Assembly: GCA_036873755.1 (NCBI GenBank)
Contig: JAVTVY010016045.1
Span: 1-64,000, forward strand
From: Hanleya hanleyi
Taxonomy: Eukaryota; Mollusca; Polyplacophora; Lepidopleurida; Hanleyidae
Direction: 5' to 3'
DNA length: 64,000 nucleotides
Below, piece by piece: positions 1 through 64,000 of the stretch. The notes under the pieces were generated by a model. It did not search any database, had not been told where the DNA came from, and worked only from the letters and a program-made list of their open reading frames with translations. The translations under genes were made by a program, and so were the position numbers. Numbering within the stretch: position 1 is the stretch's first letter; each line of letters starts with the position of its first letter.

Positions 1-215
1 TTTTTTTTTTTTTTTTTGCCGGAACTTTTTTTTTTTTTCTATGCACTCATTGATCGCGGCCATCTTGTACCCACCTCCCACATGGCGGCCATCTTGTACC
101 CACCTCCCACACATCACGCATGCGCACACCCCAATAACCCCCCAATGCCCATACACTTATGACGTCACACCAGGTTCTGCGCATGCGCAGTGGGGGGGTA
201 ATGTGTCAATTCGGG
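1..215. repeat. T-rich start, then two copies of a GGCGGCCATCTTGTAC unit with NRF1 and CRE sites
   Basis: After two T runs, the unit ATGGCGGCCATCTTGTACC with CCACCTCCCAC is repeated near 58-112. It is the reverse complement of the 28-bp array at 53.5-53.77 kb. A CRE palindrome TGACGTCA lies near 160 and a TGCGCATGCGCA (NRF1-type) palindrome near 178. The same motif pair marks Polinton termini elsewhere in this window, so this may be the edge of a further element lying upstream. That link is inference. Confidence 0.5.
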
Positions 216-328
216 TACTACATACTACTTGTCCCATGTACTCACCACGTTGAGCTATAGCATATGTACATTTCACGCCAGGTGTTGGTTCTGTCGCCGG
301 ATGAAATACATATAGATTATCACTACGA

Positions 329-471
329 GTGGTCATTTATCTGATTTTTATCACACGAGTTTGATAAAACCCATATGAAACGAGCTTTAGCGAGTTTCAT
401 ATGGGTTTTATACAGCGAGTTTCATATGGGTTTTATCAAACGAGTGTGATAAAAATCAGATAAATGACCAC
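329..471. repeat. Foldback element, 52-nt arms
   Basis: The left arm 329-380 pairs with the right arm 420-471 with few mismatches. The 39-nt middle carries a second copy of the TTTCATATGGGTTTTA segment, so the right half can pair in two registers. It looks like a foldback MITE. No coding capacity is seen. Confidence 0.75.
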
Positions 472-475
472 GAGT

Positions 476-620
476 GTTATAATTTATTTCTCACATCAAA
501 ATAATGTTGAAAAATAACCAAAAATATAGTTAGCAAATTGTAAGGGTGTGATACAGGTTTTGTATCACATGGGTGTATCACATTGCTTGGCCGCTGTGAT
601 GTGAGAAATGACGTTATAGA
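476..620. mobile_element. Short TIR element next to the foldback
   Basis: TTATTTCTCACATCA near 484 is matched in inverse orientation by TGATGTGAGAAATGA near 597-612. The interior carries repeated TGTATCACA/TGTGATACA words. It is probably part of the same MITE as the adjacent foldback. The ends and target duplication are not resolved. Confidence 0.45.
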
Positions 621-639
621 TTGATTCGATCGGGAGGTG

Positions 640-1885
640 AGAAAACTTCAAAATGAAATAATCATAAATTTGTTAGATGAATAGTGTTGGGCAACACGAC
701 CTTATTTGAATTTGAATCGCTAAATCTAATGACATCAATCTTATAAAAATATCCCTGATAGACTGCATCTATACTTTTTCGGTTTGGGCTACGGGGTGTG
801 ATATCACAATTTTTCAGCTCTGGACAGGTGATGTATAGCTCGTGCTTTGCACTCGTTGAACATCCCCTGTCTCGAGCTGCCAATTATCGTGATATCATAC
901 CTCGTTGCATGTACTCTATGTATACTATTTCATCGATATTCCGATGTCATCTGGCTAACTGATGAAAGAAGTAAGCAACTGGAATTCATAAAGAGTTCTC
1001 ACGTCCACCCATACAATTGTAACATAATCTGTTTAGAACCCACCTAGAAAAAGAGAAGCGGTGATCAGTTGGGCAAAATTTGACTACGTTAATGTGGCTG
1101 TACAATTGATTCCATGCATGTGCCCTATAGTGTAACCTAATCCGGTTTATTTGTCAAGTATAGTCTTTCCTCAAGATGACTTTCCTAGTGGTCTCCGAGA
1201 TTCGGAAAGTTAGCTGGTGCCTGACCACCTCTAACCACAGAATAAGCGAATTAATTGCTACGTCTTTTGTACGAAACGAAACGCCTTTTGTTCCTGCATA
1301 ACGATCGGACAATTTATTTCGTAATCATTTCGTGAAACCCTTCCTCGATGTTCCTGTGGGGGCTCGTTTTTATAATACAGTACGTTCTGCATACCAGAAC
1401 GTTTGATGCAGTAATGACAGTCTTTCTGCGGCCTTTATAATTCATATTCCATGGAGGATGGGTTTCGTTGATGGACATCGTTGCTTATTTTTCTAATGTC
1501 GCAATTAAACAGGACACGTGCGTGAAAGTTGGGTACACAGTACATAGCCAATGATAATGTGAACAGAGCCAACCGAGGTCATGCGATACACGAGTGTGAA
1601 AATTTGGTAGGAGCAGCTTTGATAGCATACTGGCTGTAATAAAAGATTATCAGGGATAACAAAGTGACAACTTTGCCCTCCTTTCGTTCGGGTGGTCTAG
1701 GCGAGCTCGTTTGTTGATTTGAATAAATCACCGAGATGGTGGCATTTGCCACATATCGTACTTCTAAAAATATGGACATCATGAAAACTACAAGGCAGCA
1801 GCGGACAAAACCTCCAACATCCACCGAAGACCTCCTTCCATTGTCAGGGTTAAAACCTTCTGCCGACGGTGTAGGCCTGCTGGAA
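640..1885. other. Anonymous non-coding DNA
   Basis: I see no convincing gene, RNA or element here. Open frames are short, lack recognisable motifs, and the base composition is AT-rich and unstructured. Confidence 0.5.
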
Positions 1886-1887
1886 TT

Positions 1888-2850
1888 ATGAAGGAAAAGA
1901 CTAGACAACAACGCTTAGGCATCCACTGGGCAGCATCGGGTCAACGTTTCAACGTCCAATGGAGAGCAGGAAACCACAGTTTCAGCATCCACTGGACAAC
2001 AACGAACCAACGCTTCAACGTCCACTGGAGAGCAGGGAACCACAGTTTCAGCATCCACTGGACAACAACGAACCAACGCTTCAACGTCCACTGGAGAGCA
2101 GGGAACCACAGTTTCAGCATCCACTGGACAACCATGAACCAACGCTTCGACATCCACTGGTGAGCAGGGAACAACAGTTTCAGCATCCACTGGGCAACAA
2201 CGAACCAACGCTTCAACGTCCACTGGAGAGCAGGGAACCACAGTATCAGCATCCACTGGACAACAATGAACCAACGCTTCGACGTCCACTGGTGAGCAGG
2301 GAACAACAGTTTCAGCATCCACTGGACAACAACGAACCAACGCTTCAGCATCCACTGGAGAGAAGGGAACCACAGTTTCAGCATCCACTGGACAACAATG
2401 AACCAACGCTTCAACGTCCTCTGGAGAGAAGGGAACCACAGTTTCAGCATCCACTGGACAACAACGAACCAACGCTTCAACGTCCACCGGAGAGTAGCGA
2501 ACCACAGTTTCAGCATCCACTGGACAACAAGGAAACAACGCTTCAATGTCCACTGGAGACCAAGAAACCACAGTTTCAGCATCCACTGGACAACGATGTA
2601 CCACCGCTTCAACGTCCACTGGAGAGCAGGTAACCACAGTTTCAGCATCCACTGGACAACACCGAACCAACGCTTCAACGTCCACTGGAGAGCAGGGAAC
2701 CACAGTTTCAGCATCCACTGTACAACAATGAACAAACACTTCAACGTCCACTGGAGAGAAGGAAACCACAGTTTCAGCATCCGCTGGAAAACAAGGGAAC
2801 AACGCTTCAACGTCCACTGGACAGCAAAGAACCAAAGCTTCAATATCCAC
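1888..2850. repeat. 66-bp minisatellite (two related 33-bp halves)
   Basis: About 14 copies of a 66-bp unit made of two related 33-bp halves, one with CAGCATCCACTGGACAAC and one with CAACGTCCACTGGAGAGC. The unit length is a multiple of three, so several frames on both strands stay open for 200-300 codons; those open frames are not evidence of genes. One plus-strand frame reads as a Ser/Thr-rich repeat (STGEQ / TTVSASTGQQ), the composition of a mucin or adhesin stalk, but it is interrupted by TGA codons near 2131, 2267 and 2398. An exon of a decayed mucin-like gene is possible; a pure minisatellite is equally possible. Confidence 0.8.
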
Positions 2851-2970
2851 TGTACAGGGTGCACTTCATACTTGTCACGGTTTCACACAAAGTGGGCCCT
2901 CCCCAATTTCATAATAAGGAAGCCAAGGTCGCCCGTTTTTTACTGCATGATAATATTTCTTTCATTTTAA

Positions 2971-3508
2971 TTAACTGATATCTGTAGTACCATCCTGTTG
3001 GACGTAACCAGTCCTTCAGACGGACATATGATAATTGCTGGTTGATCGTACCTGCGCGCCACTACAGAGTTAATCGAGCTCAGAAGTGAATATTTGGCAG
3101 GCCAAAATCTGCACTTTTTGGGGCCCGGAAATTAAGATTCCTTTATGGCGATAAAATTTTACAAAAAAAAAAAAAAAAAGCAGTAGGACGACCCCCTGTT
3201 TTTTTTGTTCACCTTTTAAGAATGCCCGTTGGACGGAGAAACTTTAACATGTCTAACAAAAAAATCATTTCGTTTGTTTTCTGTGGATGGTTCGTACATT
3301 TTATGGAGTTTTTCAGAAAAGTTCAAGCAGGTTTAATGAGGATTGTGCCTCTTTTCTTTTTGCTCATGTGTCTCCTGAAATAATGGCACGGGTATGGTCA
3401 TCCATAAGATATATACTTTTACAGGGTTTTTGTTGAAGATTTTACATCTATTTATGGCCGAAGAACCGAACCCATGCCTGTTTTCAGCCGCCCGGATTTA
3501 GGTGTGGA
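2971..3508. other. Non-coding spacer with poly(A) tract
   Basis: It contains an A run near 3163-3179 and no recognisable gene. Nothing else is identifiable. Confidence 0.45.
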
Positions 3509-3713
3509 GTGCACCCACAGCCGTGTACCACAGCTTTCAACATCAACAGCCGTGTACCACAGCTTTCAACATCAACTAGACAGCAGCGAACCAAATCTTC
3601 ACCACTGGAAAGCAGAGAACCAAAGATTCAGCATTTATTGGACAGCAGCGGGGCAAAATTTCAACATCCACTGGATAGCAGCGTACCAAGTCTTCAAGTT
3701 TCACAGGATATGA
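3509..3713. repeat. Diverged copies of the 66-bp minisatellite
   Basis: Words such as CCGTGTACCACAGCTTTCAA, TAGACAGCAGCGAACC and AGCATTTATTGGACAGC are degenerate versions of the 1.9-2.85 kb unit. The array was probably once longer and is separated by ~650 bp of unrelated DNA. Confidence 0.6.
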
Positions 3714-3764
3714 GAATTTTTTTCTTGCGAACTATCGGGCAAACGATTGTTTTCTACTACTGCC

Positions 3765-4085
3765 CGACTGCGCATGCGCAGATTGACGGCATATCCAGAC
3801 CAAACTACCCTAGCCGGACTACTCTACGAGCGCTTCAAAATGAGACCCCATACGACCATTTGGACCACGGATGGTCCACTTAGACCCCAAAACGCCCTTT
3901 TCTGATACTCGACGACTGCACATGCGCAGATTGACGGCACTTCCACTACAAAGCACGCCAGTCGGACGCATTCCCACAAGCGCTTCAATAAGATTGCTCA
4001 CACGGTCCATTAGGACCGCGGATGGCCCACCTGAAACGTCCACCCCAGGCCTGTCTCCGTACTGTGCAGGCGCAACGGAATTTTT
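3765..4085 (-). mobile_element. Polinton TIR-module fragment
   Basis: Two partial copies, in reverse orientation, of the module that builds the TIRs of elements A and B: a CTGCGCATGCGCAG palindrome, then CGCTTCAAAATGAGACC, a GGACCACGGATGGTCCA palindrome and TTAGACCCCAAAACG. No terminus or target duplication is seen, so this is a solo TIR remnant. Confidence 0.65.
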
Positions 4086-4539
4086 CAGTGAAAGTCAATC
4101 AATGCTTCGAGAATCCTCCCATCGTACTCTACAGTGTGAGGCAGAAAAAAACAAGGTCCCACATCCAATAGTTTCCGTCACAAAAAAATAGCATGTACAG
4201 TCCGTCTTTTACCCCATTGGCGTGGCCCACTTTCCATAGGCTGGGCATAGTGCTGAAGATAGAAGTCACGGAGTAAAACATGTTGAGTCATGTTGAGACC
4301 AGTTTGAAATCGCACGGATATCGACATATGAAAATGGGCCCCCAGATAACGCTTTTACTACTAATACAATTATATCTCCTCTCGAGAGTATGAACAGTAG
4401 GATTCTTGATGTTGAGACCATATCACTGAATTCACCATGAAATCTAAGAAAAGAGGCAGACTATGGTTTTGTATAACGATGATGGTGTTATGGTAGGAAC
4501 AGAATTTGTTAGAGATGTTTGTAAAGTGTCTGGAAAACA

Positions 4540-4912
4540 TGAGTGAGTGAGTGAATAGGGTTTAACGTCGCTTTCAACATATTCCCAGCTATATCACGAC
4601 GGGGAAGAGAAGGGACGGCTGGGCGGGGGTACCTACTTGTAACAGAGCTGATCTAATGCTGCCATTTTATAGTGCTGTCCCATTGAAATACCATGCCGTA
4701 GGTAGATATGACACCCCACGCAGTCACATAAAACTGATACCGAGCGAACCAGTCCTTGTTCTATCCTCTTAATGCTGAGAGTAAGCGAGGAAGCAACAAG
4801 TTCCATTTTGCAAGTCTCTATGACCCGGCCTGGGATTGAAACCGGTACCTACCGCTCACGAAGCCGACGCTCTATCCATTAGGCCACCGCAGTGCGGTCT
4901 AGCTGGTAAACA
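4540..4912 (-). mobile_element. tRNA-derived SINE (minus strand)
   Basis: Read on the minus strand, the head has a tRNA-like box A (GTGGCCTAATGGATAGAGC) and box B (GGTTTCAATCC). A body of about 250 bp follows, then a tail containing GACGTTAAACC and CACTCACTCACTC. The tail matches the Meta-SINE type central/tail motif common in molluscan SINEs, and related tails recur at 12268, 23966, 31740 and 43988. It looks close to full length. It supports a molluscan or other lophotrochozoan host. Confidence 0.7.
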
Positions 4913-5098
4913 TGAAAGAATTATTTGGGACTTTGATGCCGAGTTTACTGTCCCTTCTGGTAAGTATATTGACATGGTTGTTACATTCAGCACCACAAGC
5001 ATTGACAAGAAAATCTCATGAGAGATAGTTTGACAGCGATCGATTGATTTGTGATGTAATTTTGTTATTAGATTGTTGGATTTTTTTGGTAGATTTTT

Positions 5099-6679
5099 AG
5101 CTCATCTGGGCTAATGTCATGGCCTGATTGTCCGTCGTCCATCGTCCGTAAACATCTTCTTCTCTGAAACCGCTTGGCTGATTAAGCTGAAACTTGGCCT
5201 GCATGTTCCCCCCAATGAGTACACCAGAATATGTTCATGCTGTGTCGATATGATTTTAAATATGGCGGCCATCTTGAATTTCCAGTGAAATCTTGTCATC
5301 ATTATTTTTCGGTAACTACTTCATGGATCTTTCTCAAATTTGGTACACCAGTTCCCCTTTGGATCTAGTTGTACAACATGTGTACTTTAGTCCAATTTGA
5401 TTATCCAATATGGCCGCCTGGTGGCCATCTTGGATTTCCCCATGAAACTTTGTTATCGCGATTTCTCAGGAACTACTGCATAGATCTTTCTCAAATTTGG
5501 TACACAGGTTCCCCTTGGGATCTAGTTGTACAAGATACCTTTTATGATCAGATTCAGAAATCCAATATGGCCACCAGTCGGCCATCTTGGATTTCCCGAT
5601 GAAACATTGTTATCGCGATTTCTCAGGAACTATGGCATGGATCTTTCTCAAATTTGCTACACAGGTTCCCCTTGGGGTCTAGTTGTGCACGATTCCTTTT
5701 CTGCTTCGATTTGAGAATCCAATATGGCCACTAGGTGGCCATATTGGATTTCCCCATGAAACTTTATCGCGATTTCGCAGGAAGTACTGCTTGGATCTTT
5801 CTCAAATTTGGTACACAGGTTCCCCTTGGGGTCCAGTTGTGCAAGATACCTTTTGTGGTCTTATTCGAAAATCCAATATGATCACCAGGCGGCCATCTTG
5901 GATTCCCCCATGAAACCTTGTTGTCGTGATTTTTCAGGATGTACTGCGTGGGTCTTTCTCAAATTTGGTGCGCGGGTTCCAGTTGGAGTCTAGTTGTGCA
6001 AGATACCTTTTCTGCTTCGATTCGAAAATCCAATATGGCCACCAGGCAGCCATCTTGGATTTCCCCATGAAACATTGTTTTCGCGATTTCTCAGTAACTA
6101 CTGCATGAGTCTTTCTCAAATTTGGTACATGTACACAGGTTCCTCTTGGGGACTAGTTGTACAAGATACCTTTTTCTGCTCTGATTGAAAAATCCAATAT
6201 AGCCACCAGGCGGCCATCTTGGATTTCTCTATGAAACATTATCGCGATTTCTCAAGAACTACTGCATTGATCTTTCTCAAATTTGATACACAGGTTCCCA
6301 TTGGGGTCCAGTTGTGCAAGATGCCTTTTCTGGTCCGTTCTGAAAATCCAATATGGCCACCAGGCGGCCATCTTGAATTTCCCCATGAAATGTTGTCATC
6401 ATGAATTCTCAGGAAATTACTGCATGGATCTTTGTCAAATTGGGTACACAGGTTCCTCTTGTGGTCCAGTTGTGCAGATACCTGTTTTGGTCCATTTCGA
6501 AAATCCAATATGGCCGCATCTTGAATTTCCCATGAAACTCTGTTATCATGAAATCTCAGGAAATTACTGCATGGATCATTTAATGTTCAGGGGGGTACAA
6601 CACAAGTTAGAAACTCACCTATTGCAGTTATTCAGTACAAATTTCTTACAGCTACTTTCTCCAGTTACAGCCAGATGAG
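5099..6679. mobile_element. 1.6-kb non-autonomous TIR element
   Basis: The left end TAGCTCATCTGG at about 5099 is matched by the inverse CCAGATGAGCTA at about 6668-6679. A left subterminal block with GTCCGTCGTCCATCGTCCG leads into an internal array of ~157-bp units. No transposase is present. The target duplication is unclear. Confidence 0.6.
5260..6590. repeat. ~157-bp tandem array inside the TIR element
   Basis: About eight or nine units. Each holds ATCTTTCTCAAATTTGGTAC, a GTTCCCCTTGGGGTCTAGTT segment, AAAATCCAATATGGCCACC and GGCGGCCATCTTGGATTTCC. The last two words form an interrupted inverted repeat around GGCGGCC. The several overlapping 60-130-codon frames in both directions come from the array and are not genes. 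Confidence 0.8.
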
Positions 6680-6734
6680 CTACAGTGCCGTGGCACTATC
6701 TTTAAATTGGTAATGCTCTTTGATAGAATTTGAC

Positions 6735-6775
6735 ATTGCTTGTCGCTATAACTGAAATATTGCTGAACGCGACAC
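6735..6775 (+). mobile_element. SINE tail fragment
   Basis: CTGAAATATTGCTGAACGCG is the Meta-SINE type tail seen elsewhere in the window. It lacks a 5' head. Confidence 0.5.
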
Positions 6776-6991
6776 GTGAGTTTAAGGGTGGAGGGGCGGC
6801 CGGGAGAGTTGAAGGATTTTTCGCGAGTTACGTTCATGTGCTCGGGTGATTTATCCAGATTATTTCGTTTGCTTTTGATTTCAATACTGCTCGTCTTTCA
6901 AAACGTCGGCTTACTTGATGCTTGTGACGAGGGATCCCGGGATACATGTATATATATCGGTGATGTTTATTTACCAATATACTAACGTTAG

Positions 6992-7080
6992 GGTACAGGA
7001 CAAAGAACAAATTCCAATGGACAAAATGGCAATGGACAAAATTGCGGACGGACAAAATGACAAATGAACAAAATAACAAG
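6992..7080. repeat. GGACAAAATGGCAA tandem words
   Basis: Five loosely repeated GGACAAAAT words, the same unit that forms the inverted ends of the element at 35318-36010. It lies 190 bp outside the left end of element A, so it is probably a solo end of that MITE family. Confidence 0.5.
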
Positions 7081-7268
7081 GCTATTCTATGGATAACTTC
7101 TTTACTGCTGTGGAGCTGACGTTTCGTTGAAGATACTTTCATTTTTTTTCAAAGCTAATGAACTACAGATTTGATTAAAATTGTGGTTTACGGGCCGCTT
7201 CCCATACGGATTTCGCGGCCCATCATCACAATGCGTTTATTCTCACATTGAAACATGGGAGTGTGACT

Positions 7269-7274
7269 AACGTC
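7269..7274. repeat. Target site duplication of element A, left copy
   Basis: AACGTC directly precedes the AGTAGTAGG terminus and is repeated exactly after the right terminus at 18898-18903. Six base pairs is the usual Polinton/Maverick duplication length. Confidence 0.85.
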
Positions 7275-8110
7275 AGTAGTAGGTTATACACATTTCGATG
7301 CGTATTGGTGTCAGTGCGCATGCGCGAGAAAGTGGTGTGCGCAGAAATGAGGCCACGTTTTGGGGTCTAGGTGCGCCACTAATGGGCCGATGGAGTCGTA
7401 TGAGGTATCAATGTGATGCAGTCGTGAGGGAGCATCCACCTGGGCTAGTGTATCGTTCGTTTTCAACATTCTGCACATGCGCAGATAGGGAATTGTGGGA
7501 AAAGGGTACGGAAATAGACGTTTTGGGGTTTAGGTGGGCCACTAGAGGGCCGATTGGATCGAGTGAGGTATCAATGTAAAGCATACGTGAGGGAGTATCC
7601 AACGGGCTGGGTGTGACGTGGAACTGACGTCATTCTGCGCATACACAGTAGAGAAAGTGTATGGAAATAGACGTTCTGGGGCCTAGGTGGGCCACTAATG
7701 GGCCGATGAAGTCGTATGAGGTATCAATGTGAAGCATTCGTGAGGGAGCATCCACCTGGACTAGTGTGTCGTTCGTTGTCAACATTGTTGGAAATTGTGG
7801 GAAAAGGGTATGGACATAGACGTTTTGGGGTCTAGGTGAGCCACTAATGGTCCGATGGAGTCGAGTGAGGTATCAATGTGAAGCATTCGTGAAGGAGAAT
7901 CCGCCTGCACTAGTGTGTCGTTCGTGTTCGACGTTCTGCGCATGCGCAGACAGGGAATTGTGAGAAAAGCGTATGGAAATAGACGTGTTGGGGTCGAGGT
8001 GAGCCACTAGTGGGCCGATTGGATCGTGTGAGGTATCCATGTGAAGCCTATGTGAGGGGGCATCCGCCTGGACTAGTGTGTCGTTCGTGTTCAACATTCT
8101 GCTGCGCAGG
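7275..8110. repeat. Element A left TIR with NRF1/CRE modules
   Basis: The first ~80 bp (through GAGAAAGTGGTGTGCGCAG) match the right TIR closely. After that come four or five tandem ~200-bp modules: GACGTTTTGGGGTCTAGGTG, CACTAATGGGCCGATGGAGT, GAGGTATCAATGTGAAGC, GAGGGAGCATCCACCTGG, and a CTGCGCATGCGCAG-type palindrome. The modules are arranged differently in the two TIRs, suggesting unequal exchange. NRF1-type palindromes lie near 7316, 7480 and 7937; a TGACGTCA just inside (near 8136) is followed by CTTCCGG, an ETS-CRE composite on the minus strand. Confidence 0.8.
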
Positions 8111-8214
8111 TCACGTGGTTTGGTGGGTGGTGTGTGACGTCACTTCCGGTTTTCAGAATGACCTCCGAACACAGAAGAGTTTTAATTTTTTCCTTAGATG
8201 TATGGAATGCATGT

Positions 8215-8420
8215 ACTAGAACATCCGGGACCTCTTCAACATCCAGGATCTTTTCAACATCCGGGACCTCTTCCACATCCGGGTTTTTCCCCGGCCCGGC
8301 CCGGCCGCAGCGCGCGCGCAGGTTATCCGGCCGCACGTGCGCGCGCGCGGGTTATCCGGCCGAGTGAGCGCCTGCGCGCGGGTTATCCGGAAGTGTACAA
8401 GGGCACTATATCACATCGGG
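8215..8420. repeat. Subterminal ACATCCGGGACCTCTTCA repeats and GC-rich block
   Basis: Four 21-bp copies around 8218-8285, then alternating CG/GC stretches (GCGCGCGCGC) interspersed with GGTTATCCGG. The same layout, CRE plus CTTCCGG followed by a CG-alternating block, occurs inverted at 63.6-63.8 kb next to element C. The CG runs could adopt Z-DNA; that is inference. Confidence 0.6.
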
Positions 8421-8492
8421 GTATATATTTCATCCAAGTATAGCGGAAAGCGGTTGTCGTGAATGAGAACAAGTTCAGCAATGTTTAAACAG

Positions 8493-8550
8493 TTTATTAT
8501 CCCCAATGTTACATCATACCCAGGCTGAGGGAGCCGCCCTGGGGATGTTC
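8493..8550 (-). terminator. Poly(A) signal with conserved 3' UTR motif (zinc-finger gene, A)
   Basis: On the minus strand, GGCTCCCTCAGCCTGGGTAT is followed by GGGGATAATAAAC. The AATAAA is at 8493-8498. The same block ends the zinc-finger genes of B and the ATPase genes of A and C. Confidence 0.7.
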
Positions 8551-8657
8551 AGTATGTTCATAGCAAAACAAATTGAAATATCAAACACCATGTTTTATTA
8601 TTTAACGCACCGTCACATTAGGTACAAGTGTTTACTGAGCTCAAGTCAACGATCGCA

Positions 8658-9592
8658 TCAGTGCAAGGGTGACGCATTCAGCCGATGGGGGTGGTCGGTC
8701 AGCTTGGTAACGAAGATCGTAGCATTGGTGACCCTCTCTACGACCCATTGTGTGTTGGGGCGTTGACGATGTGCCCATCTCAATGGATCCACGGTGTCCA
8801 GTTTCTCCAGCATCGTCTCTAGCGATGCCCGGTTAATGATGATGAACGGCTGGTCAAATACATGGCTGTTATTACTGGCATAATAATACCGTAACTGGTC
8901 CGTCTCTTTGCGACGTAAGATGTACCCGAAAGCGACATTCAATTTGAAGACCGTAGCTTGGTCATTGAAGATGGCTTCCACGTAGCTGCGTAGACGGGTG
9001 AGGTCGGTCAGTGGGAAATTGTAGATATCTGGAATGGGGCGGTCAAGATGGAAAACGTGCCGTATCATGGGCCATTGGCGCCGATAAATGTCACTGGATG
9101 GGCGTCCTGTAACAGATCGCTAGGAACATCCACTGCATCTTCCAGAAAATGTTCCATTTCGTCAGGCGTATGACTGGCAACAGTAATGCTAGGGACTGGC
9201 TGGATATCTAGGCTCTTCTGAACTGTGGGTATAGTCGGGCTCTCTGTGATCGCATCACTAGTGGCATTCGTCTCTACGGGCTCATCTTCACTGGGTCTGA
9301 CCCTCCTGGGTGCCTCTTTAGTGGAAAGTTGTCGCCCAAACCGTAAAGACGGGGTATGAATCAAACGCTGATGCCGTCTTAACTGACTGGGTCGTTTGTC
9401 GTCCCAATCGTTACGTTGTTCCATCGTCCCCTCGTGGAATGAGCCTTCGTGGCGCAGTAAATTATCCTCCCGATTGAATGACCGTGCGCAGGTTATACAA
9501 GTATACCGTGCATCGTTATGGGTGGAGGTCTCGTGGCGTCGTAAATTATCTAGACGAGTCAACTGCTTCTGGCAAGTTGTGCAAGTGAACAT
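8658..9592 (-). pseudogene. C2H2 zinc-finger protein with Polinton polymerase N-terminal-like module, frameshifted
   Basis: Start chosen at 9592 (MFTCTTCQKQ) because the B copies begin MFTCTTCSKS. Two or three C2H2 fingers (C-x2-C...H-x4-H) fill the first ~90 residues. An acidic/Ser linker with QKSLDIQPVPSITV follows, then a module with YNFPLTDLTRLRSYV, LNVAFGYIL, NRASLETML and QRPNTQWVVERVTN. From memory, this module precedes the catalytic part of Polinton protein-primed DNA polymerase B in many animal elements; here the frame ends right after KLTDHPHR. Relative to the B copies a net ~4-nt deletion near 9085 breaks the frame between linker and module. A TATA box lies about 135 bp upstream. 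It may bind element DNA or take part in replication; function is unproven. Confidence 0.7.
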
Positions 9593-10209
9593 GAGGCTGG
9601 TGAGGTTGCACTGGTGAGGCTCAGGCAAGTAGCTCCTCTCGTCAGATAGGCTCAGGCTGGTCAAGCAGGCTCAGGCTGGTCAGGTCAAGCAGGCCAATGA
9701 ATGCAGCAATGCCCTAAAAATTCCCACTTTTATACACCTACATAGAAGTGCCCGGATGCAGGCGTGGACGTCAACGAAAAAACCCCACATACACCTCACC
9801 ACATGCAGTCGCCGCCTCAAGAACCTCATACATACCCGTATGTAGGCGCGGACGTCACCGAAAAAACACCCACATACAGCTCACCACATGCAGTCGCCCC
9901 CTCAAGAACCTCATACATTCCCGGATGCAGGCGCGGACGTCAGCGAAATTCTGGCGGAAAACCCCCCACAGACAGGTCAGTACATGCATTCCTATCATGT
10001 TTCCTACCCAGGTCACGCCCGATTCACGCATAATAAAAGGATTGACCTGTAATCTTTGTTGTTGTTGCTCTCTTTTTTGGACTAACCAATCAGAATAGTA
10101 CGTATCACGGACTACACCCGTAGATCTACGTATAGGTGCGCATGTGTGACATGGTCTATAAAACACGTCTCTCTGGATCCCACACCCCCATTCCTACGGT
10201 TGCAGAGCC
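9593..10209. promoter_or_regulatory. Divergent promoter region of element A
   Basis: It separates the minus-strand zinc-finger gene from the plus-strand cassette. It has TATA-like TATAAAAG on the minus strand near 9730 and CTATAAAACACG on the plus strand near 10155. Between them are three spaced copies of GGCGCGGACGTCA(G/C)CGAAA near 9766, 9847 and 9930, each with a CRE half-palindrome. The same word occurs upstream of the zinc-finger genes in B and at the right end of C. Confidence 0.65.
10029..10073 (+). terminator. Orphan plus-strand poly(A) signal
   Basis: ATAATAAAAGGATTGACCTG followed by a TTGTTGTTGTTGCTC downstream element closely matches the 3' end of the B zinc-finger gene (31596-31640) and a second orphan in C (54405-54450). 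In A and C no plus-strand gene remains upstream of it. Confidence 0.6.
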
Positions 10210-10536
10210 ATGACGGACACCCATCCCTATGCGACTCGCATTTTACAGCATGCCACCGTGGTTAATTCACTCACGGGTTACCGAGCAGTGGTTCGGTCCA
10301 TGTCTGCAGATGGCGACGACAACGAGGGGCGACGCCAGATCCTGAAAGAGTTCATAGAAGCGGTCCTCGACAGAGTGCACTTGATGGAGAGGTGTGCCAT
10401 CACTCACCACTACTGGACTATGACAGCCATCCTTGATGCTCGGGCTATGGACCACGAGCGCTCACGCCGCATCCAGCGACGGCTGGTTGGTCTAGTAATG
10501 GTCTGTGCCCGATTGACCCTGACGCTGTGGCATTGA
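10210..10536 (+). CDS. Small Polinton protein, unknown function (A)
   Basis: A 108-codon open frame with a TATA box (CTATAAAACACG) about 55 bp upstream. It is the ortholog of 54568-54894 in element C, with substitutions but the same length, indicating a real gene. The N-terminal two thirds are charged (AADGDDNEGRRQIL-like region). The last ~20 residues (RLVGLVMVCARLTLTLWH) are hydrophobic and could be a C-terminal membrane anchor. I do not recognise the family. It is first in the rightward cassette, a position often used by early regulatory genes in DNA viruses, but that is only positional inference. Confidence 0.65.
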   Translation: MTDTHPYATRILQHATVVNSLTGYRAVVRSMSADGDDNEGRRQILKEFIEAVLDRVHLMERCAITHHYWTMTAILDARAMDHERSRRIQRRLVGLVMVCARLTLTLWH

Positions 10537-10540
10537 CAGT

Positions 10541-10697
10541 GGGACCTCACCATAGATACGAGGGTCAGACACAGTGTGCGTCATTCACCGTTCGTCATTG
10601 GGTCAACCATGTCACCGAGGGACCTGACCATAAATACGAGAGACAGTCAGAGGGTGTGTCATTCACCGTTCGTCATTGGGTCAAGCATGTCACCAGT
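10541..10697 (+). promoter_or_regulatory. Tandemly duplicated promoter and start region
   Basis: A ~78-bp block (GGGACCT-ACCATA-ATACGAG, then TCATTCACCGTTCGTCATTG and an ATGTCACC start) is present twice, at ~10541-10618 and ~10619-10697. The second copy leads into the gene at 10687. Element C has one copy (54890-54965), so the duplication is specific to A. Confidence 0.7.
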
Positions 10698-11226
10698 CCT
10701 ACGAGCCATTCTTCCCCTTACACCCCGGGTGGGATTTCACGTCTATGAAGATAAAGCCACCCTCGTGGAAGACCGTGGAGATGTTTGCTGGTCGCGCGCT
10801 GAGACCGTATCGAATACGGTTACGCTACACCGTGACGGCTGGACCAAATTTAAACGGGTGTTGAGGGGCGAGCTCGACGGACACCTCATCCACATAGACA
10901 ATGCCATCTACGTACACCGTGGACCCTTCTTCCCACGCCTGGGCCGCTACCAAGACCCTACGCGAGGCTTCACCCTAGACCCCGATCTGTGGACAGCCTT
11001 CGAGAAAGTGATGCCTATCGTGGACCCGCTGTTTACACCGGACGAGCGGTCATCAGACGAGTTGGAGTGGGCTCGTGCCCTGAGAGAAGCGGCGGCAGAA
11101 CCCAATGAACAAATGTCTAGCAATGAAGCGGAGGCAGACGACGATACCATTGATTATCCGGCTAGACTCAGTCAGCCCAGTGACATGACCACCCGATCCT
11201 TTGATCTCACGGGGTTCTCCCTATAA
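10687..11226 (+). CDS. Polinton accessory protein, paralog 1 (weak PC4/p15-like) (A)
   Basis: Start set at 10687 (MSPVLRAILP) by alignment with C (54957); the in-frame upstream ATG belongs to the duplicated promoter. The first ~110 residues have LPLTPRVGFHVYEDKATLVE, a polar loop, RDGWTKFKRVL and GELDGHLIHIDNAIYVHRGP. The next gene shares this layout, so the two arose by tandem duplication. The pattern of a short strand, basic loop and LxxxGWxxFKRVL helix faintly recalls the transcription coactivator PC4/p15 ssDNA-binding fold; I treat that as weak. The C-terminal third is acidic. The stop codon TAA sits inside the TATAAATA box of the next gene. Confidence 0.65.
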   Translation: MSPVLRAILPLTPRVGFHVYEDKATLVEDRGDVCWSRAETVSNTVTLHRDGWTKFKRVLRGELDGHLIHIDNAIYVHRGPFFPRLGRYQDPTRGFTLDPDLWTAFEKVMPIVDPLFTPDERSSDELEWARALREAAAEPNEQMSSNEAEADDDTIDYPARLSQPSDMTTRSFDLTGFSL

Positions 11227-11230
11227 ATAC
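11222..11230 (+). promoter_or_regulatory. TATA box overlapping the upstream stop codon
   Basis: CTATAAATACGAG lies 40 bp before the ATG at 11269 and contains the stop codon of the preceding gene. The equivalent site in C is at 55644. Similar overlaps occur at 11735-11745 and at the integrase stop (14487). Confidence 0.65.
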
Positions 11231-11268
11231 GAGAGACAGTCAAATCTGGTACCATTCACGTACTGACC

Positions 11269-11750
11269 ATGACGGAGCATATAATACGGACGTATCTCAG
11301 CTTGACCCCCGAGGTTTTCCTGCACGTTTATGCGGATAAGGTCGATATCATGGAGGAGGTGGGAGACATCTGTGATGCGGACCCTACACAACCGTGCCCG
11401 GCTCACATTCGTTTGTCTCGGGAGGGCTGGACCAAATTCAAACGGGTGTTGTCTGGTGAACTGGACGGCGACCTCATTCACTTGTGTCACGATGTGTACA
11501 TCCGACGCGGCCCCTTCTTTGCTCAATTGGCTCGGCTAGATGGGGTACAGTGCATTTTACCCTTCACCCTGATCTATGGTCTGCATTGGAAGATGCCGTG
11601 GCAGATGTGGATCAAGTGCTTACGGAGGAAGATCGGTCATCAGACGAGTTGGACTGGTCATTTACCATGGACAATGTGCTGGCAGAAGCCAACGAAGAAA
11701 ATCAGAAAGAAACTCCGGCCCAAGATATACTCGTTATAAATAAACGATAG
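11269..11750 (+). pseudogene. Polinton accessory protein, paralog 2, frameshifted (A)
   Basis: Paralog of the preceding gene: LTPEVFLHVYADKVDIMEE, then LSREGWTKFKRVLSGELDGD and a VYIRRGPFFAQL segment. The ortholog in C (55692-56156) is a single open frame. In A one base is missing in a GGAGG/GGGG tract near 11541, so the second half (FTLHPDLWSALEDAV onward, to INKR at 11750) is in another frame. The TATA box is at 11222 and the downstream integrase TATA box overlaps the gene's end. Function unknown; a nucleic-acid binding role is only suggested by the weak PC4-like pattern. Confidence 0.65.
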
Positions 11751-11777
11751 AGCCAGGGTCCATCATCATTTGTCACC

Positions 11778-12138
11778 ATGAAGAGCTGGGAGAAGGTGTT
11801 GGATAACTTATACTACAGTCCTGACAGTCCGGCGGCCTATAGTGCATTGACGGTTCTCTATCGAGCGGCCAAACCACAGGGGATACAACGTGCTCAAGTC
11901 CGAGATTGGTTAAGAAAACAGGACACCTATACCTTACATCGAGCTGCCCGTCGCCATTTTCTACGGAACCGGGTCATCGTGGGAGGACTAGATGCCCAAT
12001 GGCAAGCGGATTTGGTCGATATGAGCGCCTTTGCCAAACACAACGATGGAAATCGGTATATCTTGACGTGCATCGATATCCTGTCAAAGTATGCGTGGGT
12101 GGTACCCATCCGGACGAAAACGGGGGCGAATCTCATAA
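11778..12138 (+). pseudogene. int: Polinton integrase, 5' part, interrupted by a retroelement (A)
   Basis: Codons 1-~120 of the integrase (start MKSWEKVLDN, TATA box TATAAATAAACG 40 bp upstream). It contains the N-terminal helical region and the first catalytic aspartate in AQWQADLVDM. It ends after RTKTGANLI at about 12138, where a reverse-transcriptase element is inserted; the remainder resumes at about 13786. The uninterrupted ortholog is at 56185-57258. Confidence 0.9.
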
Positions 12139-13378
12139 TCACAAAAAGTTTCTCAGGGAAAGAGGTATTTGTCTTCCAACCAATCATAACGACATACCAA
12201 AACTATACTGGACTCCCAAAATGCATAAATCACCATACAAAGCTAGATTCATAGCTGGTTCTAGAAGCGTCGCTATATAGCTGAAATATTGCTGAATGCG
12301 ACGTTAAACCCTAATTCTCTCTCTCTCCCTGGTTCTAGAAGCTGCACCACCAAGCTTCTTTCAACCCTATTGACGAGGGCCCTTCAGGAGGTAAAAGCAT
12401 TTAGGGAAAGGTATTGCGCCATTATTTCTAAGAACTCTGGCGTTGAATGTATGTGGATATTGAAAAACTCAAAATGTCTTACGGAAGAACTTGATGCTAA
12501 AGGTCACATACCGTACAGACATGTATCCACATGGGATTTCTCGACTCTATACTACAATCCCTCATCAGGACCTTATTGACTGTCTAAGTTCATTAATAGT
12601 ATCTGTGTTCAAGAAAACTGATCGTAGATATATTAATGTCAGAAGCCATAAAGCATTCTTTAGCTCTACTACATACAAGAGATATCATTCATGGGATGTT
12701 TCTTTGTTTATAGAGTTGCTTGAATTTCACATTAAAAATATCTATGTGAAATTTGGCAATACAATATATCAGCAGCATATAGGTATTCCAATGGGTACTA
12801 ATTGTGCACCCCTGTTGGCTGTCCTGTATCTGTTCTCTTATGAATATGACTATATGCAGGCGCTTTCAAAAACCGATCCATTCAAAGGCCGTTCCTTCTC
12901 GTTCACCAAACGCTATATAGACGATCTTCTCGCTGTGGATAATCGCTATATAAATGACGCAGTGAAGGATATATATCCACCTTCACTGAATTTGAAGGAA
13001 ACTACAGATAGCCCTACAGGTACATCATATTTAGATCTATATCTCTATAAAAATGAAGCGGGCATTCTCTCTCGTCGACTTTATGACAAAAGAGATGATT
13101 ACAACTTCGACATCGTAAACTATCCCTTTCTGGACAGTAATATTCCAGTGGGACCTGCATATGGCGTATACATATCTCGCTTAGTAGGATTTGCTAGATC
13201 CTGTGTTAAATGTGACGATTTTAATCAACGTCACAAAACATTGATGCAGAAACTTAAAAAACAGGGCTATTCCACCAAGCGCCTACACTCAAAGTTTCTC
13301 AAATTTGGCGATACATATCGCATGCTGATAGCAAAATACGAACGTAGCGTGCAAGATCTATGGCGCTACGTTTCGTAA
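12139..13378 (+). pseudogene. Penelope-like reverse transcriptase, decayed
   Basis: The RT motifs are visible in order: IPKLYWTPKMHKSPYK (before the SINE insertion), a STWDFSTLY strand, GIPMGTNCAPLLAVLYLFSY, and the catalytic RYIDDLLAVDN at about codon 143 of the last frame. They are followed by TSYLDLYLY and YDKRDDYNFDIVNYPF. The KMHK and GIPMGTNCAP forms fit Penelope-like elements rather than LTR or LINE retrotransposons. No GIY-YIG endonuclease follows, since the frame stops at 13378. It is broken by a 61-bp SINE insertion at 12268 and by a frame change near 12540. Retroelement gene, not part of the Polinton. Confidence 0.75.
12268..12328 (+). mobile_element. SINE tail insertion inside the reverse transcriptase
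   Basis: A 61-bp 5'-truncated SINE (ATATAGCTGAAATATTGCTG, then GACGTTAAACC and CT repeats) flanked by the exact 13-bp duplication CTGGTTCTAGAAG at 12255-12267 and 12329-12341. It disrupts the RT reading frame and is the youngest of three nested insertions. Confidence 0.9.
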
Positions 13379-13785
13379 CTTGTGTCTAATTCCGCTTAAC
13401 CCGGGGCTAGGGGCCGTATGAACCCATGTACTTCAAGATCCTCATGGTACTCATATGAACAAGCACAATCAAAGCGTGACTGAGATACATCATTTTTTAG
13501 ATGACGACTCTATAACGAATATTATGGATTAAGAATACTGATCAGCGATACGGATTTGATATTTTTGGAACATCATGATGTCTTGCCGGCATCATTGAAA
13601 ACTGTTGACCGCTTCTCTCTTGCAGGAAACAAGCCTATGTTTATGTATACTATGATTGTCTTTTTGAATTTGGTGCTAATACTGTTATATGGAAAATGGA
13701 ATAGGTCTTTGGATTATGGACGCGGATATTCTCTAATGGACGACGGCTGGATTATGAATGACGGACTAGACGCTTGTAATTCAAG

Positions 13786-14489
13786 GACATCTTCAAGACC
13801 GGGCGCAAACCCATGTATTTGCAAACCGACGAAGGCACGGAATTCCTCAACAGACCGTTCCAACAGTTTCTGAAAGCCCAGGAGGTGTTTTTCTTCCATA
13901 CGTACAACGAGACCAAGGCTTCCGTGGTGGAAAGATTCAACAGGACATTCAAAGGCCGCATGTATAAATATTTCACCTATAAGAATACAAGGCGGTACAT
14001 CGATGTTCTCCCGAAACTTGTGAGTGGTTACAATCGAGGCTATCACCGGAGTATAGAGAGAGAGCCCCCATAACCGTGACCCAACGCAATGAAGTCCAAG
14101 TCCGGCGTGTCTTGTACCCCAGGCAATCGCAGCGAACGACGAAGGAGGTGTACAAGGTCGGGGACCCTGTACGGATCAGTAAAGTCAAAGGTCAATTTGA
14201 GAAAAGTTACTTGCCTAACTGGAGCGATGAGCACTTCCTGATTAAACGGCGCCTACCCCGACAGCAGCGAGTCTATGAACTGGAAGATCTTCAAGGGGAA
14301 CCGTTGCTAGGGACGTTTTACGAGACGGAATTACAGCCTGTCGTAAAAACAAAGCAAGACTACTACACGGTGGAGCAGATTTTGAAAACGGAACGTCGAC
14401 GTGGCAAACTGTTTCATTTCGTCAAATGGCAAGGCTGGCCCAGTTCCTTCAATTCCTGGATCGCTGCCAACCAGGTGAAACGACTATAA
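13786..14489 (+). pseudogene. int: Polinton integrase, 3' part with chromodomain (A)
   Basis: It resumes with the second catalytic aspartate (LQTDEGTEF) and the glutamate in VVERFNRTFK, then the basic DNA-binding region and a C-terminal chromodomain (YYTVEQILKTERRRGKLFHF, VKWQGWPSSFNSW). Relative to C there is an extra GA near 14061 (AGAGAGAGAG against AGAGAGAG), shifting the frame after the catalytic core; the rest reads open to 14489. The stop codon lies in the TATA box of the next gene. Confidence 0.85.
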
Positions 14490-14539
14490 AGCCAGACACC
14501 ACTGCCGTCGTCCTTCATTCCACGTTCGACTACGGTGCT

Positions 14540-15052
14540 ATGGACAAACAGCAGCTGCCTCTAAACACAGCGTCTCCCAAAACGCGCAAAGCGCAAGTGG
14601 GCTTGCTGAGTGTGTTGTACGGAGGTGTGTTTTACGACGTAGCCTATGTCAGCACGCTACTTAACCAACTGAGAACTCCAGCTGTGAGTGAAACCAGTCT
14701 ACAGATAGCACCAGTCAACCCCGTATCGAGCCCAGTCATCACCACCACCACACCCCGTGTACAAGCCACACCAAGTATACAGTCAACACCTACACCAAGT
14801 ACACCCACTGCGTCTGAAAACCCACCGGATTTCATCACTCACAGTGAACAGACAACGACGACCGACGTTGTACCCACCACCACTCCAGTTCACTCGTACC
14901 AAATTTACAAGGGTGGGTTACCACGACAGCGGATACACTTCCAACCATGGACCCTCGGTGGCAGCATCCCTTCACTTGCGTCATCGCAGGACCGACGGGC
15001 TCCGGCAAAACGCACTTCGTCAGGAAGCTACTTCAACACGCCGACAGCATGA
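14540..15052 (+). CDS. Single-pass membrane protein with Thr/Pro-rich stalk (A)
   Basis: The start at 14540 (MDKQQLPLNT) follows CTATAAAGCC by about 50 bp. A basic N-terminus (SPKTRKAQ) leads to a hydrophobic segment (LLSVLYGGVFYDVAYV), then ~100 residues rich in Thr, Pro and Ser (TTTTPRVQATPS...), and a basic tail. This reads as a signal-anchor protein with a mucin-like stalk, or a virion membrane protein. Against C the hydrophobic segment lacks seven residues (21-bp in-frame deletion), which may weaken the anchor. The last 106 bp overlap the ATPase gene in another frame. I know no named family. Confidence 0.65.
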   Translation: MDKQQLPLNTASPKTRKAQVGLLSVLYGGVFYDVAYVSTLLNQLRTPAVSETSLQIAPVNPVSSPVITTTTPRVQATPSIQSTPTPSTPTASENPPDFITHSEQTTTTDVVPTTTPVHSYQIYKGGLPRQRIHFQPWTLGGSIPSLASSQDRRAPAKRTSSGSYFNTPTA

Positions 15053-15555
15053 TCACCCCACCCATTGCCCGAGTCGTGTGGTGTTGTGGAGAATGGCAGG
15101 CAGCGTATGCAGCAATGCCCCACATCACGTTCGTGGAAGGCCTACCCAACCTGGCCGATTTGGAACCGGACACCTTGGTGGTTCTGGATAATCTCATGGC
15201 GGAGACGGATGCGCGAGTCACCCAACTCTTTACCAAAGGCAGCCACCATCGACGGCTCAGCATCATCTACATTGTGCAGAATCTGTTCAGTAAAAACAAA
15301 GAACATCGGAACATCAGCTTAAATGCCCACTACCTGGTGGTCTTCAAAAACCCGAGAGATACCACTCAACTGTTGCACCTGGCGAGACAGATATATCCCG
15401 GCCGCACACCGTTTGCGTTGGAAGCCTTTAAAGATGCCACAACCCCTCAGCACGGGTATATGCTCTTCGACCTCAAGCAAGCCACCCCCGACCACCTTCG
15501 ACTACGGACCGGCATCTTTCCCGGAGAGACCCACCACGTGTACATGCAAAAATAA
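14947..15555 (+). CDS. A32-type genome packaging ATPase (A)
   Basis: A 202-codon P-loop ATPase of the FtsK/HerA-A32 group that drives DNA into capsids in Polintons and related viruses. The Walker A motif GPTGSGKT is at residues 15-22, Walker B LVVLDN at ~77-82, and a sensor-like IIYIVQN at ~106-112. Length is normal for compact Polinton ATPases. The second acidic residue of Walker B is Asn here and Asp in C (LVVLDD), a possible loss of catalysis. It overlaps the upstream membrane-protein gene by 106 bp and is followed by the conserved 3' UTR motif. Confidence 0.9.
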   Translation: MDPRWQHPFTCVIAGPTGSGKTHFVRKLLQHADSMITPPIARVVWCCGEWQAAYAAMPHITFVEGLPNLADLEPDTLVVLDNLMAETDARVTQLFTKGSHHRRLSIIYIVQNLFSKNKEHRNISLNAHYLVVFKNPRDTTQLLHLARQIYPGRTPFALEAFKDATTPQHGYMLFDLKQATPDHLRLRTGIFPGETHHVYMQK

Positions 15556-15620
15556 TGTAAACATACCCACAGTGGCTCCCCCAGCTGGAGTGTGTGTGTT
15601 TGATGATGGGGATAATAAAA
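15556..15620 (+). terminator. Conserved 3' UTR motif and poly(A) signal (ATPase, A)
   Basis: GTAAACATACCC, then GGCTCCCCCAGCTGGAGTGT and GGGGATAATAAAA, with AATAAA at 15614-15619. The CTCC...GGAG words could form a short hairpin. It is near-identical to the zinc-finger gene 3' ends in B. Confidence 0.7.
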
Positions 15621-15712
15621 AGAATTAATACCACATCATGGTTGACTTTGTCTCTGTTCTCTGAGGTAGATAGAAAGGGCAGAGTTGTGGGTTCTAGCAT
15701 TAGTTGTACATG

Positions 15713-16054
15713 ATGTCTGCGCGAGTACGGAAGCACGCCCCGACGCTCCATGTATTGAAGACGGCCCCACCCGAGTTGGTCCGAACCATTGTACGCGGTG
15801 CGGACCCTGACCTTGTACGCTGTCTGTGCGAGATCGGGTACAACCTGTTAAAAGGCAACGTACCACTGACTCCGGCTCAGAAGACCAAGTTGGCCAAGCA
15901 TAAGACAGGTCTCCGAACCCTAGTCCAGAAGCGAGTCTCTCAAACACAAAAGAAAAAGGTGTTACAGAAAGGCGGCTTTCTCGGGGCCATCTTATCACCG
16001 TTGGCCGCTTCCGTGTTGGGTCCAGTATTGGGTGGACTCTTCGGCCGACAATGA
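15713..16054 (+). CDS. Small Polinton virion-type protein with C-terminal hydrophobic segment (A)
   Basis: About 113 residues; start by homology with C (58560); an ATG three bases earlier is also possible. The N-terminal part carries LCEIGYNLLKGNVPLTPAQK, then a Lys/Arg-rich stretch and the hydrophobic, Gly-rich end KGGFLGAILSPLAASVLGPV. From memory this pattern (LCE..LN.L.GN.PLT followed by KGGFL) is widespread next to Polinton capsid genes. A minor virion protein that binds DNA or membrane is plausible but unproven. Confidence 0.75.
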   Translation: MSARVRKHAPTLHVLKTAPPELVRTIVRGADPDLVRCLCEIGYNLLKGNVPLTPAQKTKLAKHKTGLRTLVQKRVSQTQKKKVLQKGGFLGAILSPLAASVLGPVLGGLFGRQ

Positions 16055-16068
16055 ACCACACGAAAAAA

Positions 16069-16886
16069 ATGGTCCTCGTCTAACCACGGTTCCTTCAAAA
16101 CCTCCAATCGCCCTACCCTGTCCCACTTACGGTGAAGACCATAAACACCCCCGATGAAGAGATGCAACAGATCTTACAAAGACCGGGGTTAAGCGACAGT
16201 GAGAAAATACAACGGTACAATGACACGCTTCAACGGTACATGACGTTCATGGACCATACAAAGCCCTCTCTACCCCAGCACCACCACCACCACAACCACG
16301 CGACACACCGCCGACCTCAGCACCGCTCCAACAGCCGCCATTACCAGGGATACCACCCACAGCCCCACAGTGGTTGGAAGACGAAGTGCTGAAGAGTGTA
16401 CCTGCATCGTTCAAGAAACAAGCTGGCCTGGTATTACAACGGATGAAACAGAATCCTAACATGACTTGGAATGATAAAGGCGAACTACTGGTACAGAATC
16501 AAGTGGTCCCCAGTACACACATGACGGATTTAGTGAATGACCTGATGCGTCAACGCAGGTCGCACACGGATCCTCGAGGATGGGAGGTCTTCGCTCAAGG
16601 CTTCAAAGACATGTATGTACCACAGGAATTGGTGGGGAATCCCCAGCGCTGGGCCTGGATGCAGCGGACCCGGCAATCGCCGAGTGGCGCACTACCTTCT
16701 TGGGAAGCCGAGTGGGAACCGGAGTCACCCCCCAAAACACCACCACAACGGGCACCTTCTTTTCACGCCTTTAAAAAAACACGCTTGATCAAAACACCCC
16801 ACATCTCCAGAGCCGTGACACGTAGCAAGTCACCGCGACGAACACGACGCCGGACACAACCATCCAAGGCCTGGAACATCTATTAA
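16069..16886 (+). pseudogene. Conserved Polinton protein with WNDKGEL domain, broken (A)
   Basis: The start matches C (58915) but the fifth codon is TAA (16081). One base is missing near 16256, moving the Pro/His-rich linker and all that follows to another frame. The conserved C-terminal half is open to 16886: VLKSVPASFKKQAGLVLQRM, NMTWNDKGELLV, TDLVNDLMRQRRS, GWEVFAQ and PQELVGN, ending in a basic Arg/Ser tail (SPRRTRRRTQ). That domain is common in Polintons near the capsid genes. Its role is unknown; the basic tail suggests DNA contact in the virion. Confidence 0.75.
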
Positions 16887-16919
16887 AACCAACATCAGCG
16901 GCAGGACAGCTCAGTCGCC

Positions 16920-17672
16920 ATGTTTTACCTCACCCTACCCAGTAACAGTTCGCTGGATGTGTTTCCTGACAACACCTTGGCCAAGTACGTCACCCAGTTA
17001 CCGCAACCGTTGCATTTACCTGGACGATGGGAATGTGGCCTCGTGGATATCCAATACCCTTACTCGTGGTACAACGTGCGAGCCAATGAAGTGTGGTACG
17101 AGGTGACCTACGAAGGAAAAGACACCCGACTCACCCTCCCCGAAGGCCAATACGATACTCCCAAGGAGTTCATGCAGGGGCTGACAAGACTGTTGCATTA
17201 TAAGGCTCTACGGGAGGTCACGAATGTTTCAAAACCCATCAAAACCTTTCCCTTCAAGAATCACGTGGACTTCGATTACAACGCACACAACGACAAGGCA
17301 CAGATCATCCTCACCGCCAACGTGAGTGTCGTACTGAGTCCTATCCTACAGCAAATGCTGGGTTTCGATCTACAGACGTTCGCTGGTCCCACCGCCCACC
17401 AAGGCCAGATCCCGATGGATATGAAGTCGGGTATGTACGGACTCTACGTCTACTCGGACGTGGTCGACAACCACATCGTAGGCGATATCAACACACCTAT
17501 GTTACGGGTGGTCCCCATTAAAAAGACGTATGGAGATCAAGTTACCCACAGTTTCACTCACATGCTCTACCTACCCGTACGACAAACCGACATCAACACT
17601 ATCATGGTGGATATGAGAGATGACACGGGAAAAGTGGTGCTGACACTTCATTTTCGACAAGCACGTGCATAA
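16920..17672 (+). CDS. Minor capsid (penton-like) protein (A)
   Basis: A 250-residue protein starting MFYLTLPSNSSLDVFPDN, with LPGRWECGLVDIQYPYSWYN and a C-terminal VVLTLHFRQ. This matches the Polinton PY/penton base family, a single jelly-roll protein occupying capsid vertices. It is 12 residues shorter than the C copy: a short in-frame deletion near the C-terminus (after DDTG) and a shorter tail. Its TAA overlaps the ATG of the next gene (TAATG). Confidence 0.85.
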   Translation: MFYLTLPSNSSLDVFPDNTLAKYVTQLPQPLHLPGRWECGLVDIQYPYSWYNVRANEVWYEVTYEGKDTRLTLPEGQYDTPKEFMQGLTRLLHYKALREVTNVSKPIKTFPFKNHVDFDYNAHNDKAQIILTANVSVVLSPILQQMLGFDLQTFAGPTAHQGQIPMDMKSGMYGLYVYSDVVDNHIVGDINTPMLRVVPIKKTYGDQVTHSFTHMLYLPVRQTDINTIMVDMRDDTGKVVLTLHFRQARA

Positions 17673-18076
17673 TGAAGATGCCTTACGAGTGCGATGCACG
17701 CAGCTATATGGACTATTATGCCCAACAGGCCGGAGGTGGCCTTCCGGTCTTTAGTGCTGCACGCATGCAACAAGAACATTGGCTGGGGAACATACTCGGG
17801 AGCATCGTCAAAACGTTCCTGCCCTTGGTGACGCGTGGGGTGAAAGCAATCGGCAAACAAGCGCTACGCAGTGGACTGCAAGTCGCCGGTGATGTCTTGG
17901 GGGGTACGGCACCCAAAGAAGCCTTGAAACGGCGGGCCAAAGAAGCAGGAGGCGTCTTGGTCACCAAAGCACAACGCACCGCAGGGAATAAAAGACCTGC
18001 ATCACCGAGACCACGCACCAGTCGACGACCGATCCAGCGACGATGCACATCGAAGACCCAGGATATCTTTTCTTAA
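17672..18076 (+). CDS. Basic virion protein with amphipathic segment (A)
   Basis: 134 residues, start overlapping the previous stop by one base. The N-terminus has YYAQQAGGGLPVF; residues ~30-75 (NILGSIVKTFLPLVTRGVKA...LQVAGDVLGG) form a long amphipathic/hydrophobic stretch; the tail is Arg-rich (RPRTSRRPIQRR). This arrangement recurs beside Polinton and adintovirus capsid genes and resembles in outline the DNA-binding and membrane-active minor proteins of adenoviruses. That comparison is by architecture, not sequence. Confidence 0.75.
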   Translation: MKMPYECDARSYMDYYAQQAGGGLPVFSAARMQQEHWLGNILGSIVKTFLPLVTRGVKAIGKQALRSGLQVAGDVLGGTAPKEALKRRAKEAGGVLVTKAQRTAGNKRPASPRPRTSRRPIQRRCTSKTQDIFS

Positions 18077-18078
18077 AC

Positions 18079-18203
18079 ATGTCCTTGATCCACGCAGAGT
18101 CCTGCCCCTCCACCAACAGTGAATTTGATTTGTGGACCGTCCCGCCCACACAGACCAGTGCCGAACAAGGATTATGGGTGGAGCATCTCCCGCTCTCCAG
18201 CAT
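18079..18203 (+). pseudogene. Major capsid protein, 5' stub (A)
   Basis: The gene begins MSLIHAESCPSTNSEF and stays in frame for about 41 codons, matching the start of the C capsid gene. At ~18203, after CTCCAGCATCA, the sequence changes directly to right-TIR module sequence (TGCGCAGAACG). An internal deletion therefore joined the gene to the middle of a TIR module, removing the rest of the capsid gene, the protease and anything beyond. Confidence 0.85.
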
Positions 18204-18897
18204 CATGCGCAGAACGTCGAACACGAACGACACACTAGTTCAGGCGGATGCTCCTTCACGAATGCTTCACACTGATACCTCACTCGACTCCATCGGACCA
18301 TTAGTGGCTCCCCTAGACCCCAAAACGTCTACGTCCATACCCTTTTCCCAAAATTCCCTGTCTGCGCATGCTCAGAATGTTGACAACGAACGATACACTA
18401 GCCCAGGTGGATGCTCCCTCACGACTGCTTCACATTGATACCTCATACGACTCCATCGGCCCATTAGTGGCCCACCTAGACCCCAAAACGTCTATTTCCA
18501 TACAGTTTCTCTACTGCGCATGCGCAGAATGACGTCAGTTCCACGTCACGCCCAGTCCGTTGGATACTCCATCACGTATGCTTTACATTGATACCTCACT
18601 CGACCCAATCGGTCCATTAGCGGTCCCTACAGATTGCCGAACATTCTCACGAAAACCCACGGTTTTGGGACTACTTTCGGTCCGCGGAGGCAGACCGCAT
18701 CACCGCCAGACCGCATCACCGCGGAGGAATCCATGCCCCCAAGGTCACGCCCTATTCATCCAGACCGGAAGTGACGTCATACACTTGCGCAGAACACTCC
18801 TGCGCACACCTCATAACCTCCTCATTTCTGCGCACACCACTTTCTCGCGCATGCGCACTGACACCAATACGCGTCGAAATGTGTATAACCTACTACT
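18203..18897. repeat. Element A right TIR
   Basis: The reverse complement begins AGTAGTAGGTTATACACATT and follows the left TIR for ~80 bp, then has a block with ETS-CRE composite CCGGAAGTGACGTCA (near 18764) and CCGCGGTGATGCGGTCTGG words (also in B and C). Next come two to three NRF1/CRE modules (TGCGCATGCGCAGAATGACG near 18515) matching left-TIR modules in different order. Confidence 0.85.
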
Positions 18898-18903
18898 AAC
18901 GTC
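18898..18903. repeat. Target site duplication of element A, right copy
   Basis: AACGTC directly follows CCTACTACT, identical to 7269-7274. Confidence 0.85.
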
Positions 18904-19483
18904 ACAGGACCTACGAAGTAGGGTAGGCATTAGGACTCCGACGCGAACTGAACTCTTGGAAATCAAGGTTCTAATGTCAACGGTTCTTCTTATTTTGCCG
19001 ACGAAAGGATTCGGATGGACTGACTCACTCATTACTGGATAATTTGCAAATGAGAGCCTACTTCGTAGGAATATACATTGCTGATATTACATTAATCGTA
19101 CTAATGAGTTCGTGCGTATTCATATAAAATTTTAACATTCATGTAACATAAACGGATAGTATGTACAAGAGCGCGAGGATTAACGAGTGAAGGAGAAGAT
19201 ATATGCAAAAGTTTTTAGTTGCGGGTAGGAATTAAAGTCTATATAACATGAAGCTGTAAGGCTTTATTAACTGTGCAGAACTGTTTTGAATCATATTATT
19301 CTCGTGAAATGTCTTGGTGAACTACAGTTTGATTGATTGAAATGAACTACAGGGTTTAGATAAGGGTATTTATACAAATGAATAACAAGCACAAAAGGTC
19401 ACAAAAAATCATAGCACAATATGTGCTTCATGAGCGAGTCATGTCGGGTATATTCAAGGATAATTTAAACAGTGGGTAGGTAC
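18904..19483. other. Host spacer between elements A and B
   Basis: An AT-rich 580-bp stretch with no gene or repeat I can identify. It is the only host DNA between two independent Polinton insertions. Confidence 0.6.
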
Positions 19484-19489
19484 TGTAAT
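19484..19489. repeat. Target site duplication of element B, left copy
   Basis: TGTAAT immediately precedes AGTAGTATATAAAACACGG and is repeated at 35142-35147 after the inverted terminus. Confidence 0.85.
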
Positions 19490-19846
19490 AGTAGTATATA
19501 AAACACGGTTAAAGTCACATTGACCTCATTAATTGTTCCCCGGGTAAAATTTGAGGCGGAACTTGATCACGTGGCGATCATGTGATCGTTGGGGAGGAAA
19601 ACTACCTTCAACACAGAAGAGTTCCAATCTAGGGGGGAGGTAACTCCGGGTCACTATAGTTCCGGCAAAGGGCCCCTGGGCATGTATTCTTCCGCGGTGA
19701 TGCGGTCTGGTGGTGATGCGGTCGCGGGAAAAAGCTTCCGCGGAGAAAAAGTAGTCCCCAGACTTCAAATACGCTGCATGGTCCGATTGGGTCGAGTGAG
19801 GTATCAAAGTGAAGCATTCGTGAAGGGGCATCCAGTCATGGGTGGG

Positions 19847-20230
19847 TGCATGTAAAATTAGGATTTTTTCCCGAAACTATAAAAAGCGGAACACGGACTT
19901 TACCCCTAAAATAGGGGAAAACACCTATCAACCCTAGCCAAAAGGGCTAATATCGGTCCCTGGGCTTATTGGGACCTGCCTATCAAGTCAATGGGGTGGG
20001 TGCATGTAAAATTAGGATTTTTTCCCGAAAATATAAAAAGCGGAATACGGACTTTACCCCTAAAATAGGGGAAAACCCCTATCAACCCTAGCCAAAAGGG
20101 CTAATAACGGTCCCCGGGCTTATCGGGGCCTGTCTATCAAGTCAATAGGGTGGGTGCATGTAAAATTAGGATTGTTTTCCGAAAATATAAAAAGCGGAAC
20201 TCGGGCTTCACCCCTACAATAGGGGTCTGT
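19847..20230. repeat. ~150-bp unit with three consecutive short hairpins, 3 copies
   Basis: Each unit has GGTGGGTGCATGTAAAATTA, a TATA-like CTATAAAAAGCGG, then CCCCTAAAATAGGGG, TAGCCAAAAGGGCTA and a GGTCCC...GGGACC palindrome. Three short inverted repeats follow one another within ~90 bp. Mirrored at ~34400-34795 in the right arm. Confidence 0.75.
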
Positions 20231-20289
20231 ATTATACAATATAAGAGAAAATGCCTGTATGGGGTATGGGGATGATCAATTTTTTTTCG

Positions 20290-21765
20290 TGGGCTTTGCT
20301 ATGGGTTGTGGAGTCTCGTTTTTCTCGTCTCGCCAAGAAAAACACGATGGGAGGGGTCCCGGAGCGAAGCGGTGAAATTTTTGGAAAAAGTCACCGAGGT
20401 CTGTATATAGGCCTATAGGCTGGCTATATGGGGGTATAGGTTCAACCTGGGAAATTCACACACGTTCATTGTGATATGGGTTGTTTGGTCTTGTTTTTCA
20501 CGTCTCGTCATTTAGAACACGATGGTAAGGGTCCTGCAGCGAATCGGTGAAATTTTTGGAAAAGTACCATATAGCTCCATATAAGCTCCATACTGGATAT
20601 ATGGGGGTATAGGTTCAGCCTGGGAAATTCACACACGTTCATTGTGATATGGCTTGTTTGGTTTTGTTTTTCACGTCTCGTCATTTAGAACACGATGGGA
20701 AGGGTCCCGGAGCGAAACGGTGAAATTTTTGAAAAGTACCGTGTAGGGCTGTATATAGGCCCATAGGCTGGCTATGGGGTATAGGTCCAGCCTGGGAAAT
20801 TGACACACGTTCATTGTGATATGGCTTGTTTGGTTTTGTTTTTCACGTCTCGTCATTTAGAACACGATGGGAAGGGTCCTGGAGCGAATCGGTGAAATTT
20901 TTGGGAAAAGTACCATATAGCCCCATATAAGCTCCATACTGGATATATGGGGGTATAGGTTCAGCCTGGGAAATTCACACACCTTCATTGTGATATGGGT
21001 TGTTTGGTCTTGTTTTTCACGTCTCGTCATTTAGAACACGATGGGAAGGGTCCCGGAGCGAAACGGTGAATTTTTTGGAAAAGTACCGGGTAGGGCTGTA
21101 TATAGGCCCATAGGCTGGCTATATGGGAGGATAGGTTCAGCCTGGGAAATTCACACACGTTCATTATGATATGGCTTGTTTGGTTTTGTTTTTCACGTCT
21201 CGTTATTTAGAACACGATGGGAAGGGTCCCGGAGCGAATCGGTGAAATTTTTGGGAAAAGTACCGGGTAGGCCTGTATATAGGCCTATAGGCTGGCTATA
21301 TGGGGGTATAGGTCCAGCCTGGGAAATTCACACACGTTCATTGTGATATGGGTTGCTTGGATTTGTTTTTCACGTCTAGTCATTTAGAACACGATGAGAA
21401 GGGTCTCGCAGCGAATCGGTGAAATTTTTGGAAAAGTACCATATAGCCCATATAGTCCCATACTGGCCTTTTCACGTCTCGTTATGTAGAACACGATGGG
21501 AAGGGTCCCGGAGCGAATCGGTGAAATTTTTGGGAAAAGTACCGGGTAGGCCTGTATATAGGCCTATAGGCTGGCTATATGGGGGTATAGGTCCAGCCTT
21601 GGAAATTCACACACGTTCATTGTGATATGGGCTGTTTGGATTTGTTTTTCACGTCTCGTCATTTAGAACACGATGGGAAGGGTCCTGGAGCGAAACGGTG
21701 AAATTTTTGGAAAAAGCTCACGGAGGTCTGGGTAGGCCCATAGGCCTATACTGCATGGCTATGGG
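20290..21765. repeat. ~175-bp tandem array, about 9 copies
   Basis: The unit contains CACGTCTCGTCATTTAGAAC, ACGATGGGAAGGGTCCCGGA, GCGAATCGGTGAAATTTTTG, TATAGGCCTATAGGCTGGCT and CACACACGTTCATTGTGATA. TATAGGCCTATA is a perfect palindrome. Mirrored at ~33330-34390. No coding capacity. Confidence 0.8.
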
Positions 21766-21779
21766 TGTATAGATCCATA

Positions 21780-22830
21780 CGGGGTGGACGTTTTGGAGTC
21801 TAGGTGAGTCCCTAATGGTCCTATGGTGTCGTATGAGGACTTATTTTGAAGCTCTCGTGGGAGAGCATCCGAGTTCGTCCGTGTTCAATAGTCTGTGCAT
21901 GCGCAGCCTGGCCGTAGTATAGAAAGCCGGCGTTTTGGGGGTATGTGGGGTGTGTTTGGGGTAGAGATGGACCACTATGGGTCCAAATGGGTCGTGGGAC
22001 GTGTTATCTTGTAGCTCTCGGGGTGTAGACCCCGATTTGAGGGCTCTCCGCGTCATCTGTGACGTCATCGGTGACGTCATCAGTACGAGTAGTAGCGAAA
22101 CTGGGCATTTTGGGGCAGTGAAGGAAGGTATTTGGTGTAGAGAGGGACCACTATGGGTCCAAATGGGTCGTGGGAGGTGTTATCTTGTAGCTCTCGGGGT
22201 GTAGACCCCGATTTGAGGGCTGTGCGCGTCATCTGTGACGTCATCGGTGACGTCATCAGTACGAGTAGTAGCGAAAGTGGGCATTTTGGGGCAGTGAAGG
22301 TAGGTATTTGGTGTAGAGAGGGACCATCCTTGGTCCGAATGCGTCCTGGGCGATGTCATTTTGTAGCTCTCGGGGTGTACATTCCGATTTGAGGGATATT
22401 CACGTCATCTGTTACGTCATTGGTGACGTCATCAGTAGGAGTAGTAGCGAAAGTGAGCATTTTGGGGCAGTGAAGGAAGGTATTTGGTCCGAATGCGTCG
22501 TGGCAGGTGCCATGTTGTAGCTCTCGGGGTGTAGACCCCGATTTGAGGGCTGTGCACGTCATCTGTGACGTCATGGGTGACATCATCAGTACGAGTAGTA
22601 GCGAAAGTGGGCATTTTGGGGGCAGTGAAGGAAAGTATTTGGGATAGAGATGGACCATCATTGGTCCGAATGTGTCGTGTGGGGTGTCATTTTGTAGCTC
22701 TCGGTGTGTAGACCCCGATTTGAGGGATGTTCACGTCATCTGTGACGTCATTGGAGGTATTTGGTGTAGACATGGACCATCCTTGGTCCGAATGCAGCGT
22801 GTGGGGTGTCATCTTGTAGTTCTCTGCATG
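21780..22830. repeat. CRE-rich TIR modules, about 6 copies
   Basis: Units of ~150-180 bp with GAGTAGTAGCGAAAGTGGGC, TTTTGGGGCAGTGAAGG, GGACCA...TGGTCC palindromes, TTGTAGCTCTCGGGGTGTAG and clustered TGACGTCA palindromes (for example near 22059 and 22237). The first unit carries the GCATGCGCAG site near 21898. Mirrored at ~32520-33320 and related to remnants at 46.7-49.5 kb. Confidence 0.8.
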
Positions 22831-22909
22831 TAGACGCAACTACACACTTGGTGGTCGCATCGTGCATGAATACTACATATGGCTTGATACTGTGAACTAT
22901 AACTGTAAA

Positions 22910-22995
22910 GTCAGGATGGCCGAGTGGTCTAAGGCGCCAGTCCTAAGTGCTGGTCTGCGCAACGCAGGGCGTGGGTTCGAATCCTACTCCTGACA
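22910..22995 (+). tRNA. tRNA-Leu-like gene, anticodon UAA by position
   Basis: A complete type II cloverleaf: acceptor GTCAGGA/TCCTGAC, D arm GCC...GGC with box A TGGCCGAGTGG, anticodon stem CCAGT/GCTGG, long variable arm TGCG-CAA-CGCA, T arm with box B GGTTCGAATCC, discriminator A. The loop CCTAAGT puts UAA at 34-36; position 33 is C rather than the near-universal U, which could impair decoding. A TTTTTT Pol III terminator follows 6 bp downstream. No intron. It lies inside the left arm of element B; the right arm has a mirrored copy. It resembles eukaryotic Leu tRNAs beginning GTCAGGATGGCCGAGTGGTC. Confidence 0.85.
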
Positions 22996-22996
22996 C

Positions 22997-23740
22997 ATGA
23001 GTTTTTTGTATATACACCTTTTGTATTATACCATATGTCCTGTATTGTACCATATTTGTCCTGTGTTATATCATATCTCTCCTGAATGTGCTGTATTATA
23101 CCATATCTCTCCTGTATTATACCAAATCTGTGCTGTATTATACCATATCTCTCCTGTATTGTACCATATATGTCCTGTATTATACAATATATGTTCTGTA
23201 TTATACAATATTTGCCCTCTATTATACCATATCTGTCCTGTATTATACCAAATCTGTGCTGTATTACACCATATCTGTGCTGTATTATACCATATCTGTG
23301 CAGTATTATACCATATCTGTCCAGTATTATACCGAATCTGTGCTGTATTATACCATATCTGTCCTGTATTGTACCATATTTGTCCTGTGTTATATCATAT
23401 CTCTCCTGAATGTGCGGTATTATACCATATCTCTCCTGTATTATACCAAATCTGTGCTGTATTATACCATATCTCTCCTGTATTGTACCATATATGACCT
23501 GTATTATACAATATATGTTCTGTATTATACAATATTTGCCCTCTATTATACCATATCTGTCCTGTATTATACCAAATCTGTGCTGTATTACACCATATCT
23601 GTGCTGTATTATACCATATCTGTGCAGTATTATACCATATCTGTCCAGTATTATACCGAATCTGTGCTGTATTATACCATATCTGTCCTGTATTATACCA
23701 TATCTGTCCTCTATTAGACAATATCTTCGCTGTATTTAAT
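22997..23740. repeat. 21-bp CTGTATTATACCATATCTGTC array
   Basis: About 34 copies with variants at the last few bases. Because 21 is divisible by 3, long frames stay open in several registers; none is a gene. The right arm has a shorter array (~32030-32340), so copy number changed after the arms formed. Confidence 0.9.
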
Positions 23741-23965
23741 GTACATGTACTCTGTGCATGTCCATGTATTCTGTACATATCCATGCACGTGTCTGTACAT
23801 GTACTATTTGCCTGTACATGTAATCTGTTCATGTACATGTACTCTGTCAATATACATGTTCTTTGTCCATGTAAATGTACTCTGTGCATGTCATTCTACA
23901 TGTACTCTGTTCACGTTCTTGTATACATACTCTGTTCAAATCCATGTACATACTCTTTGTCCCAT
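23740..23965. repeat. Loose CATGTACATGTACTCTGT repeats
   Basis: Degenerate TGTACATGT-rich repeats with unit ~18-24 bp. Mirrored at ~31790-32030. Confidence 0.65.
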
Positions 23966-24007
23966 CTCTATATAGCTGAAATATTGCGGAATGCGACGTT
24001 AAACCTT

Positions 24008-24056
<49 letters not shown>
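23966..24056 (+). mobile_element. SINE tail with CT microsatellite (left arm)
   Basis: ATATAGCTGAAATATTGCGG and GACGTTAAACC followed by ~40 bp of CT repeats. It has the same tail type as 12268 and lacks a head. The mirrored copy, with a longer tract, is at ~31684-31785. Confidence 0.7.
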
Positions 24057-24057
<1 letters not shown>

Positions 24058-24140
24058 CTCAATGAACATGTACTCTGTACAATGTCGCGTGATGTAGACC
24101 GGTGAGAGAACAACAACAACAAGAATGACAGGTCAATCAT

Positions 24141-24201
24141 TTTATTATCCCCTTCAGTACATCATACCCAAGCTGGGGGAGCCGCGTTGGGTATGTTTAC
24201 A
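24141..24201 (-). terminator. Conserved 3' UTR motif and poly(A) signal (left-arm zinc-finger gene)
   Basis: On the minus strand TACCCAACGCGGCTCCCCCA, GCTTGGGTATGATGT and GGGGATAATAAAATG, followed downstream by TTGTTGTTGTTGTTCTC. AATAAA is complementary to 24141-24146. Confidence 0.75.
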
Positions 24202-24407
24202 ATACCAATAGCTTCTTGTCCAATCAGAGGCCGCCATTTGGCGCTGCATCTGTCATATTCGTTCTTGTCCGTTAGATGTATTCTCGGCTACTCTTGTCCA
24301 ATCAGAAGTCGCCATTTCAGAAAGTTCCATCTTCGGCCATGTTCGCTCTGAACCGTTTGTTCTAATCGTCATCGGGCAGGCCAGGATACCGTTGAGGAAA
24401 CATATCC

Positions 24408-25382
24408 TCAGATAGTTGTTTGCGCATTCTGAGTATCTATCAGTGCATGGGTGAATACTTTCATCCGATGGGGGTGGTGGGTCAGTTTAACCACGAAGAA
24501 CGTAACATTGGTGACCCTCTCCACTATCCACTTGGTGTTGGGGCGCTGTTCATAGGCCCATTCCAAGGGATCCACAGTGTCCAGTTGGGCCAGCATCGTC
24601 TCTAGCGACGCCCGATTGGTGATTGTGAAAGGATGGTCGTACACTGGGTTGATGGCACTGGAATAGAAATAGCGCAATTCACCCGTCATCTTATGGCATA
24701 AGATGTACCCAAATGCTACATTTAATGTGAAGGACGTAGGTTGGTCATTGAAGATGGCTTTCACGTAGCTGCGTAGACGGGCGAGGCCAGTCAGTCGGAA
24801 AAAGTCCAATATAGGGCGATGACGGTGGAAACAGTGTCGGATCATGGACCAATGGCGTCGATACATCTCACTCACTGGATGATCTTCGGGTAAGAGATCG
24901 CTGGGAACATCCACCGCATCTTCCACAAAATGTTCGTTGTTGTCAGGCGTATGACTGGGAACAGTAATGCTAGGGACCGGCTGGATATCTAGGCTCTTCT
25001 GAACTGTGGGTATAGGCGGGCTCTCCGTGATCGCATCACCAGTGGCATTCGTCTCCCCAGGTTCATCTTCAGTGAGTCTGTCCCTCCTGGGTGCCTCTTT
25101 AGTGGAAAGTTGTCCCTCATGCCGTGGTGACGGACCATGAATCAAACGCTCATGCCGTTTTAACTGACTGGGTCGTTTGAAGAGTTGACCACATTCTTCG
25201 CATGGACGCTTGGGTGGCCCATGAATTGAACGTTCATGGCGCTGTAAATGATCCGGGCGCTGAAACGACAGTGTACACATATCGTACAGCTATACCGGGC
25301 GGTTCCGTCGTGCTTGGTAGCCTCATGGCGGCGCAAGTCGTGCAGACGAGTGAATGATTTCGAGCACGTAGTACAAGTGAAC
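24408..25382 (-). pseudogene. C2H2 zinc-finger / polymerase-N-module protein, frameshifted (B left arm)
   Basis: Mirror copy of 30357-31283. The start MFTCTTCSKSFTRL is at 25382 and a TATA box (TATAAAAGG) ~45 bp upstream. A 2-bp insertion (GTGTAC for GTAC) near 25280 breaks the frame between the first two fingers. Beyond it the frame is open through three-finger and linker regions to the module with LNVAFGYILCHK, NRASLETMLAQLDTV and QRPNTKWIVERVTN, ending KLTHHPHRMKV... at 24408. The 3' end here is longer than in the right-arm copy, which has lost one C at the same point. Confidence 0.75.
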
Positions 25383-25428
25383 ATCTTGGTGGTTGACAGA
25401 GTGTCTGATGAAACGGCCAGGCCGCTTC

Positions 25429-25570
25429 CCTTTTATAGCAAGCTAGCTGGTGATCTATTTTTAGCACAATCAGTTCAACTTGGACGTCAGCGACAAGAAC
25501 CCGGATGTAGGCGCGGACGTCAGCGAAAAGAACCCGGATGTAGGCGCGGACGTCGAGAACCCGGAAGTTA
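25429..25570 (-). promoter_or_regulatory. Promoter of the left-arm zinc-finger gene
   Basis: TATAAAAGG near 25429-25437 (minus) with three spaced GCGGACGTC(AG) words near 25487, 25519 and 25545, each next to ACCCGGATGTAGG. The same words precede the homologous gene in the right arm (30180-30260) and the divergent promoter of A. Confidence 0.65.
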
Positions 25571-25695
25571 GAGGGGAGGTGATCGGCCTATCGACCAATC
25601 AGAAGCCATCATTTCAGAAAGTTCAATCTTCGTTCAGTGTAACCTAAACAGCTTCAAGCAATCCATGATACTGAAGCTCGAAGCTCTTACTTCTC

Positions 25696-25985
25696 TCATT
25701 CAACACTGAGATCAATCTCCATCGGCTCTTCAATCCGCGGCGAATCGACCTCCATGGGTTCTTCTATTCTCAGATGCATTCCGATAGAAACTGAAATATC
25801 CGGTCTCGAGAGTGGCGAGCGTGATCCGTGTATGACATTTCGGTGAGGACTCAATTGACTGGGATGCTTAAAGGCTATATCACAATCCGCACATGTATGC
25901 ATGGGTACTTCGTGGCGTGCACGTGTGTGACAACGCAAACTGTCCAGGCGATGAAGCGCTTCGAGCAAGTTGTGCAAGAGAACAT
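25696..25985 (-). pseudogene. Small C2H2 zinc-finger protein, frameshifted (B left arm)
   Basis: Starts MFSCTTCSK and would carry two C2H2 fingers (one ending CHTRARHE, one HTCADCDIAFKHPSQL) and an acidic tail with repeated EEPMEVD/EIDL. One T is missing in the first finger (GCGCTTCATC here, GCGCTTTCATC in the right arm). The rest is open to the stop at 25696. TATA-like CTATAAGAG and repeated CCGGATGT(A/T) words lie upstream (26040-26150). Function unknown; a DNA-binding regulator is the default reading. Confidence 0.65.
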
Positions 25986-26219
25986 ATCGGCTGTGGATCT
26001 GGAAATGATGAATGCCGTAAAACTTTCGGCTCTTATAGGCCAACATGGGAGTACCCGGATGTTCTACAGTCAGGGATGTACAAGAACCCGGATGTACCCG
26101 GATGTAAAAGTCCCGGATGTAAAAGTGCCCGGATGTTCACGAATGTACTACCATCCCGGACTTCTATCAGGCCCAGGTCCAGAAGCTCTCATGTCCTGCA
26201 TGTGAATAGTCAGTCATAT

Positions 26220-26660
26220 TGTGTGTGCGTGTGCGTGCATGTGTATGTGTGTGTGTAAGCCTCTGTGTGTGTATGTGTGTGTGCTTGCGAGTGTCTTTAC
26301 GCGTGTGTGTGTGTGTGTGCGTGTGTGTATGAGTGTATTTGTATGTGTGTATGCGTCTCTGTGTATGTGTGTATGTGTGTATGTGTATGTGTGCGTGTGT
26401 GTATGCCTGCGTATGCGTGTATGCATGTGTATGTATGTCTCTTTGTGTATGTGTGTGTGCTGGTGAGTGTGTACGCGTGTGTGTATGCATGTGTGTATGC
26501 GTGCGTGTGTATATGCGTCTGTGTATGCGTGTGTGTGCTTGTGCGTGTGTGTATGCATGTGTGTATGCATGTGTGTGTATGCGTGTGTGTGGGTGTGTGT
26601 GTGTGTGCGTGTGTGTGTATGCAGCATGTCTGTGTATACGTCTGTGGATAGGTGTGTGCA
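26220..26660. repeat. Degenerate TG/GC microsatellite
   Basis: TGTGTGTATGCGTGTG-type repeats. It gives long spurious Cys/Val or His/Thr frames on both strands. The right arm carries shorter parts (28876-28945 and 29312-29525), and the inner arm borders lie here. Confidence 0.9.
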
Positions 26661-26743
26661 TGTCGCCGTGAGCCATGATACAGACAGATGAGAGGAACAC
26701 CAGGGTACCAGGAACTGACCTTTGACCCCTGCGCGCTAGCGAT

Positions 26744-26911
26744 ATTGACCTTTGACCTCAGAAATTTGCATATCACGTGACAGAGGTCAAAGGTCAATGA
26801 GTGCACTTGGAGCTCAGAGCTCCGAAGTGACATTTGCATATGACCTCTGTGCGGAAGTGACCTCACAGAGGTCATATGCAAATGTCACTTCCGAGCTCTG
26901 AGCTCCAAGTG
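26744..26911. promoter_or_regulatory. Central palindromes with octamer and DR1 nuclear-receptor sites
   Basis: Inverted repeat 1: ATTGACCTTTGACCTC (26744-26759) against GAGGTCAAAGGTCAAT (26783-26798), each a perfect DR1 (AGGTCAAAGGTCA), with ATTTGCATATCACGTGAC between them. Inverted repeat 2: 26804-26851 against 26864-26911, 47 of 48 bp paired around a 12-nt loop, carrying ATTTGCATATGACC (octamer) in each arm. It lies at the centre of element B, outside the duplicated arms. Protein binding is inferred from motif consensus only. Confidence 0.7.
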
Positions 26912-28868
26912 TCAACCGGGGACGCCTGCCACAACCCCCCTAAATGGGGACTTTGTTAATAAGGTACCAAGAGATAAATGAACCTCAGATTCCAATAAAG
27001 GCAATCATAGAGACGCCCACTGGACCTTTGGATCCATCAAATTCTGAAATTTGCCAAAAGTGTTCAAGCTAGTCAAAGTGGGGACGCACACATTTCACAC
27101 TCGCCGTGAAAGATGCTGCTAAAATGGGGACGCACTCCCGTCAAGTGTAGACTATCCAAATGGGGACAAATGTTTAAAACCAACCAAATGGGGACATCAT
27201 CAATAAATTTATTATTGCAAATGATATGTAGGCTAAATAGGGACATGTCAAGTGAACATATAACCAATTCTATCACACTTTGATGTTTTATTACTACATG
27301 TAACGTTGAACACGTTTCATGGACGTCGCTGGACGCAGCCAGTTTTCGTCTTTCGTTGACAATGACTCCGTACCGGGAACAGTAATTGTGGAAAACTTGA
27401 ACAGTTACGAGAAAGCCGTTAACTTGACATACTACAGCGTAGACAGGGGCTTAGCGATACTGGTATTCGGAAACAAACAAGGTGAATAATTTGCTTCACC
27501 GGAAGTGCGCGCGTCTGTCTTCAAATACGCGCGAGTGTTCCTTTCACGGCGAGCGTAGGAACTTAGCTGTTTTCTAAGCAAGCTCGGCAGGGATGGCATT
27601 TAGGTGTCTCATTTAGGTGTCTAGGATTAAAGACCCTAAAACGAGGGAATATTCGATGCCGCCGTTTACGTGGAATGTTCCCAGATGAAGTAAGAATGGA
27701 CTGTGCAAAGAAGGTAGGGATTCGTTTACTAATTGAAGAACAATACCCAGTCGACTAAAATTGCGCGCCAAAATACGCAAGTGAACTGACATCTCTGCAA
27801 CTGCATCTCGGTTGTTGTTTCACCCGATTTGTGGATACTAGGCTGAAGTTTCTGGTACAGGTCATCAATTTTGATTGAGGGAATATATATATGTGTTTGG
27901 AATTGACAGTAAGAATGCATTCGCATTGTTGCAGAGAGGCATACAATTTCCGCCCCAAATTAGCATGCTGTTTGAAGTATGTTGATGTACACGACGAAAT
28001 CAGTATTGAGCGACATATATTCAGTGCCCAGATAGAGCGGGACTCAAATAGAATACAATAGACGTTCAACCGTTTAACTTTTTTGCAATTGTTTGAACAA
28101 CGGCACATAACGATGAAAGTTCACACTCGATCTAAGGCGCTCGCAATCTTGACAAATTAAACTTTCCGGAAAATGCTTCCACTCCGTATTTGTAGTATAT
28201 ACCACATCACAATACAGCGAAATAATACCTTTGGCGGACGTCATGGAAAGGCCGTGATATAGTACCAACAATATCTAGTTGTCGTTGTTGTTTTCCGTCT
28301 ACCACTTTATCGAATGACAACGTTAAAGTATCAACAACTGAGTAATAAACTATTCCTCAAGGAAGATTGTTGTTGTTGTTGTCTTCTGGCATTTTCTTCT
28401 GATTTGCAGGAACATGGGGACAAACAAAATATCTGACTAGGTACGGTACGCCTATTGTTTCGTTTTCGGTTTATGTCCATCAAACAAGTGTTTCAAAGTA
28501 AATCAGAAAATTCAACTTACGTTCCGTACAATATTGCCCGCAGTCGAATCGTGTATTGTTCTTTCTTCAGTCTCGTTTTATCTCTCTTCGTTCGTTGTCA
28601 CCGTGACTAACTAATTCATGCGCAAACGGGGACCTGTGTGTATTGAGCAGATTTTTTCTCTACGGGGCGGGAAACACACGCATACACCTCGCGCTTGAAT
28701 TTTGCTGCCTAAATGTGGACGTATACCGTATTTACCTCATTTCACTAGAGAGTTCCAAAAACAGGCTTGGCTGCACGTTTCAAGCCTTAAGTCAAACGGG
28801 GACGTCCCCGTTTGGAGGGGGGTCCCCATTTGAAAGGTGTGTATTCATGTCAATGTCCCCATTTGACA
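26907..28868. mobile_element. TIR element with many AAATGGGGAC motifs
   Basis: The left end AGTGTCAACCGGGGACG and the right end GTCCCCATTTGACAC are inverse matches (GTGTCAAnnGGGGAC). Inside, AAATGGGGAC or close variants occur at least ten times in both orientations, densest near the ends (26940-27250, 28790-28865). Such subterminal repeats are typical transposase-binding sites of large DNA-transposon families. No transposase frame is seen, so it is non-autonomous. The rest of the interior is anonymous and AT-rich. Confidence 0.55.
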
Positions 28869-28950
28869 CCTTTCACAAACGCACAAGCACACACACGCAT
28901 ACACAGACGCATATACACACGCACGCATACACACACATGCCCACATACGT

Positions 28951-29306
28951 TCCTTATTAGGTATGTCGATATAATTGTGCAACATTGTAGCGATCGTGGT
29001 GCAACATTGTAGCGATCGTCAACACTGTTTGCAACAATGTTTTTTGTTGTTGACGAACGCTCTTGTCGTAACAATGTTGCACAATAACATCGTCAAAAAA
29101 GACACTTTTTTAATCAAAAACTGTTTTAGAAACATCGTTTCTTATAGAAGAAACTTCTTTAAAAACATCGTTACTTATAGGCAATTTGCAATTTTAAAAT
29201 GACATTCTTAGTTGGAGCTCTATTATTTCAAAAGATTTTCTCCTTATTAGGTCTCCAAAAAGTACTTGATAGGGAATAGATTGCACGTTAAAGTACCTGA
29301 TAAGGA
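28951..29306. mobile_element. MITE in the right arm
   Basis: The TIRs TCCTTATTAGGTA and TACCTGATAAGGA match at 12 of 13 positions. The interior has CAACATTGTAGCGATCGT repeats that can pair with GTCGTAACAATGTTGC, and AACATCGTTTCTTATAGAAG words. Left-arm sequence is continuous where it sits, so it inserted after arm duplication. The interior is related to the MITE at 37145-37489. Confidence 0.65.
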
Positions 29307-29599
29307 TACATTCGTGTACGCACATGCATACACACACGCGTACACACTCGCAAGCACACACACATACACAAAGAGACATACATACACATGCATACACGCA
29401 TACGCAGGCATACACACACGCACACATACACATACACACACACACAGAGACGCATACACACATACACATAGACTCATACACACACGCACACACACACACA
29501 CACATGCACGCACACGCACACACAATATGACTGACTATTCACATGCAGGACATGAGAGCTTCTGGACCTGGGCCTGATAGAAGTCCGGGATGGTAGTAC

Positions 29600-29758
29600 A
29601 TTCGTGAACATCCGGGCACTTTTACATCCGGGACTTTTACATCCGGGTACATCCGGGTTCTTGTACATCCCTGACTGTAGAACATCCGGGTACTCCTATG
29701 TTGGCCTATAAGAGCCGAAAGTTTTACGGCATTCATCATTTCCAGATCCACAGCCGAT
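29600..29758 (+). promoter_or_regulatory. Promoter of the right-arm small zinc-finger gene
   Basis: Five ACATCCGGG words between 29605 and 29690, then TATA-like CTATAAGAGCCG near 29705, 50 bp before the ATG. Confidence 0.55.
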
Positions 29759-30045
29759 ATGTTCTCTTGCACAACTTGCTCGAAGCGCTTTCATCGCCTG
29801 GACAGTTTGCGTTGTCACACACGTGCACGCCACGAAGTACCCATGCATACATGTGCGGATTGTGATATAGCCTTTAAGCATCCCAGTCGAGTCGTCACCG
29901 AAATGTCATACACGGATCACGCTCGCCACTCTCGAGACCGGATATTTCAGTTTCTATCGGAATGCATCTGAGAATAGAAGAACCCATGGAGGTCGATTCG
30001 CCGCAGATTGAAAAGCCGATGGAAATTGATCTCAGTATTGAATGA
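29759..30045 (+). pseudogene. Small C2H2 zinc-finger protein, frameshifted (B right arm)
   Basis: Mirror of 25696-25985. The first finger is intact (MFSCTTCSKRFHRLDSLRCH) and the second begins HTCADCDIAFKHPS. A 4-nt deletion in the second finger near 29888 then breaks the frame, which the left arm does not have. The acidic tail (EEPMEVD, EKPMEID) is visible in the other frame up to 30045. The two arm copies thus carry different lesions. Confidence 0.65.
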
Positions 30046-30169
30046 GAGAAGTAAGAGCTTCGAGCTTCAGTATCATGGATTGCCCGAAGACGTTTAGGTT
30101 ACACTGAACGAAGATTGAACTTTCTGAAATGATGGCTTCTGATTGGTCGATAGGCCGATCACCTCCCCT

Positions 30170-30310
30170 CTAACTTCCGGGTTCTCGACGTCCGCGCCTA
30201 CATCCGGGTTCTTTTCGCTGACGTCCGCGCCTACATCCGGGTTCTTGTCGCTGACGTCCAAGTTGAACTGATTGTGCTAAAAATAGATCACCAGCTAGCT
30301 TGCTATAAAA
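30170..30310 (+). promoter_or_regulatory. Promoter of the right-arm zinc-finger gene
   Basis: Three GACGTCCGCG/GACGTCC words alternating with CTACATCCGGGTTCT, then CTATAAAAGGG near 30303, about 50 bp before the ATG at 30357. Confidence 0.65.
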
Positions 30311-30356
30311 GGGAAGCGGCCTGGCCGTTTCATCAGACACTCTGCCAACCACCAAG

Positions 30357-31283
30357 ATGTTCACTTGTACTACGTGCTCGAAATCATTCACTCGTCTGCA
30401 CGACTTGCGCCGCCATGAGGCTACCAAGCACGACGGAACCGCCCGGTATAGCTGTACGATATGTACACTGTCGTTTCAGCGCCCGGATCATTTACAGCGC
30501 CATGAACGTTCAATTCATGGGCCACCCAAGCGTCCATGCGAAGAATGTGGTCAACTCTTCAAACGACCCAGTCAGTTAAGACGGCATGAGCGTTTGATTC
30601 ATGGTCCGTCACCACGGCATGAGGGACAACTTTCCACTAAAGCGGCACCCAGGAGGGACAGACTCACTGAAGATGAACCCGGGGAGACGAATGCCACTGG
30701 TGATGCGATCACGGAGAGCCCGCCTATACCCACAGTTCAGAAGAGCCTAGATATCCAGCCGGTCCCTAGCATTACTGTTCCCAGTCATACGCCTGACAAC
30801 AACGAACATTTTCTGGAAGATGCGGTGGATGTTCCCAGCGATCTCTTACCCGAAGATCATCCAGTGAGTGAGATGTATCGACGCCATTGGTCCATGATCC
30901 GACACTGTTTCCACCGTCATCGCCCTATATTGGACTTGTACAATTTCCGACTGACTGGCCTCGCCCGTCTACGCAGCTACGTGAAATCCATCTTCAAAGA
31001 CCAACCTACGTCCTTCACATTAAATGTAGCATTTGGGTACATCTTATGCCATAAGATGACGGGTGAATTGCGCTATTTCTATTCCAGTGCCATCAACCCA
31101 GTGTACGACCATCCTTTCACAATCACCAATCGGGCGTCGCTAGAGACGATGCTGGCCCAACTGAACACTGTGGATCCCTTGGAATGGGCCTATGAACAGC
31201 GCCCCAACACCAAGTGGATAGTGGAGAGGGTCACCAATGTTACGTTCTTCGTGGTTAAACTGACCACCACCCCCATCGGATGA
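30357..31283 (+). CDS. C2H2 zinc-finger protein with Polinton polymerase N-terminal-like module (B right arm)
   Basis: 308 codons, open. Three C2H2 fingers occupy residues ~3-85 (FTCTTCSKSF, YSCTICTLSF and RPCEECGQLF, each with H-x3-5-H). A hydrophilic linker (ESPPIPTVQKSLDIQPVPS) follows. Residues ~175-305 hold MYRRHWSMIRHCF, LYNFRLTGLARLRSYVKS, LNVAFGYILCHKMTGELRYF, NRASLETML and QRPNTKWIVERVTNVTFFVV. I recall this module as the segment before the catalytic polymerase B domain in animal Polintons; here the gene stops just after it (LTTTPIG), one C shorter than the left-arm copy. It has its own TATA box and poly(A) signal, so it is an expressed-type gene rather than a random fragment. Likely DNA-binding; function unproven. 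Confidence 0.8.
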   Translation: MFTCTTCSKSFTRLHDLRRHEATKHDGTARYSCTICTLSFQRPDHLQRHERSIHGPPKRPCEECGQLFKRPSQLRRHERLIHGPSPRHEGQLSTKAAPRRDRLTEDEPGETNATGDAITESPPIPTVQKSLDIQPVPSITVPSHTPDNNEHFLEDAVDVPSDLLPEDHPVSEMYRRHWSMIRHCFHRHRPILDLYNFRLTGLARLRSYVKSIFKDQPTSFTLNVAFGYILCHKMTGELRYFYSSAINPVYDHPFTITNRASLETMLAQLNTVDPLEWAYEQRPNTKWIVERVTNVTFFVVKLTTTPIG

Positions 31284-31542
31284 AAGTATTCACCCATGCA
31301 CTGATAGATACTCAGAATGCGCAAACAACTATCTGAGGATATGTTGCCTCAACGGTATCCTGGCCTGCCCGATGACGATTAGAACAAACGGTTCAGAGCG
31401 AACATGGCCGAAGATGGAACTTTCTGAAAAGGCGACTTCTGATTGGACAAGAGTAGCCGAGAATACATCTAACGGACAAGAACGAATATGACAGATGCAG
31501 CACCAAATGGCGGCCTCTGATTGGACAAGAAGCTATTGGTAT

Positions 31543-31640
31543 TGTAAACATACCCAACGCGGCTCCCCCAGCTTGGGTATGATGTACTGAAGGGGATAAT
31601 AAAATGATTGACCTGTCATTCTTGTTGTTGTTGTTCTCTC
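31543..31640 (+). terminator. Conserved 3' UTR motif and poly(A) signal (right-arm zinc-finger gene)
   Basis: GTAAACATACCCAACGCGG, CTCCCCCAGCTTGGGTATGA and GGGGATAATAAAATG (AATAAA 31598-31603), followed by a TTGTTGTTGTTGTTCTC downstream element. Confidence 0.75.
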
Positions 31641-31680
31641 ACCGGTCTACATCATGCGACATTGTACAGAGTACATGCTC

Positions 31681-31683
<3 letters not shown>

Positions 31684-31744
<61 letters not shown>

Positions 31745-31785
31745 AAGGTTTAACGTCGCATTCCGCAATATTTCAGCTATATAGC
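31684..31785 (-). mobile_element. SINE tail with GA microsatellite (right arm)
   Basis: Mirror of 23966-24056; about 57 bp of GA repeats, then GGTTTAACGTCGCATTCCGC and AATATTTCAGCTATATAG. Confidence 0.7.
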
Positions 31786-32029
31786 GATGGGACAACGAGT
31801 ATGTACATGGATTTGAACAGAGTATGTATACAAGAACGTGAACAGAGTACATGTAGAATGACATGCACAGAGTACATTTACATGGACAAGGAACATGTAT
31901 ATTGATAGAGTACATGTACATGAACAGATTACATGTACAGGCAAATAGTACATGTACAGACACATAGTACATGTGCATGGATATGTGCAGAATACATGGA
32001 CATGCACAGAGTACATGTACATTAAATAC

Positions 32030-32345
32030 AGCGAAGATATTGTCTAATACAGGACAGATATGGTATAATACAGGACAGATATGGTATAATACAGCACAGA
32101 TTCGGTATAATACTGGACAGATATGGTATAATACTGCACAGATATGGTATAATACAGCACAGATATGGTGTAATACAGCACAGATTTGGTATAATACAGG
32201 ACAGATATGGTACAATACAGGAGAGATATGGTATAATACAGCACAGATTTGGTATAATACAGCACATTCAGGAGAGATATGATATAACACAGGACAAATA
32301 TGGTACAATACAGGACAGATATGGTATAATACAAAAGGTGTATAT
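32030..32345. repeat. 21-bp array, right-arm copy
   Basis: About 14 copies of the GGACAGATATGGTATAATACA type, against ~34 in the left arm. Confidence 0.85.
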
Positions 32346-32359
32346 ACAAAAAACTCATG

Positions 32360-32445
32360 TGTCAGGAGTAGGATTCGAACCCACGCCCTACGTTGCGCAG
32401 ACCAGCACTTAGGACTGGCGCCTTAGACCACTCGGCCATCCTGAC
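32360..32445 (-). tRNA. tRNA-Leu-like gene, second copy
   Basis: Reverse complement of the gene at 22910 with one difference in the variable arm (CGCAACGTA for CGCAACGCA). All stems, box A, box B and the T6 terminator are preserved. Keeping both copies intact while neighbouring protein genes decay is notable, though gene conversion between arms could explain it. Confidence 0.85.
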
Positions 32446-35141
32446 TTTACAGTTATAGTTCACAGTATCAAGCCATATGTAGTATTCATGCACGATGCGA
32501 CCACCAAGTGTGTAGTTGCGTCTACATGCAGAGAACTACAAGATGACACCCCACACGCTGCATTCGGACCAAGGATGGTCCATGTCTACACCAAATACCT
32601 TCCTTCACTGCCCCAAAATGCCCACTTTGGCTACTACTCCTAGTGATGACGTCACCAATGACGTCACAGATGACGTGAACATCCCTCAAATCGGGGTCTA
32701 CACACCGAGAGTTACAAAATGACACCCCACACGACACATTCGGACCAATGATGGTCCATCTCTACCCCAAATACTTTCCTTCACTGCCCCCAAAATGCCC
32801 ACTTTCGCTACTACTCGTACTGATGATGTCACCCATGACGTCACAGATGACGTGCACAGCCCTCAAATCGGGGTCTACACCCCGAGAGCTACAACATGAC
32901 ACCTCCCACGATGCATTCGGACCAAGGATGGTCCATCTCTACACCAAATACCTTCCTTCACTGCCCCAAAATGCTCACTTTCGCTACTACTCCTACTGAT
33001 GACGTCACCAATGACGCGGACAGCCCTCAAATCGGGGTCTACACCCCGAGAGCTACAAGATAACACCTCCCACGACCCATTTGGACCCATAGTGGTCCAT
33101 CTCTACCCCAAACACACCCCACATACCCCCAAAACGCCGGCTTTCTATACTACGGCCAGACTGCGCATGCGCAGACTATTGAACACGGACGAACCATTAG
33201 TCTACTCGGATGCTCCCCCACGAGAGCTTCAAAATAAGACCTCATACGACACCATAGGACCATTAGGGACTCACCTAGACCCCAAAACGTCCACCCCGTA
33301 TGGACCTATACGCCCATAGCCATGCAGTATAGGCCTATGGGCCTACCCAAACCTCCGTGAGCTTTTTCCAAAAATTTCACCGTTTCGCTCCAGGACCCTT
33401 CCCATCGTGTTCTAAATGACGAGACGTCAAAAACAAATCCATACAGCCCATATCACAATGAACGTGTGTGAATTTCCAAGGTTGAACCTATACCCCCATA
33501 TATAGCCAGTATGGGTTATATGGGCTATATGGTACTTTTCCAAAAATTTCACCGATTCGCTCCGAGACCCTTCCCATCGTGTTCTAAATGACTAGACGTG
33601 AAAAACAAATCCAAGCAACCCATATCACAATGAACGTGTGTGAATTTCCCAGGCTGGACCTATACCCCCATATAGCGAGCCTATAGGCCTATATACAGGC
33701 CTATCCGGTACTTTTTCCAAAAATTTCACCGATTCGCTCCGGGACCCTTCCCATCGTGTTCTAAATGACGAGACGTGAAAAACAAAACCAAACAAGCCAT
33801 ATCACAATGAACGTGTGTGAATTTCCCAGGCTGAACCTATCCTTCCATATAGCCAGCCTATGGGCCTATATACAGCCCATCCCGGTACTTTTCCAAAAAT
33901 TTCACCGTTTCGCTCCGGGACCCTTCCCATCGTGTTCTAAATGACGAGACGTGAAAAACAAGACCAAACAACCCATATCACAATGAAGGTGTGTGAATTT
34001 CCCAGGCTGAACCTATACCCCCATATATCCAGTATGGAGCTTATATGGGATTATATGGTACTTTTCCAAAAATTTCACCGATTCGCTCCAGGACCCTTCC
34101 CATCGTGTTCTAAATGACGAGACGTGAAAAACAAGACCAAACAACCCATATCACAATGAACGTGTGTGAATTTCGCAGGTTGGACCTATACCCCCATATA
34201 GCCAGCCTATAGGCCTATATACAGACCTCGGTGACTTTTTCCAAAAATTTCACCGCTTCGCTCCGGGACCCCTCCCATCGTGTTTTTCTTGGCGAGACGA
34301 GAAAAACGAGACCCCACAACCCATAGCAAAGCCCACGAAAAAAAATTGATCATCCCCATACCCCATACAGGCATGTTCTCTTATATTGTATAATACAGAC
34401 CCCTATTGTAGGGGTAAAGTACGAGTTCCGCTTTTTATATTTTCGGAAAACAATCCTAATTTTACATGCACCCACCCTATTGACTTGATAGACAGGCCCC
34501 GATAAGCCCGGGGACCGTTATTAGCCCTTTTGGCTAGGGTTGATAGGGGTTTTCCCCTATTTTAGGGGTAAAGTCCGTATTCCGCTTTTTATATTTTCGG
34601 GAAAAAATCCTAATTTTACATGCACCCACCCCATTGAATTGATAGGCAGGTCCCAATAAGCCCGGGGACCGATATTAGCCCTTTTGGCTAGGGTTGATAG
34701 GTGTTTTCCCCTATTTTATTTTAGGGGTAAAGTCCGTGTTCCGCTTTTTATAGTTTCGGGAAAAAATCCTAATTTTACATACACCCACCCATGACTGGAT
34801 GCCCCTTCACGAATGCTTCACTTTGATACCTCACTCGACCCAATCGGACCATGCAGCGTATTTGAAGTCTGGGGACTACTTTTTCTCCGCGGAAGCTTTT
34901 TCCCGCGACCGCATCACCACCAGACCGCATCACCGCGGAAGAATACATGCCCAGGGGCCCTTTGCCGGAACTATAGTGACCCGGAGTTACCTCCCCCCCT
35001 AGATTGGAACTCTTCTGTGTTGAAGGTAGTTTTCCTCCCCAACGATCACATGATCGCCACGTGATCAAGTTCCGCCTCAAATTTTACCCGGGGAACAATT
35101 AATGAGGTCAATGTGACTTTAACCGTGTTTTATATACTACT

Positions 35142-35147
35142 TGTAAT
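35142..35147. repeat. Target site duplication of element B, right copy
   Basis: TGTAAT directly follows TATATACTACT and equals 19484-19489. Confidence 0.85.
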
Positions 35148-35317
35148 CTACTAAAGCTCTGAACCGGGTATATATAGACAATGGGTGATTGCAGATTAAA
35201 TCTGAAGTAGCTGCATAGATAAAGATGACAATGTGTTAACCCTAAATATGTGTGATGATTATACAATTAATAAGGGATAAATAACATTGCATGTGAAAAG
35301 TCTATAAAGGATAATGA

Positions 35318-35856
35318 ATGAAATGGCAAACGGACAAAATAGCAATCGGACAAAATGACAACGGAACAAAATGGCAATATTTAAAACAAACTATATCTTG
35401 ATGCATTATAAGAAGTAGAAGTATGGTATTATTTAATATATCTGGTATGTTTGCAATACAGCCCTCGTATTCACCACCCACTCTACCCAAATGGGGATTG
35501 TACTAATTGATAATTCATGCATTCAATCTTTATGTCAAAGTTTGAGAAAAAATTATACCCGTACCTCTAATTCAATTGATCAGAATAACATTTTCTTTTG
35601 TAAATCATCGTCCAGGACACCGTGAAAGGTGTGAAAAGTGGCGCCTCCGTTCCCATGGAGAAACGGTAAAGACCTGGTTATATAAAGTTTCTCTTTCTCA
35701 TGGATGGATATCTCCAATAATACCGAGAACATAGTTTGTCTAATGCATTTTTACCTGATGTCTAACTAAATGAAAATTCACTAAATACTATACTTGGTAA
35801 ATATGACTGAATTGAATAAATATAATAAATAATACCCCATATACTTCATAGTATTC

Positions 35857-35898
<42 letters not shown>

Positions 35899-36010
35899 TG
35901 TCTGATTGCCTGTTTGCTATTTTGCCCGTTAGTCATTTTGTCCATTTACCATTTTGTCCGTTTGCCATTTTGTCCTTTGCCATTTTGTCCGTTGCATTTT
36001 GTCCCCTCTC
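35318..36010. mobile_element. MITE with tandem GGACAAAATGGCAA ends
   Basis: The left end (35320-35379) has four tandem GGACAAAAT-type words. The right end (35897-36004) has six inverse ATTTTGTCCGTTTGCC-type words. The interior is AT-rich with a TA microsatellite at 35860-35895. A solo left end of this family is at 6992-7080. Confidence 0.6.
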
Positions 36011-36839
36011 CCGAACGTTTGCAATTAAAATAAATCACATGGTTATTCAACGGAACAGAGGGTTTTGCAAGAAATATCTTAATTGCACAGCCGGATAATA
36101 ATTCGGTAGGTTAGCCCGGTACGGGATAAACATTTGCACGTGTTCTAATATCTCTTAATGAAATGTAGGATGTCAGTTTCATCAATGTTTTATGGGCCAC
36201 GCCAGAAGGTTAATTAGACATGACAAGAAGTACAGATGTAGAAGGGTGTACACCAATTTTAACGCTACTTTGTGTCACCTCAAATGAACATATTAACATT
36301 TCAACCGTAAATTCAACCTTGCTCCTCTCGGGTGAGAACTTTCTTGAGTAAATCAGGAAGCCGATTTGCGAGATGGTCATATACCGGTATATAATGAAGC
36401 TGTGTCGGTAGCGATCTTTCAACAGCAAATGAATTTATAAGATAGAAATAATAGGAGTGAATGGGTGCAAGATCCGTGTTTAAATAAAAGAGTTACTGCA
36501 TGTAGTGATTGACTGGATAGATAGTTATGTTTTACTGATACTGTTTCGAGGTTCAGCAAAAAATATATTTGTATTACGGAAGTCCAATCTTTGTAAAGAG
36601 CAAGTTTGATTTTCATTAGTCTGTCATAGTATGCACACTCCCCGTTAGTCTGTCATAGTATGTACACTTTACATCCATTAAGGACAGTGTACAATAAACA
36701 ATAAACAAAATGAAATTAACATTTTAAACACATTTATACAATAAAGATAGACGTATATATAATAGGCAGTCTCGATTATTAGCTGGTAGCATGTTTGATG
36801 TAATTATATGGAGAATGACAATTACTTTGCCGTCAGTAT
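36011..36839. other. Anonymous non-coding DNA
   Basis: AT-rich. Isolated early copies of the satellite word TAGTCTGTCATAGTATG appear near 36620-36660. No gene seen. Confidence 0.5.
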
Positions 36840-37144
36840 TTGTCTATGCACTCTCCTTTATTCTGTCACAATATGCGCTCTACATTAATCTGTCACAGTA
36901 AGCACACTCTCCATTATTCTGTCACAATATGCACTCTCTCCATCAGTCTGTCACAGTCGGTACACTCTCCATTACTCTGTCACAATATGCACTCTCCATC
37001 AGTCTGTCACAGTAAGCACACTCTCCATTATTCTGTCACAATATGCACTCTACATTAGTCTGTCACAGTATGCACACTCTTAAATGGCATGTCATAGTCG
37101 GTACACTCAACATTACTCTGTCACAATATGCACCCTTGCTCATA

Positions 37145-37489
37145 CGAACAAATGATAGCTTGTGCGTCTTTTACTTGTGTCCGTTGACTTGTGTGGTCAG
37201 ACACACAAGCTTTTTTCTTTCTTACATATTGAAAAGGTGATTCTTCATAGTAGGATACCCTTTTCAATATGCAATTTCTCTTATAAGAAACCATTCTTCC
37301 TCTATAAGAAACAATGTTTTTTTCTCTAAAAAGTGTCTCCCTAATGCAGTTTTTCATTAAAAATCGCATTTTGAAGAGGGGTAAATGTGCAACACTGTAA
37401 CGATTTCTCAACAATGTTTAATTGTTGTTGACGATCGTTACAATGTTGCAAATAAAGTATAAAAAGACATACAATCTATCATTTGTTCG
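37145..37489. mobile_element. MITE with 14-bp perfect TIRs in the satellite
   Basis: CGAACAAATGATAG at 37145-37158 is exactly inverted at 37476-37489. The interior shares GCAACA(C/T)TGTAACGAT hairpin words and TTTCTTATAGAGGAAGAA-type words with the MITE at 28951-29306, in the opposite orientation. Confidence 0.7.
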
Positions 37490-39349
37490 CACTCTATTAC
37501 TCTGTCACAGTATGCACACTGCCCATTAGTCTGTCATAGTATGCACACTGTCTATTAGTGTGTCATAGTATGCACACTGTCCATTATTAGTCTTTTATAT
37601 AGTAGCCGCACTCTCCATTAGTCTGTCATAGTAGTCACACTCTCCATTAGTTTGTCCAAGTAGGCACACTTGTCATAGTCCGTCATAGTATGTACACACT
37701 CCATTAGTCTCATGGCATGCACACTCTCCAGTATTCTGTCAATATATGCACGCTCTCCATTACTCTGTCATAGTATGCACACTCTCCATTACTCTGTCAC
37801 AGTATGCACACTCTCCATTACTCTGTCACAGTATGCACACTCTCCATTACTCTGTCACAGTGTGCACTCTCCATTAGTCTGTCATGGTAGCCACACTCTC
37901 CATTAGTCTGCCCTAGTAGCCACACTTGTCCTAGTCTATCACAGTATGCACACACTCCATTAGTCTCATAGAATGCACAATCTCCATAATACTGTCATAG
38001 TATGCACATTTTCCATTAGACTATCATAGTATGCACACTCTCCATTAGTCTGTCATATTCGGAGCACTCCTAATTAGTGTGTCATAGTATGCACACTTTC
38101 CATTAGTCTGACATATCATGCACACTCTTCATTAGTCAGTCACAGTATGTACTCTCTCCATTAAGTCTGCCACAGTATGCACACTCTCCATTAGTGTCAT
38201 AATATACACATTATCCATTAGTCTGTCATACTGTGCACATTAACTTTTAGTCTATCATAGTATGTACACTCTCGGTCTGTCGTGGTCGTCACACTCTCCA
38301 TTAGTCTCATGGTATGCCCACTCTCGATTAGTCTGTCATAGTATGTACACACTCCAGTAGGCTGTCACAGAATGCACACTGTCCGTTACTCCGTCATAGT
38401 ATATACATCCTCCAGTATTCTGTCACTCTGTCATAGTATGCATACTGTCCATTAGTCTGTCATAGTATGCACTCTCTCCATTTATAATAGTCTGTCATAG
38501 TATGTACACACTCCATTAGTCTGTCATAGAATGCACACGCTACGTCAGTCTGTCTTAGAATGTACACTCTCCATTAGTCTATCAAAGTATGAACACTCCA
38601 TTAGCATTAGTCTGTCATAGTATGCACACTCTCCATTAGTCTGTCACAGTACGCACACTCCATAGGTCTGTCACAGTATGCACACTCTACATTAGTCTGT
38701 CATAGTATGCACACTCCATTAGTCTGTCACAGTATGACACAAAACATTAGTCTGTCATAGTATGTACACTCTCCATTAGTCTGACATAGTATGTACACTC
38801 TCCATTAGTCTGTCATATTGCGCACGCTCTCAATTAGTATGTCATAGTATTCACTCTTCATTGGTCTGTCATAATATTAAACAATCTCCATTATCTTGTC
38901 ATAGTATGTACATACTTCATTAGGCTGTCAAAGAATGCACACTCCATTAGTCGGTCATATTATTTACACTATAAGTCTGTCATAGTATGTACACACTTCA
39001 TTAGTCTGTCAAATTATGTACACACTCCATTAGTCTGTCATAGAATGCACACTCTACATTAGTCTGTCTTAGAATGTACACTCTCCATTAGTCTATCATA
39101 GTATGCACACTCCATTAGTCGGTCACATCATGCACACTCTTTATTAGTCTGTCATAGTATGCACTCTCTCTTAGTCTGTCATAGTATGTACACTCTCTAT
39201 TAGTCTGTCATAGTATGCACACTCTACATTGATCTGCCACAGTATACACACTTCATTACCCTGTCATAGAATGCACACTCTTGAATAGTCTACCATAGCA
39301 TGCACACTTCACTAGTTTGTCATAGTATGCACAATCTTCATCAATCTGT

Positions 39350-42300
39350 CATATTGCGCGCACTCTCCATTAGTCCGTCATATTATGTACACTCCATTAG
39401 TCTATCATAGCCTGTACACTGTCCATTAGTCTGTCATATTGCTCACACTCTCCATTCCGTCATAGTATGCACACTCCCCATTAGTCTATCATAGCCAGAA
39501 CGCTCTCCATTAGTTTGTCATATTGCGCACACTCTCCATTAGTCTGCCATAGTATGTACACTCTCCATTCGTGTATCATAGCCTGTACACTGTCCATTAG
39601 TCTGTCATATTGCGCACACTCTCCATTCTGTCATAGTATGCACACTCTCCATTAGTCTATCATAGCCAGAAAGCTCTCCATTAGTTTGTCATATTGCGCA
39701 CACTCTCCATTCCGTCATAGTATGCACACTCTCCATTAGTCTATCATAGCCAGAACGCTCTCCATTAGTTTGTCATATTGCGCACACTCCCCATTAGTCT
39801 GCCATAGTATGTACACTCTCCATTCGTGTATCATAGCCTGTACACTGTCCATTAGTCTGTCATATTGCGCACACTCTCCATTCCGTCATAGTATGCACAC
39901 TCTCCATTAGTCTATCATAGCCAGAAAGCTCTCCATTAGTTTGTCATATTGCGCACACTCCCCATTAGTCTGCCATAGTATGTACACTCTCCATTCGTGT
40001 ATCATAGCCTGTACACTGTCCATTAGTCTGTCATATTGCGCACACTCTCCATTCCGTCATAGTATGCACACTCTCCATTAGTCTATCATAGCCAGAACGC
40101 TCTCCATTAGTTTGTCATATTGCGCACACTCCCCATTAGTCTGCCATAGTATGTACACTCTCCATTCGTGTATCATAGCCTGTACACTGTCCATTAGTCT
40201 GTCATATTGCCCACACTCTCCATTCCGTCATAGTATGCACACTCTCCATTAGTCTATCATAGCCAGAAAGCTCTCCATTAGTTTGTCATATTGCGCACAC
40301 TCCCCATTAGTCTGCCATAGTATGTACACTCTCCATTCGTGTATCATAGCCTGTACACTGTCCATTAGTCTGTCATATTGCGCACACTCTCCATTCCATC
40401 ATAGTATGCACACTCTCCATTAGTCTATCATAGCCAGAAAGCTCTCCATTAGTTTGTCATATTGCGCACACTCTCCATTCCGTCATAGTATGCACACTAT
40501 CCATTAGTCTATCATAGCCAGAACGCTCTCCATTAGTTTGTCATATTGCGCACACTCCCCATTAGTCTGCCATAGTATGTACACTCTCCATTCGTGTATC
40601 ATAGCCTGTACACTGTCCATTAGTCTGTCATAGTATGCACACTCTTCATTAGTCTGTCATATTGCGCACACTCTCCATTCCGTCATAGTATGCACACTCT
40701 CCATTAGTCTATCATAGCCAGAAAGCTCTCCATTTAGAAGTTGGGAAGTAGATAAATAAACAAATTGCTTATGGATAACAACTTCTAGTTTATTCAGGAC
40801 GACGTTTCGATACAGGTACTAGTATCGTTCTCAAGTCAATCTTCACTTCATTGACTTGAGAACGATACTAGTACCTGTATCGAAACGTCGTCCTGAATAA
40901 ACTAGAAGTTGTTATCCATAAGCAATTTGTTTATTTAGCTCTCCATTAGTTTGTCATATTGCGCACACTCTCCATTCCGTCATAGTATGCACACTCTCCT
41001 TTAGTCTATCATAGCCAGAACGCTCTCCATTAGTTTGCCATATTGCGCACACTCTCCATTCCGTCATAGTATGCACACTCTCCATTAGTCTATCATAGCC
41101 AGAACGCTCTCATATTAGTCTGAGAGTGTACACTGTCCATTAGTCTGTCATATTGCCCACACTCTCCATTCCGTCATAGTATGCACACTCTCCATTAGTC
41201 TATCATAGCCAGAAAGCTCTCCATTAGTTTGTCATATTGCGCACACTCTCCATTCCGTCATAGTATGCACACTCTCAATTAGTCTATCATAGCCAGAAAG
41301 GTCTCCATTAGTTTGTCATATTGCGCACACTCCCCATTAGTCTGCCATAGTATGTACACTCTCCATTCGTGTATCATAGCCTGTACACTGTCCATTAGTC
41401 TGTCATATTGCGCACACTCCCCATTCCGTCATAGTATGCACACTCTCCATTAGTCTATCATAGCCAGAAAGCTCTCCATTAGTTTGTCATATTGCGCACA
41501 CTCCCCATTAGTCTGCCATAGTATGTACACTCTCCATTCGTGTATCATAGCCTGTACACTGTCCATTAGTCTGTCATATTGCGCACACTCTCCATTCCGT
41601 CATAGTATGCACTCTCCATTAGTCTATCATAGCCAGAAAGCTCTCCATTAGTTTGTCATATTGCGCACACTCTCCATTCCGTCATAGTATGCACACTCTC
41701 CATTAGTCTATCATAGCCAGAACGCTCTCCATTAGTTTGTCATATTGCGCACACTCCCCATTAGTCTGCCATAGTATGTACACTCTCCATTCGTGTATCA
41801 TAGCCTGTACACTGTCCATTAGTCTGTCATATTGCGTACACTCTCCATTCCGTCATAGTATGCACACTCTCCATTAGTCTATCATAGCCAGAAAGCTCTC
41901 CATTAGTTTGTCATATTGCGCACACTCTCCATTCCATCATAGTATGCACACTCTCCATTAGTCTATCATAGCCAGAACGCTCTCCATTAGTTTGTCATAT
42001 TGCGCACGCTCCCCATTAGTCTGCCATAGTATGCACACTCTCCATTCGTGTATCATAGCCTGTACACTGTCCATTAGTCTGTCATATTGCGCACACTCTC
42101 CATTCCGTCATAGTATGCACACTCTCCATTAGTCTATCATAGCCAGAACGCTCTCCATTAGTTTGTCATATTGCGCACACTCCCCATTAGTCTGCCATAG
42201 TATGTACACTCTCCATTCGTGTATCATAGCCTGTACACTGTCCATTAGTCTGTCATATTGCACACACTCTCCATTCCGTCATAGTATGCACACTCTCCAT

Positions 42301-43750
42301 TAGTCTATCATAGCCAGAAAGCTCTCCATTAGTTTGTCATATTGGGCACACTCTGCATTCCGTCATAATATGCACACTCTCCATTAGTCTATCATAGCCA
42401 GAAAGCTCTCCATTAGTTTGTCATATTGCGCACACTCTCCATTCCGCCATAGTATGCACACTCTCCATTAGTCTATCATAGCCAGAAAGCACTCCATTAG
42501 TTTGTCATATTGCGCACACTCTCCATTCCGTCATAGTATGCACACTCTCCATTAGTCTATCATAGGCAGAACGCTCTCCATTAGTTTGTCATATTGCGCA
42601 CACTCTCCATTAGTCTGCCATAGTATGTACACTCTCCATTCGTGTATCATAGCCTGTACACTGTCCATTAGTCTGTCATATTGCGCACACTCTCCATTCC
42701 GTCATAGTATGCACACTCTCCACTAGTCTATCATAGCCAGAAAGCTCTCCATTAGTTTGTCATATTGCGCACACTCTCCATTAGTCTGCCATAGTATGTA
42801 CACTCTCCATTCGTGTATCATAGCCTGTACACTGTCCATTAGTCTGTCATATTGCGCACACTCTCCATTCCGTCATAGTATGCACACTCTCCATTAGTCT
42901 ATCTCTCCATTAGTCTGCCATAGTATGTACACTCTCCATTCGTGTATCATAGCCTGTACACTGTCCATTAGTCTGTCATATTGCCCACACTCTCCATTCC
43001 GTCATAGTATGCACACTCTCCATTACTCTATCATAGCCAGAAAGCTCTCCATTAGTTTGTCATATTGCGCACACTCTCCATTCCGTCATAGTATGCACAC
43101 TCTCCATTAGTCTATCATAGCCAGAACGCTCTCCAGTAGTTTGTCATATTGCGCACACTCTCCATTCCGTCATAGTATGCACATTCTCCATTAGTCTATC
43201 ATAGCCAGAAAGCTCTCCATTAGTTTGTCATATTGCGCACACTCTCCATTCCGTCATAGTATGCACACTCTCCATTAGTCTATCATAGCCAGAAAGCTCT
43301 CCATTAGTTTGTCATATTGCGCGCACTCCCCATTAGTCTGCCATAGTATGTACACTCTCCATTCGTGTATCATAGCCTGTACACTGTCCATTAGTCTGTC
43401 ATATTGCCCACACTCTCCATTCCGTCATAGTATGCACACTCTCCATTAGTCTATCATAGCCAGAAAGCTCTCCGTTAGTTTGTCATATTGCGCACACTCC
43501 CCATTAGTCTGCCATAGTATGTACACTCTCCATTCGTGTATCATAGCCTGTACACTGTCCATTAGTCTGTCATATTGCGCACACTCTCCATTCCGTCATA
43601 GTATGCACACTCTCCATTAGTCTATCATAGCCAGAAAGCTCTCCATTAGTTTGTCATATTGCGCACACTCCCCATTAGTCTGCCATAGTATGTACACTCT
43701 CCATTCGTGTATCATAGCCTGTACACTGTCCATTAGTCTGTCATATTGCG
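39350..43750. repeat. ~175-bp higher-order repeat of six monomers
   Basis: Six distinguishable monomers repeat in order, marked by the words CATTCCGTCATAGTATG, TAGTCTATCATAGCCAG, TAGTTTGTCATATTGCG, TAGTCTGCCATAGTATG, CATTCGTGTATCATAGCCTG and CACTGTCCATTAGTCTGTC. About 20 complete or partial HOR units are visible, with local two-monomer skips (for example 40440-40500, 42330-42560). It is structurally like centromeric alpha-satellite HORs. Confidence 0.8.
40754..40936. mobile_element. Perfect palindromic MITE, 87-nt arms
   Basis: The left arm 40754-40840 is an exact reverse complement of the right arm 40850-40936 around a 9-nt loop (CTTCACTTC). Flanking satellite copies read AGCTCTCCATT on both sides, which may be a target duplication or simply the array. 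With no mismatch in 87 bp, it is either very recent or maintained by templated repair. Confidence 0.85.
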
Positions 43751-43987
43751 CACACTCTTCATTAGTCTGTCATAGTATGCACACTCTCCATTAGTCTGTT
43801 ATAGTATGCACATTCTCCGTTAGTCCATCACAATATGTACACTCTCCATTAGTCTCATAGTATACACACTCTGCATTAGTCTATAATAGTATGCACACTG
43901 TGCATCGGTCTGTTATTGTATGCACACATTCCAATCCGTCACAATATGCACACTCTCCATTAGTGTGTCATAGATTGCATATTCTCC

Positions 43988-44035
43988 TTTAGTCCTGAAC
44001 GCGACGTTAAATCTTATTTCTCTCCTCTCTCTCTC
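43988..44035 (+). mobile_element. SINE tail fragment in the satellite
   Basis: CCTGAACGCGACGTTAAATC then a CT-rich tract; same tail type as 12268. Confidence 0.55.
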
Positions 44036-44450
44036 AATTAGTCTGTCACAGTATGCACTCTCTGTTTGTCCGTCATACTATGTACACAATCCATTAATCC
44101 GTCACAATATGCACACTCTTCATTAGTCTCATAGTATGCGGACTCTCTATTAGTCTACCATAGTATGCACACACTCCATTAGTCTATCATAGTCTATAAC
44201 CTCTCCATTAGTTTTACATTGTATGCACACTCTCCGTTAGTCCGTCATATTATGTACACACTCGTTTAAGCCGTCACAATATGCACACCCTGGATTGTCT
44301 GTACTATGCACACTATCCATTAGTCTGTCATAGTATGTACACACTTCATTAGTCTGTCATTGTATGCACACTTTCCATTAGTCTCATAGTATGCACAATA
44401 TCCATTAGTCTGTCATAGTATGCACACTCTCCAATAGTCTGTCATAGAAT

Positions 44451-44649
44451 CAAGGCCGTAGCCAGGATTTGCTGAGGGGTGGTTCACCTTCACTCCAAAA
44501 GGGCACATCAGGGGATTCGCTGTATGGGGAAAAGAGGGAAATAGGGGGTTCGCTTCAGTTTGAAAAGGGCATTTATATGAGAAAAATATATAATATTTCC
44601 GAAAGGGGGGGGGGGCCGAACCCAGAAACCCCCCTTGGCTACGGGCCTG
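44451..44649. mobile_element. 199-bp MITE with GTAGCCA inverted ends
   Basis: The left end CAAGGCCGTAGCCAGG and right end TTGGCTACGGGCCTG are inverse matches (12 of 14). AGAAT flanks both sides (44446-44450 and 44650-44654). The interior has a G run. The GTAGCCAGG...CCTTGGCTACGGG layout is widespread in invertebrate genomes. Confidence 0.7.
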
Positions 44650-44654
44650 AGAAT

Positions 44655-46245
44655 GTGCATTCTCCATTTGCCAAGAAGAAGGAAGTAAAGGAACACGAAC
44701 ATATACTGTATATTTAAGGTCGGTGTACTCTGTAAACCGAGTATTTCTTTATAGGATTTATCTATCCCAAATATAAACTTGTATCACCATTTTGTCCAAT
44801 TAAACAATAATTCAGTTTAACGATAACGGGATTATATATGACAGTGGGCCCTTTTATGACCAAGCGGAATCTAAGATTATGCCATACAACTTGGTGGGGG
44901 GGGGGGGGGAACCTGCTCTTATCTCTGCAAATTATTGATAAAATCACTGAAGACGTGAACCGCGGTTTAATTTTTATCCCAACTTTATTTGTATTTACAG
45001 TCTTGATACAAAGATACATTATCAGTGATCTTATAGTGACACATCCGCAACCCTTTGTCTCAACCAGGGAACCACATGCTTCAAAATGATGCAGATATAT
45101 GAGGGTTTTATTTGCCACTTTTAAAATGTGATTTATTCTCATTAATAAACATTAATTATAGAGGAAGATAAACTCAGTACGCCAAATATTTATGGAGACG
45201 GAGACCATTAGATATTTTAGTCAGAGTACTGGTACCAAAAAACATAGATTGGAATAAATCTCATTTTCGCAGTTGAAATTTAGAATCTGTCAGTCATGAT
45301 GGCGTATAGCTTTGGAAACACACAAGAATTTTGTGTAAGAAAGTTTGTCTCCAGCCAAGAGTTCCACCATCTATCTGCCCTTTCTAGGGAAAATGAAGAA
45401 ACTGCGATGATAATTTAATTACCGGCTAAAATAAATAGCCAGAGATGAAAGTATTTTTATTTATATTCGGTGATATTGCATTCGCTACTTCAGATACACA
45501 GAGTGTGTAAGATCACAGACTACTCCGAGTGTGTTAAGAAAATATAATTGGTTCAATTATAAGAGCGCCATCTGTCGGTGATCAGCTGAGTGAATGTCAA
45601 GAGGATCAATGAACTCTCCTGAAGATCAGTGTCCTCAGACCTTTGTCACACTCGTTATAGCACAAGATAGAATCGTGCGGACTATCATATCCTTTGAAGG
45701 CGAGTCATATATCTTACAGACGAATGTGTTTGGATTTTGACCAAAACTATCTAGATAAATACGCAGCGTGAGCTAACTTAATCATAAACTTATAGTTGCA
45801 GAGTGGAAAAATTAGTTCGAATTAGATTTGTATCAAGTCTTGCTTCATGTACGTATTTCCACAATGGATTGTTCATTTTTGCATGTTTCACATTCGTGTA
45901 TTCTGTGCAAGTTTTCTAAAGTATTCAGATTCCAATGGTTGTTTCCATTTCTGGCGTTTAAATATTAAGCGTGGTATCCAAGAGATATTGAGGAACTGAA
46001 TTAATGGCTGGAGATCAATCATCTCTGAACGTGTTCTCTCGCGTTATCCGTACACTTTTGATTGTCGGGACCATCGTTCCATAAAAATAAGTAGGCTAAA
46101 AAGAATTGAATATCCTTTATACGTTTTCAGGCATTGTACTCCATACAGCAGTGCTATGGGAAGCGTAAATCTCTTATAATTTCTGCGGTGGGGGAAAATC
46201 CGAAGGGAAATGAGGTGGAAACATCCGGAGGGAGTGACGTCACAT
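44655..46245. other. Anonymous non-coding DNA
   Basis: AT-rich with a G run near 44898. Frames of up to 126 codons exist but have no recognisable motifs and no conserved neighbours. I see no gene or repeat. Confidence 0.5.
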
Positions 46246-46335
46246 CCGGAACAAAGGTCATGTGAAGGTCAAAGTTCACTTCCGGGTCAAAGGTCATGTG
46301 AAGGTCAAAGGTCAATTCCGGGTCAAAGGTTATAG
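46228..46335. promoter_or_regulatory. Cluster of AGGTCA half-sites with CRE
   Basis: AAAGGTCATGTGAAGGTCAA occurs twice and GGGTCAAAGGTCATG / GGGTCAAAGGTTATA form DR1-type sites, next to GGAGTGACGTCACATCCGG. At least seven half-sites lie in ~85 bp. Function is inferred from the motifs only. Confidence 0.5.
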
Positions 46336-46659
46336 CCATAGTTGTAGCGAGAGATATGCACTGTGAATTGGCTGACGTCACATTTATTAACCAATGAGAA
46401 TGCCATGTTTATTGCGAGATGCATCCTCGTCTATGAATTGGTGGAAAAGCAGCGAGCCAATCGCCAGCCTACCCTTGTAGTGCATATTCTGATTGGAGTA
46501 GCCGTTTTCCCAGAACATTCCGCGATAGCTTATAGGTTATAATCCCTATAGTCATACATACAATGAAAGATAGCTTATTATATAGATATATGCAACGAGG
46601 GCGGATATATATACTTCTATGGTATTATATTATATCTTAATTGTTCTTTATGGTGTGGA

Positions 46660-47420
46660 GTGTTAAAAACCTTTTTTCTGTCTCGTGCTGTAGAAGATGA
46701 TGGGAGGGGTCTCGGGGTCATGGGTTGACTTTTGTTGAAAAGTTCTCATGACGCATGCACAGTACGCAGGCAGATCGGGGTGGACGTTTTGGGGTCTAGG
46801 TGGACCCATAATGGTCCGATTGGGTCGTGTGGGGTGTCATACAGATGTACCCGTGGGGGAGCGTCCGGCTGGACGGGTGTGGGGTGGAAATACCGTCAAT
46901 TTGCGCATGCGCAGTAGAAAAAGTGTATTGGAATGGATGTTTTGGGGTAGAGATGGACCAATATTGCTTCTTCTGGGCCGTTTGTGGATAGCGTTTTTGA
47001 CGGGTGGGTAGTCCAGTTTCATCATTCTGCGCAGTCTGGGAGTAGTACAGAAAGCGGACATTTTGGAGGTGAGCAGGGGTCTGTTTGGGCGATGGAGGGG
47101 TATTCTTGGTCCAGATAGGGCGTGTAGGTCGAGTAGACCACGACTTGAGGGATGTCCATGTCATCTGTAACGTTATTGGTGACGTCATCAGTAGGAGTAG
47201 TAGCGAAAGCGGGGATTTCTGGGGGTGGGTGGGGATGTGTTCGAGCGATGGGGGGACCATTCTTGGTTCGAATAGGCCGTACAGGGCGTGAAATTGAAGC
47301 CCTCGGTGTGTAGACAACGACTTGAGGCATGTTCACGTCATTGGCGACGTCATCAGTAGGGTAGTAGCGAAAGCGAGAATTTTGGGGAATGAAGGGACGT
47401 GTAGGAATTAGTCCATAGTT
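46660..47420 (+). mobile_element. Polinton TIR remnant D, left part
   Basis: ATGATGGGAGGGGTCTCGGG, GGGTGGACGTTTTGGGGTCT, TTGCGCATGCGCAGTAG and GACGTCATCAGTAGGAGTAG follow the order of the inner TIR modules of B (21650-22830). No terminus or target duplication found. Confidence 0.6.
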
Positions 47421-48060
47421 TCGGATTATTGGCTCCCCTTGAAAAGTTCAATACAGCAGAGCGCCTGGGTTTGACCACATGATAATTATCCTTCCCTTTT
47501 TGGTAACCAGTATTTATATCAAGCTTCTGGGTACTACCATTCCTTCAAAATGACATATGCGGATGGGTGGCCTGGTTGACGGGCCGCGAATTCAGCCTTC
47601 GTCAGCCTCAGTTTCGCACGTTTTTCAGGTGTTTAAAAATAGGGTTATGTTACATATGGAATGTGTGACAAAAATTCGCATGGTCGACCCAAAGTTTGAA
47701 TAACGTTTTTATCTCGCTACGAGACGGGGAACACTGGTGAGAAACGTTATTGAAATCGATTGTCAAAGATTTTTTTCAGGAAATGAACGAAATATGGCCT
47801 ATTTTGGGTCATTTTAATAGATTTTCCAAGGAATATGGAATACATACCGAGGGAAGAAAATTGATCCCGGGTTAAATTTGAATAACTGGCTTGTATGTTG
47901 AATAATTATGATGCGTATGATCATTCTCGTCAAGAAAATATATACATATATTGGGGTTTTCTAGAGGGTTTAGCAACTACGAAAGACGGAAGGGCTATAC
48001 CAAGGGTCTATTTCCAACAACGAGGGGTCACTCTGGAATGCACCCTGTGCAGGGGATCGA
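47421..48060. other. Anonymous DNA between TIR remnants
   Basis: No gene or repeat is seen. It may be the interior of a collapsed element. Confidence 0.4.
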
Positions 48061-48260
48061 GGGACCATCTATGTTCCAAATGGACAGTGTGGGGTGTCAT
48101 CTTGTAGCTCTCGGCATGAAGACACCGACTGGTATGGATTTCATTGGTAGTCGCATCATGCTACACATGCGCAGTTGAGCAGTAGTAACGAAAGAGAGCA
48201 TTTTGGTGTGGACAGGGACGTGTTTGAGCAATGTAGGGACCATCCGTTGTCCAAATGGAC
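48060..48260 (+). mobile_element. Polinton TIR module fragment
   Basis: GGGACCATCTATGTTCCAAA, GTCATCTTGTAGCTCTCGGC, CACATGCGCAGTTGAG and AGTAGTAACGAAAGAGAGCA: one plus-strand module of the D type. Confidence 0.55.
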
Positions 48261-48589
48261 CGGTTGAGTATCCTAGTGATGCTTTGAGTTCGTGTGAGGC
48301 GTGCCCAATGCCTGTCTTAACGCAGTGACGCCCTAACGCTGGTGAGTGAGTGAGCGTGTGATTGAGCAAGGCTGGTGAGTAAGACCCTCTACACGCACAC
48401 CCTCACACACGCTTTGTTCCCAGGAAGAGAGCGGGGGAGGTAACTCTTCCATGCTACTCTCATGCCCAACCCAGTAACACCAGTATGCCTGCGTTCATGA
48501 GTTCTTGATACATATCCAGGGTCCACGAGTCACTCCTATATGGGTTAGTGTATAGCGGTGTAGGTATGTCTCAAGGGCGCATCCGAGCG

Positions 48590-49480
48590 ACACTTTCTCT
48601 ACTACTACTGCCAGATTGCGCATGCGCAGAACGATGAAAACGGACTACACACCAGTACAATTCGATCCTACCCCAAGAGAGCTTTAAAATAAGACCCCAC
48701 ACGACCCATTCGGATCACGGATGGTCCATCTCTACCCCAAAACGCCCATTCAAAAGCCTTTTTCCCAAAATTCCCTGCATGCGCATGAGCAGATTGACGT
48801 GAATTCCAATAAAAATAACCCAGTCTGACTCTACCCCAAGAAAGCTTCACTGGGATACCCCAACCAGTCCATTTGAACCACGAATGGTCCCTATATTGCT
48901 CAAACACGTCCCTGTCCAACCCTAAAATGCCATCTTTTCTTACTACTGCTCAACTGCGCATTCGTAGCATGATGCGACTACCAACGAAATTCATACCAGT
49001 CGTAGCCTACATGTCGGGAGCTACAAAATGACACCCCACACAGTCCATTTGGACCACGGATGATCCCTCGATCGCCCGTACACGTCTGTTCACACAATGA
49101 AATCCCCGCTTTCGCTATTACTTCTACTGATGACATCACCAATGACGTTACAGATGACATGGACATCCCTCAAGTCGTGGTCGACACAGGAAAGCTTCAA
49201 TATGAAACCCTACACGCCCTATTTGGAACTAGAATACCCTTCCATCGCTCAAACAGGCCCCTGCGCACCTCCAAAATGCCCGCTTCCTATATCTCTCCCA
49301 GACTACGCATGCGCAGAAAGATGAAACCGGACTACACCCTTCCAATCCGACGCTACCCCAAGAGAGCTTCAAATTAACACAAAACACGGCCCAATCGGAC
49401 CAATATTGGTCCACCTCTACCCCTAAACATCAATTCCAATACCATTTTTCTACGTCGCCTGCGCAGATAGACGGTGATAT
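48590..49480 (-). mobile_element. Polinton TIR remnant D, right part
   Basis: Four modules in reverse orientation with TTGCGCATGCGCAGAACG (48617), GGATCACGGATGGTCC, TACCCCAAAACGCCC, a TGACATCACCAATGACGTTA cluster and ACGCATGCGCAGAAAG (49308). With the plus-oriented part it forms an inverted pair ~1.2 kb apart, probably a collapsed foldback element. Confidence 0.6.
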
Positions 49481-50985
49481 GTTCTATATTTTGGAATTTA
49501 TGGAAAGAGGTCTGTTCTATATCCTGAAATGTTATTGCCAGAGGTCTGTTATATCCTGAAATGTTATAGCCAGAGGTATGTTCTATACCCAGAAATGTTA
49601 TTGCCAGAGGTATGTTCTAGATCCTGAAATGTTATTGCAAGATGTATGTACTATATCCTAAAATGTTATTGCTTGAGGTCTGTTCTGTATCCTGAAATGT
49701 TATTGCCAGAGGTATGTTCTAGATCCTGAAATGTTATTGCAAGATGTATGTACTATATCCTAAAATGTTATTGCCAGAGGTATGTTCTATATCCTGAAAT
49801 GTTATTGACATATGTCTGTTCTATATCCTGAAATGTTATTTACAGATGTCTGTTCTTTTTCCTGAAATGTTATAGCCAGAGGACTGATCTGTACCCTGAA
49901 ATGTTATTGCCAGAGATCTGTTCTATATCCTGAAATGCTATAGCCAATAATATGGTCTATATCCTAAAATGTTATTGCCAGAAGTCTGTTCTGTACCCTG
50001 AAATGTTATTGCCAGAGATCTGTTCTATATCCTGAAATGCTATAGCCAGTGGTATGTTCTATATCCTGAAATGTTATTGCAAGAGGTATGTTCTATATCC
50101 TGAAATGTTAGAGCCAGAGGTGTGTTCTATATCCTGAAATGTTATTGCCAGAGGTCTGTTCTATATTCTGAAATGTTATTGCCAGACCTCTGTTCTATAT
50201 TCAGAAGTGTTATTGACCGAGGTATGTTCTATGTCCTGAAATGTTATTGCCAGAGGTCTGTTCCATATCCTGAGATGTTACTGCCAGAGGTATGTTCTGT
50301 ATCTTGAAATTTTATTGCCAGAATTCTGTTCTATATCCTGAAATGCTATAGCCTGTGATATATTCTATATCATGAAGTGCTATTGACAGGGGTCTATTCC
50401 ATATCCTGAAATGTTATAGCCAGAGGTATATTCTATATCCTGAAATGTTGCCAGAGGTCTGTTCTATGTCCTGAAATGTTATAGTCAGAGGTCTGTTATA
50501 TATCCTGAAATTATATATAGCCAGTGGTCTGTTCTATATCCTGAAATGTTATTGCCAGAGGTCTGTTCCATATCCTGAAATGTTATAGCCAGAGTTCTGT
50601 TCTATCGCCTCTGGTATGTTCTATATCCTGAAATGTTATTGCCAGATGTCTGTTCTATATGCTGAATTATTATTGCCAGATGTCTGTTCTATATTCTGAA
50701 TTGTTATTGTCAGATGTCTGTTCTATATTCTGAAATGTTATAGCCAGTGGTATGTTCTATATCCTAAAATGTTATTGCCAGAGGTCTGTTCTGTACCCTG
50801 AAATGTTATTGCCAGAGATCTGTTCTATATCCTGAAATGCTATATCCAATGGTATGTTCTATATCCTGAAATGTTATTGCCAGAGGTATGTTCTATATCC
50901 TGAAACGTTATACCCAGAGGTATGTTCTATATCCTGTTCTATATCCTGAAATGTTATTGCCAGATGTCTGTTCTATATCCACGTA
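49480..50985. repeat. ~34-bp minisatellite
   Basis: About 43 copies of TGTTCTATATCCTGAAATGT + TATTGCCAGAGGTC with scattered substitutions and length variants. No coding capacity. Confidence 0.9.
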
Positions 50986-51249
50986 TATTTTCTTTCCGAT
51001 TCATGCGTGGTTCCCATTGTTCCCCTTGTCGTTGGCGATCATGAAGTTCAATAAAGTTTGGCGGCCGTTGAAATTATTGATATGTTCATAGTTACGAATA
51101 TACATAGATGGGCCCAAATAACAATAATATGATTTCAGTGATGTATACGTTATGGATTTTATAGTCCAGCCATTGTTCATCAGATTCAAAATTATTGTCC
51201 TTTTAAATGAATGGAAGCCATCTGTTCTATTCATCAGGTGAGGGCGACC

Positions 51250-51590
51250 CCGCTCTCTAAAATGGAGGTAAAAGAGGTTGTTTTTGCTAAACAAAAAAAT
51301 GAGTTCACATCATGAATTCAGCAAAATCCTCTTCGGGCGCAAACAGACATACAAATCCCCATCAAATAGTAGTAAAAAAATAAATTGTCATCTGTCTAAT
51401 TTGCATAATAATAGGCAAAATATTTGTCACGCTATTGAAACATTAACTGAATCTTCAAATGGCAAATTCATTTTTGGTCATGGAACAATAGATAGATTAA
51501 TGCGCCTGAAGTTTTGGAGAACTGGTTAAGAAGAAATCAAAACTTATTGAGCAAAAACGACCTTTTTTACCTTCATTTTAGAGAGTGGTA
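51250..51590. mobile_element. Possible TIR element, ~40-bp imperfect ends
   Basis: CTCTCTAAAATGGAGGTAAA...TTTTTGCTAAACAA (51254-51294) is inverted as TTGAGCAAAAACGACC...TTCATTTTAGAGAG (51546-51585). The short frames inside have no recognisable motif. Confidence 0.45.
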
Positions 51591-51599
51591 TCTCCCTAA

Positions 51600-53460
51600 C
51601 CTGTTCATGTCAGCCAATCCTTGACAGTTCATCAACACTATGCTTACTGTGTCAGTGCTTCTTTGTTGTAATTAGGTGTCGTTAATGAACGAGAATATTA
51701 ATGTGTACATCATTGAAGCTTGACCGAGTGGGTTAAAAATAATATAAAATTCAATCCATATAATATAGATAGTATAACATATCACTTCTTCATTTAGCTT
51801 TTATATAAGCACCTGAAAGTTCTTACATCTTACATTTCTCGCACTGTCACACGTATATACCCTACACCATAAAAGTATAATTGAGTCAACAAGACTGGAC
51901 TTGAGGCTAATATTCCCCCCAGTGATAGATATGCCTCCAAACAAACTCTTACTTCCTATACATATGATACGAGAGAAAAGTTACTTTTAACAGATACGGT
52001 TAACCTTTCTGTTGTGAGAAAATAAGAGATTTAGTATCATATAATTCCGTTCACTGTTAGAAAGTTGAAATTTAATAGCACAATAGTGATTCTTGTGATG
52101 CATAGGTAAATGTGTTGCCCAGGTGAATCCACGCGTATGTTGGAGTACCCGCTCAAGCTGCGGACCACTCTCCGAGAAACACCCCCCCCCCCCCCTAATT
52201 TAGAAAATAAACTTCATATATAGATAATGTCTAGAATCTAGGCCCCTAAAATCGGCTAACAGTACAGCCAAGATGGAAGTCAAGAAGTAGCATAAAAGGC
52301 AATGAGAAATGTTGCGCATTTAGTCTGCGTAAATGCCAGTCACTCATTGAACATGTTGAATGTCAGATTACCAATACATGTTTTATAAAAGGTTACTTCG
52401 CGATATCGTGCAGTTGCATATGGATATCCATGTCTCAGTTATCTCAGAAATCTTGGTTTATAAGCACATGAAGCCGTAGACAGATTTGGTTGAATAATTC
52501 AATGTTTATTCCATAATTCCTAACTTATTTGTATGTTTAGCTGTGCTGGGTGGCAGTTACGTTGTTAGAAGAGCCTGTTGGCCCCAGTCCGGGATACTAT
52601 ACATCTTGTAGACATAAGCAAGGAAATTATCGTATTAGGTGTATGCTTATATAAACAACATAAATCTTGATGCATGGCCGTGTCTTATTCCATTTATCAG
52701 ATGTCTATCGGTGTACCGTGATAGATGAGAGGGCTAGCTCGATATGAAATCAATCCCTGTCTACATGTCTGCACTATTCCTCAAAATAATGCATGCACAT
52801 TTTGACGTATCTAACCATCTCCTCTGTACTTGTCAAATCCCAATTTTCACAGGAGGAATTCTGAAAATATTCTATCGTTTAACGTTAAACTTGCCGCGGT
52901 ATACAGAGACACGGACACCAGATTATTTCTTTCATTTCCCCCGATTGATATCTTGGATGAGTCAACTGTCAGTTGGTACAGACCGGACAGACGGGTCTCA
53001 GACTAAACTTGTCACTCTTATTAAACACACATAGCACACGTCTTTCAGTGAAACTCATTAATTCGTCTATATTTCATCGTTTAATATATCTCACATATAT
53101 CTGCCTTTCTTGCACATTTGATACCGGCTTTTCTCCTCCTTTACCCTCGATGTCAATTCTGGTAGAATTCAAACTTTGGCGATTTTATGAATCACGAATG
53201 TCTAATAGGATGATCCGTTGGTTTTATTGCCGACGGGCGGTGATTCTCTCCGGATACTCCGGCTTCCTCCACCAACTAAACTGGCTGTCATCATATGTGT
53301 GACATTAATCCAACCCCCCCACCCCCCCGTTTGTTTTACATCTAAATCGTGTATTATCCTGCACACATTTATATGCTGGCTTCACAAAAGGATTTATCAC
53401 CAGGATTTGAAATGAGCAATATTATGGTGGAATATTATATTTAAATAAAATCGAATATAC
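51600..53460. other. Anonymous non-coding DNA
   Basis: AT-rich with C runs near 52183 and 53324. No gene, RNA or repeat identified. Confidence 0.5.
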
Positions 53461-53504
53461 TTTCCACTTGGAGCATTGAGGGTGAGGGTGATGACGACAC
53501 ATCC

Positions 53505-53766
53505 GGCCGCCATGTGGGAGGTGGGAAAAGATGGCCGCCAAGATGTGGGAGGTGGGAAAAGATGGCCGCCATGTGGGAGGTGGGAAAAGATGGCCGCCAT
53601 GTGGGAGGTGGGAAAAGATGGCCGCCATGTGGGAGGTGGGAAAAGATGGCCGCCATGTGGGAGGTGGGAAAAGATGGCCGCCATGTGGGAGGTGGGAAAA
53701 GATGGCCGCCATGTGGGAGGTGGGAAAAGATGGCCGCCATGTGGGAGGTGGGAAAAGATGGCCGCC
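53505..53766. repeat. 28-bp GGCCGCCATGTGGGAGGTGG array
   Basis: Nine copies of GGCCGCCATGTGGGAGGTGG + GAAAAGAT, nearly identical. The reverse strand reads ATGGCGGCCATCTT, close to the YY1 consensus. It abuts the possible left end of element C (AGTAGTAAAATG at 53767). All frames are open; these are not genes. Confidence 0.9.
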
Positions 53767-53837
53767 AGTAGTAAAATGTATAAAAGGAGTCTATTTTTAG
53801 GGAAAGGGGTGTATTCAATCTGACTTACCTGACCTGA

Positions 53838-53905
53838 CTTGATCAGCCAGCCAGCCAGCCCGCCAGCCCTCCTACCTGCCTGCCTTCCTGTCTGCCTGCC
53901 TGCAT
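53838..53905. repeat. CCAG/CCTG microsatellite
   Basis: Degenerate tetranucleotide tract (GCCAGCCAGCCAGCC, then CCTGCCTGCCTTCCTGTCTG). Confidence 0.8.
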
Positions 53906-53959
53906 TCTGCCTGTGTGGAATGCATGTCCTGACTTGGTTCTGGGTTTTTTCCATCACGG

Positions 53960-54567
53960 TTGTGCGCAGGTGTATGACGTCACTTCCGGTCTGCGTGAAT
54001 CGGGCGTGACCTGGGACTATGGGATGCATGTACTCACTTGGTTCTGGGGTTTTTCCCTCACGGGGAGGTCACGTGATCAGTTCAAGGTCATATCCATTTT
54101 TATCGATATGTCAACTCCACACCCAGTCCATTAAATGCTCCTTCACCTATGCTTCAATTTGATACCTCACTCGACCTGTGGTGTGAGTGAGTGCAAGAAT
54201 GTATTCATCCGCGGTGATGCAGTCATGTCTGGCGGTGATTCGGTCTCGGGAAAAAGCTCCCTTGCCCAATGCCTACGGACTTTACCGAAGATACACGGAC
54301 TTTAACGAAAAGACACGGACGTACACGAAAAGACGCGAAGGTGAACGCCATTGTGGGAAACCTCCCACAGACAGGTCAGTACATGCATTTCTATGTTGTT
54401 CACGCATAATAAAAGGATTGATCTGTAATCTGTGTTGTTGTTGTTGCTCCCTTTTTTTTTTGGACTAACCCATCAGAATAGTACGTATCACGGACTATAC
54501 CCGTAGAGCTACATCTGGTCTATAAAACACGTCCCTCTGGATCCCACACCTTCATTTCTACAGAGCC
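53960..54567 (+). promoter_or_regulatory. Left regulatory region of element C
   Basis: TGACGTCACTTCCGG (ETS-CRE composite, near 53975), GGTCACGTGATC (E-box, near 54068), CCGCGGTGATGCAGTC words shared with A and B, an orphan poly(A) signal, and the TATA box GTCTATAAAACACG near 54517, 50 bp before the first gene. Confidence 0.65.
54405..54450 (+). terminator. Orphan plus-strand poly(A) signal (C)
   Basis: ATAATAAAAGGATTGATCTG with TTGTTGTTGTTGCTCC; matches 10029-10073 and the B zinc-finger 3' end. No plus-strand gene precedes it. Confidence 0.6.
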
Positions 54568-54894
54568 ATGGCGGAGACCCAGCCCCATGCGACTCGCATT
54601 TTACAGTATGCCACCGTGGTGAATTCATTCACGGGTTACCGAGCAGTGGTCCGGTCCATGTTTGCAGATGGCGACGACAACGAGGGACGACGCCAGATCC
54701 TGAACGAGTTCACAGAAGCGGTCCTCCACAGAGTGCACTCGATGGAGAGGCGTGCCATCACTCACCACTACTGGACTATGACAGCCATCCTTGATGCTCG
54801 GGCTATGGACCACGAGCGCTCACGCCGCAACCAGCACCGGCTGGTTGGCCTCATACTAGTCTGTGCCCTATTCACCCTGGCGCTGTGGTATTGA
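54568..54894 (+). CDS. Small Polinton protein, unknown function (C)
   Basis: 108 codons, ortholog of 10210-10536. The start MAETQPHATRILQ follows a TATA box by ~50 bp. The C-terminal RLVGLILVCALFTLALWY is more clearly hydrophobic than in A and would make a single membrane helix, suggesting a tail-anchored protein. Middle region charged (FADGDDNEGRRQIL). Family not recognised. Confidence 0.7.
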   Translation: MAETQPHATRILQYATVVNSFTGYRAVVRSMFADGDDNEGRRQILNEFTEAVLHRVHSMERRAITHHYWTMTAILDARAMDHERSRRNQHRLVGLILVCALFTLALWY

Positions 54895-54956
54895 CACTAT
54901 AAATACCAGGGTCAGACAGAGTGTGTGTCATTCACCGTTCGACATTTGGACCAAGC

Positions 54957-55619
54957 ATGTCATCCGTCCTACGAGCCATCCTCCCCCTTACACCTTACCA
55001 GGTGGGATTATACGTTTATGAAGATTATGTGACTCTGGTGGAAGATAGTGGCGGGGATTGGAGGGCGTCCCCTGAGACTTTATCGAATACGGTGACACTA
55101 CAGCGTGATGGGTGGACTAAGTTTAAACGGGTGTTGAGCGGGGAGTTAGACGGACACCTGATCCACCTGGACAAGGCCAACTACGTATACCATACTGCGC
55201 TCTACCCACGGGTGGGACGCTACCAAGAGCCGGCTCGAAGTTTCCTCCTAACTCCCTCTCTGTGGTCAGCCTTGGAGAAAATAGGCCCTCTGGTGGACCA
55301 GTTATTTATACCCGACGATCGATCACCCCACCAATTGGCATGGGCTCATGCTATCGAACACGCACTAGATGAACCTAATGAAAAAAAAGCGGATGGAGAA
55401 AATACTATATGTATAGAATGCGCAGAGGCTGGAATGACAGTGTCACCTCATGAAGCCACCCACACACACATGACGGGCCAGAACGATGAAGAAGAAGAAA
55501 AAATCCGTGATGAAGCCGCGGGGCCAATGGCTGAACCCCATGAACAACTACATGAACCCGACGACGATGCCATTGATTACCCCGCTAGACTCAGTCAGCC
55601 CAATGACATGACCACCTGA
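54957..55619 (+). CDS. Polinton accessory protein, paralog 1 (weak PC4/p15-like) (C)
   Basis: 220 residues; start MSSVLRAILPLT at 54957, ~55 bp after CTATAAATACCAGG. It shares LTPYQVGLYVYEDYVTLVED and RDGWTKFKRVLSGELDGHLI with its tandem paralog. It has a longer acidic C-terminal tail than A (NDEEEEKIRDEAAG). It ends DMTT because a CGA in A is TGA here, trimming eight residues. Nucleic-acid binding is only suggested. Confidence 0.65.
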   Translation: MSSVLRAILPLTPYQVGLYVYEDYVTLVEDSGGDWRASPETLSNTVTLQRDGWTKFKRVLSGELDGHLIHLDKANYVYHTALYPRVGRYQEPARSFLLTPSLWSALEKIGPLVDQLFIPDDRSPHQLAWAHAIEHALDEPNEKKADGENTICIECAEAGMTVSPHEATHTHMTGQNDEEEEKIRDEAAGPMAEPHEQLHEPDDDAIDYPARLSQPNDMTT

Positions 55620-55691
55620 TCCTTTGATCTCACGGGGTTCTCCCTATAAATACGAGAGACAGTGAAATCTGGTACCATTCACGTACTGACC

Positions 55692-56156
55692 ATGACGGAG
55701 CATATAGTACTGGCGTATTTCAGCTTGACCCCCGAGGTTTTCCTGCACGTGTATGCGGATAAGGTCGATATCATGGAGGAGGTGGTGGGAGACACGGACC
55801 CTACACAACCGTGCCCGGCTCACATTCGTCTGTCCCGGGAGGGCTGGACCAAATTCAAACGGGTGTTGTCTGGTGAACTGGACGGCGACCTCATCCACTT
55901 GTGTCACGATGTGTACATCCGACGCGGCCCTTTCTTTGCTCAATTGGCTCGGCTAGATGGAGGTACAGTGCATTTTACCCTTCACCCTGATCTATGGTCT
56001 GCATTGGAAGATGCCGTGGTGGATGTGGATGAAGTGCTTATCAAGCGGTCATCAGACGAGTTGGACTGGTCATTGACCATGGCCACTGTGGAAGTCCACG
56101 AAGAAAATCAGAAAGAAACTCAGGCCCAAGATATACCCGTTATAAATAAACGATAG
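55692..56156 (+). CDS. Polinton accessory protein, paralog 2 (weak PC4/p15-like) (C)
   Basis: 154 residues; start MTEHIVLAYFSLT, 45 bp after CTATAAATACGAG, which overlies the trimmed end of paralog 1. Intact version of the broken A gene: SLTPEVFLHVYADKVDIMEE, RLSREGWTKFKRVLSGELDG, YIRRGPFFAQLARL, then acidic DEVLIKRSSDELDW. The end (PVINKR) overlaps the integrase TATA box. Confidence 0.7.
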   Translation: MTEHIVLAYFSLTPEVFLHVYADKVDIMEEVVGDTDPTQPCPAHIRLSREGWTKFKRVLSGELDGDLIHLCHDVYIRRGPFFAQLARLDGGTVHFTLHPDLWSALEDAVVDVDEVLIKRSSDELDWSLTMATVEVHEENQKETQAQDIPVINKR

Positions 56157-56184
56157 AGCCAGGGTCCATCATCATTTTGTCACC

Positions 56185-57258
56185 ATGAAGCGCTGGGAGA
56201 AGGTGTTGGATAACTTATACTACAGTCCCGACAGTCCGGCAGCCTATAGTGCATTGTCGGCTCTCTATCGAGCGGCCAAACCCCAGGGGGTACAACGTGC
56301 CCAAGTCCGAGATTGGTTAAGAAGACAAGACACCTATACCTTACATCGATCTGTCCGTCGCCATTTTCTACGGAACCGGGTCATCGTGGGAGGAATAGAT
56401 GCCCAGTGGCAAGCGGATTTGGTGGATATGAGCGCCTTTGCCAAACACAACGATGAGAATCGGTATATCTTGACGTGCATCGATATCCTATCCAAGTATG
56501 CGTGGGTGGTACCCATCCGGACGAAAACGGGGGCAAATCTCATAGCGGCGTTCAAAGACATCTTCAAGACCGGGCGCAAACCTTTGTATTTGCAAACCGA
56601 CGAAGGCACGGAATTCCTCAACAGACCGTTCCAAGCCTTTCTCAAGAAACAGAAGGTGTTTTTCTTCCATACGTACAACGAGACCAAGGCTTCCGTGGTG
56701 GAGAGGTTCAACAGGACATTCAAAGGCCGCATGTATAAATATTTCACCTATAAGAATACAAGGCGGTACATCGATGTTCTCCCGAAACTGGTGAAGGGTT
56801 ACAATCGAGCCTATCATCGAAGTATAGAGAGAGCCCCCATTACCGTGACCCAACGCAATGAAGCCCAAGTCCGGCGTGTCTTGTACCCCAGGCCATCGCA
56901 GCGAACGACGAAGGCGGTGTACAAGGTCGGCGACCCTGTACGGATCAGTAAAGTCAAGGGCAAGTTCGAGAAAAGTTACTTGCCCAACTGGAGCGATGAG
57001 CACTTCCTGATTAAACGGCGCCTACCCCGACAGCGGCGAGTCTATGAACTGGAAGATCTCCAAGGCGAAACGTTGCTGGGGACGTTTTACGACACGGAAT
57101 TACAGCCTGTTGTAAAAACACAGCAAGACTACTACACGGTGGAGCAGATTTTGAAAACGGAACGTCGACGTGGCAAACTGTTTCATTTCGTAAAATGGCA
57201 AGGCTGGCCCAGTTCCTTCAATTCCTGGGTCGCTGCCAACCAGGTGAAACGACTATAA
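56185..57258 (+). CDS. int: Polinton integrase with chromodomain (C)
   Basis: 357 residues, fully open; TATA box TATAAATAAACG ~45 bp upstream. Retroviral-type DDE integrase that inserts element DNA and generates 6-bp duplications. Catalytic residues: D78 (QWQADLVDM), D139 (LQTDEGTEF), E173 (VVERFNRTFK), spacing close to D-D-35-E. Residues ~225-300 are a basic DNA-binding region (KVGDPVRISKVKGKFEKSY). The C-terminal chromodomain (YYTVEQILKTERRRG, FVKWQGWPSSFNSW, residues ~318-352) may target modified chromatin. Stop overlaps the next TATA box. Confidence 0.95.
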   Translation: MKRWEKVLDNLYYSPDSPAAYSALSALYRAAKPQGVQRAQVRDWLRRQDTYTLHRSVRRHFLRNRVIVGGIDAQWQADLVDMSAFAKHNDENRYILTCIDILSKYAWVVPIRTKTGANLIAAFKDIFKTGRKPLYLQTDEGTEFLNRPFQAFLKKQKVFFFHTYNETKASVVERFNRTFKGRMYKYFTYKNTRRYIDVLPKLVKGYNRAYHRSIERAPITVTQRNEAQVRRVLYPRPSQRTTKAVYKVGDPVRISKVKGKFEKSYLPNWSDEHFLIKRRLPRQRRVYELEDLQGETLLGTFYDTELQPVVKTQQDYYTVEQILKTERRRGKLFHFVKWQGWPSSFNSWVAANQVKRL

Positions 57259-57308
57259 AACCAGACACCACTGCCGTCCTCCTTCATTCCACGTCCGACC
57301 CCAGTGCT

Positions 57309-57905
57309 ATGGACCAACAGCAGCTGCCTCCGAAGACAGCGTCTCGCAAAACGCGCAAAGCGCAAGTGGGCTTTGGGGTGCTATTGCTAACCCTGCTGAG
57401 TGTGTTGTACGGAGGTGTGTTTTACGACGTAGCCTATGTCAGTACGTTGCTTAACCAACTGAGAACACCAGCCATCAGTGAAACGGGTCTACAGAGAGCA
57501 CCAGTCGTATCGAGCCCAGTCACCACCACCACCACCACCACCACCACCACACCCTGTGTACAAGCCACGTCGAGCTCTACACCTACACCAAGTACATCCA
57601 CTACGTCTCAACACCTACCGGATTTCATCCCTCACAGTGAACCGACAACGACGACGACCACCCACGTTGTACCCACCCCCAGCACCATCTCTGAACGTGA
57701 ACAGACAACGACGACCAACGTTGTACCCGCCACCACTCCAGTTCACTCGTACGAAATTTACAAGAGCGTGTTACCACGACAACGGATACACCTCAAACCA
57801 TGGACCCTCGGTGGCAGCATCCCTTCACCTGCGTCATCGCAGGACCGACGGGTTCCGGCAAAACGCACTTCGTCAGGAAGCTCCTTCAACACGCCGACAG
57901 CATGA
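57309..57905 (+). CDS. Single-pass membrane protein with Thr-rich stalk (C)
   Basis: 198 residues; start MDQQQLPPKTASRKTRKAQ at 57309, ~55 bp after CTATAAAACC. One hydrophobic helix (VGFGVLLLTLLSVLYGGVF) follows the basic N-terminus, so a cytosolic N-terminus and exposed C-terminus are expected. The next ~110 residues are Thr/Pro/Ser-rich with TTTTTTTTT runs, potentially O-glycosylated. The C-terminus overlaps the ATPase gene by 106 bp and is basic. A role in the virion envelope, entry or egress is speculative; no family recognised. Confidence 0.7.
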   Translation: MDQQQLPPKTASRKTRKAQVGFGVLLLTLLSVLYGGVFYDVAYVSTLLNQLRTPAISETGLQRAPVVSSPVTTTTTTTTTTPCVQATSSSTPTPSTSTTSQHLPDFIPHSEPTTTTTTHVVPTPSTISEREQTTTTNVVPATTPVHSYEIYKSVLPRQRIHLKPWTLGGSIPSPASSQDRRVPAKRTSSGSSFNTPTA

Positions 57906-58408
57906 TCACTCCACCCATTGCCCGAGTCGTGTGGTGTTATGGAGAATGGCAGACAGCGTATGCAGCAATGCCCCACATCACGTTCGTGGAAGGCCTACCC
58001 AACCTGGCCGATTTGGAACCCGACACCTTGGTGGTTCTGGATGATCTCATGGCGGAGACGGATGCACGGGTCACCCAACTCTTTACCAAAGGCAGCCATC
58101 ACCGACGGCTCAGCATCATCTACATTGTGCAGAATTTGTTCAGTAAAAACAAAGAACATCGGAATATCAGCTTAAATGCCCACTACCTGGTGGTCTTCAA
58201 AACCCCGAGAGATACCACTCAACTGCTGCACCTGGCGAGACAGATGTATCCCGGCCGCACACCGTTTGCGTTGGAAGCCTTCAAAGATGCCACAACCCCT
58301 CAGCACGGGTATATGCTCTTCGACCTCAAGCAAGCCACCCCCGACCACCTTCGACTACGGACCGGCATCTTTCCCGGAGAGACCCACCACGTGTACATGC
58401 AAAAATAA
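57800..58408 (+). CDS. A32-type genome packaging ATPase (C)
   Basis: 202 residues. Walker A GPTGSGKT (15-22), Walker B LVVLDD (77-82) with both acidic residues, sensor-like IIYIVQN (106-112). FtsK/HerA-A32 superfamily packaging motor acting at the capsid portal vertex. Start MDPRWQHPFT is internal to the upstream gene in another frame. Followed by the conserved 3' UTR motif and poly(A) signal. Confidence 0.93.
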   Translation: MDPRWQHPFTCVIAGPTGSGKTHFVRKLLQHADSMITPPIARVVWCYGEWQTAYAAMPHITFVEGLPNLADLEPDTLVVLDDLMAETDARVTQLFTKGSHHRRLSIIYIVQNLFSKNKEHRNISLNAHYLVVFKTPRDTTQLLHLARQMYPGRTPFALEAFKDATTPQHGYMLFDLKQATPDHLRLRTGIFPGETHHVYMQK

Positions 58409-58475
58409 TGTAAACACACCCACAGTGGCGCCTCCAGCTGGGGTCTGTGTGTTTGATGATGGGGAATAATAAAAA
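58409..58475 (+). terminator. Conserved 3' UTR motif and poly(A) signal (ATPase, C)
   Basis: GTAAACACACCCACAGTGG, CGCCTCCAGCTGGGGTCTG and GATGGGGAATAATAAAA; AATAAA at 58468-58473. Confidence 0.7.
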
Positions 58476-58559
58476 GAATGAATACCACAGCAGGGTTGAC
58501 TTTGTCTGTGAGGTGGATAAAAAGAGCAGAGTTGTGGGTTCTAGCATTGGTTGTACAGG

Positions 58560-58901
58560 ATGTCTGCGCGAGTACGGAAGCACGCTCCCACGCTCCGTGT
58601 ATTGAAGACGGCCCCACCCGAGTTAGTCCGAACCATTGTACGCGGTGCGGACCCTGACCTTGTACGCTGTCTGTGCGAGATCGGGTCCAACCTGTTAAAA
58701 GGCAACGTACCACTGACTCCGGCTCAGAAGACCAAGTTGGCCAAGCATAAGACAGGTCTCCGAACCCTAGTCCACAAGCGGGTCCCTCAAACACAAAAGA
58801 AAAAGGTGTTACAGAAAGGCGGCTTTCTCGGGGCCATCTTAGCACCGTTGGCTGCTTCCGTGTTGGGTCCAGTATTGGGTGGACTCTTCGGCCGACAATG
58901 A
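58560..58901 (+). CDS. Small Polinton virion-type protein (C)
   Basis: 113 residues, start MSARVRKHAPTLRV. LCEIGSNLLKGNVPLTPAQK, a basic middle (RVPQTQKKKVL), and the Gly-rich hydrophobic end KGGFLGAILAPLAASVLGPV. Ortholog of 15713-16054. Probably a minor virion component; the hydrophobic end might contact membrane. Confidence 0.78.
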   Translation: MSARVRKHAPTLRVLKTAPPELVRTIVRGADPDLVRCLCEIGSNLLKGNVPLTPAQKTKLAKHKTGLRTLVHKRVPQTQKKKVLQKGGFLGAILAPLAASVLGPVLGGLFGRQ

Positions 58902-58914
58902 ACCACACGAAAAA

Positions 58915-59744
58915 ATGGTCCTCGTCGAACCACGGTTCCTGCAAAACCTCCAATCACCCTACCCTGTCCCACCTACGGTGAAGACCATAAACAGCCTCGA
59001 TGGAGAGATGCAACAGATCTTAGAGAGACCGGGGTTAAGCGACAGTGAGAAGGTACAACGGTACAATGAGACGCTTCAACGGTACATGACGTTCATGGAC
59101 CAATACAAAACCCTGTCTACCCCAGCAACAGCAGCACCACCACCACCACCACCACCACCACCACGTGACAGACCGCTGACCTCAGCACCGCTCCAACAGC
59201 CGGGTGAGGTAGCTCCCACAGCCCCACAGTGGGTGGAAGACGAAGTGCTGAAGAGTGTACCTGCCTCGTTCAAGAAACAAGCTGGCCTGGTATTACAACG
59301 GATGAAACAGAATCCTAACATGACTTGGAATGATAAAGGCGAACTCGTGGTACAGAATCAGGTGGTCCCCGGCACCCACATGACGGATTTAGTGAATGAT
59401 CTGATGCGTCAACGCAGATCGCACACCGATCCTCGAGGATGGGAGGTCTTCGCTCAAGGCTTGAAAGACATGCATGTACCACAGGAATTGGTGGGGAACC
59501 CCACCGCTGGGCCTTTATGCAGCAAACCCAGCAATCACCGAGTGGCCCACTACCTTCTTGGGAAGTCGAATGGGAACCGGAGTCACCCCCCAAAACACCA
59601 CCACAACGGGCACTTTCTTTTCGCGCCTATAAAAAAACACCCTTGATCAAGACAACCCACATCTCCAGAGCCGTGACACGTAGCAAGTCACCGCGACGAA
59701 CACGACGCCGCACACAACCGCCCAAGGCGTGGAAGACCTATTAA
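58915..59744 (+). pseudogene. Conserved Polinton protein with WNDKGEL domain, one frameshift (C)
   Basis: Starts MVLVEPRFLQNLQSPYPV, 13 bp after the previous stop. N-terminal helical region, Pro run (TAAPPPPPPPPPR), then the conserved VLKSVPASFKKQAGLVLQRM, NMTWNDKGELVV, TDLVNDLMRQRRS and GWEVFAQ. One base is missing in an ACCCCA/CCCCAGC tract near 59500 relative to A, so the basic C-terminal part (to KAWKTY at 59744) is in another frame. Unlike A, the N-terminal half is open. Virion or DNA-associated role inferred from context. Confidence 0.78.
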
Positions 59745-59777
59745 AACCAACAGCAGCAGCAGGACAGCTCAGGCGCC

Positions 59778-60566
59778 ATGTCTTACCTGACCCTACCCAG
59801 TAACAGTTCGCTGGATGTGTTTCCTGACAACACCGTGGCCAAGTACGTCACCCAGTTACCGCAACCGCTACATTTACCTGGCCGGTGGGAATGTGCCCTC
59901 GTGGATATCCAATACCCTTACTCGTGGTACAACGTGCGAGCCAATGAAGTGTGGTACGAGGTCACCTACGAAGGCAAAAACACCCGACTCACCCTGCCCG
60001 AAGGCCAATACGATACCCCCAAAGAGTTCATGGGTGGGCTGTCAAGACTGATGCATGATAAGGCGCTACGGGTGGTGACGGATAGTGCAACACGCCTGAT
60101 AGCCTTGCGCTTCAAGAAAAACGTGTTCTTCGATGTCAACGTACACAACGACAAGGCACAGCTTACCGTCACCGATACCGTGAATGTGAAACTCAGTCCT
60201 ACACTACAGCAAATGCTGGGTTTCGATCTACAGACGTTCGCTGGTCCCAACCAACACCATGGCGAGATGCTGATGGATATGAAGTCGCGTATGTACGGAC
60301 TCTACGTCTACTCGGACGTGGTGGACAACCACATCGTGGGCGATATCAACACACCTCTGTTACGGGTGGTCCCCATTAAAAAGACGTATGGCGATCAAGT
60401 CACCCACAGTTTCACCCATATCATGTACTTGCCCGTACGACATACCGATATCAACACGATCACGGTGGATATAAGAGATGACACGGGACGAGCGGTGGCA
60501 TTCGAACGAGGAAAAGTGGTGCTGACACTACATTTTCGACAAGCACGTGCTCCCCACTTTGCATAA
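59778..60566 (+). CDS. Minor capsid (penton-like) protein (C)
   Basis: 262 residues. YLTLPSNSSLDVFPDNTVAK, LPGRWECALVDIQYPYSWYN, LQQMLGFDLQTFAGP and VVLTLHFRQ. Polinton PY/penton family, single jelly-roll, forming capsid vertices together with the double jelly-roll major capsid protein. Its TAA overlaps the next ATG by one base, as in A, suggesting coupled or polycistronic expression. Confidence 0.88.
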   Translation: MSYLTLPSNSSLDVFPDNTVAKYVTQLPQPLHLPGRWECALVDIQYPYSWYNVRANEVWYEVTYEGKNTRLTLPEGQYDTPKEFMGGLSRLMHDKALRVVTDSATRLIALRFKKNVFFDVNVHNDKAQLTVTDTVNVKLSPTLQQMLGFDLQTFAGPNQHHGEMLMDMKSRMYGLYVYSDVVDNHIVGDINTPLLRVVPIKKTYGDQVTHSFTHIMYLPVRHTDINTITVDIRDDTGRAVAFERGKVVLTLHFRQARAPHFA

Positions 60567-60973
60567 TGAAAGTACCTTACGAGTGCGATGCACGCAGCTA
60601 TACCGACTATTATGCCCAACAGGCCGGGGGCGGCTTTCCGGTCTTCAGCGGTGCACGCATGCAACGAGGACATGGACTGGGGAACATACTCGGCAGCATT
60701 GTGAAAACGTTCCTGCCCTTGGTGACGCGTGGGGTGAAAGCAATCGGCAAACAAGCGGTACGCAGTGGACTGCAAGTGGCCGGTGATGTCTTGTGGGGTA
60801 CGGCACCCCGACAAGCCTTGAAACGACGGGCCAAAGAAGCGGGAGGCGTCTTGGTGGCCAAAGCACAACGCACCGTAGGGAATAAAAGAGCTGCCCCACC
60901 GAGATCACGCACCAGTCGACGACCGACCCAGCGACGACGCACATCCAAGAAGACCCGGGATATCTTTTCTTAA
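60566..60973 (+). CDS. Basic virion protein with amphipathic segment (C)
   Basis: 135 residues. YYAQQAGGGFPVFSGARMQR, then NILGSIVKTFLPLVTRGVKA and LQVAGDVLWG, and an Arg/Lys tail (RTSRRPTQRRRTSKKTR). Ortholog of 17672-18076, with a stronger basic tail. Its architecture recalls adenovirus core/membrane-lytic minor proteins; this is an analogy only. Confidence 0.78.
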   Translation: MKVPYECDARSYTDYYAQQAGGGFPVFSGARMQRGHGLGNILGSIVKTFLPLVTRGVKAIGKQAVRSGLQVAGDVLWGTAPRQALKRRAKEAGGVLVAKAQRTVGNKRAAPPRSRTSRRPTQRRRTSKKTRDIFS

Positions 60974-60976
60974 AAC

Positions 60977-62272
60977 ATGGCCTTAATCCACGCCGAGTCC
61001 TGCCCTCCACCAACAGTGAATTTGATTTGTGGACCGTGCCGCCCACACAAACCAGTGTCGAACAAGGATTATGGGTGGAGCATCTCCCGCTCTCCAGCAT
61101 CAACGAAACCGGGCCCATCGAGTTCACCATCAGTAATGCGGATACGGCCTATGTGGATTTAGCCCATACCTACTTGTATGTGAAAGCCAAGGTGGTCAAT
61201 GGAGCTGGCACGAGATTCGCTGACCAAGCAACGGTGGGCCTGACGAATCTCTGGCTGCACTCGATGTTTCAGCAGGTGGATATTTTTCTCAGCGACAAAC
61301 TCATCAGTGACTCCACCAACACGTACCCCTATCGAGCCTACATCGAGACACTGTTGTCGTATGGCCGAGAGGCTAAAAATCTCAGCTGACAACCGCTTTA
61401 TTCTACAGGGACACAGCCGAGCACATGGACACGGCGGACAATGGGGGATATAACAAACGGAAGGCTTTCACTGCGAACAGTGCCTCGGTGGATATGATGG
61501 GTCGACTGCATGCAGACATGTTCATGCAAGACCGGTACCTCTGGAACAAGATCCCCATCAAAATCCGACTGATACGGGCGCCTCCGACCTTCGCCTTGAT
61601 GGCCACTAACGTAGAGGGGCATGTAGCGGACTATAAGATTGTCATCCAAGACGCAGAAAAGTGAAACCGAATCCAGCCGTTCAATTGGGACACATGAAAG
61701 CCTTGGAAACAAAACCAGCCCAGTACCCTATCCGACGTGTACAAACCAAAGTGTTCTCTGTGCCTGCTGGAAATATGGGCGCCAACAAAGAAAACCTGTT
61801 CCTGGGGGAACTACCCAAGCGATTGATCCTGGCCTGTGTAGAAAATACCAGTTTCAGCGGAGCCTACCCGGAGAATCCGTTTGACTTTAAACATTTCGGC
61901 ATCAATTTTGTGGCCCTGCATGTGGATGGACAACAGGTGCCAGCCACGGCCTTAACCCCGAACTTTGGGCGGAGGAATTTCATCCGAGCCTATCAGAGCC
62001 TGTTTACAGCCACCGGTCAAATCAACCAGGACGAAGGGAATATGATCAGTCGGGAGGACTACGCGAACGGATACACGTTGTTCTGTTTCGATCTGGCCCC
62101 CACCTTAGAGAACGACCATCAGCTGGCTCTAGCCAAGCAAGGCAACTTACGGTTGGAAATCCACTTTGCACATGCCCTGCCGACCACCGTCAATGTGATC
62201 TGCTACGCCGAGTTTGACAACATCATTCAAGTGGACAAGGCGCGCAACGTCCTGTGTGACTTCTCCACCTAA
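60977..62272 (+). pseudogene. Major capsid protein (double jelly-roll), three frameshifts (C)
   Basis: Starts MALIHAESCP four bases after the previous stop. Recognisable Polinton major-capsid segments: TNLWLHSMFQQVDIFLSDKL, TYPYRAYIETLLSYG, WNKIPIKIRLIRAP, NPFDFKHFGINFVALHVDGQ and FIRAYQSLFTATG, ending DFST at 62272. Single-base changes shift the frame near 61005 (C run, one C fewer than in A), ~61380 (A run) and ~61658 (A run). Total length (~430 codons) is near normal, so the gene is recently broken or the indels are sequence errors. It would form the trimeric hexon-like capsomers. Confidence 0.85.
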
Positions 62273-62273
62273 C

Positions 62274-62746
62274 ATGGATACAGAGCAGATAACCACCGTG
62301 CTAGAGAATGACCCAGAGACACGTAGGGTCTTTCAAGGGGTGTTCGCCCGAGATGTGTTTCCATTAGACCGAATGTATCCGGCTGCTTACGTTCTCAACA
62401 CGGACCCGATGGATCGACCCGGTGAACACTGGGTGGCCGTGTACTTGACAGAAGAGCAGGGGGAATACTTTGACCCGTACGGTCTGCCACCCCTCCATCC
62501 CGATTTAACAGGCTTCATGGATCAAGGCACAGAGACGTGGTGTTGGAACAGTCAAACGTTGCAAAGCCTGACCAGTGGCGTGTGCGGACAATATTGCTTG
62601 TTTTACCTGTACCATCGATGCCGGGAAGACCCTTATCTACCATCGTACAGATGTTTGACGAGTACCCCCAGGCCGAGGACCGCGATGTACTCGTCTATGA
62701 CTGGGCCGCCCATCATTTCAATGTACAAGCCCCGTTCTGGGCTTAA
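62274..62746 (+). pseudogene. Adenain-like cysteine protease, one frameshift (C)
   Basis: Start MDTEQITTVLE one base after the capsid stop. Catalytic-type residues: H52 (GEHWVAVYL), D67 (EYFDPYG), C104 in SGVCGQYCLF, the C48/adenovirus protease arrangement used for virion maturation. The frame changes near 62630, after the catalytic region, and the end (VYDWAAHHFNVQAPFWA) is read in another frame to 62746. The last codons seed the tandem repeat that follows. Confidence 0.82.
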
Positions 62747-62895
62747 GTTAATGACAAGCCCCTTGTTCTGGGCTTAAGTTAATGACAAGCCCCTTGTTCT
62801 GGGCTTAAGTTTACAAGCCCCTTGTTCTGGGCTTCAATGTACAAGCCCCTTGTTCTGGGCTTCAGTTAATTACAAGCCCCTTGTTCTGGGCTTGA
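62728..62895. repeat. 31-bp tandem repeat grown from the end of the protease gene
   Basis: Six copies of ACAAGCCCCTTGTTCTGGGC + TTAAGTTAATG. The first copy is the final codons and stop of the protease gene. Each copy contains the inverted pair AAGCCC...GGGCTT, able to form a 6-bp hairpin. Confidence 0.85.
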
Positions 62896-62931
62896 GTTTT
62901 CACGTGGTTGTTCTCACGTTGTTGTTCACTG

Positions 62932-63000
62932 AATAAAAAAAAAAAAAAAAAAATGAGATCTCACCAAAAAACCCTGTCTTGTGTGTTTTATTCCTAATGC
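62932..63000. terminator. Convergent poly(A) signals
   Basis: CTGAATAAAAAAA on the plus strand (A run 62936-62953) serves the capsid/protease end. TTTTATTCC near 62985 gives GGAATAAAAC on the minus strand, implying a leftward gene once ended here. Confidence 0.5.
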
Positions 63001-63344
63001 ATCAATGCCCAATGTGGAGATTCAGTCAAACTGAAATCAGTGGTGTAGGATGGAGTCAAAATGTAACCCATCAAGTTTAGAAGGCAAGAGCACTATAGTA
63101 AAAAATAGAGAACCAATGAAATCAGCCTACAGACCAAGTACGTGTCTTTGGTCTAGGTTTGGAGCGGGCATTTCATTGAGGTACGTGTATACGGTGAGTG
63201 AAGAGACTCGTCCAACACGTATCGATTATGACTATAAGTTCTATGAGCATAATGCATGAAAGTGGCTTTGAACACCGTATTAGCCAATCAGTGACCTAGA
63301 ATGGAGCCAAAGCTAACCCATCCATGTCCAGAAAAACATTACCC
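63001..63344. other. Unassigned part of element C
   Basis: No gene is recognised. Two related words (AGTCAAAATGTAACCCATCA near 63056 and GAGCCAAAGCTAACCCATCC near 63303) suggest an old ~250-bp duplication. Confidence 0.4.
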
Positions 63345-63892
63345 GGGTGTACAAGAACCCTGATGTAGGCGCGGACGTCAGCGAAAGCACACCGTGAATA
63401 CCCCAATTCGATGGGCTGATTGTTCGATCGCTGATTGGTTCTTTTTCTCGACCGCTGATTGGCTCTTTTTTCTCGACCGCTGATTGGTCCACATGGAACT
63501 GCCCATCTTTCCCAGGTTCATGTAGAATCCCCTTTTTGTGCTCAAGCTCTGACTATAGCGATGCCGCAACATTGTCCCATTGGACATTGGACCGTCTGAC
63601 CTGGAGGTCACCCTTTGACCTTTTGACCCGCATCCGCGCGCGCGCGCGCGCACACTACCGGGAATGACGCGCACTTCCGGAGAACGCGCGCGCGCGCGCT
63701 GCGGCCGGGGCGCTGGGGCGGGAAAACACCCCGGCGGTTGAACATTGCAACTCTTGTATGTTTGGAGGTAGTGTTTAGTGAAAACCCGGAAGTGACGTTA
63801 CAACCCACGTCACCTGCGTATATACTCCTGTAAAATAGAGCCGATTTTATTTCTTTGGAAGGGACAAGGTGAATTGCGCTTTTTATACTACT
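63345..63892. repeat. Right subterminal region of element C
   Basis: Read inverted it matches A 8100-8400: a GGTGACGTGG word, TAACGTCACTTCCGGGTTTT, then CGCGCGCGCGCG blocks. It carries GTAGGCGCGGACGTCAGCGA (63367), the zinc-finger promoter word, and a CCTTTGACCTTTTGACCC DR-type site (63608). CTGATTGG/CGACCGCTGATTGG (inverted CCAAT box) is repeated three times near 63430-63488. Candidate terminus TATACTACT ends at 63892. Confidence 0.6.
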
Positions 63893-64000
63893 AAACTGTG
63901 ATGTAGATTACATCTTACATAGGCCTTAAGGCCGTGATATGCCTATGAAGTATTCTGGGGCATGGTCAATACTTTCCAATTTTCCCTTCGTCTACTACTC

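Follow-up and report, generated by a model that had tools for sequence, protein, structure and literature searches.

The window (64,000 nucleotides of Hanleya hanleyi DNA, the whole stretch analysed) contains a mobile unit of 15,652 bp, located at 19490-35141 and consisting almost entirely of inverted repeat. The evidence supports the view that it is derived from a Polinton-type element and was mobilised in one piece. The overall explanation towards which we lean is that this unit belongs to a family of non-autonomous Polinton (Maverick) derivatives, in which one giant inverted repeat surrounds a short central hairpin, enzymes are supplied in trans and replication involves foldback. The palindrome family appears to have been mobile recently.

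Boundaries of the Element and Its Family in the Genome

The termini of the element are of the Polinton type (AGTAGT//ACTACT), with the identical reading AGTAGTATATAAAACACGGTTAAAGTCACATTGACC at the left and right ends. A 6-bp target-site duplication (TSD), TGTAAT, was read directly on both sides, at 19484..19489 and 35142..35147. The left tip, AGTAGTA with a hypervariable stretch, occupies 19490..19519 on the plus strand, and the same sequence forms the right tip at 35112..35141 on the minus strand. Each tip is followed by a conserved terminal body of ~310 bp (19520..19829, plus strand; 34802..35111, minus strand), which is near-invariant across 28 ends. Direct reading thus bears out the AGTAGT ends and exact 6-bp duplication at both borders given in the first-pass annotation; the TSDs support its claim that 15.65 kb moved as a single unit, and the arm alignment its description of an almost wholly inverted repeat.

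According to the analysis with probes from Polinton B of the window, no integrase (RVE), packaging ATPase, capsid or protease gene is present inside 19490-35141, and within the window these four core genes sit only in Polintons A and B. No protein-primed polymerase was detected in the window either: probe P0001, which comprises the terminal-protein (TP) domain, the following region and the exonuclease part, matches by its TP part only, at 8688-9095, 24471-24959 and 30780-31280. Because of this partial match, the element is considered a derivative and not a full Polinton. The earlier statement that all core genes are missing holds for the integrase, ATPase, capsid and protease, but one zinc-finger gene shows a match to the N-terminus of Polinton polymerases.

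A search of the 2.48-Gb genome with the exact terminal pattern gave 216 matches, while the reversed control gave none. The tip analysis drew on the 100 ends listed out of these 216. A 6-bp duplication (at least 5/6 positions) was found in 26 of the 28 end pairs tested (21 exact, five with one mismatch) versus 20 of 812 mismatched pairings; therefore, the terminal pattern is not due to chance. The 26 TSD-positive pairs have a near-identical tip at both ends, and the two TSD-negative pairs are those with mismatched tips. The tested pairs represent 25 distinct insertions. Nine elements were read; all nine have the foldback structure, and the length of arm contained differs from element to element. 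Contigs C5756 and C8497 share the same flanks and the same element. A longer element of 23.9 kb, flanked by the TSD CATATC, occupies C19292:19628-43510. In C7887, one end plus the adjoining flank is present in an inverted copy. Contig C7140, considered as a full parental Polinton, was rejected as a chimera, its left and right tips being different and its flanks lacking a duplication. The 216 matches exclude the possibility that no other genomic copy has these termini, and the suggestion of a large non-autonomous class is supported by the TSDs, the 25 distinct insertions and the diverged arms.

Arms, Centre and Tips

The arms of the window element are collinear and inverted, as revealed by the alignment that the first reading had called for, and have diverged both in sequence and by indels (96.4% substitution identity in 5680 aligned columns, with 190 gap columns). 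Satellites were confirmed in both arms, namely, 154-bp tandem repeats (left 19840..20225, plus strand; right 34400-34790), 173-bp tandem repeats (left 20300..21714, plus strand; right 33364-34325), 176-bp tandem repeats with AGTAGTAGCGAAA in their units (left 21955..22754, plus strand; right 32520-33112) and a 21-bp array (left 23022..23736, plus strand; right 32025-32333). The number of tandem repeats is unequal between the arms. The tRNA previously noticed in both arms is tRNA-Leu (UAA), encoded at 22910..22996 (plus strand) and 32359..32445 (minus strand). It was found in the window copy only, with none in the 21 other loci scanned, and its role as a functional part of the element was not upheld.

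The central 2.3-2.8 kb cannot be regarded as a genuine spacer. A near-perfect hairpin of ~51 bp at 26857 forms the symmetry axis (feature 26803..26910; z -15 for 26775-26915), after which a transposon-like stretch follows. A central 21-nt loop is common to five of the nine two-ended elements; the window hairpin lacks this loop and has short stretches in common with the centres of other copies. The stretch at 26911..28867 has transposon-like ends GTCAAnnGGGGAC, and 1,725 bp of it show 97% identity with part of another palindrome, C12723; it is probably an inserted transposon foreign to the original element. A MITE-like stretch with the ends TCCTTATTAGG / CCTGATAAGGA is located at 28951..29306.

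The tips are hypervariable between elements, whereas the next 310 bp are almost without variation. In a sample of 22 end pairs (equal length, <20 kb), tip differences over 24 positions were 2.05 within an element versus 10.78 between elements, and none of 10,000 shuffles reached a within-element difference as low. Tip triplets in frame with AGTAGT gave only a weak signal (mean mutual information 0.36 within versus 0.27 across triplets). In the tree of terminal bodies, which contain too little variation, sister arms formed one group in five of nine pairs, with good support only for C28221. Of the arm tiles, 64 of 116 find their best match in the other arm of the same element, which means that fresh copying of the arms is not the rule in every case; the strong proposal that it always occurs was not upheld.

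These features bear on the growth of terminal inverted repeats (TIRs) as in Foldback or Galileo elements, by which chromosomal gene conversion and unequal exchange would have extended the TIRs until they met, with the Polinton integrase acting in trans and no hairpin replication. Such growth is possible, though not probable. The unequal tandem repeats of the arms and the arm best matches found partly in other elements resemble Galileo, whose TIRs extend by recruiting internal sequence; inverted-repeat expansion is also said, in a secondary mention, to be reported for Polintons (PMC3573991). By itself, however, TIR expansion predicts neither a shared central hairpin nor hypervariable end-matched tips beside a near-invariant 310 bp. 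A replication-derived foldback form, one of the options raised earlier, is plausible but unproven: the matched tips and the shared hairpin favour it, whereas the tile count of 64 of 116 speaks against constant fresh copying.

Zinc-Finger Genes and the Terminal-Protein Domain

Two zinc-finger genes had been described as retained in duplicate. Both are present in both arms, but the larger one, ZF-TP, has a single open frame only on the right, and the second is damaged in both arms. The right-arm ZF-TP gene (30357..31283, plus strand) is open, encodes 308 aa and ends with PIG-stop; TATAAAAG lies at 30304 and AATAAA at 31598. The left-arm copy (24471..25384, minus strand) is frame-broken near 25277-25280. 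As for the short second gene, the start of its left copy (25699..25986, minus strand) looks frame-shifted, and its right copy (29758..30045, plus strand) contains two internal stops.

ZF-TP combines C2H2 fingers with the published TP (primer) domain of the Polinton polymerase. A stop directly after the TP domain was found in seven of the ten gene copies read, and the usual downstream parts, a protease-like region and the polymerase, are absent. The gene matches the N-termini of Polinton polymerases, which themselves run on into the region after TP; this N-terminus is described as TP followed by vOTU in PMC11071308. The TP (D1) fold is LF/PAD-like, with a four-stranded sheet and two helices. 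Its linking residue, which follows helix 2, precedes the last strand and has Gly or Pro nearby, is Ser or Tyr; Thr is known in other TPs. The AlphaFold model of ZF-TP (pLDDT 81) shows a helix at 135-142, a loop with Thr146 and a final strand at 148-167, a predicted order that equals the one published for the linking-residue loop. Thr146 is invariant in 10 of 10 aligned rows, and Pro144 is present in at least 90%, whereas PMC11071308 names Ser or Tyr for the D1 domains examined there.

Among the viral models listed, six match the ZF-TP model with a probability of at least 0.9, one of them with E < 0.001; these are an adintovirus C2H2 protein, a MELD-virus polymerase and densovirus/parvovirus-labelled polymerase or structural proteins. 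Y-family polymerases account for 47 of the 50 VIA rows for the model, and almost all of these alignments cover the little-finger part, the published relative of TP. No TP-domain relative was confirmed among 34 pattern matches in viral contigs. Comparison of the right arm of the window element with other subfamilies gives a ZF-TP dN/dS of 0.29-0.35, and that of close copies ~1; arm against arm, the window genes differ by one synonymous to 12 nonsynonymous changes. These coding comparisons show the signature of purifying selection between subfamilies and of decay between arms. With the TP domain of the Polinton polymerase, ZF-TP looks like a replication-priming protein.

ZF-TP is present in two of the nine two-ended elements (the window element and C18308) and in six single-end loci; the other seven two-ended elements are without it, and the view that it is part of every element was not upheld. 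The gene also occurs in Polinton A of the window. A simple rule by which the fingers read the tip was rejected: L017, L016 and L001 (left arm) carry near-identical ZF-TP genes (dS 0.04-0.05) and different tips.

ZF-TP could alternatively be a DNA-binding regulator or interfering protein that arose from the polymerase N-terminus and does not act as a primer, a rather unlikely role that is compatible with the rest of our explanation. It would fit the absence of the polymerase and of the part that should follow TP, fingers suggestive of DNA binding, the lack of ZF-TP in most palindromes read, and the occurrence of the gene in Polinton A in a window where the polymerase probe matches nothing past the TP part. 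Against it, ZF-TP and full polymerases have a conserved TP domain in common, down to the invariant Thr of the predicted linking loop.

Proposed Replication and Spread

In the explanation preferred here, the ZF-TP protein would prime, or help recruit priming to, the AGTAGT ends, and the polymerase and integrase of full Polintons would be supplied in trans; elements without ZF-TP would borrow the primer as well. The displaced single strand could fold back at the central hairpin, rebuilding the duplex origin from the element alone. Foldback would allow one arm, together with its tip, to act as the template for the other, so that the element stays palindromic, and the Polinton integrase would then insert the replication product. 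Spread of the family probably relies on enzymes taken from full Polintons, and its palindromic state is perhaps maintained by snap-back replication. It is more doubtful that the elements are self-palindromic Polinton parasites, replicating through a snap-back hairpin with a borrowed polymerase and with a primer in the larger members, whose tips pass from one element to another when the template is switched early in protein-primed synthesis and so serve as exchangeable recognition tags.

It is improbable that the palindromes arose separately, each as a defective genome of a full Polinton newly made by foldback of one end, as in defective protein-primed linear plasmids: the differing arm lengths would agree with this, but the centre common to five two-ended elements and the shared arm lineages suggest that an existing palindrome was inherited. 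A reflected contig is hardly credible, even though long palindromes are hard to assemble and C7887 has an end and flank inverted, given the TSDs in 26 of 28 pairs, the agreement of C5756 and C8497 in flanks and element, and arms diverged in sequence and indels, all in line with the initial judgement that this is no simple assembly reflection.

If the preferred explanation is true, a mobile family of giant palindromes can endure in a eukaryotic genome of large size, and about two hundred ends, whose tips vary but agree within an element, would constitute a natural record of protein-primed end copying, repair and exchange.

Comparison with Known Systems

Literature searches, with subscription journals mostly outside their range, found no paper on Polinton, zinc finger and terminal protein together and, among the matches listed for Polinton and palindrome, no such element by title; non-autonomous, miniature or derived Polintons or Mavericks were matched only through the phrase "Polinton-derived".

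Foldback-type elements (Drosophila Foldback, Galileo 2TIR and Tetris) are also non-autonomous, and the window element shares their long TIRs with internal tandem repeats and scant unique centre. The TSD is 9 bp long in Foldback and 7 bp in Galileo. In contrast to the described foldback families, the palindromes have a 6-bp TSD, Polinton ends, an arm gene in some copies, a shared central hairpin in five of nine elements and hypervariable matched tips.

Palindromic derivatives of protein-primed linear replicons are a further parallel: a hairpin deletion derivative has reportedly been described for the kalilo linear plasmid, and a symmetric recombinant for adenovirus 12, on which no paper was among the matches listed. 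Unlike the palindromes, neither is an integrating family.

With Polintons/Mavericks, including adintoviruses, the palindromes share (AGT)2//(ACT)2 ends, a 6-bp TSD, inverted ends and the TP domain of the polymerase; such ends and TSD are given for vertebrate Mavericks in PMC8097293. The window element differs in having no integrase, polymerase, ATPase, capsid or protease match, and palindrome arms measure 7-8 kb versus TIRs of 46-1447 bp in vertebrate Mavericks (PMC8097293). If our explanation is correct, this is a non-autonomous Polinton family whose priming module is separate from the polymerase, as in the stand-alone terminal proteins of PRD1 and adenovirus, which are encoded apart from the polymerase (PMC11071308); unlike those proteins, the TP of the palindromes is joined to C2H2 fingers, and the element that carries it has no polymerase.

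Structure of the Window Element

The giant inverted-repeat Polinton derivative of the window spans 15,652 bp (19490–35141) with TGTAAT on either side. The first-pass annotation, which had described one unit with an exact 6-bp duplication, almost entirely inverted repeat and with satellites and a tRNA in both arms, was borne out: the arms are inverted copies (substitution identity 96.4% over the 5680 aligned columns of the arm alignment), satellites and tRNA-Leu are present in each, and both termini are an identical 30-bp tip. The symmetry axis is a near-perfect hairpin of ~51 bp at 26857, and the DNA fold of 26775–26915 has a z of −15. Most of the apparent spacer is taken up by a 1,957-bp stretch (26911–28867) with the ends GTCAAnnGGGGAC; judging by the 97% identity of 1,725 bp of it to a stretch in the palindrome on contig C12723, it is probably an inserted transposon. 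A MITE-like stretch lies at 28951–29306.

In units of the 176-bp satellite (22088–22700) there is a Polinton-tip-like AGTAGTAGCGAAA...ATTTTGG. Related repeats also occur at 46.8–49.4 kb, and a long 29-bp satellite array occupies 37492–44447.

Genomic Family and Target-Site Duplications

The host genome (2.48 Gb, 52,793 contigs) was searched for other copies with the same termini, and these were found. The exact pattern AGTAGT-N(22-26)-TTGACCTCATTAATTGTTCCCC occurs 216 times (111 + 105, allelic contigs included; places listed for 100), and its reversed control 0 times genome-wide. A 291-bp query from the element end gave at least 40 matches, with scores for 40 of 2545 first-look candidates. Twenty stretches were taken for closer reading, and nine two-ended elements were read (the window element and those on C18308, C28221, C12723, C46996, C18050, C18411, C16339 and C6937). 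Every one of them has inverted arms; seven were read as a single piece, and in these the palindromic fraction is 0.74–0.97 and arm identity 91–98%. The palindromes are a real, large family, derived from Polintons and not full Polintons. It behaves as a foldback element, the larger members carrying a gene for a probable primer protein.

Target-site duplications were analyzed in 28 end pairs, nine from fetched elements and 19, known from ends alone, from 39 short flank stretches. A 6-bp duplication was present in 26 (21 exact, five with one mismatch); among mismatched pairings, 20/812 reached 5/6. The failures, C2731 and C17797, are probably not single elements, since the tips of each pair differ at 12/24 positions. 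C5756 and C8497 have the same flanks and appear to represent a single insertion on allelic contigs, which gives 25 distinct insertions. C7887 was paired as 344127/357548, as the nearer end, 350263, matches at only 2/6 positions and fails. In C7887:344127–357548, the element end and its flank are repeated as an inverted copy within the element, either a rearrangement or an assembly fold.

The palindrome on C6937 (L019:1631–9665) seems to be inserted in a Polinton integrase gene, since integrase residues 281–314 lie to its left and 304–361 at its right edge. On C7140 (loci L018 and L021), the left half of a palindrome is fused to a Polinton core. The two ends of this chimera differ and it has no duplication, so it was rejected as a full parental Polinton.

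Polintons A and B

As the first-pass annotation had noted, the AGTAGT signature is common to Polinton A (7275–18897, duplication AACGTC), which has the same AGTAGTA tip plan. It carries a gene for the zinc-finger protein with the terminal-protein domain (ZF-TP) in two frames at 8658–9670, and its X/Y, integrase, ATPase, minor capsid and px-like genes were matched. The capsid match is short and confined to the gene start, and the integrase is interrupted by a reverse-transcriptase-bearing stretch at about 12.1–13.8 kb. The probe search of the window found no protease match in Polinton A, and no polymerase match beyond the terminal-protein part. Polinton B (54900–62800) has X, Y, integrase (rve+chromo), A32-like ATPase, minor and major capsid and protease frames and, within the window, no ZF-TP match; it may extend past the window end.

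Selection on the ZF-TP Gene

The dN/dS of the right-arm gene of the window element was 0.29 and 0.30 against unbroken copies of other subfamilies (L017 and L001 left, respectively), 0.30–0.35 against other diverged copies and 0.26 against the partial L013. Ratios were 0.41–0.54 for less diverged subfamilies (L017, L001 and L016, each compared with L009 or L018) and 0.55–1.1 for close copies (L017 against L001 left, 1.07). These values exclude matches shorter than 80 residues, as well as the second matches of L001 and L013, and pass over the single stop codon in each of L020, L009 and L018. Across 270 codons, 1 synonymous and 12 nonsynonymous changes separate the two arms of the window element. 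The low ratios between subfamilies, values near 1 in close copies and the 1:12 count suggest that the protein was retained during the mobile phase of the lineages and decays once a copy has inserted. The Patiria miniata protein P0003 seems to contain two tandem copies of a TP-like domain.

Variable Tips

Across 28 ends, the terminal body (positions 31–340) shows almost no variation, with a median end branch of 0.0066. Positions 8–30 show 0 or 1 differences within each of the nine two-ended elements and 9.3/23 on average between them; one tip is common to C18411 and C28221. Among 99 equal-length ends (of the 100 listed from 216), 78 tips are distinct. In 23 convergent pairs closer than 20 kb, 20 have 0–3 mismatches, one a 1-bp length difference and two 12 mismatches; C19292, at 23.9 kb, has three. 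The mean for the 22 equal-length pairs, both 12-mismatch pairs included, was 2.05/24 within versus 10.78 between pairs, and 0/10,000 shuffles were as low. Within the tip, normalised mutual information is 0.35 at 1 bp and declines to 0.05–0.08 at distances of 12 bp or more, and 29 two-by-two allele tables (positions 7–10 versus 25–30) are complete, as if short stretches had been swapped between tips. AGCCGTGATTT is common to a different Polinton-like end (L021:9153) and the palindromes on C46996 and C18471.

Central Hairpin

A hairpin loop with TAACAATACCGGATAAAAATT (0–1 errors, both orientations) was found in L001, L003, L004, L007, L016, L018 and L019; it is present in 5/9 two-ended elements and absent from that of the window. 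The central stem of L018 has 56 bp without mismatch, and the central fold of L007 is weak (z −2.6). Motifs similar to CACGTG, an octamer and GGTCAAAGGTCA also lie in the centre. Since the genes of the window element are directed outward from the centre, it may double as a divergent promoter.

Proposed Mechanism

The ends and target-site duplications point to Polinton integrase acting in trans on the palindromes. ZF-TP is absent from 7/9 two-ended elements, so for these the protein must act in trans or be dispensable. The palindrome would allow a duplex end to form from a single displaced strand; an early-stopped strand could then be completed by copying its own other arm, which would keep both tips alike. 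The own other arm was the best match for 64/116 tiles (19/23 in the window element, 4/21 in C12723), a figure lowered by competition from eight other elements, 11 further loci and tandem repeats. This shows that the arms have mixed histories and counts against a strict form of own-arm copying. AGTAGT repeats are described as Maverick ends in PMC8097293, which cites a study of adenovirus jumping-back.
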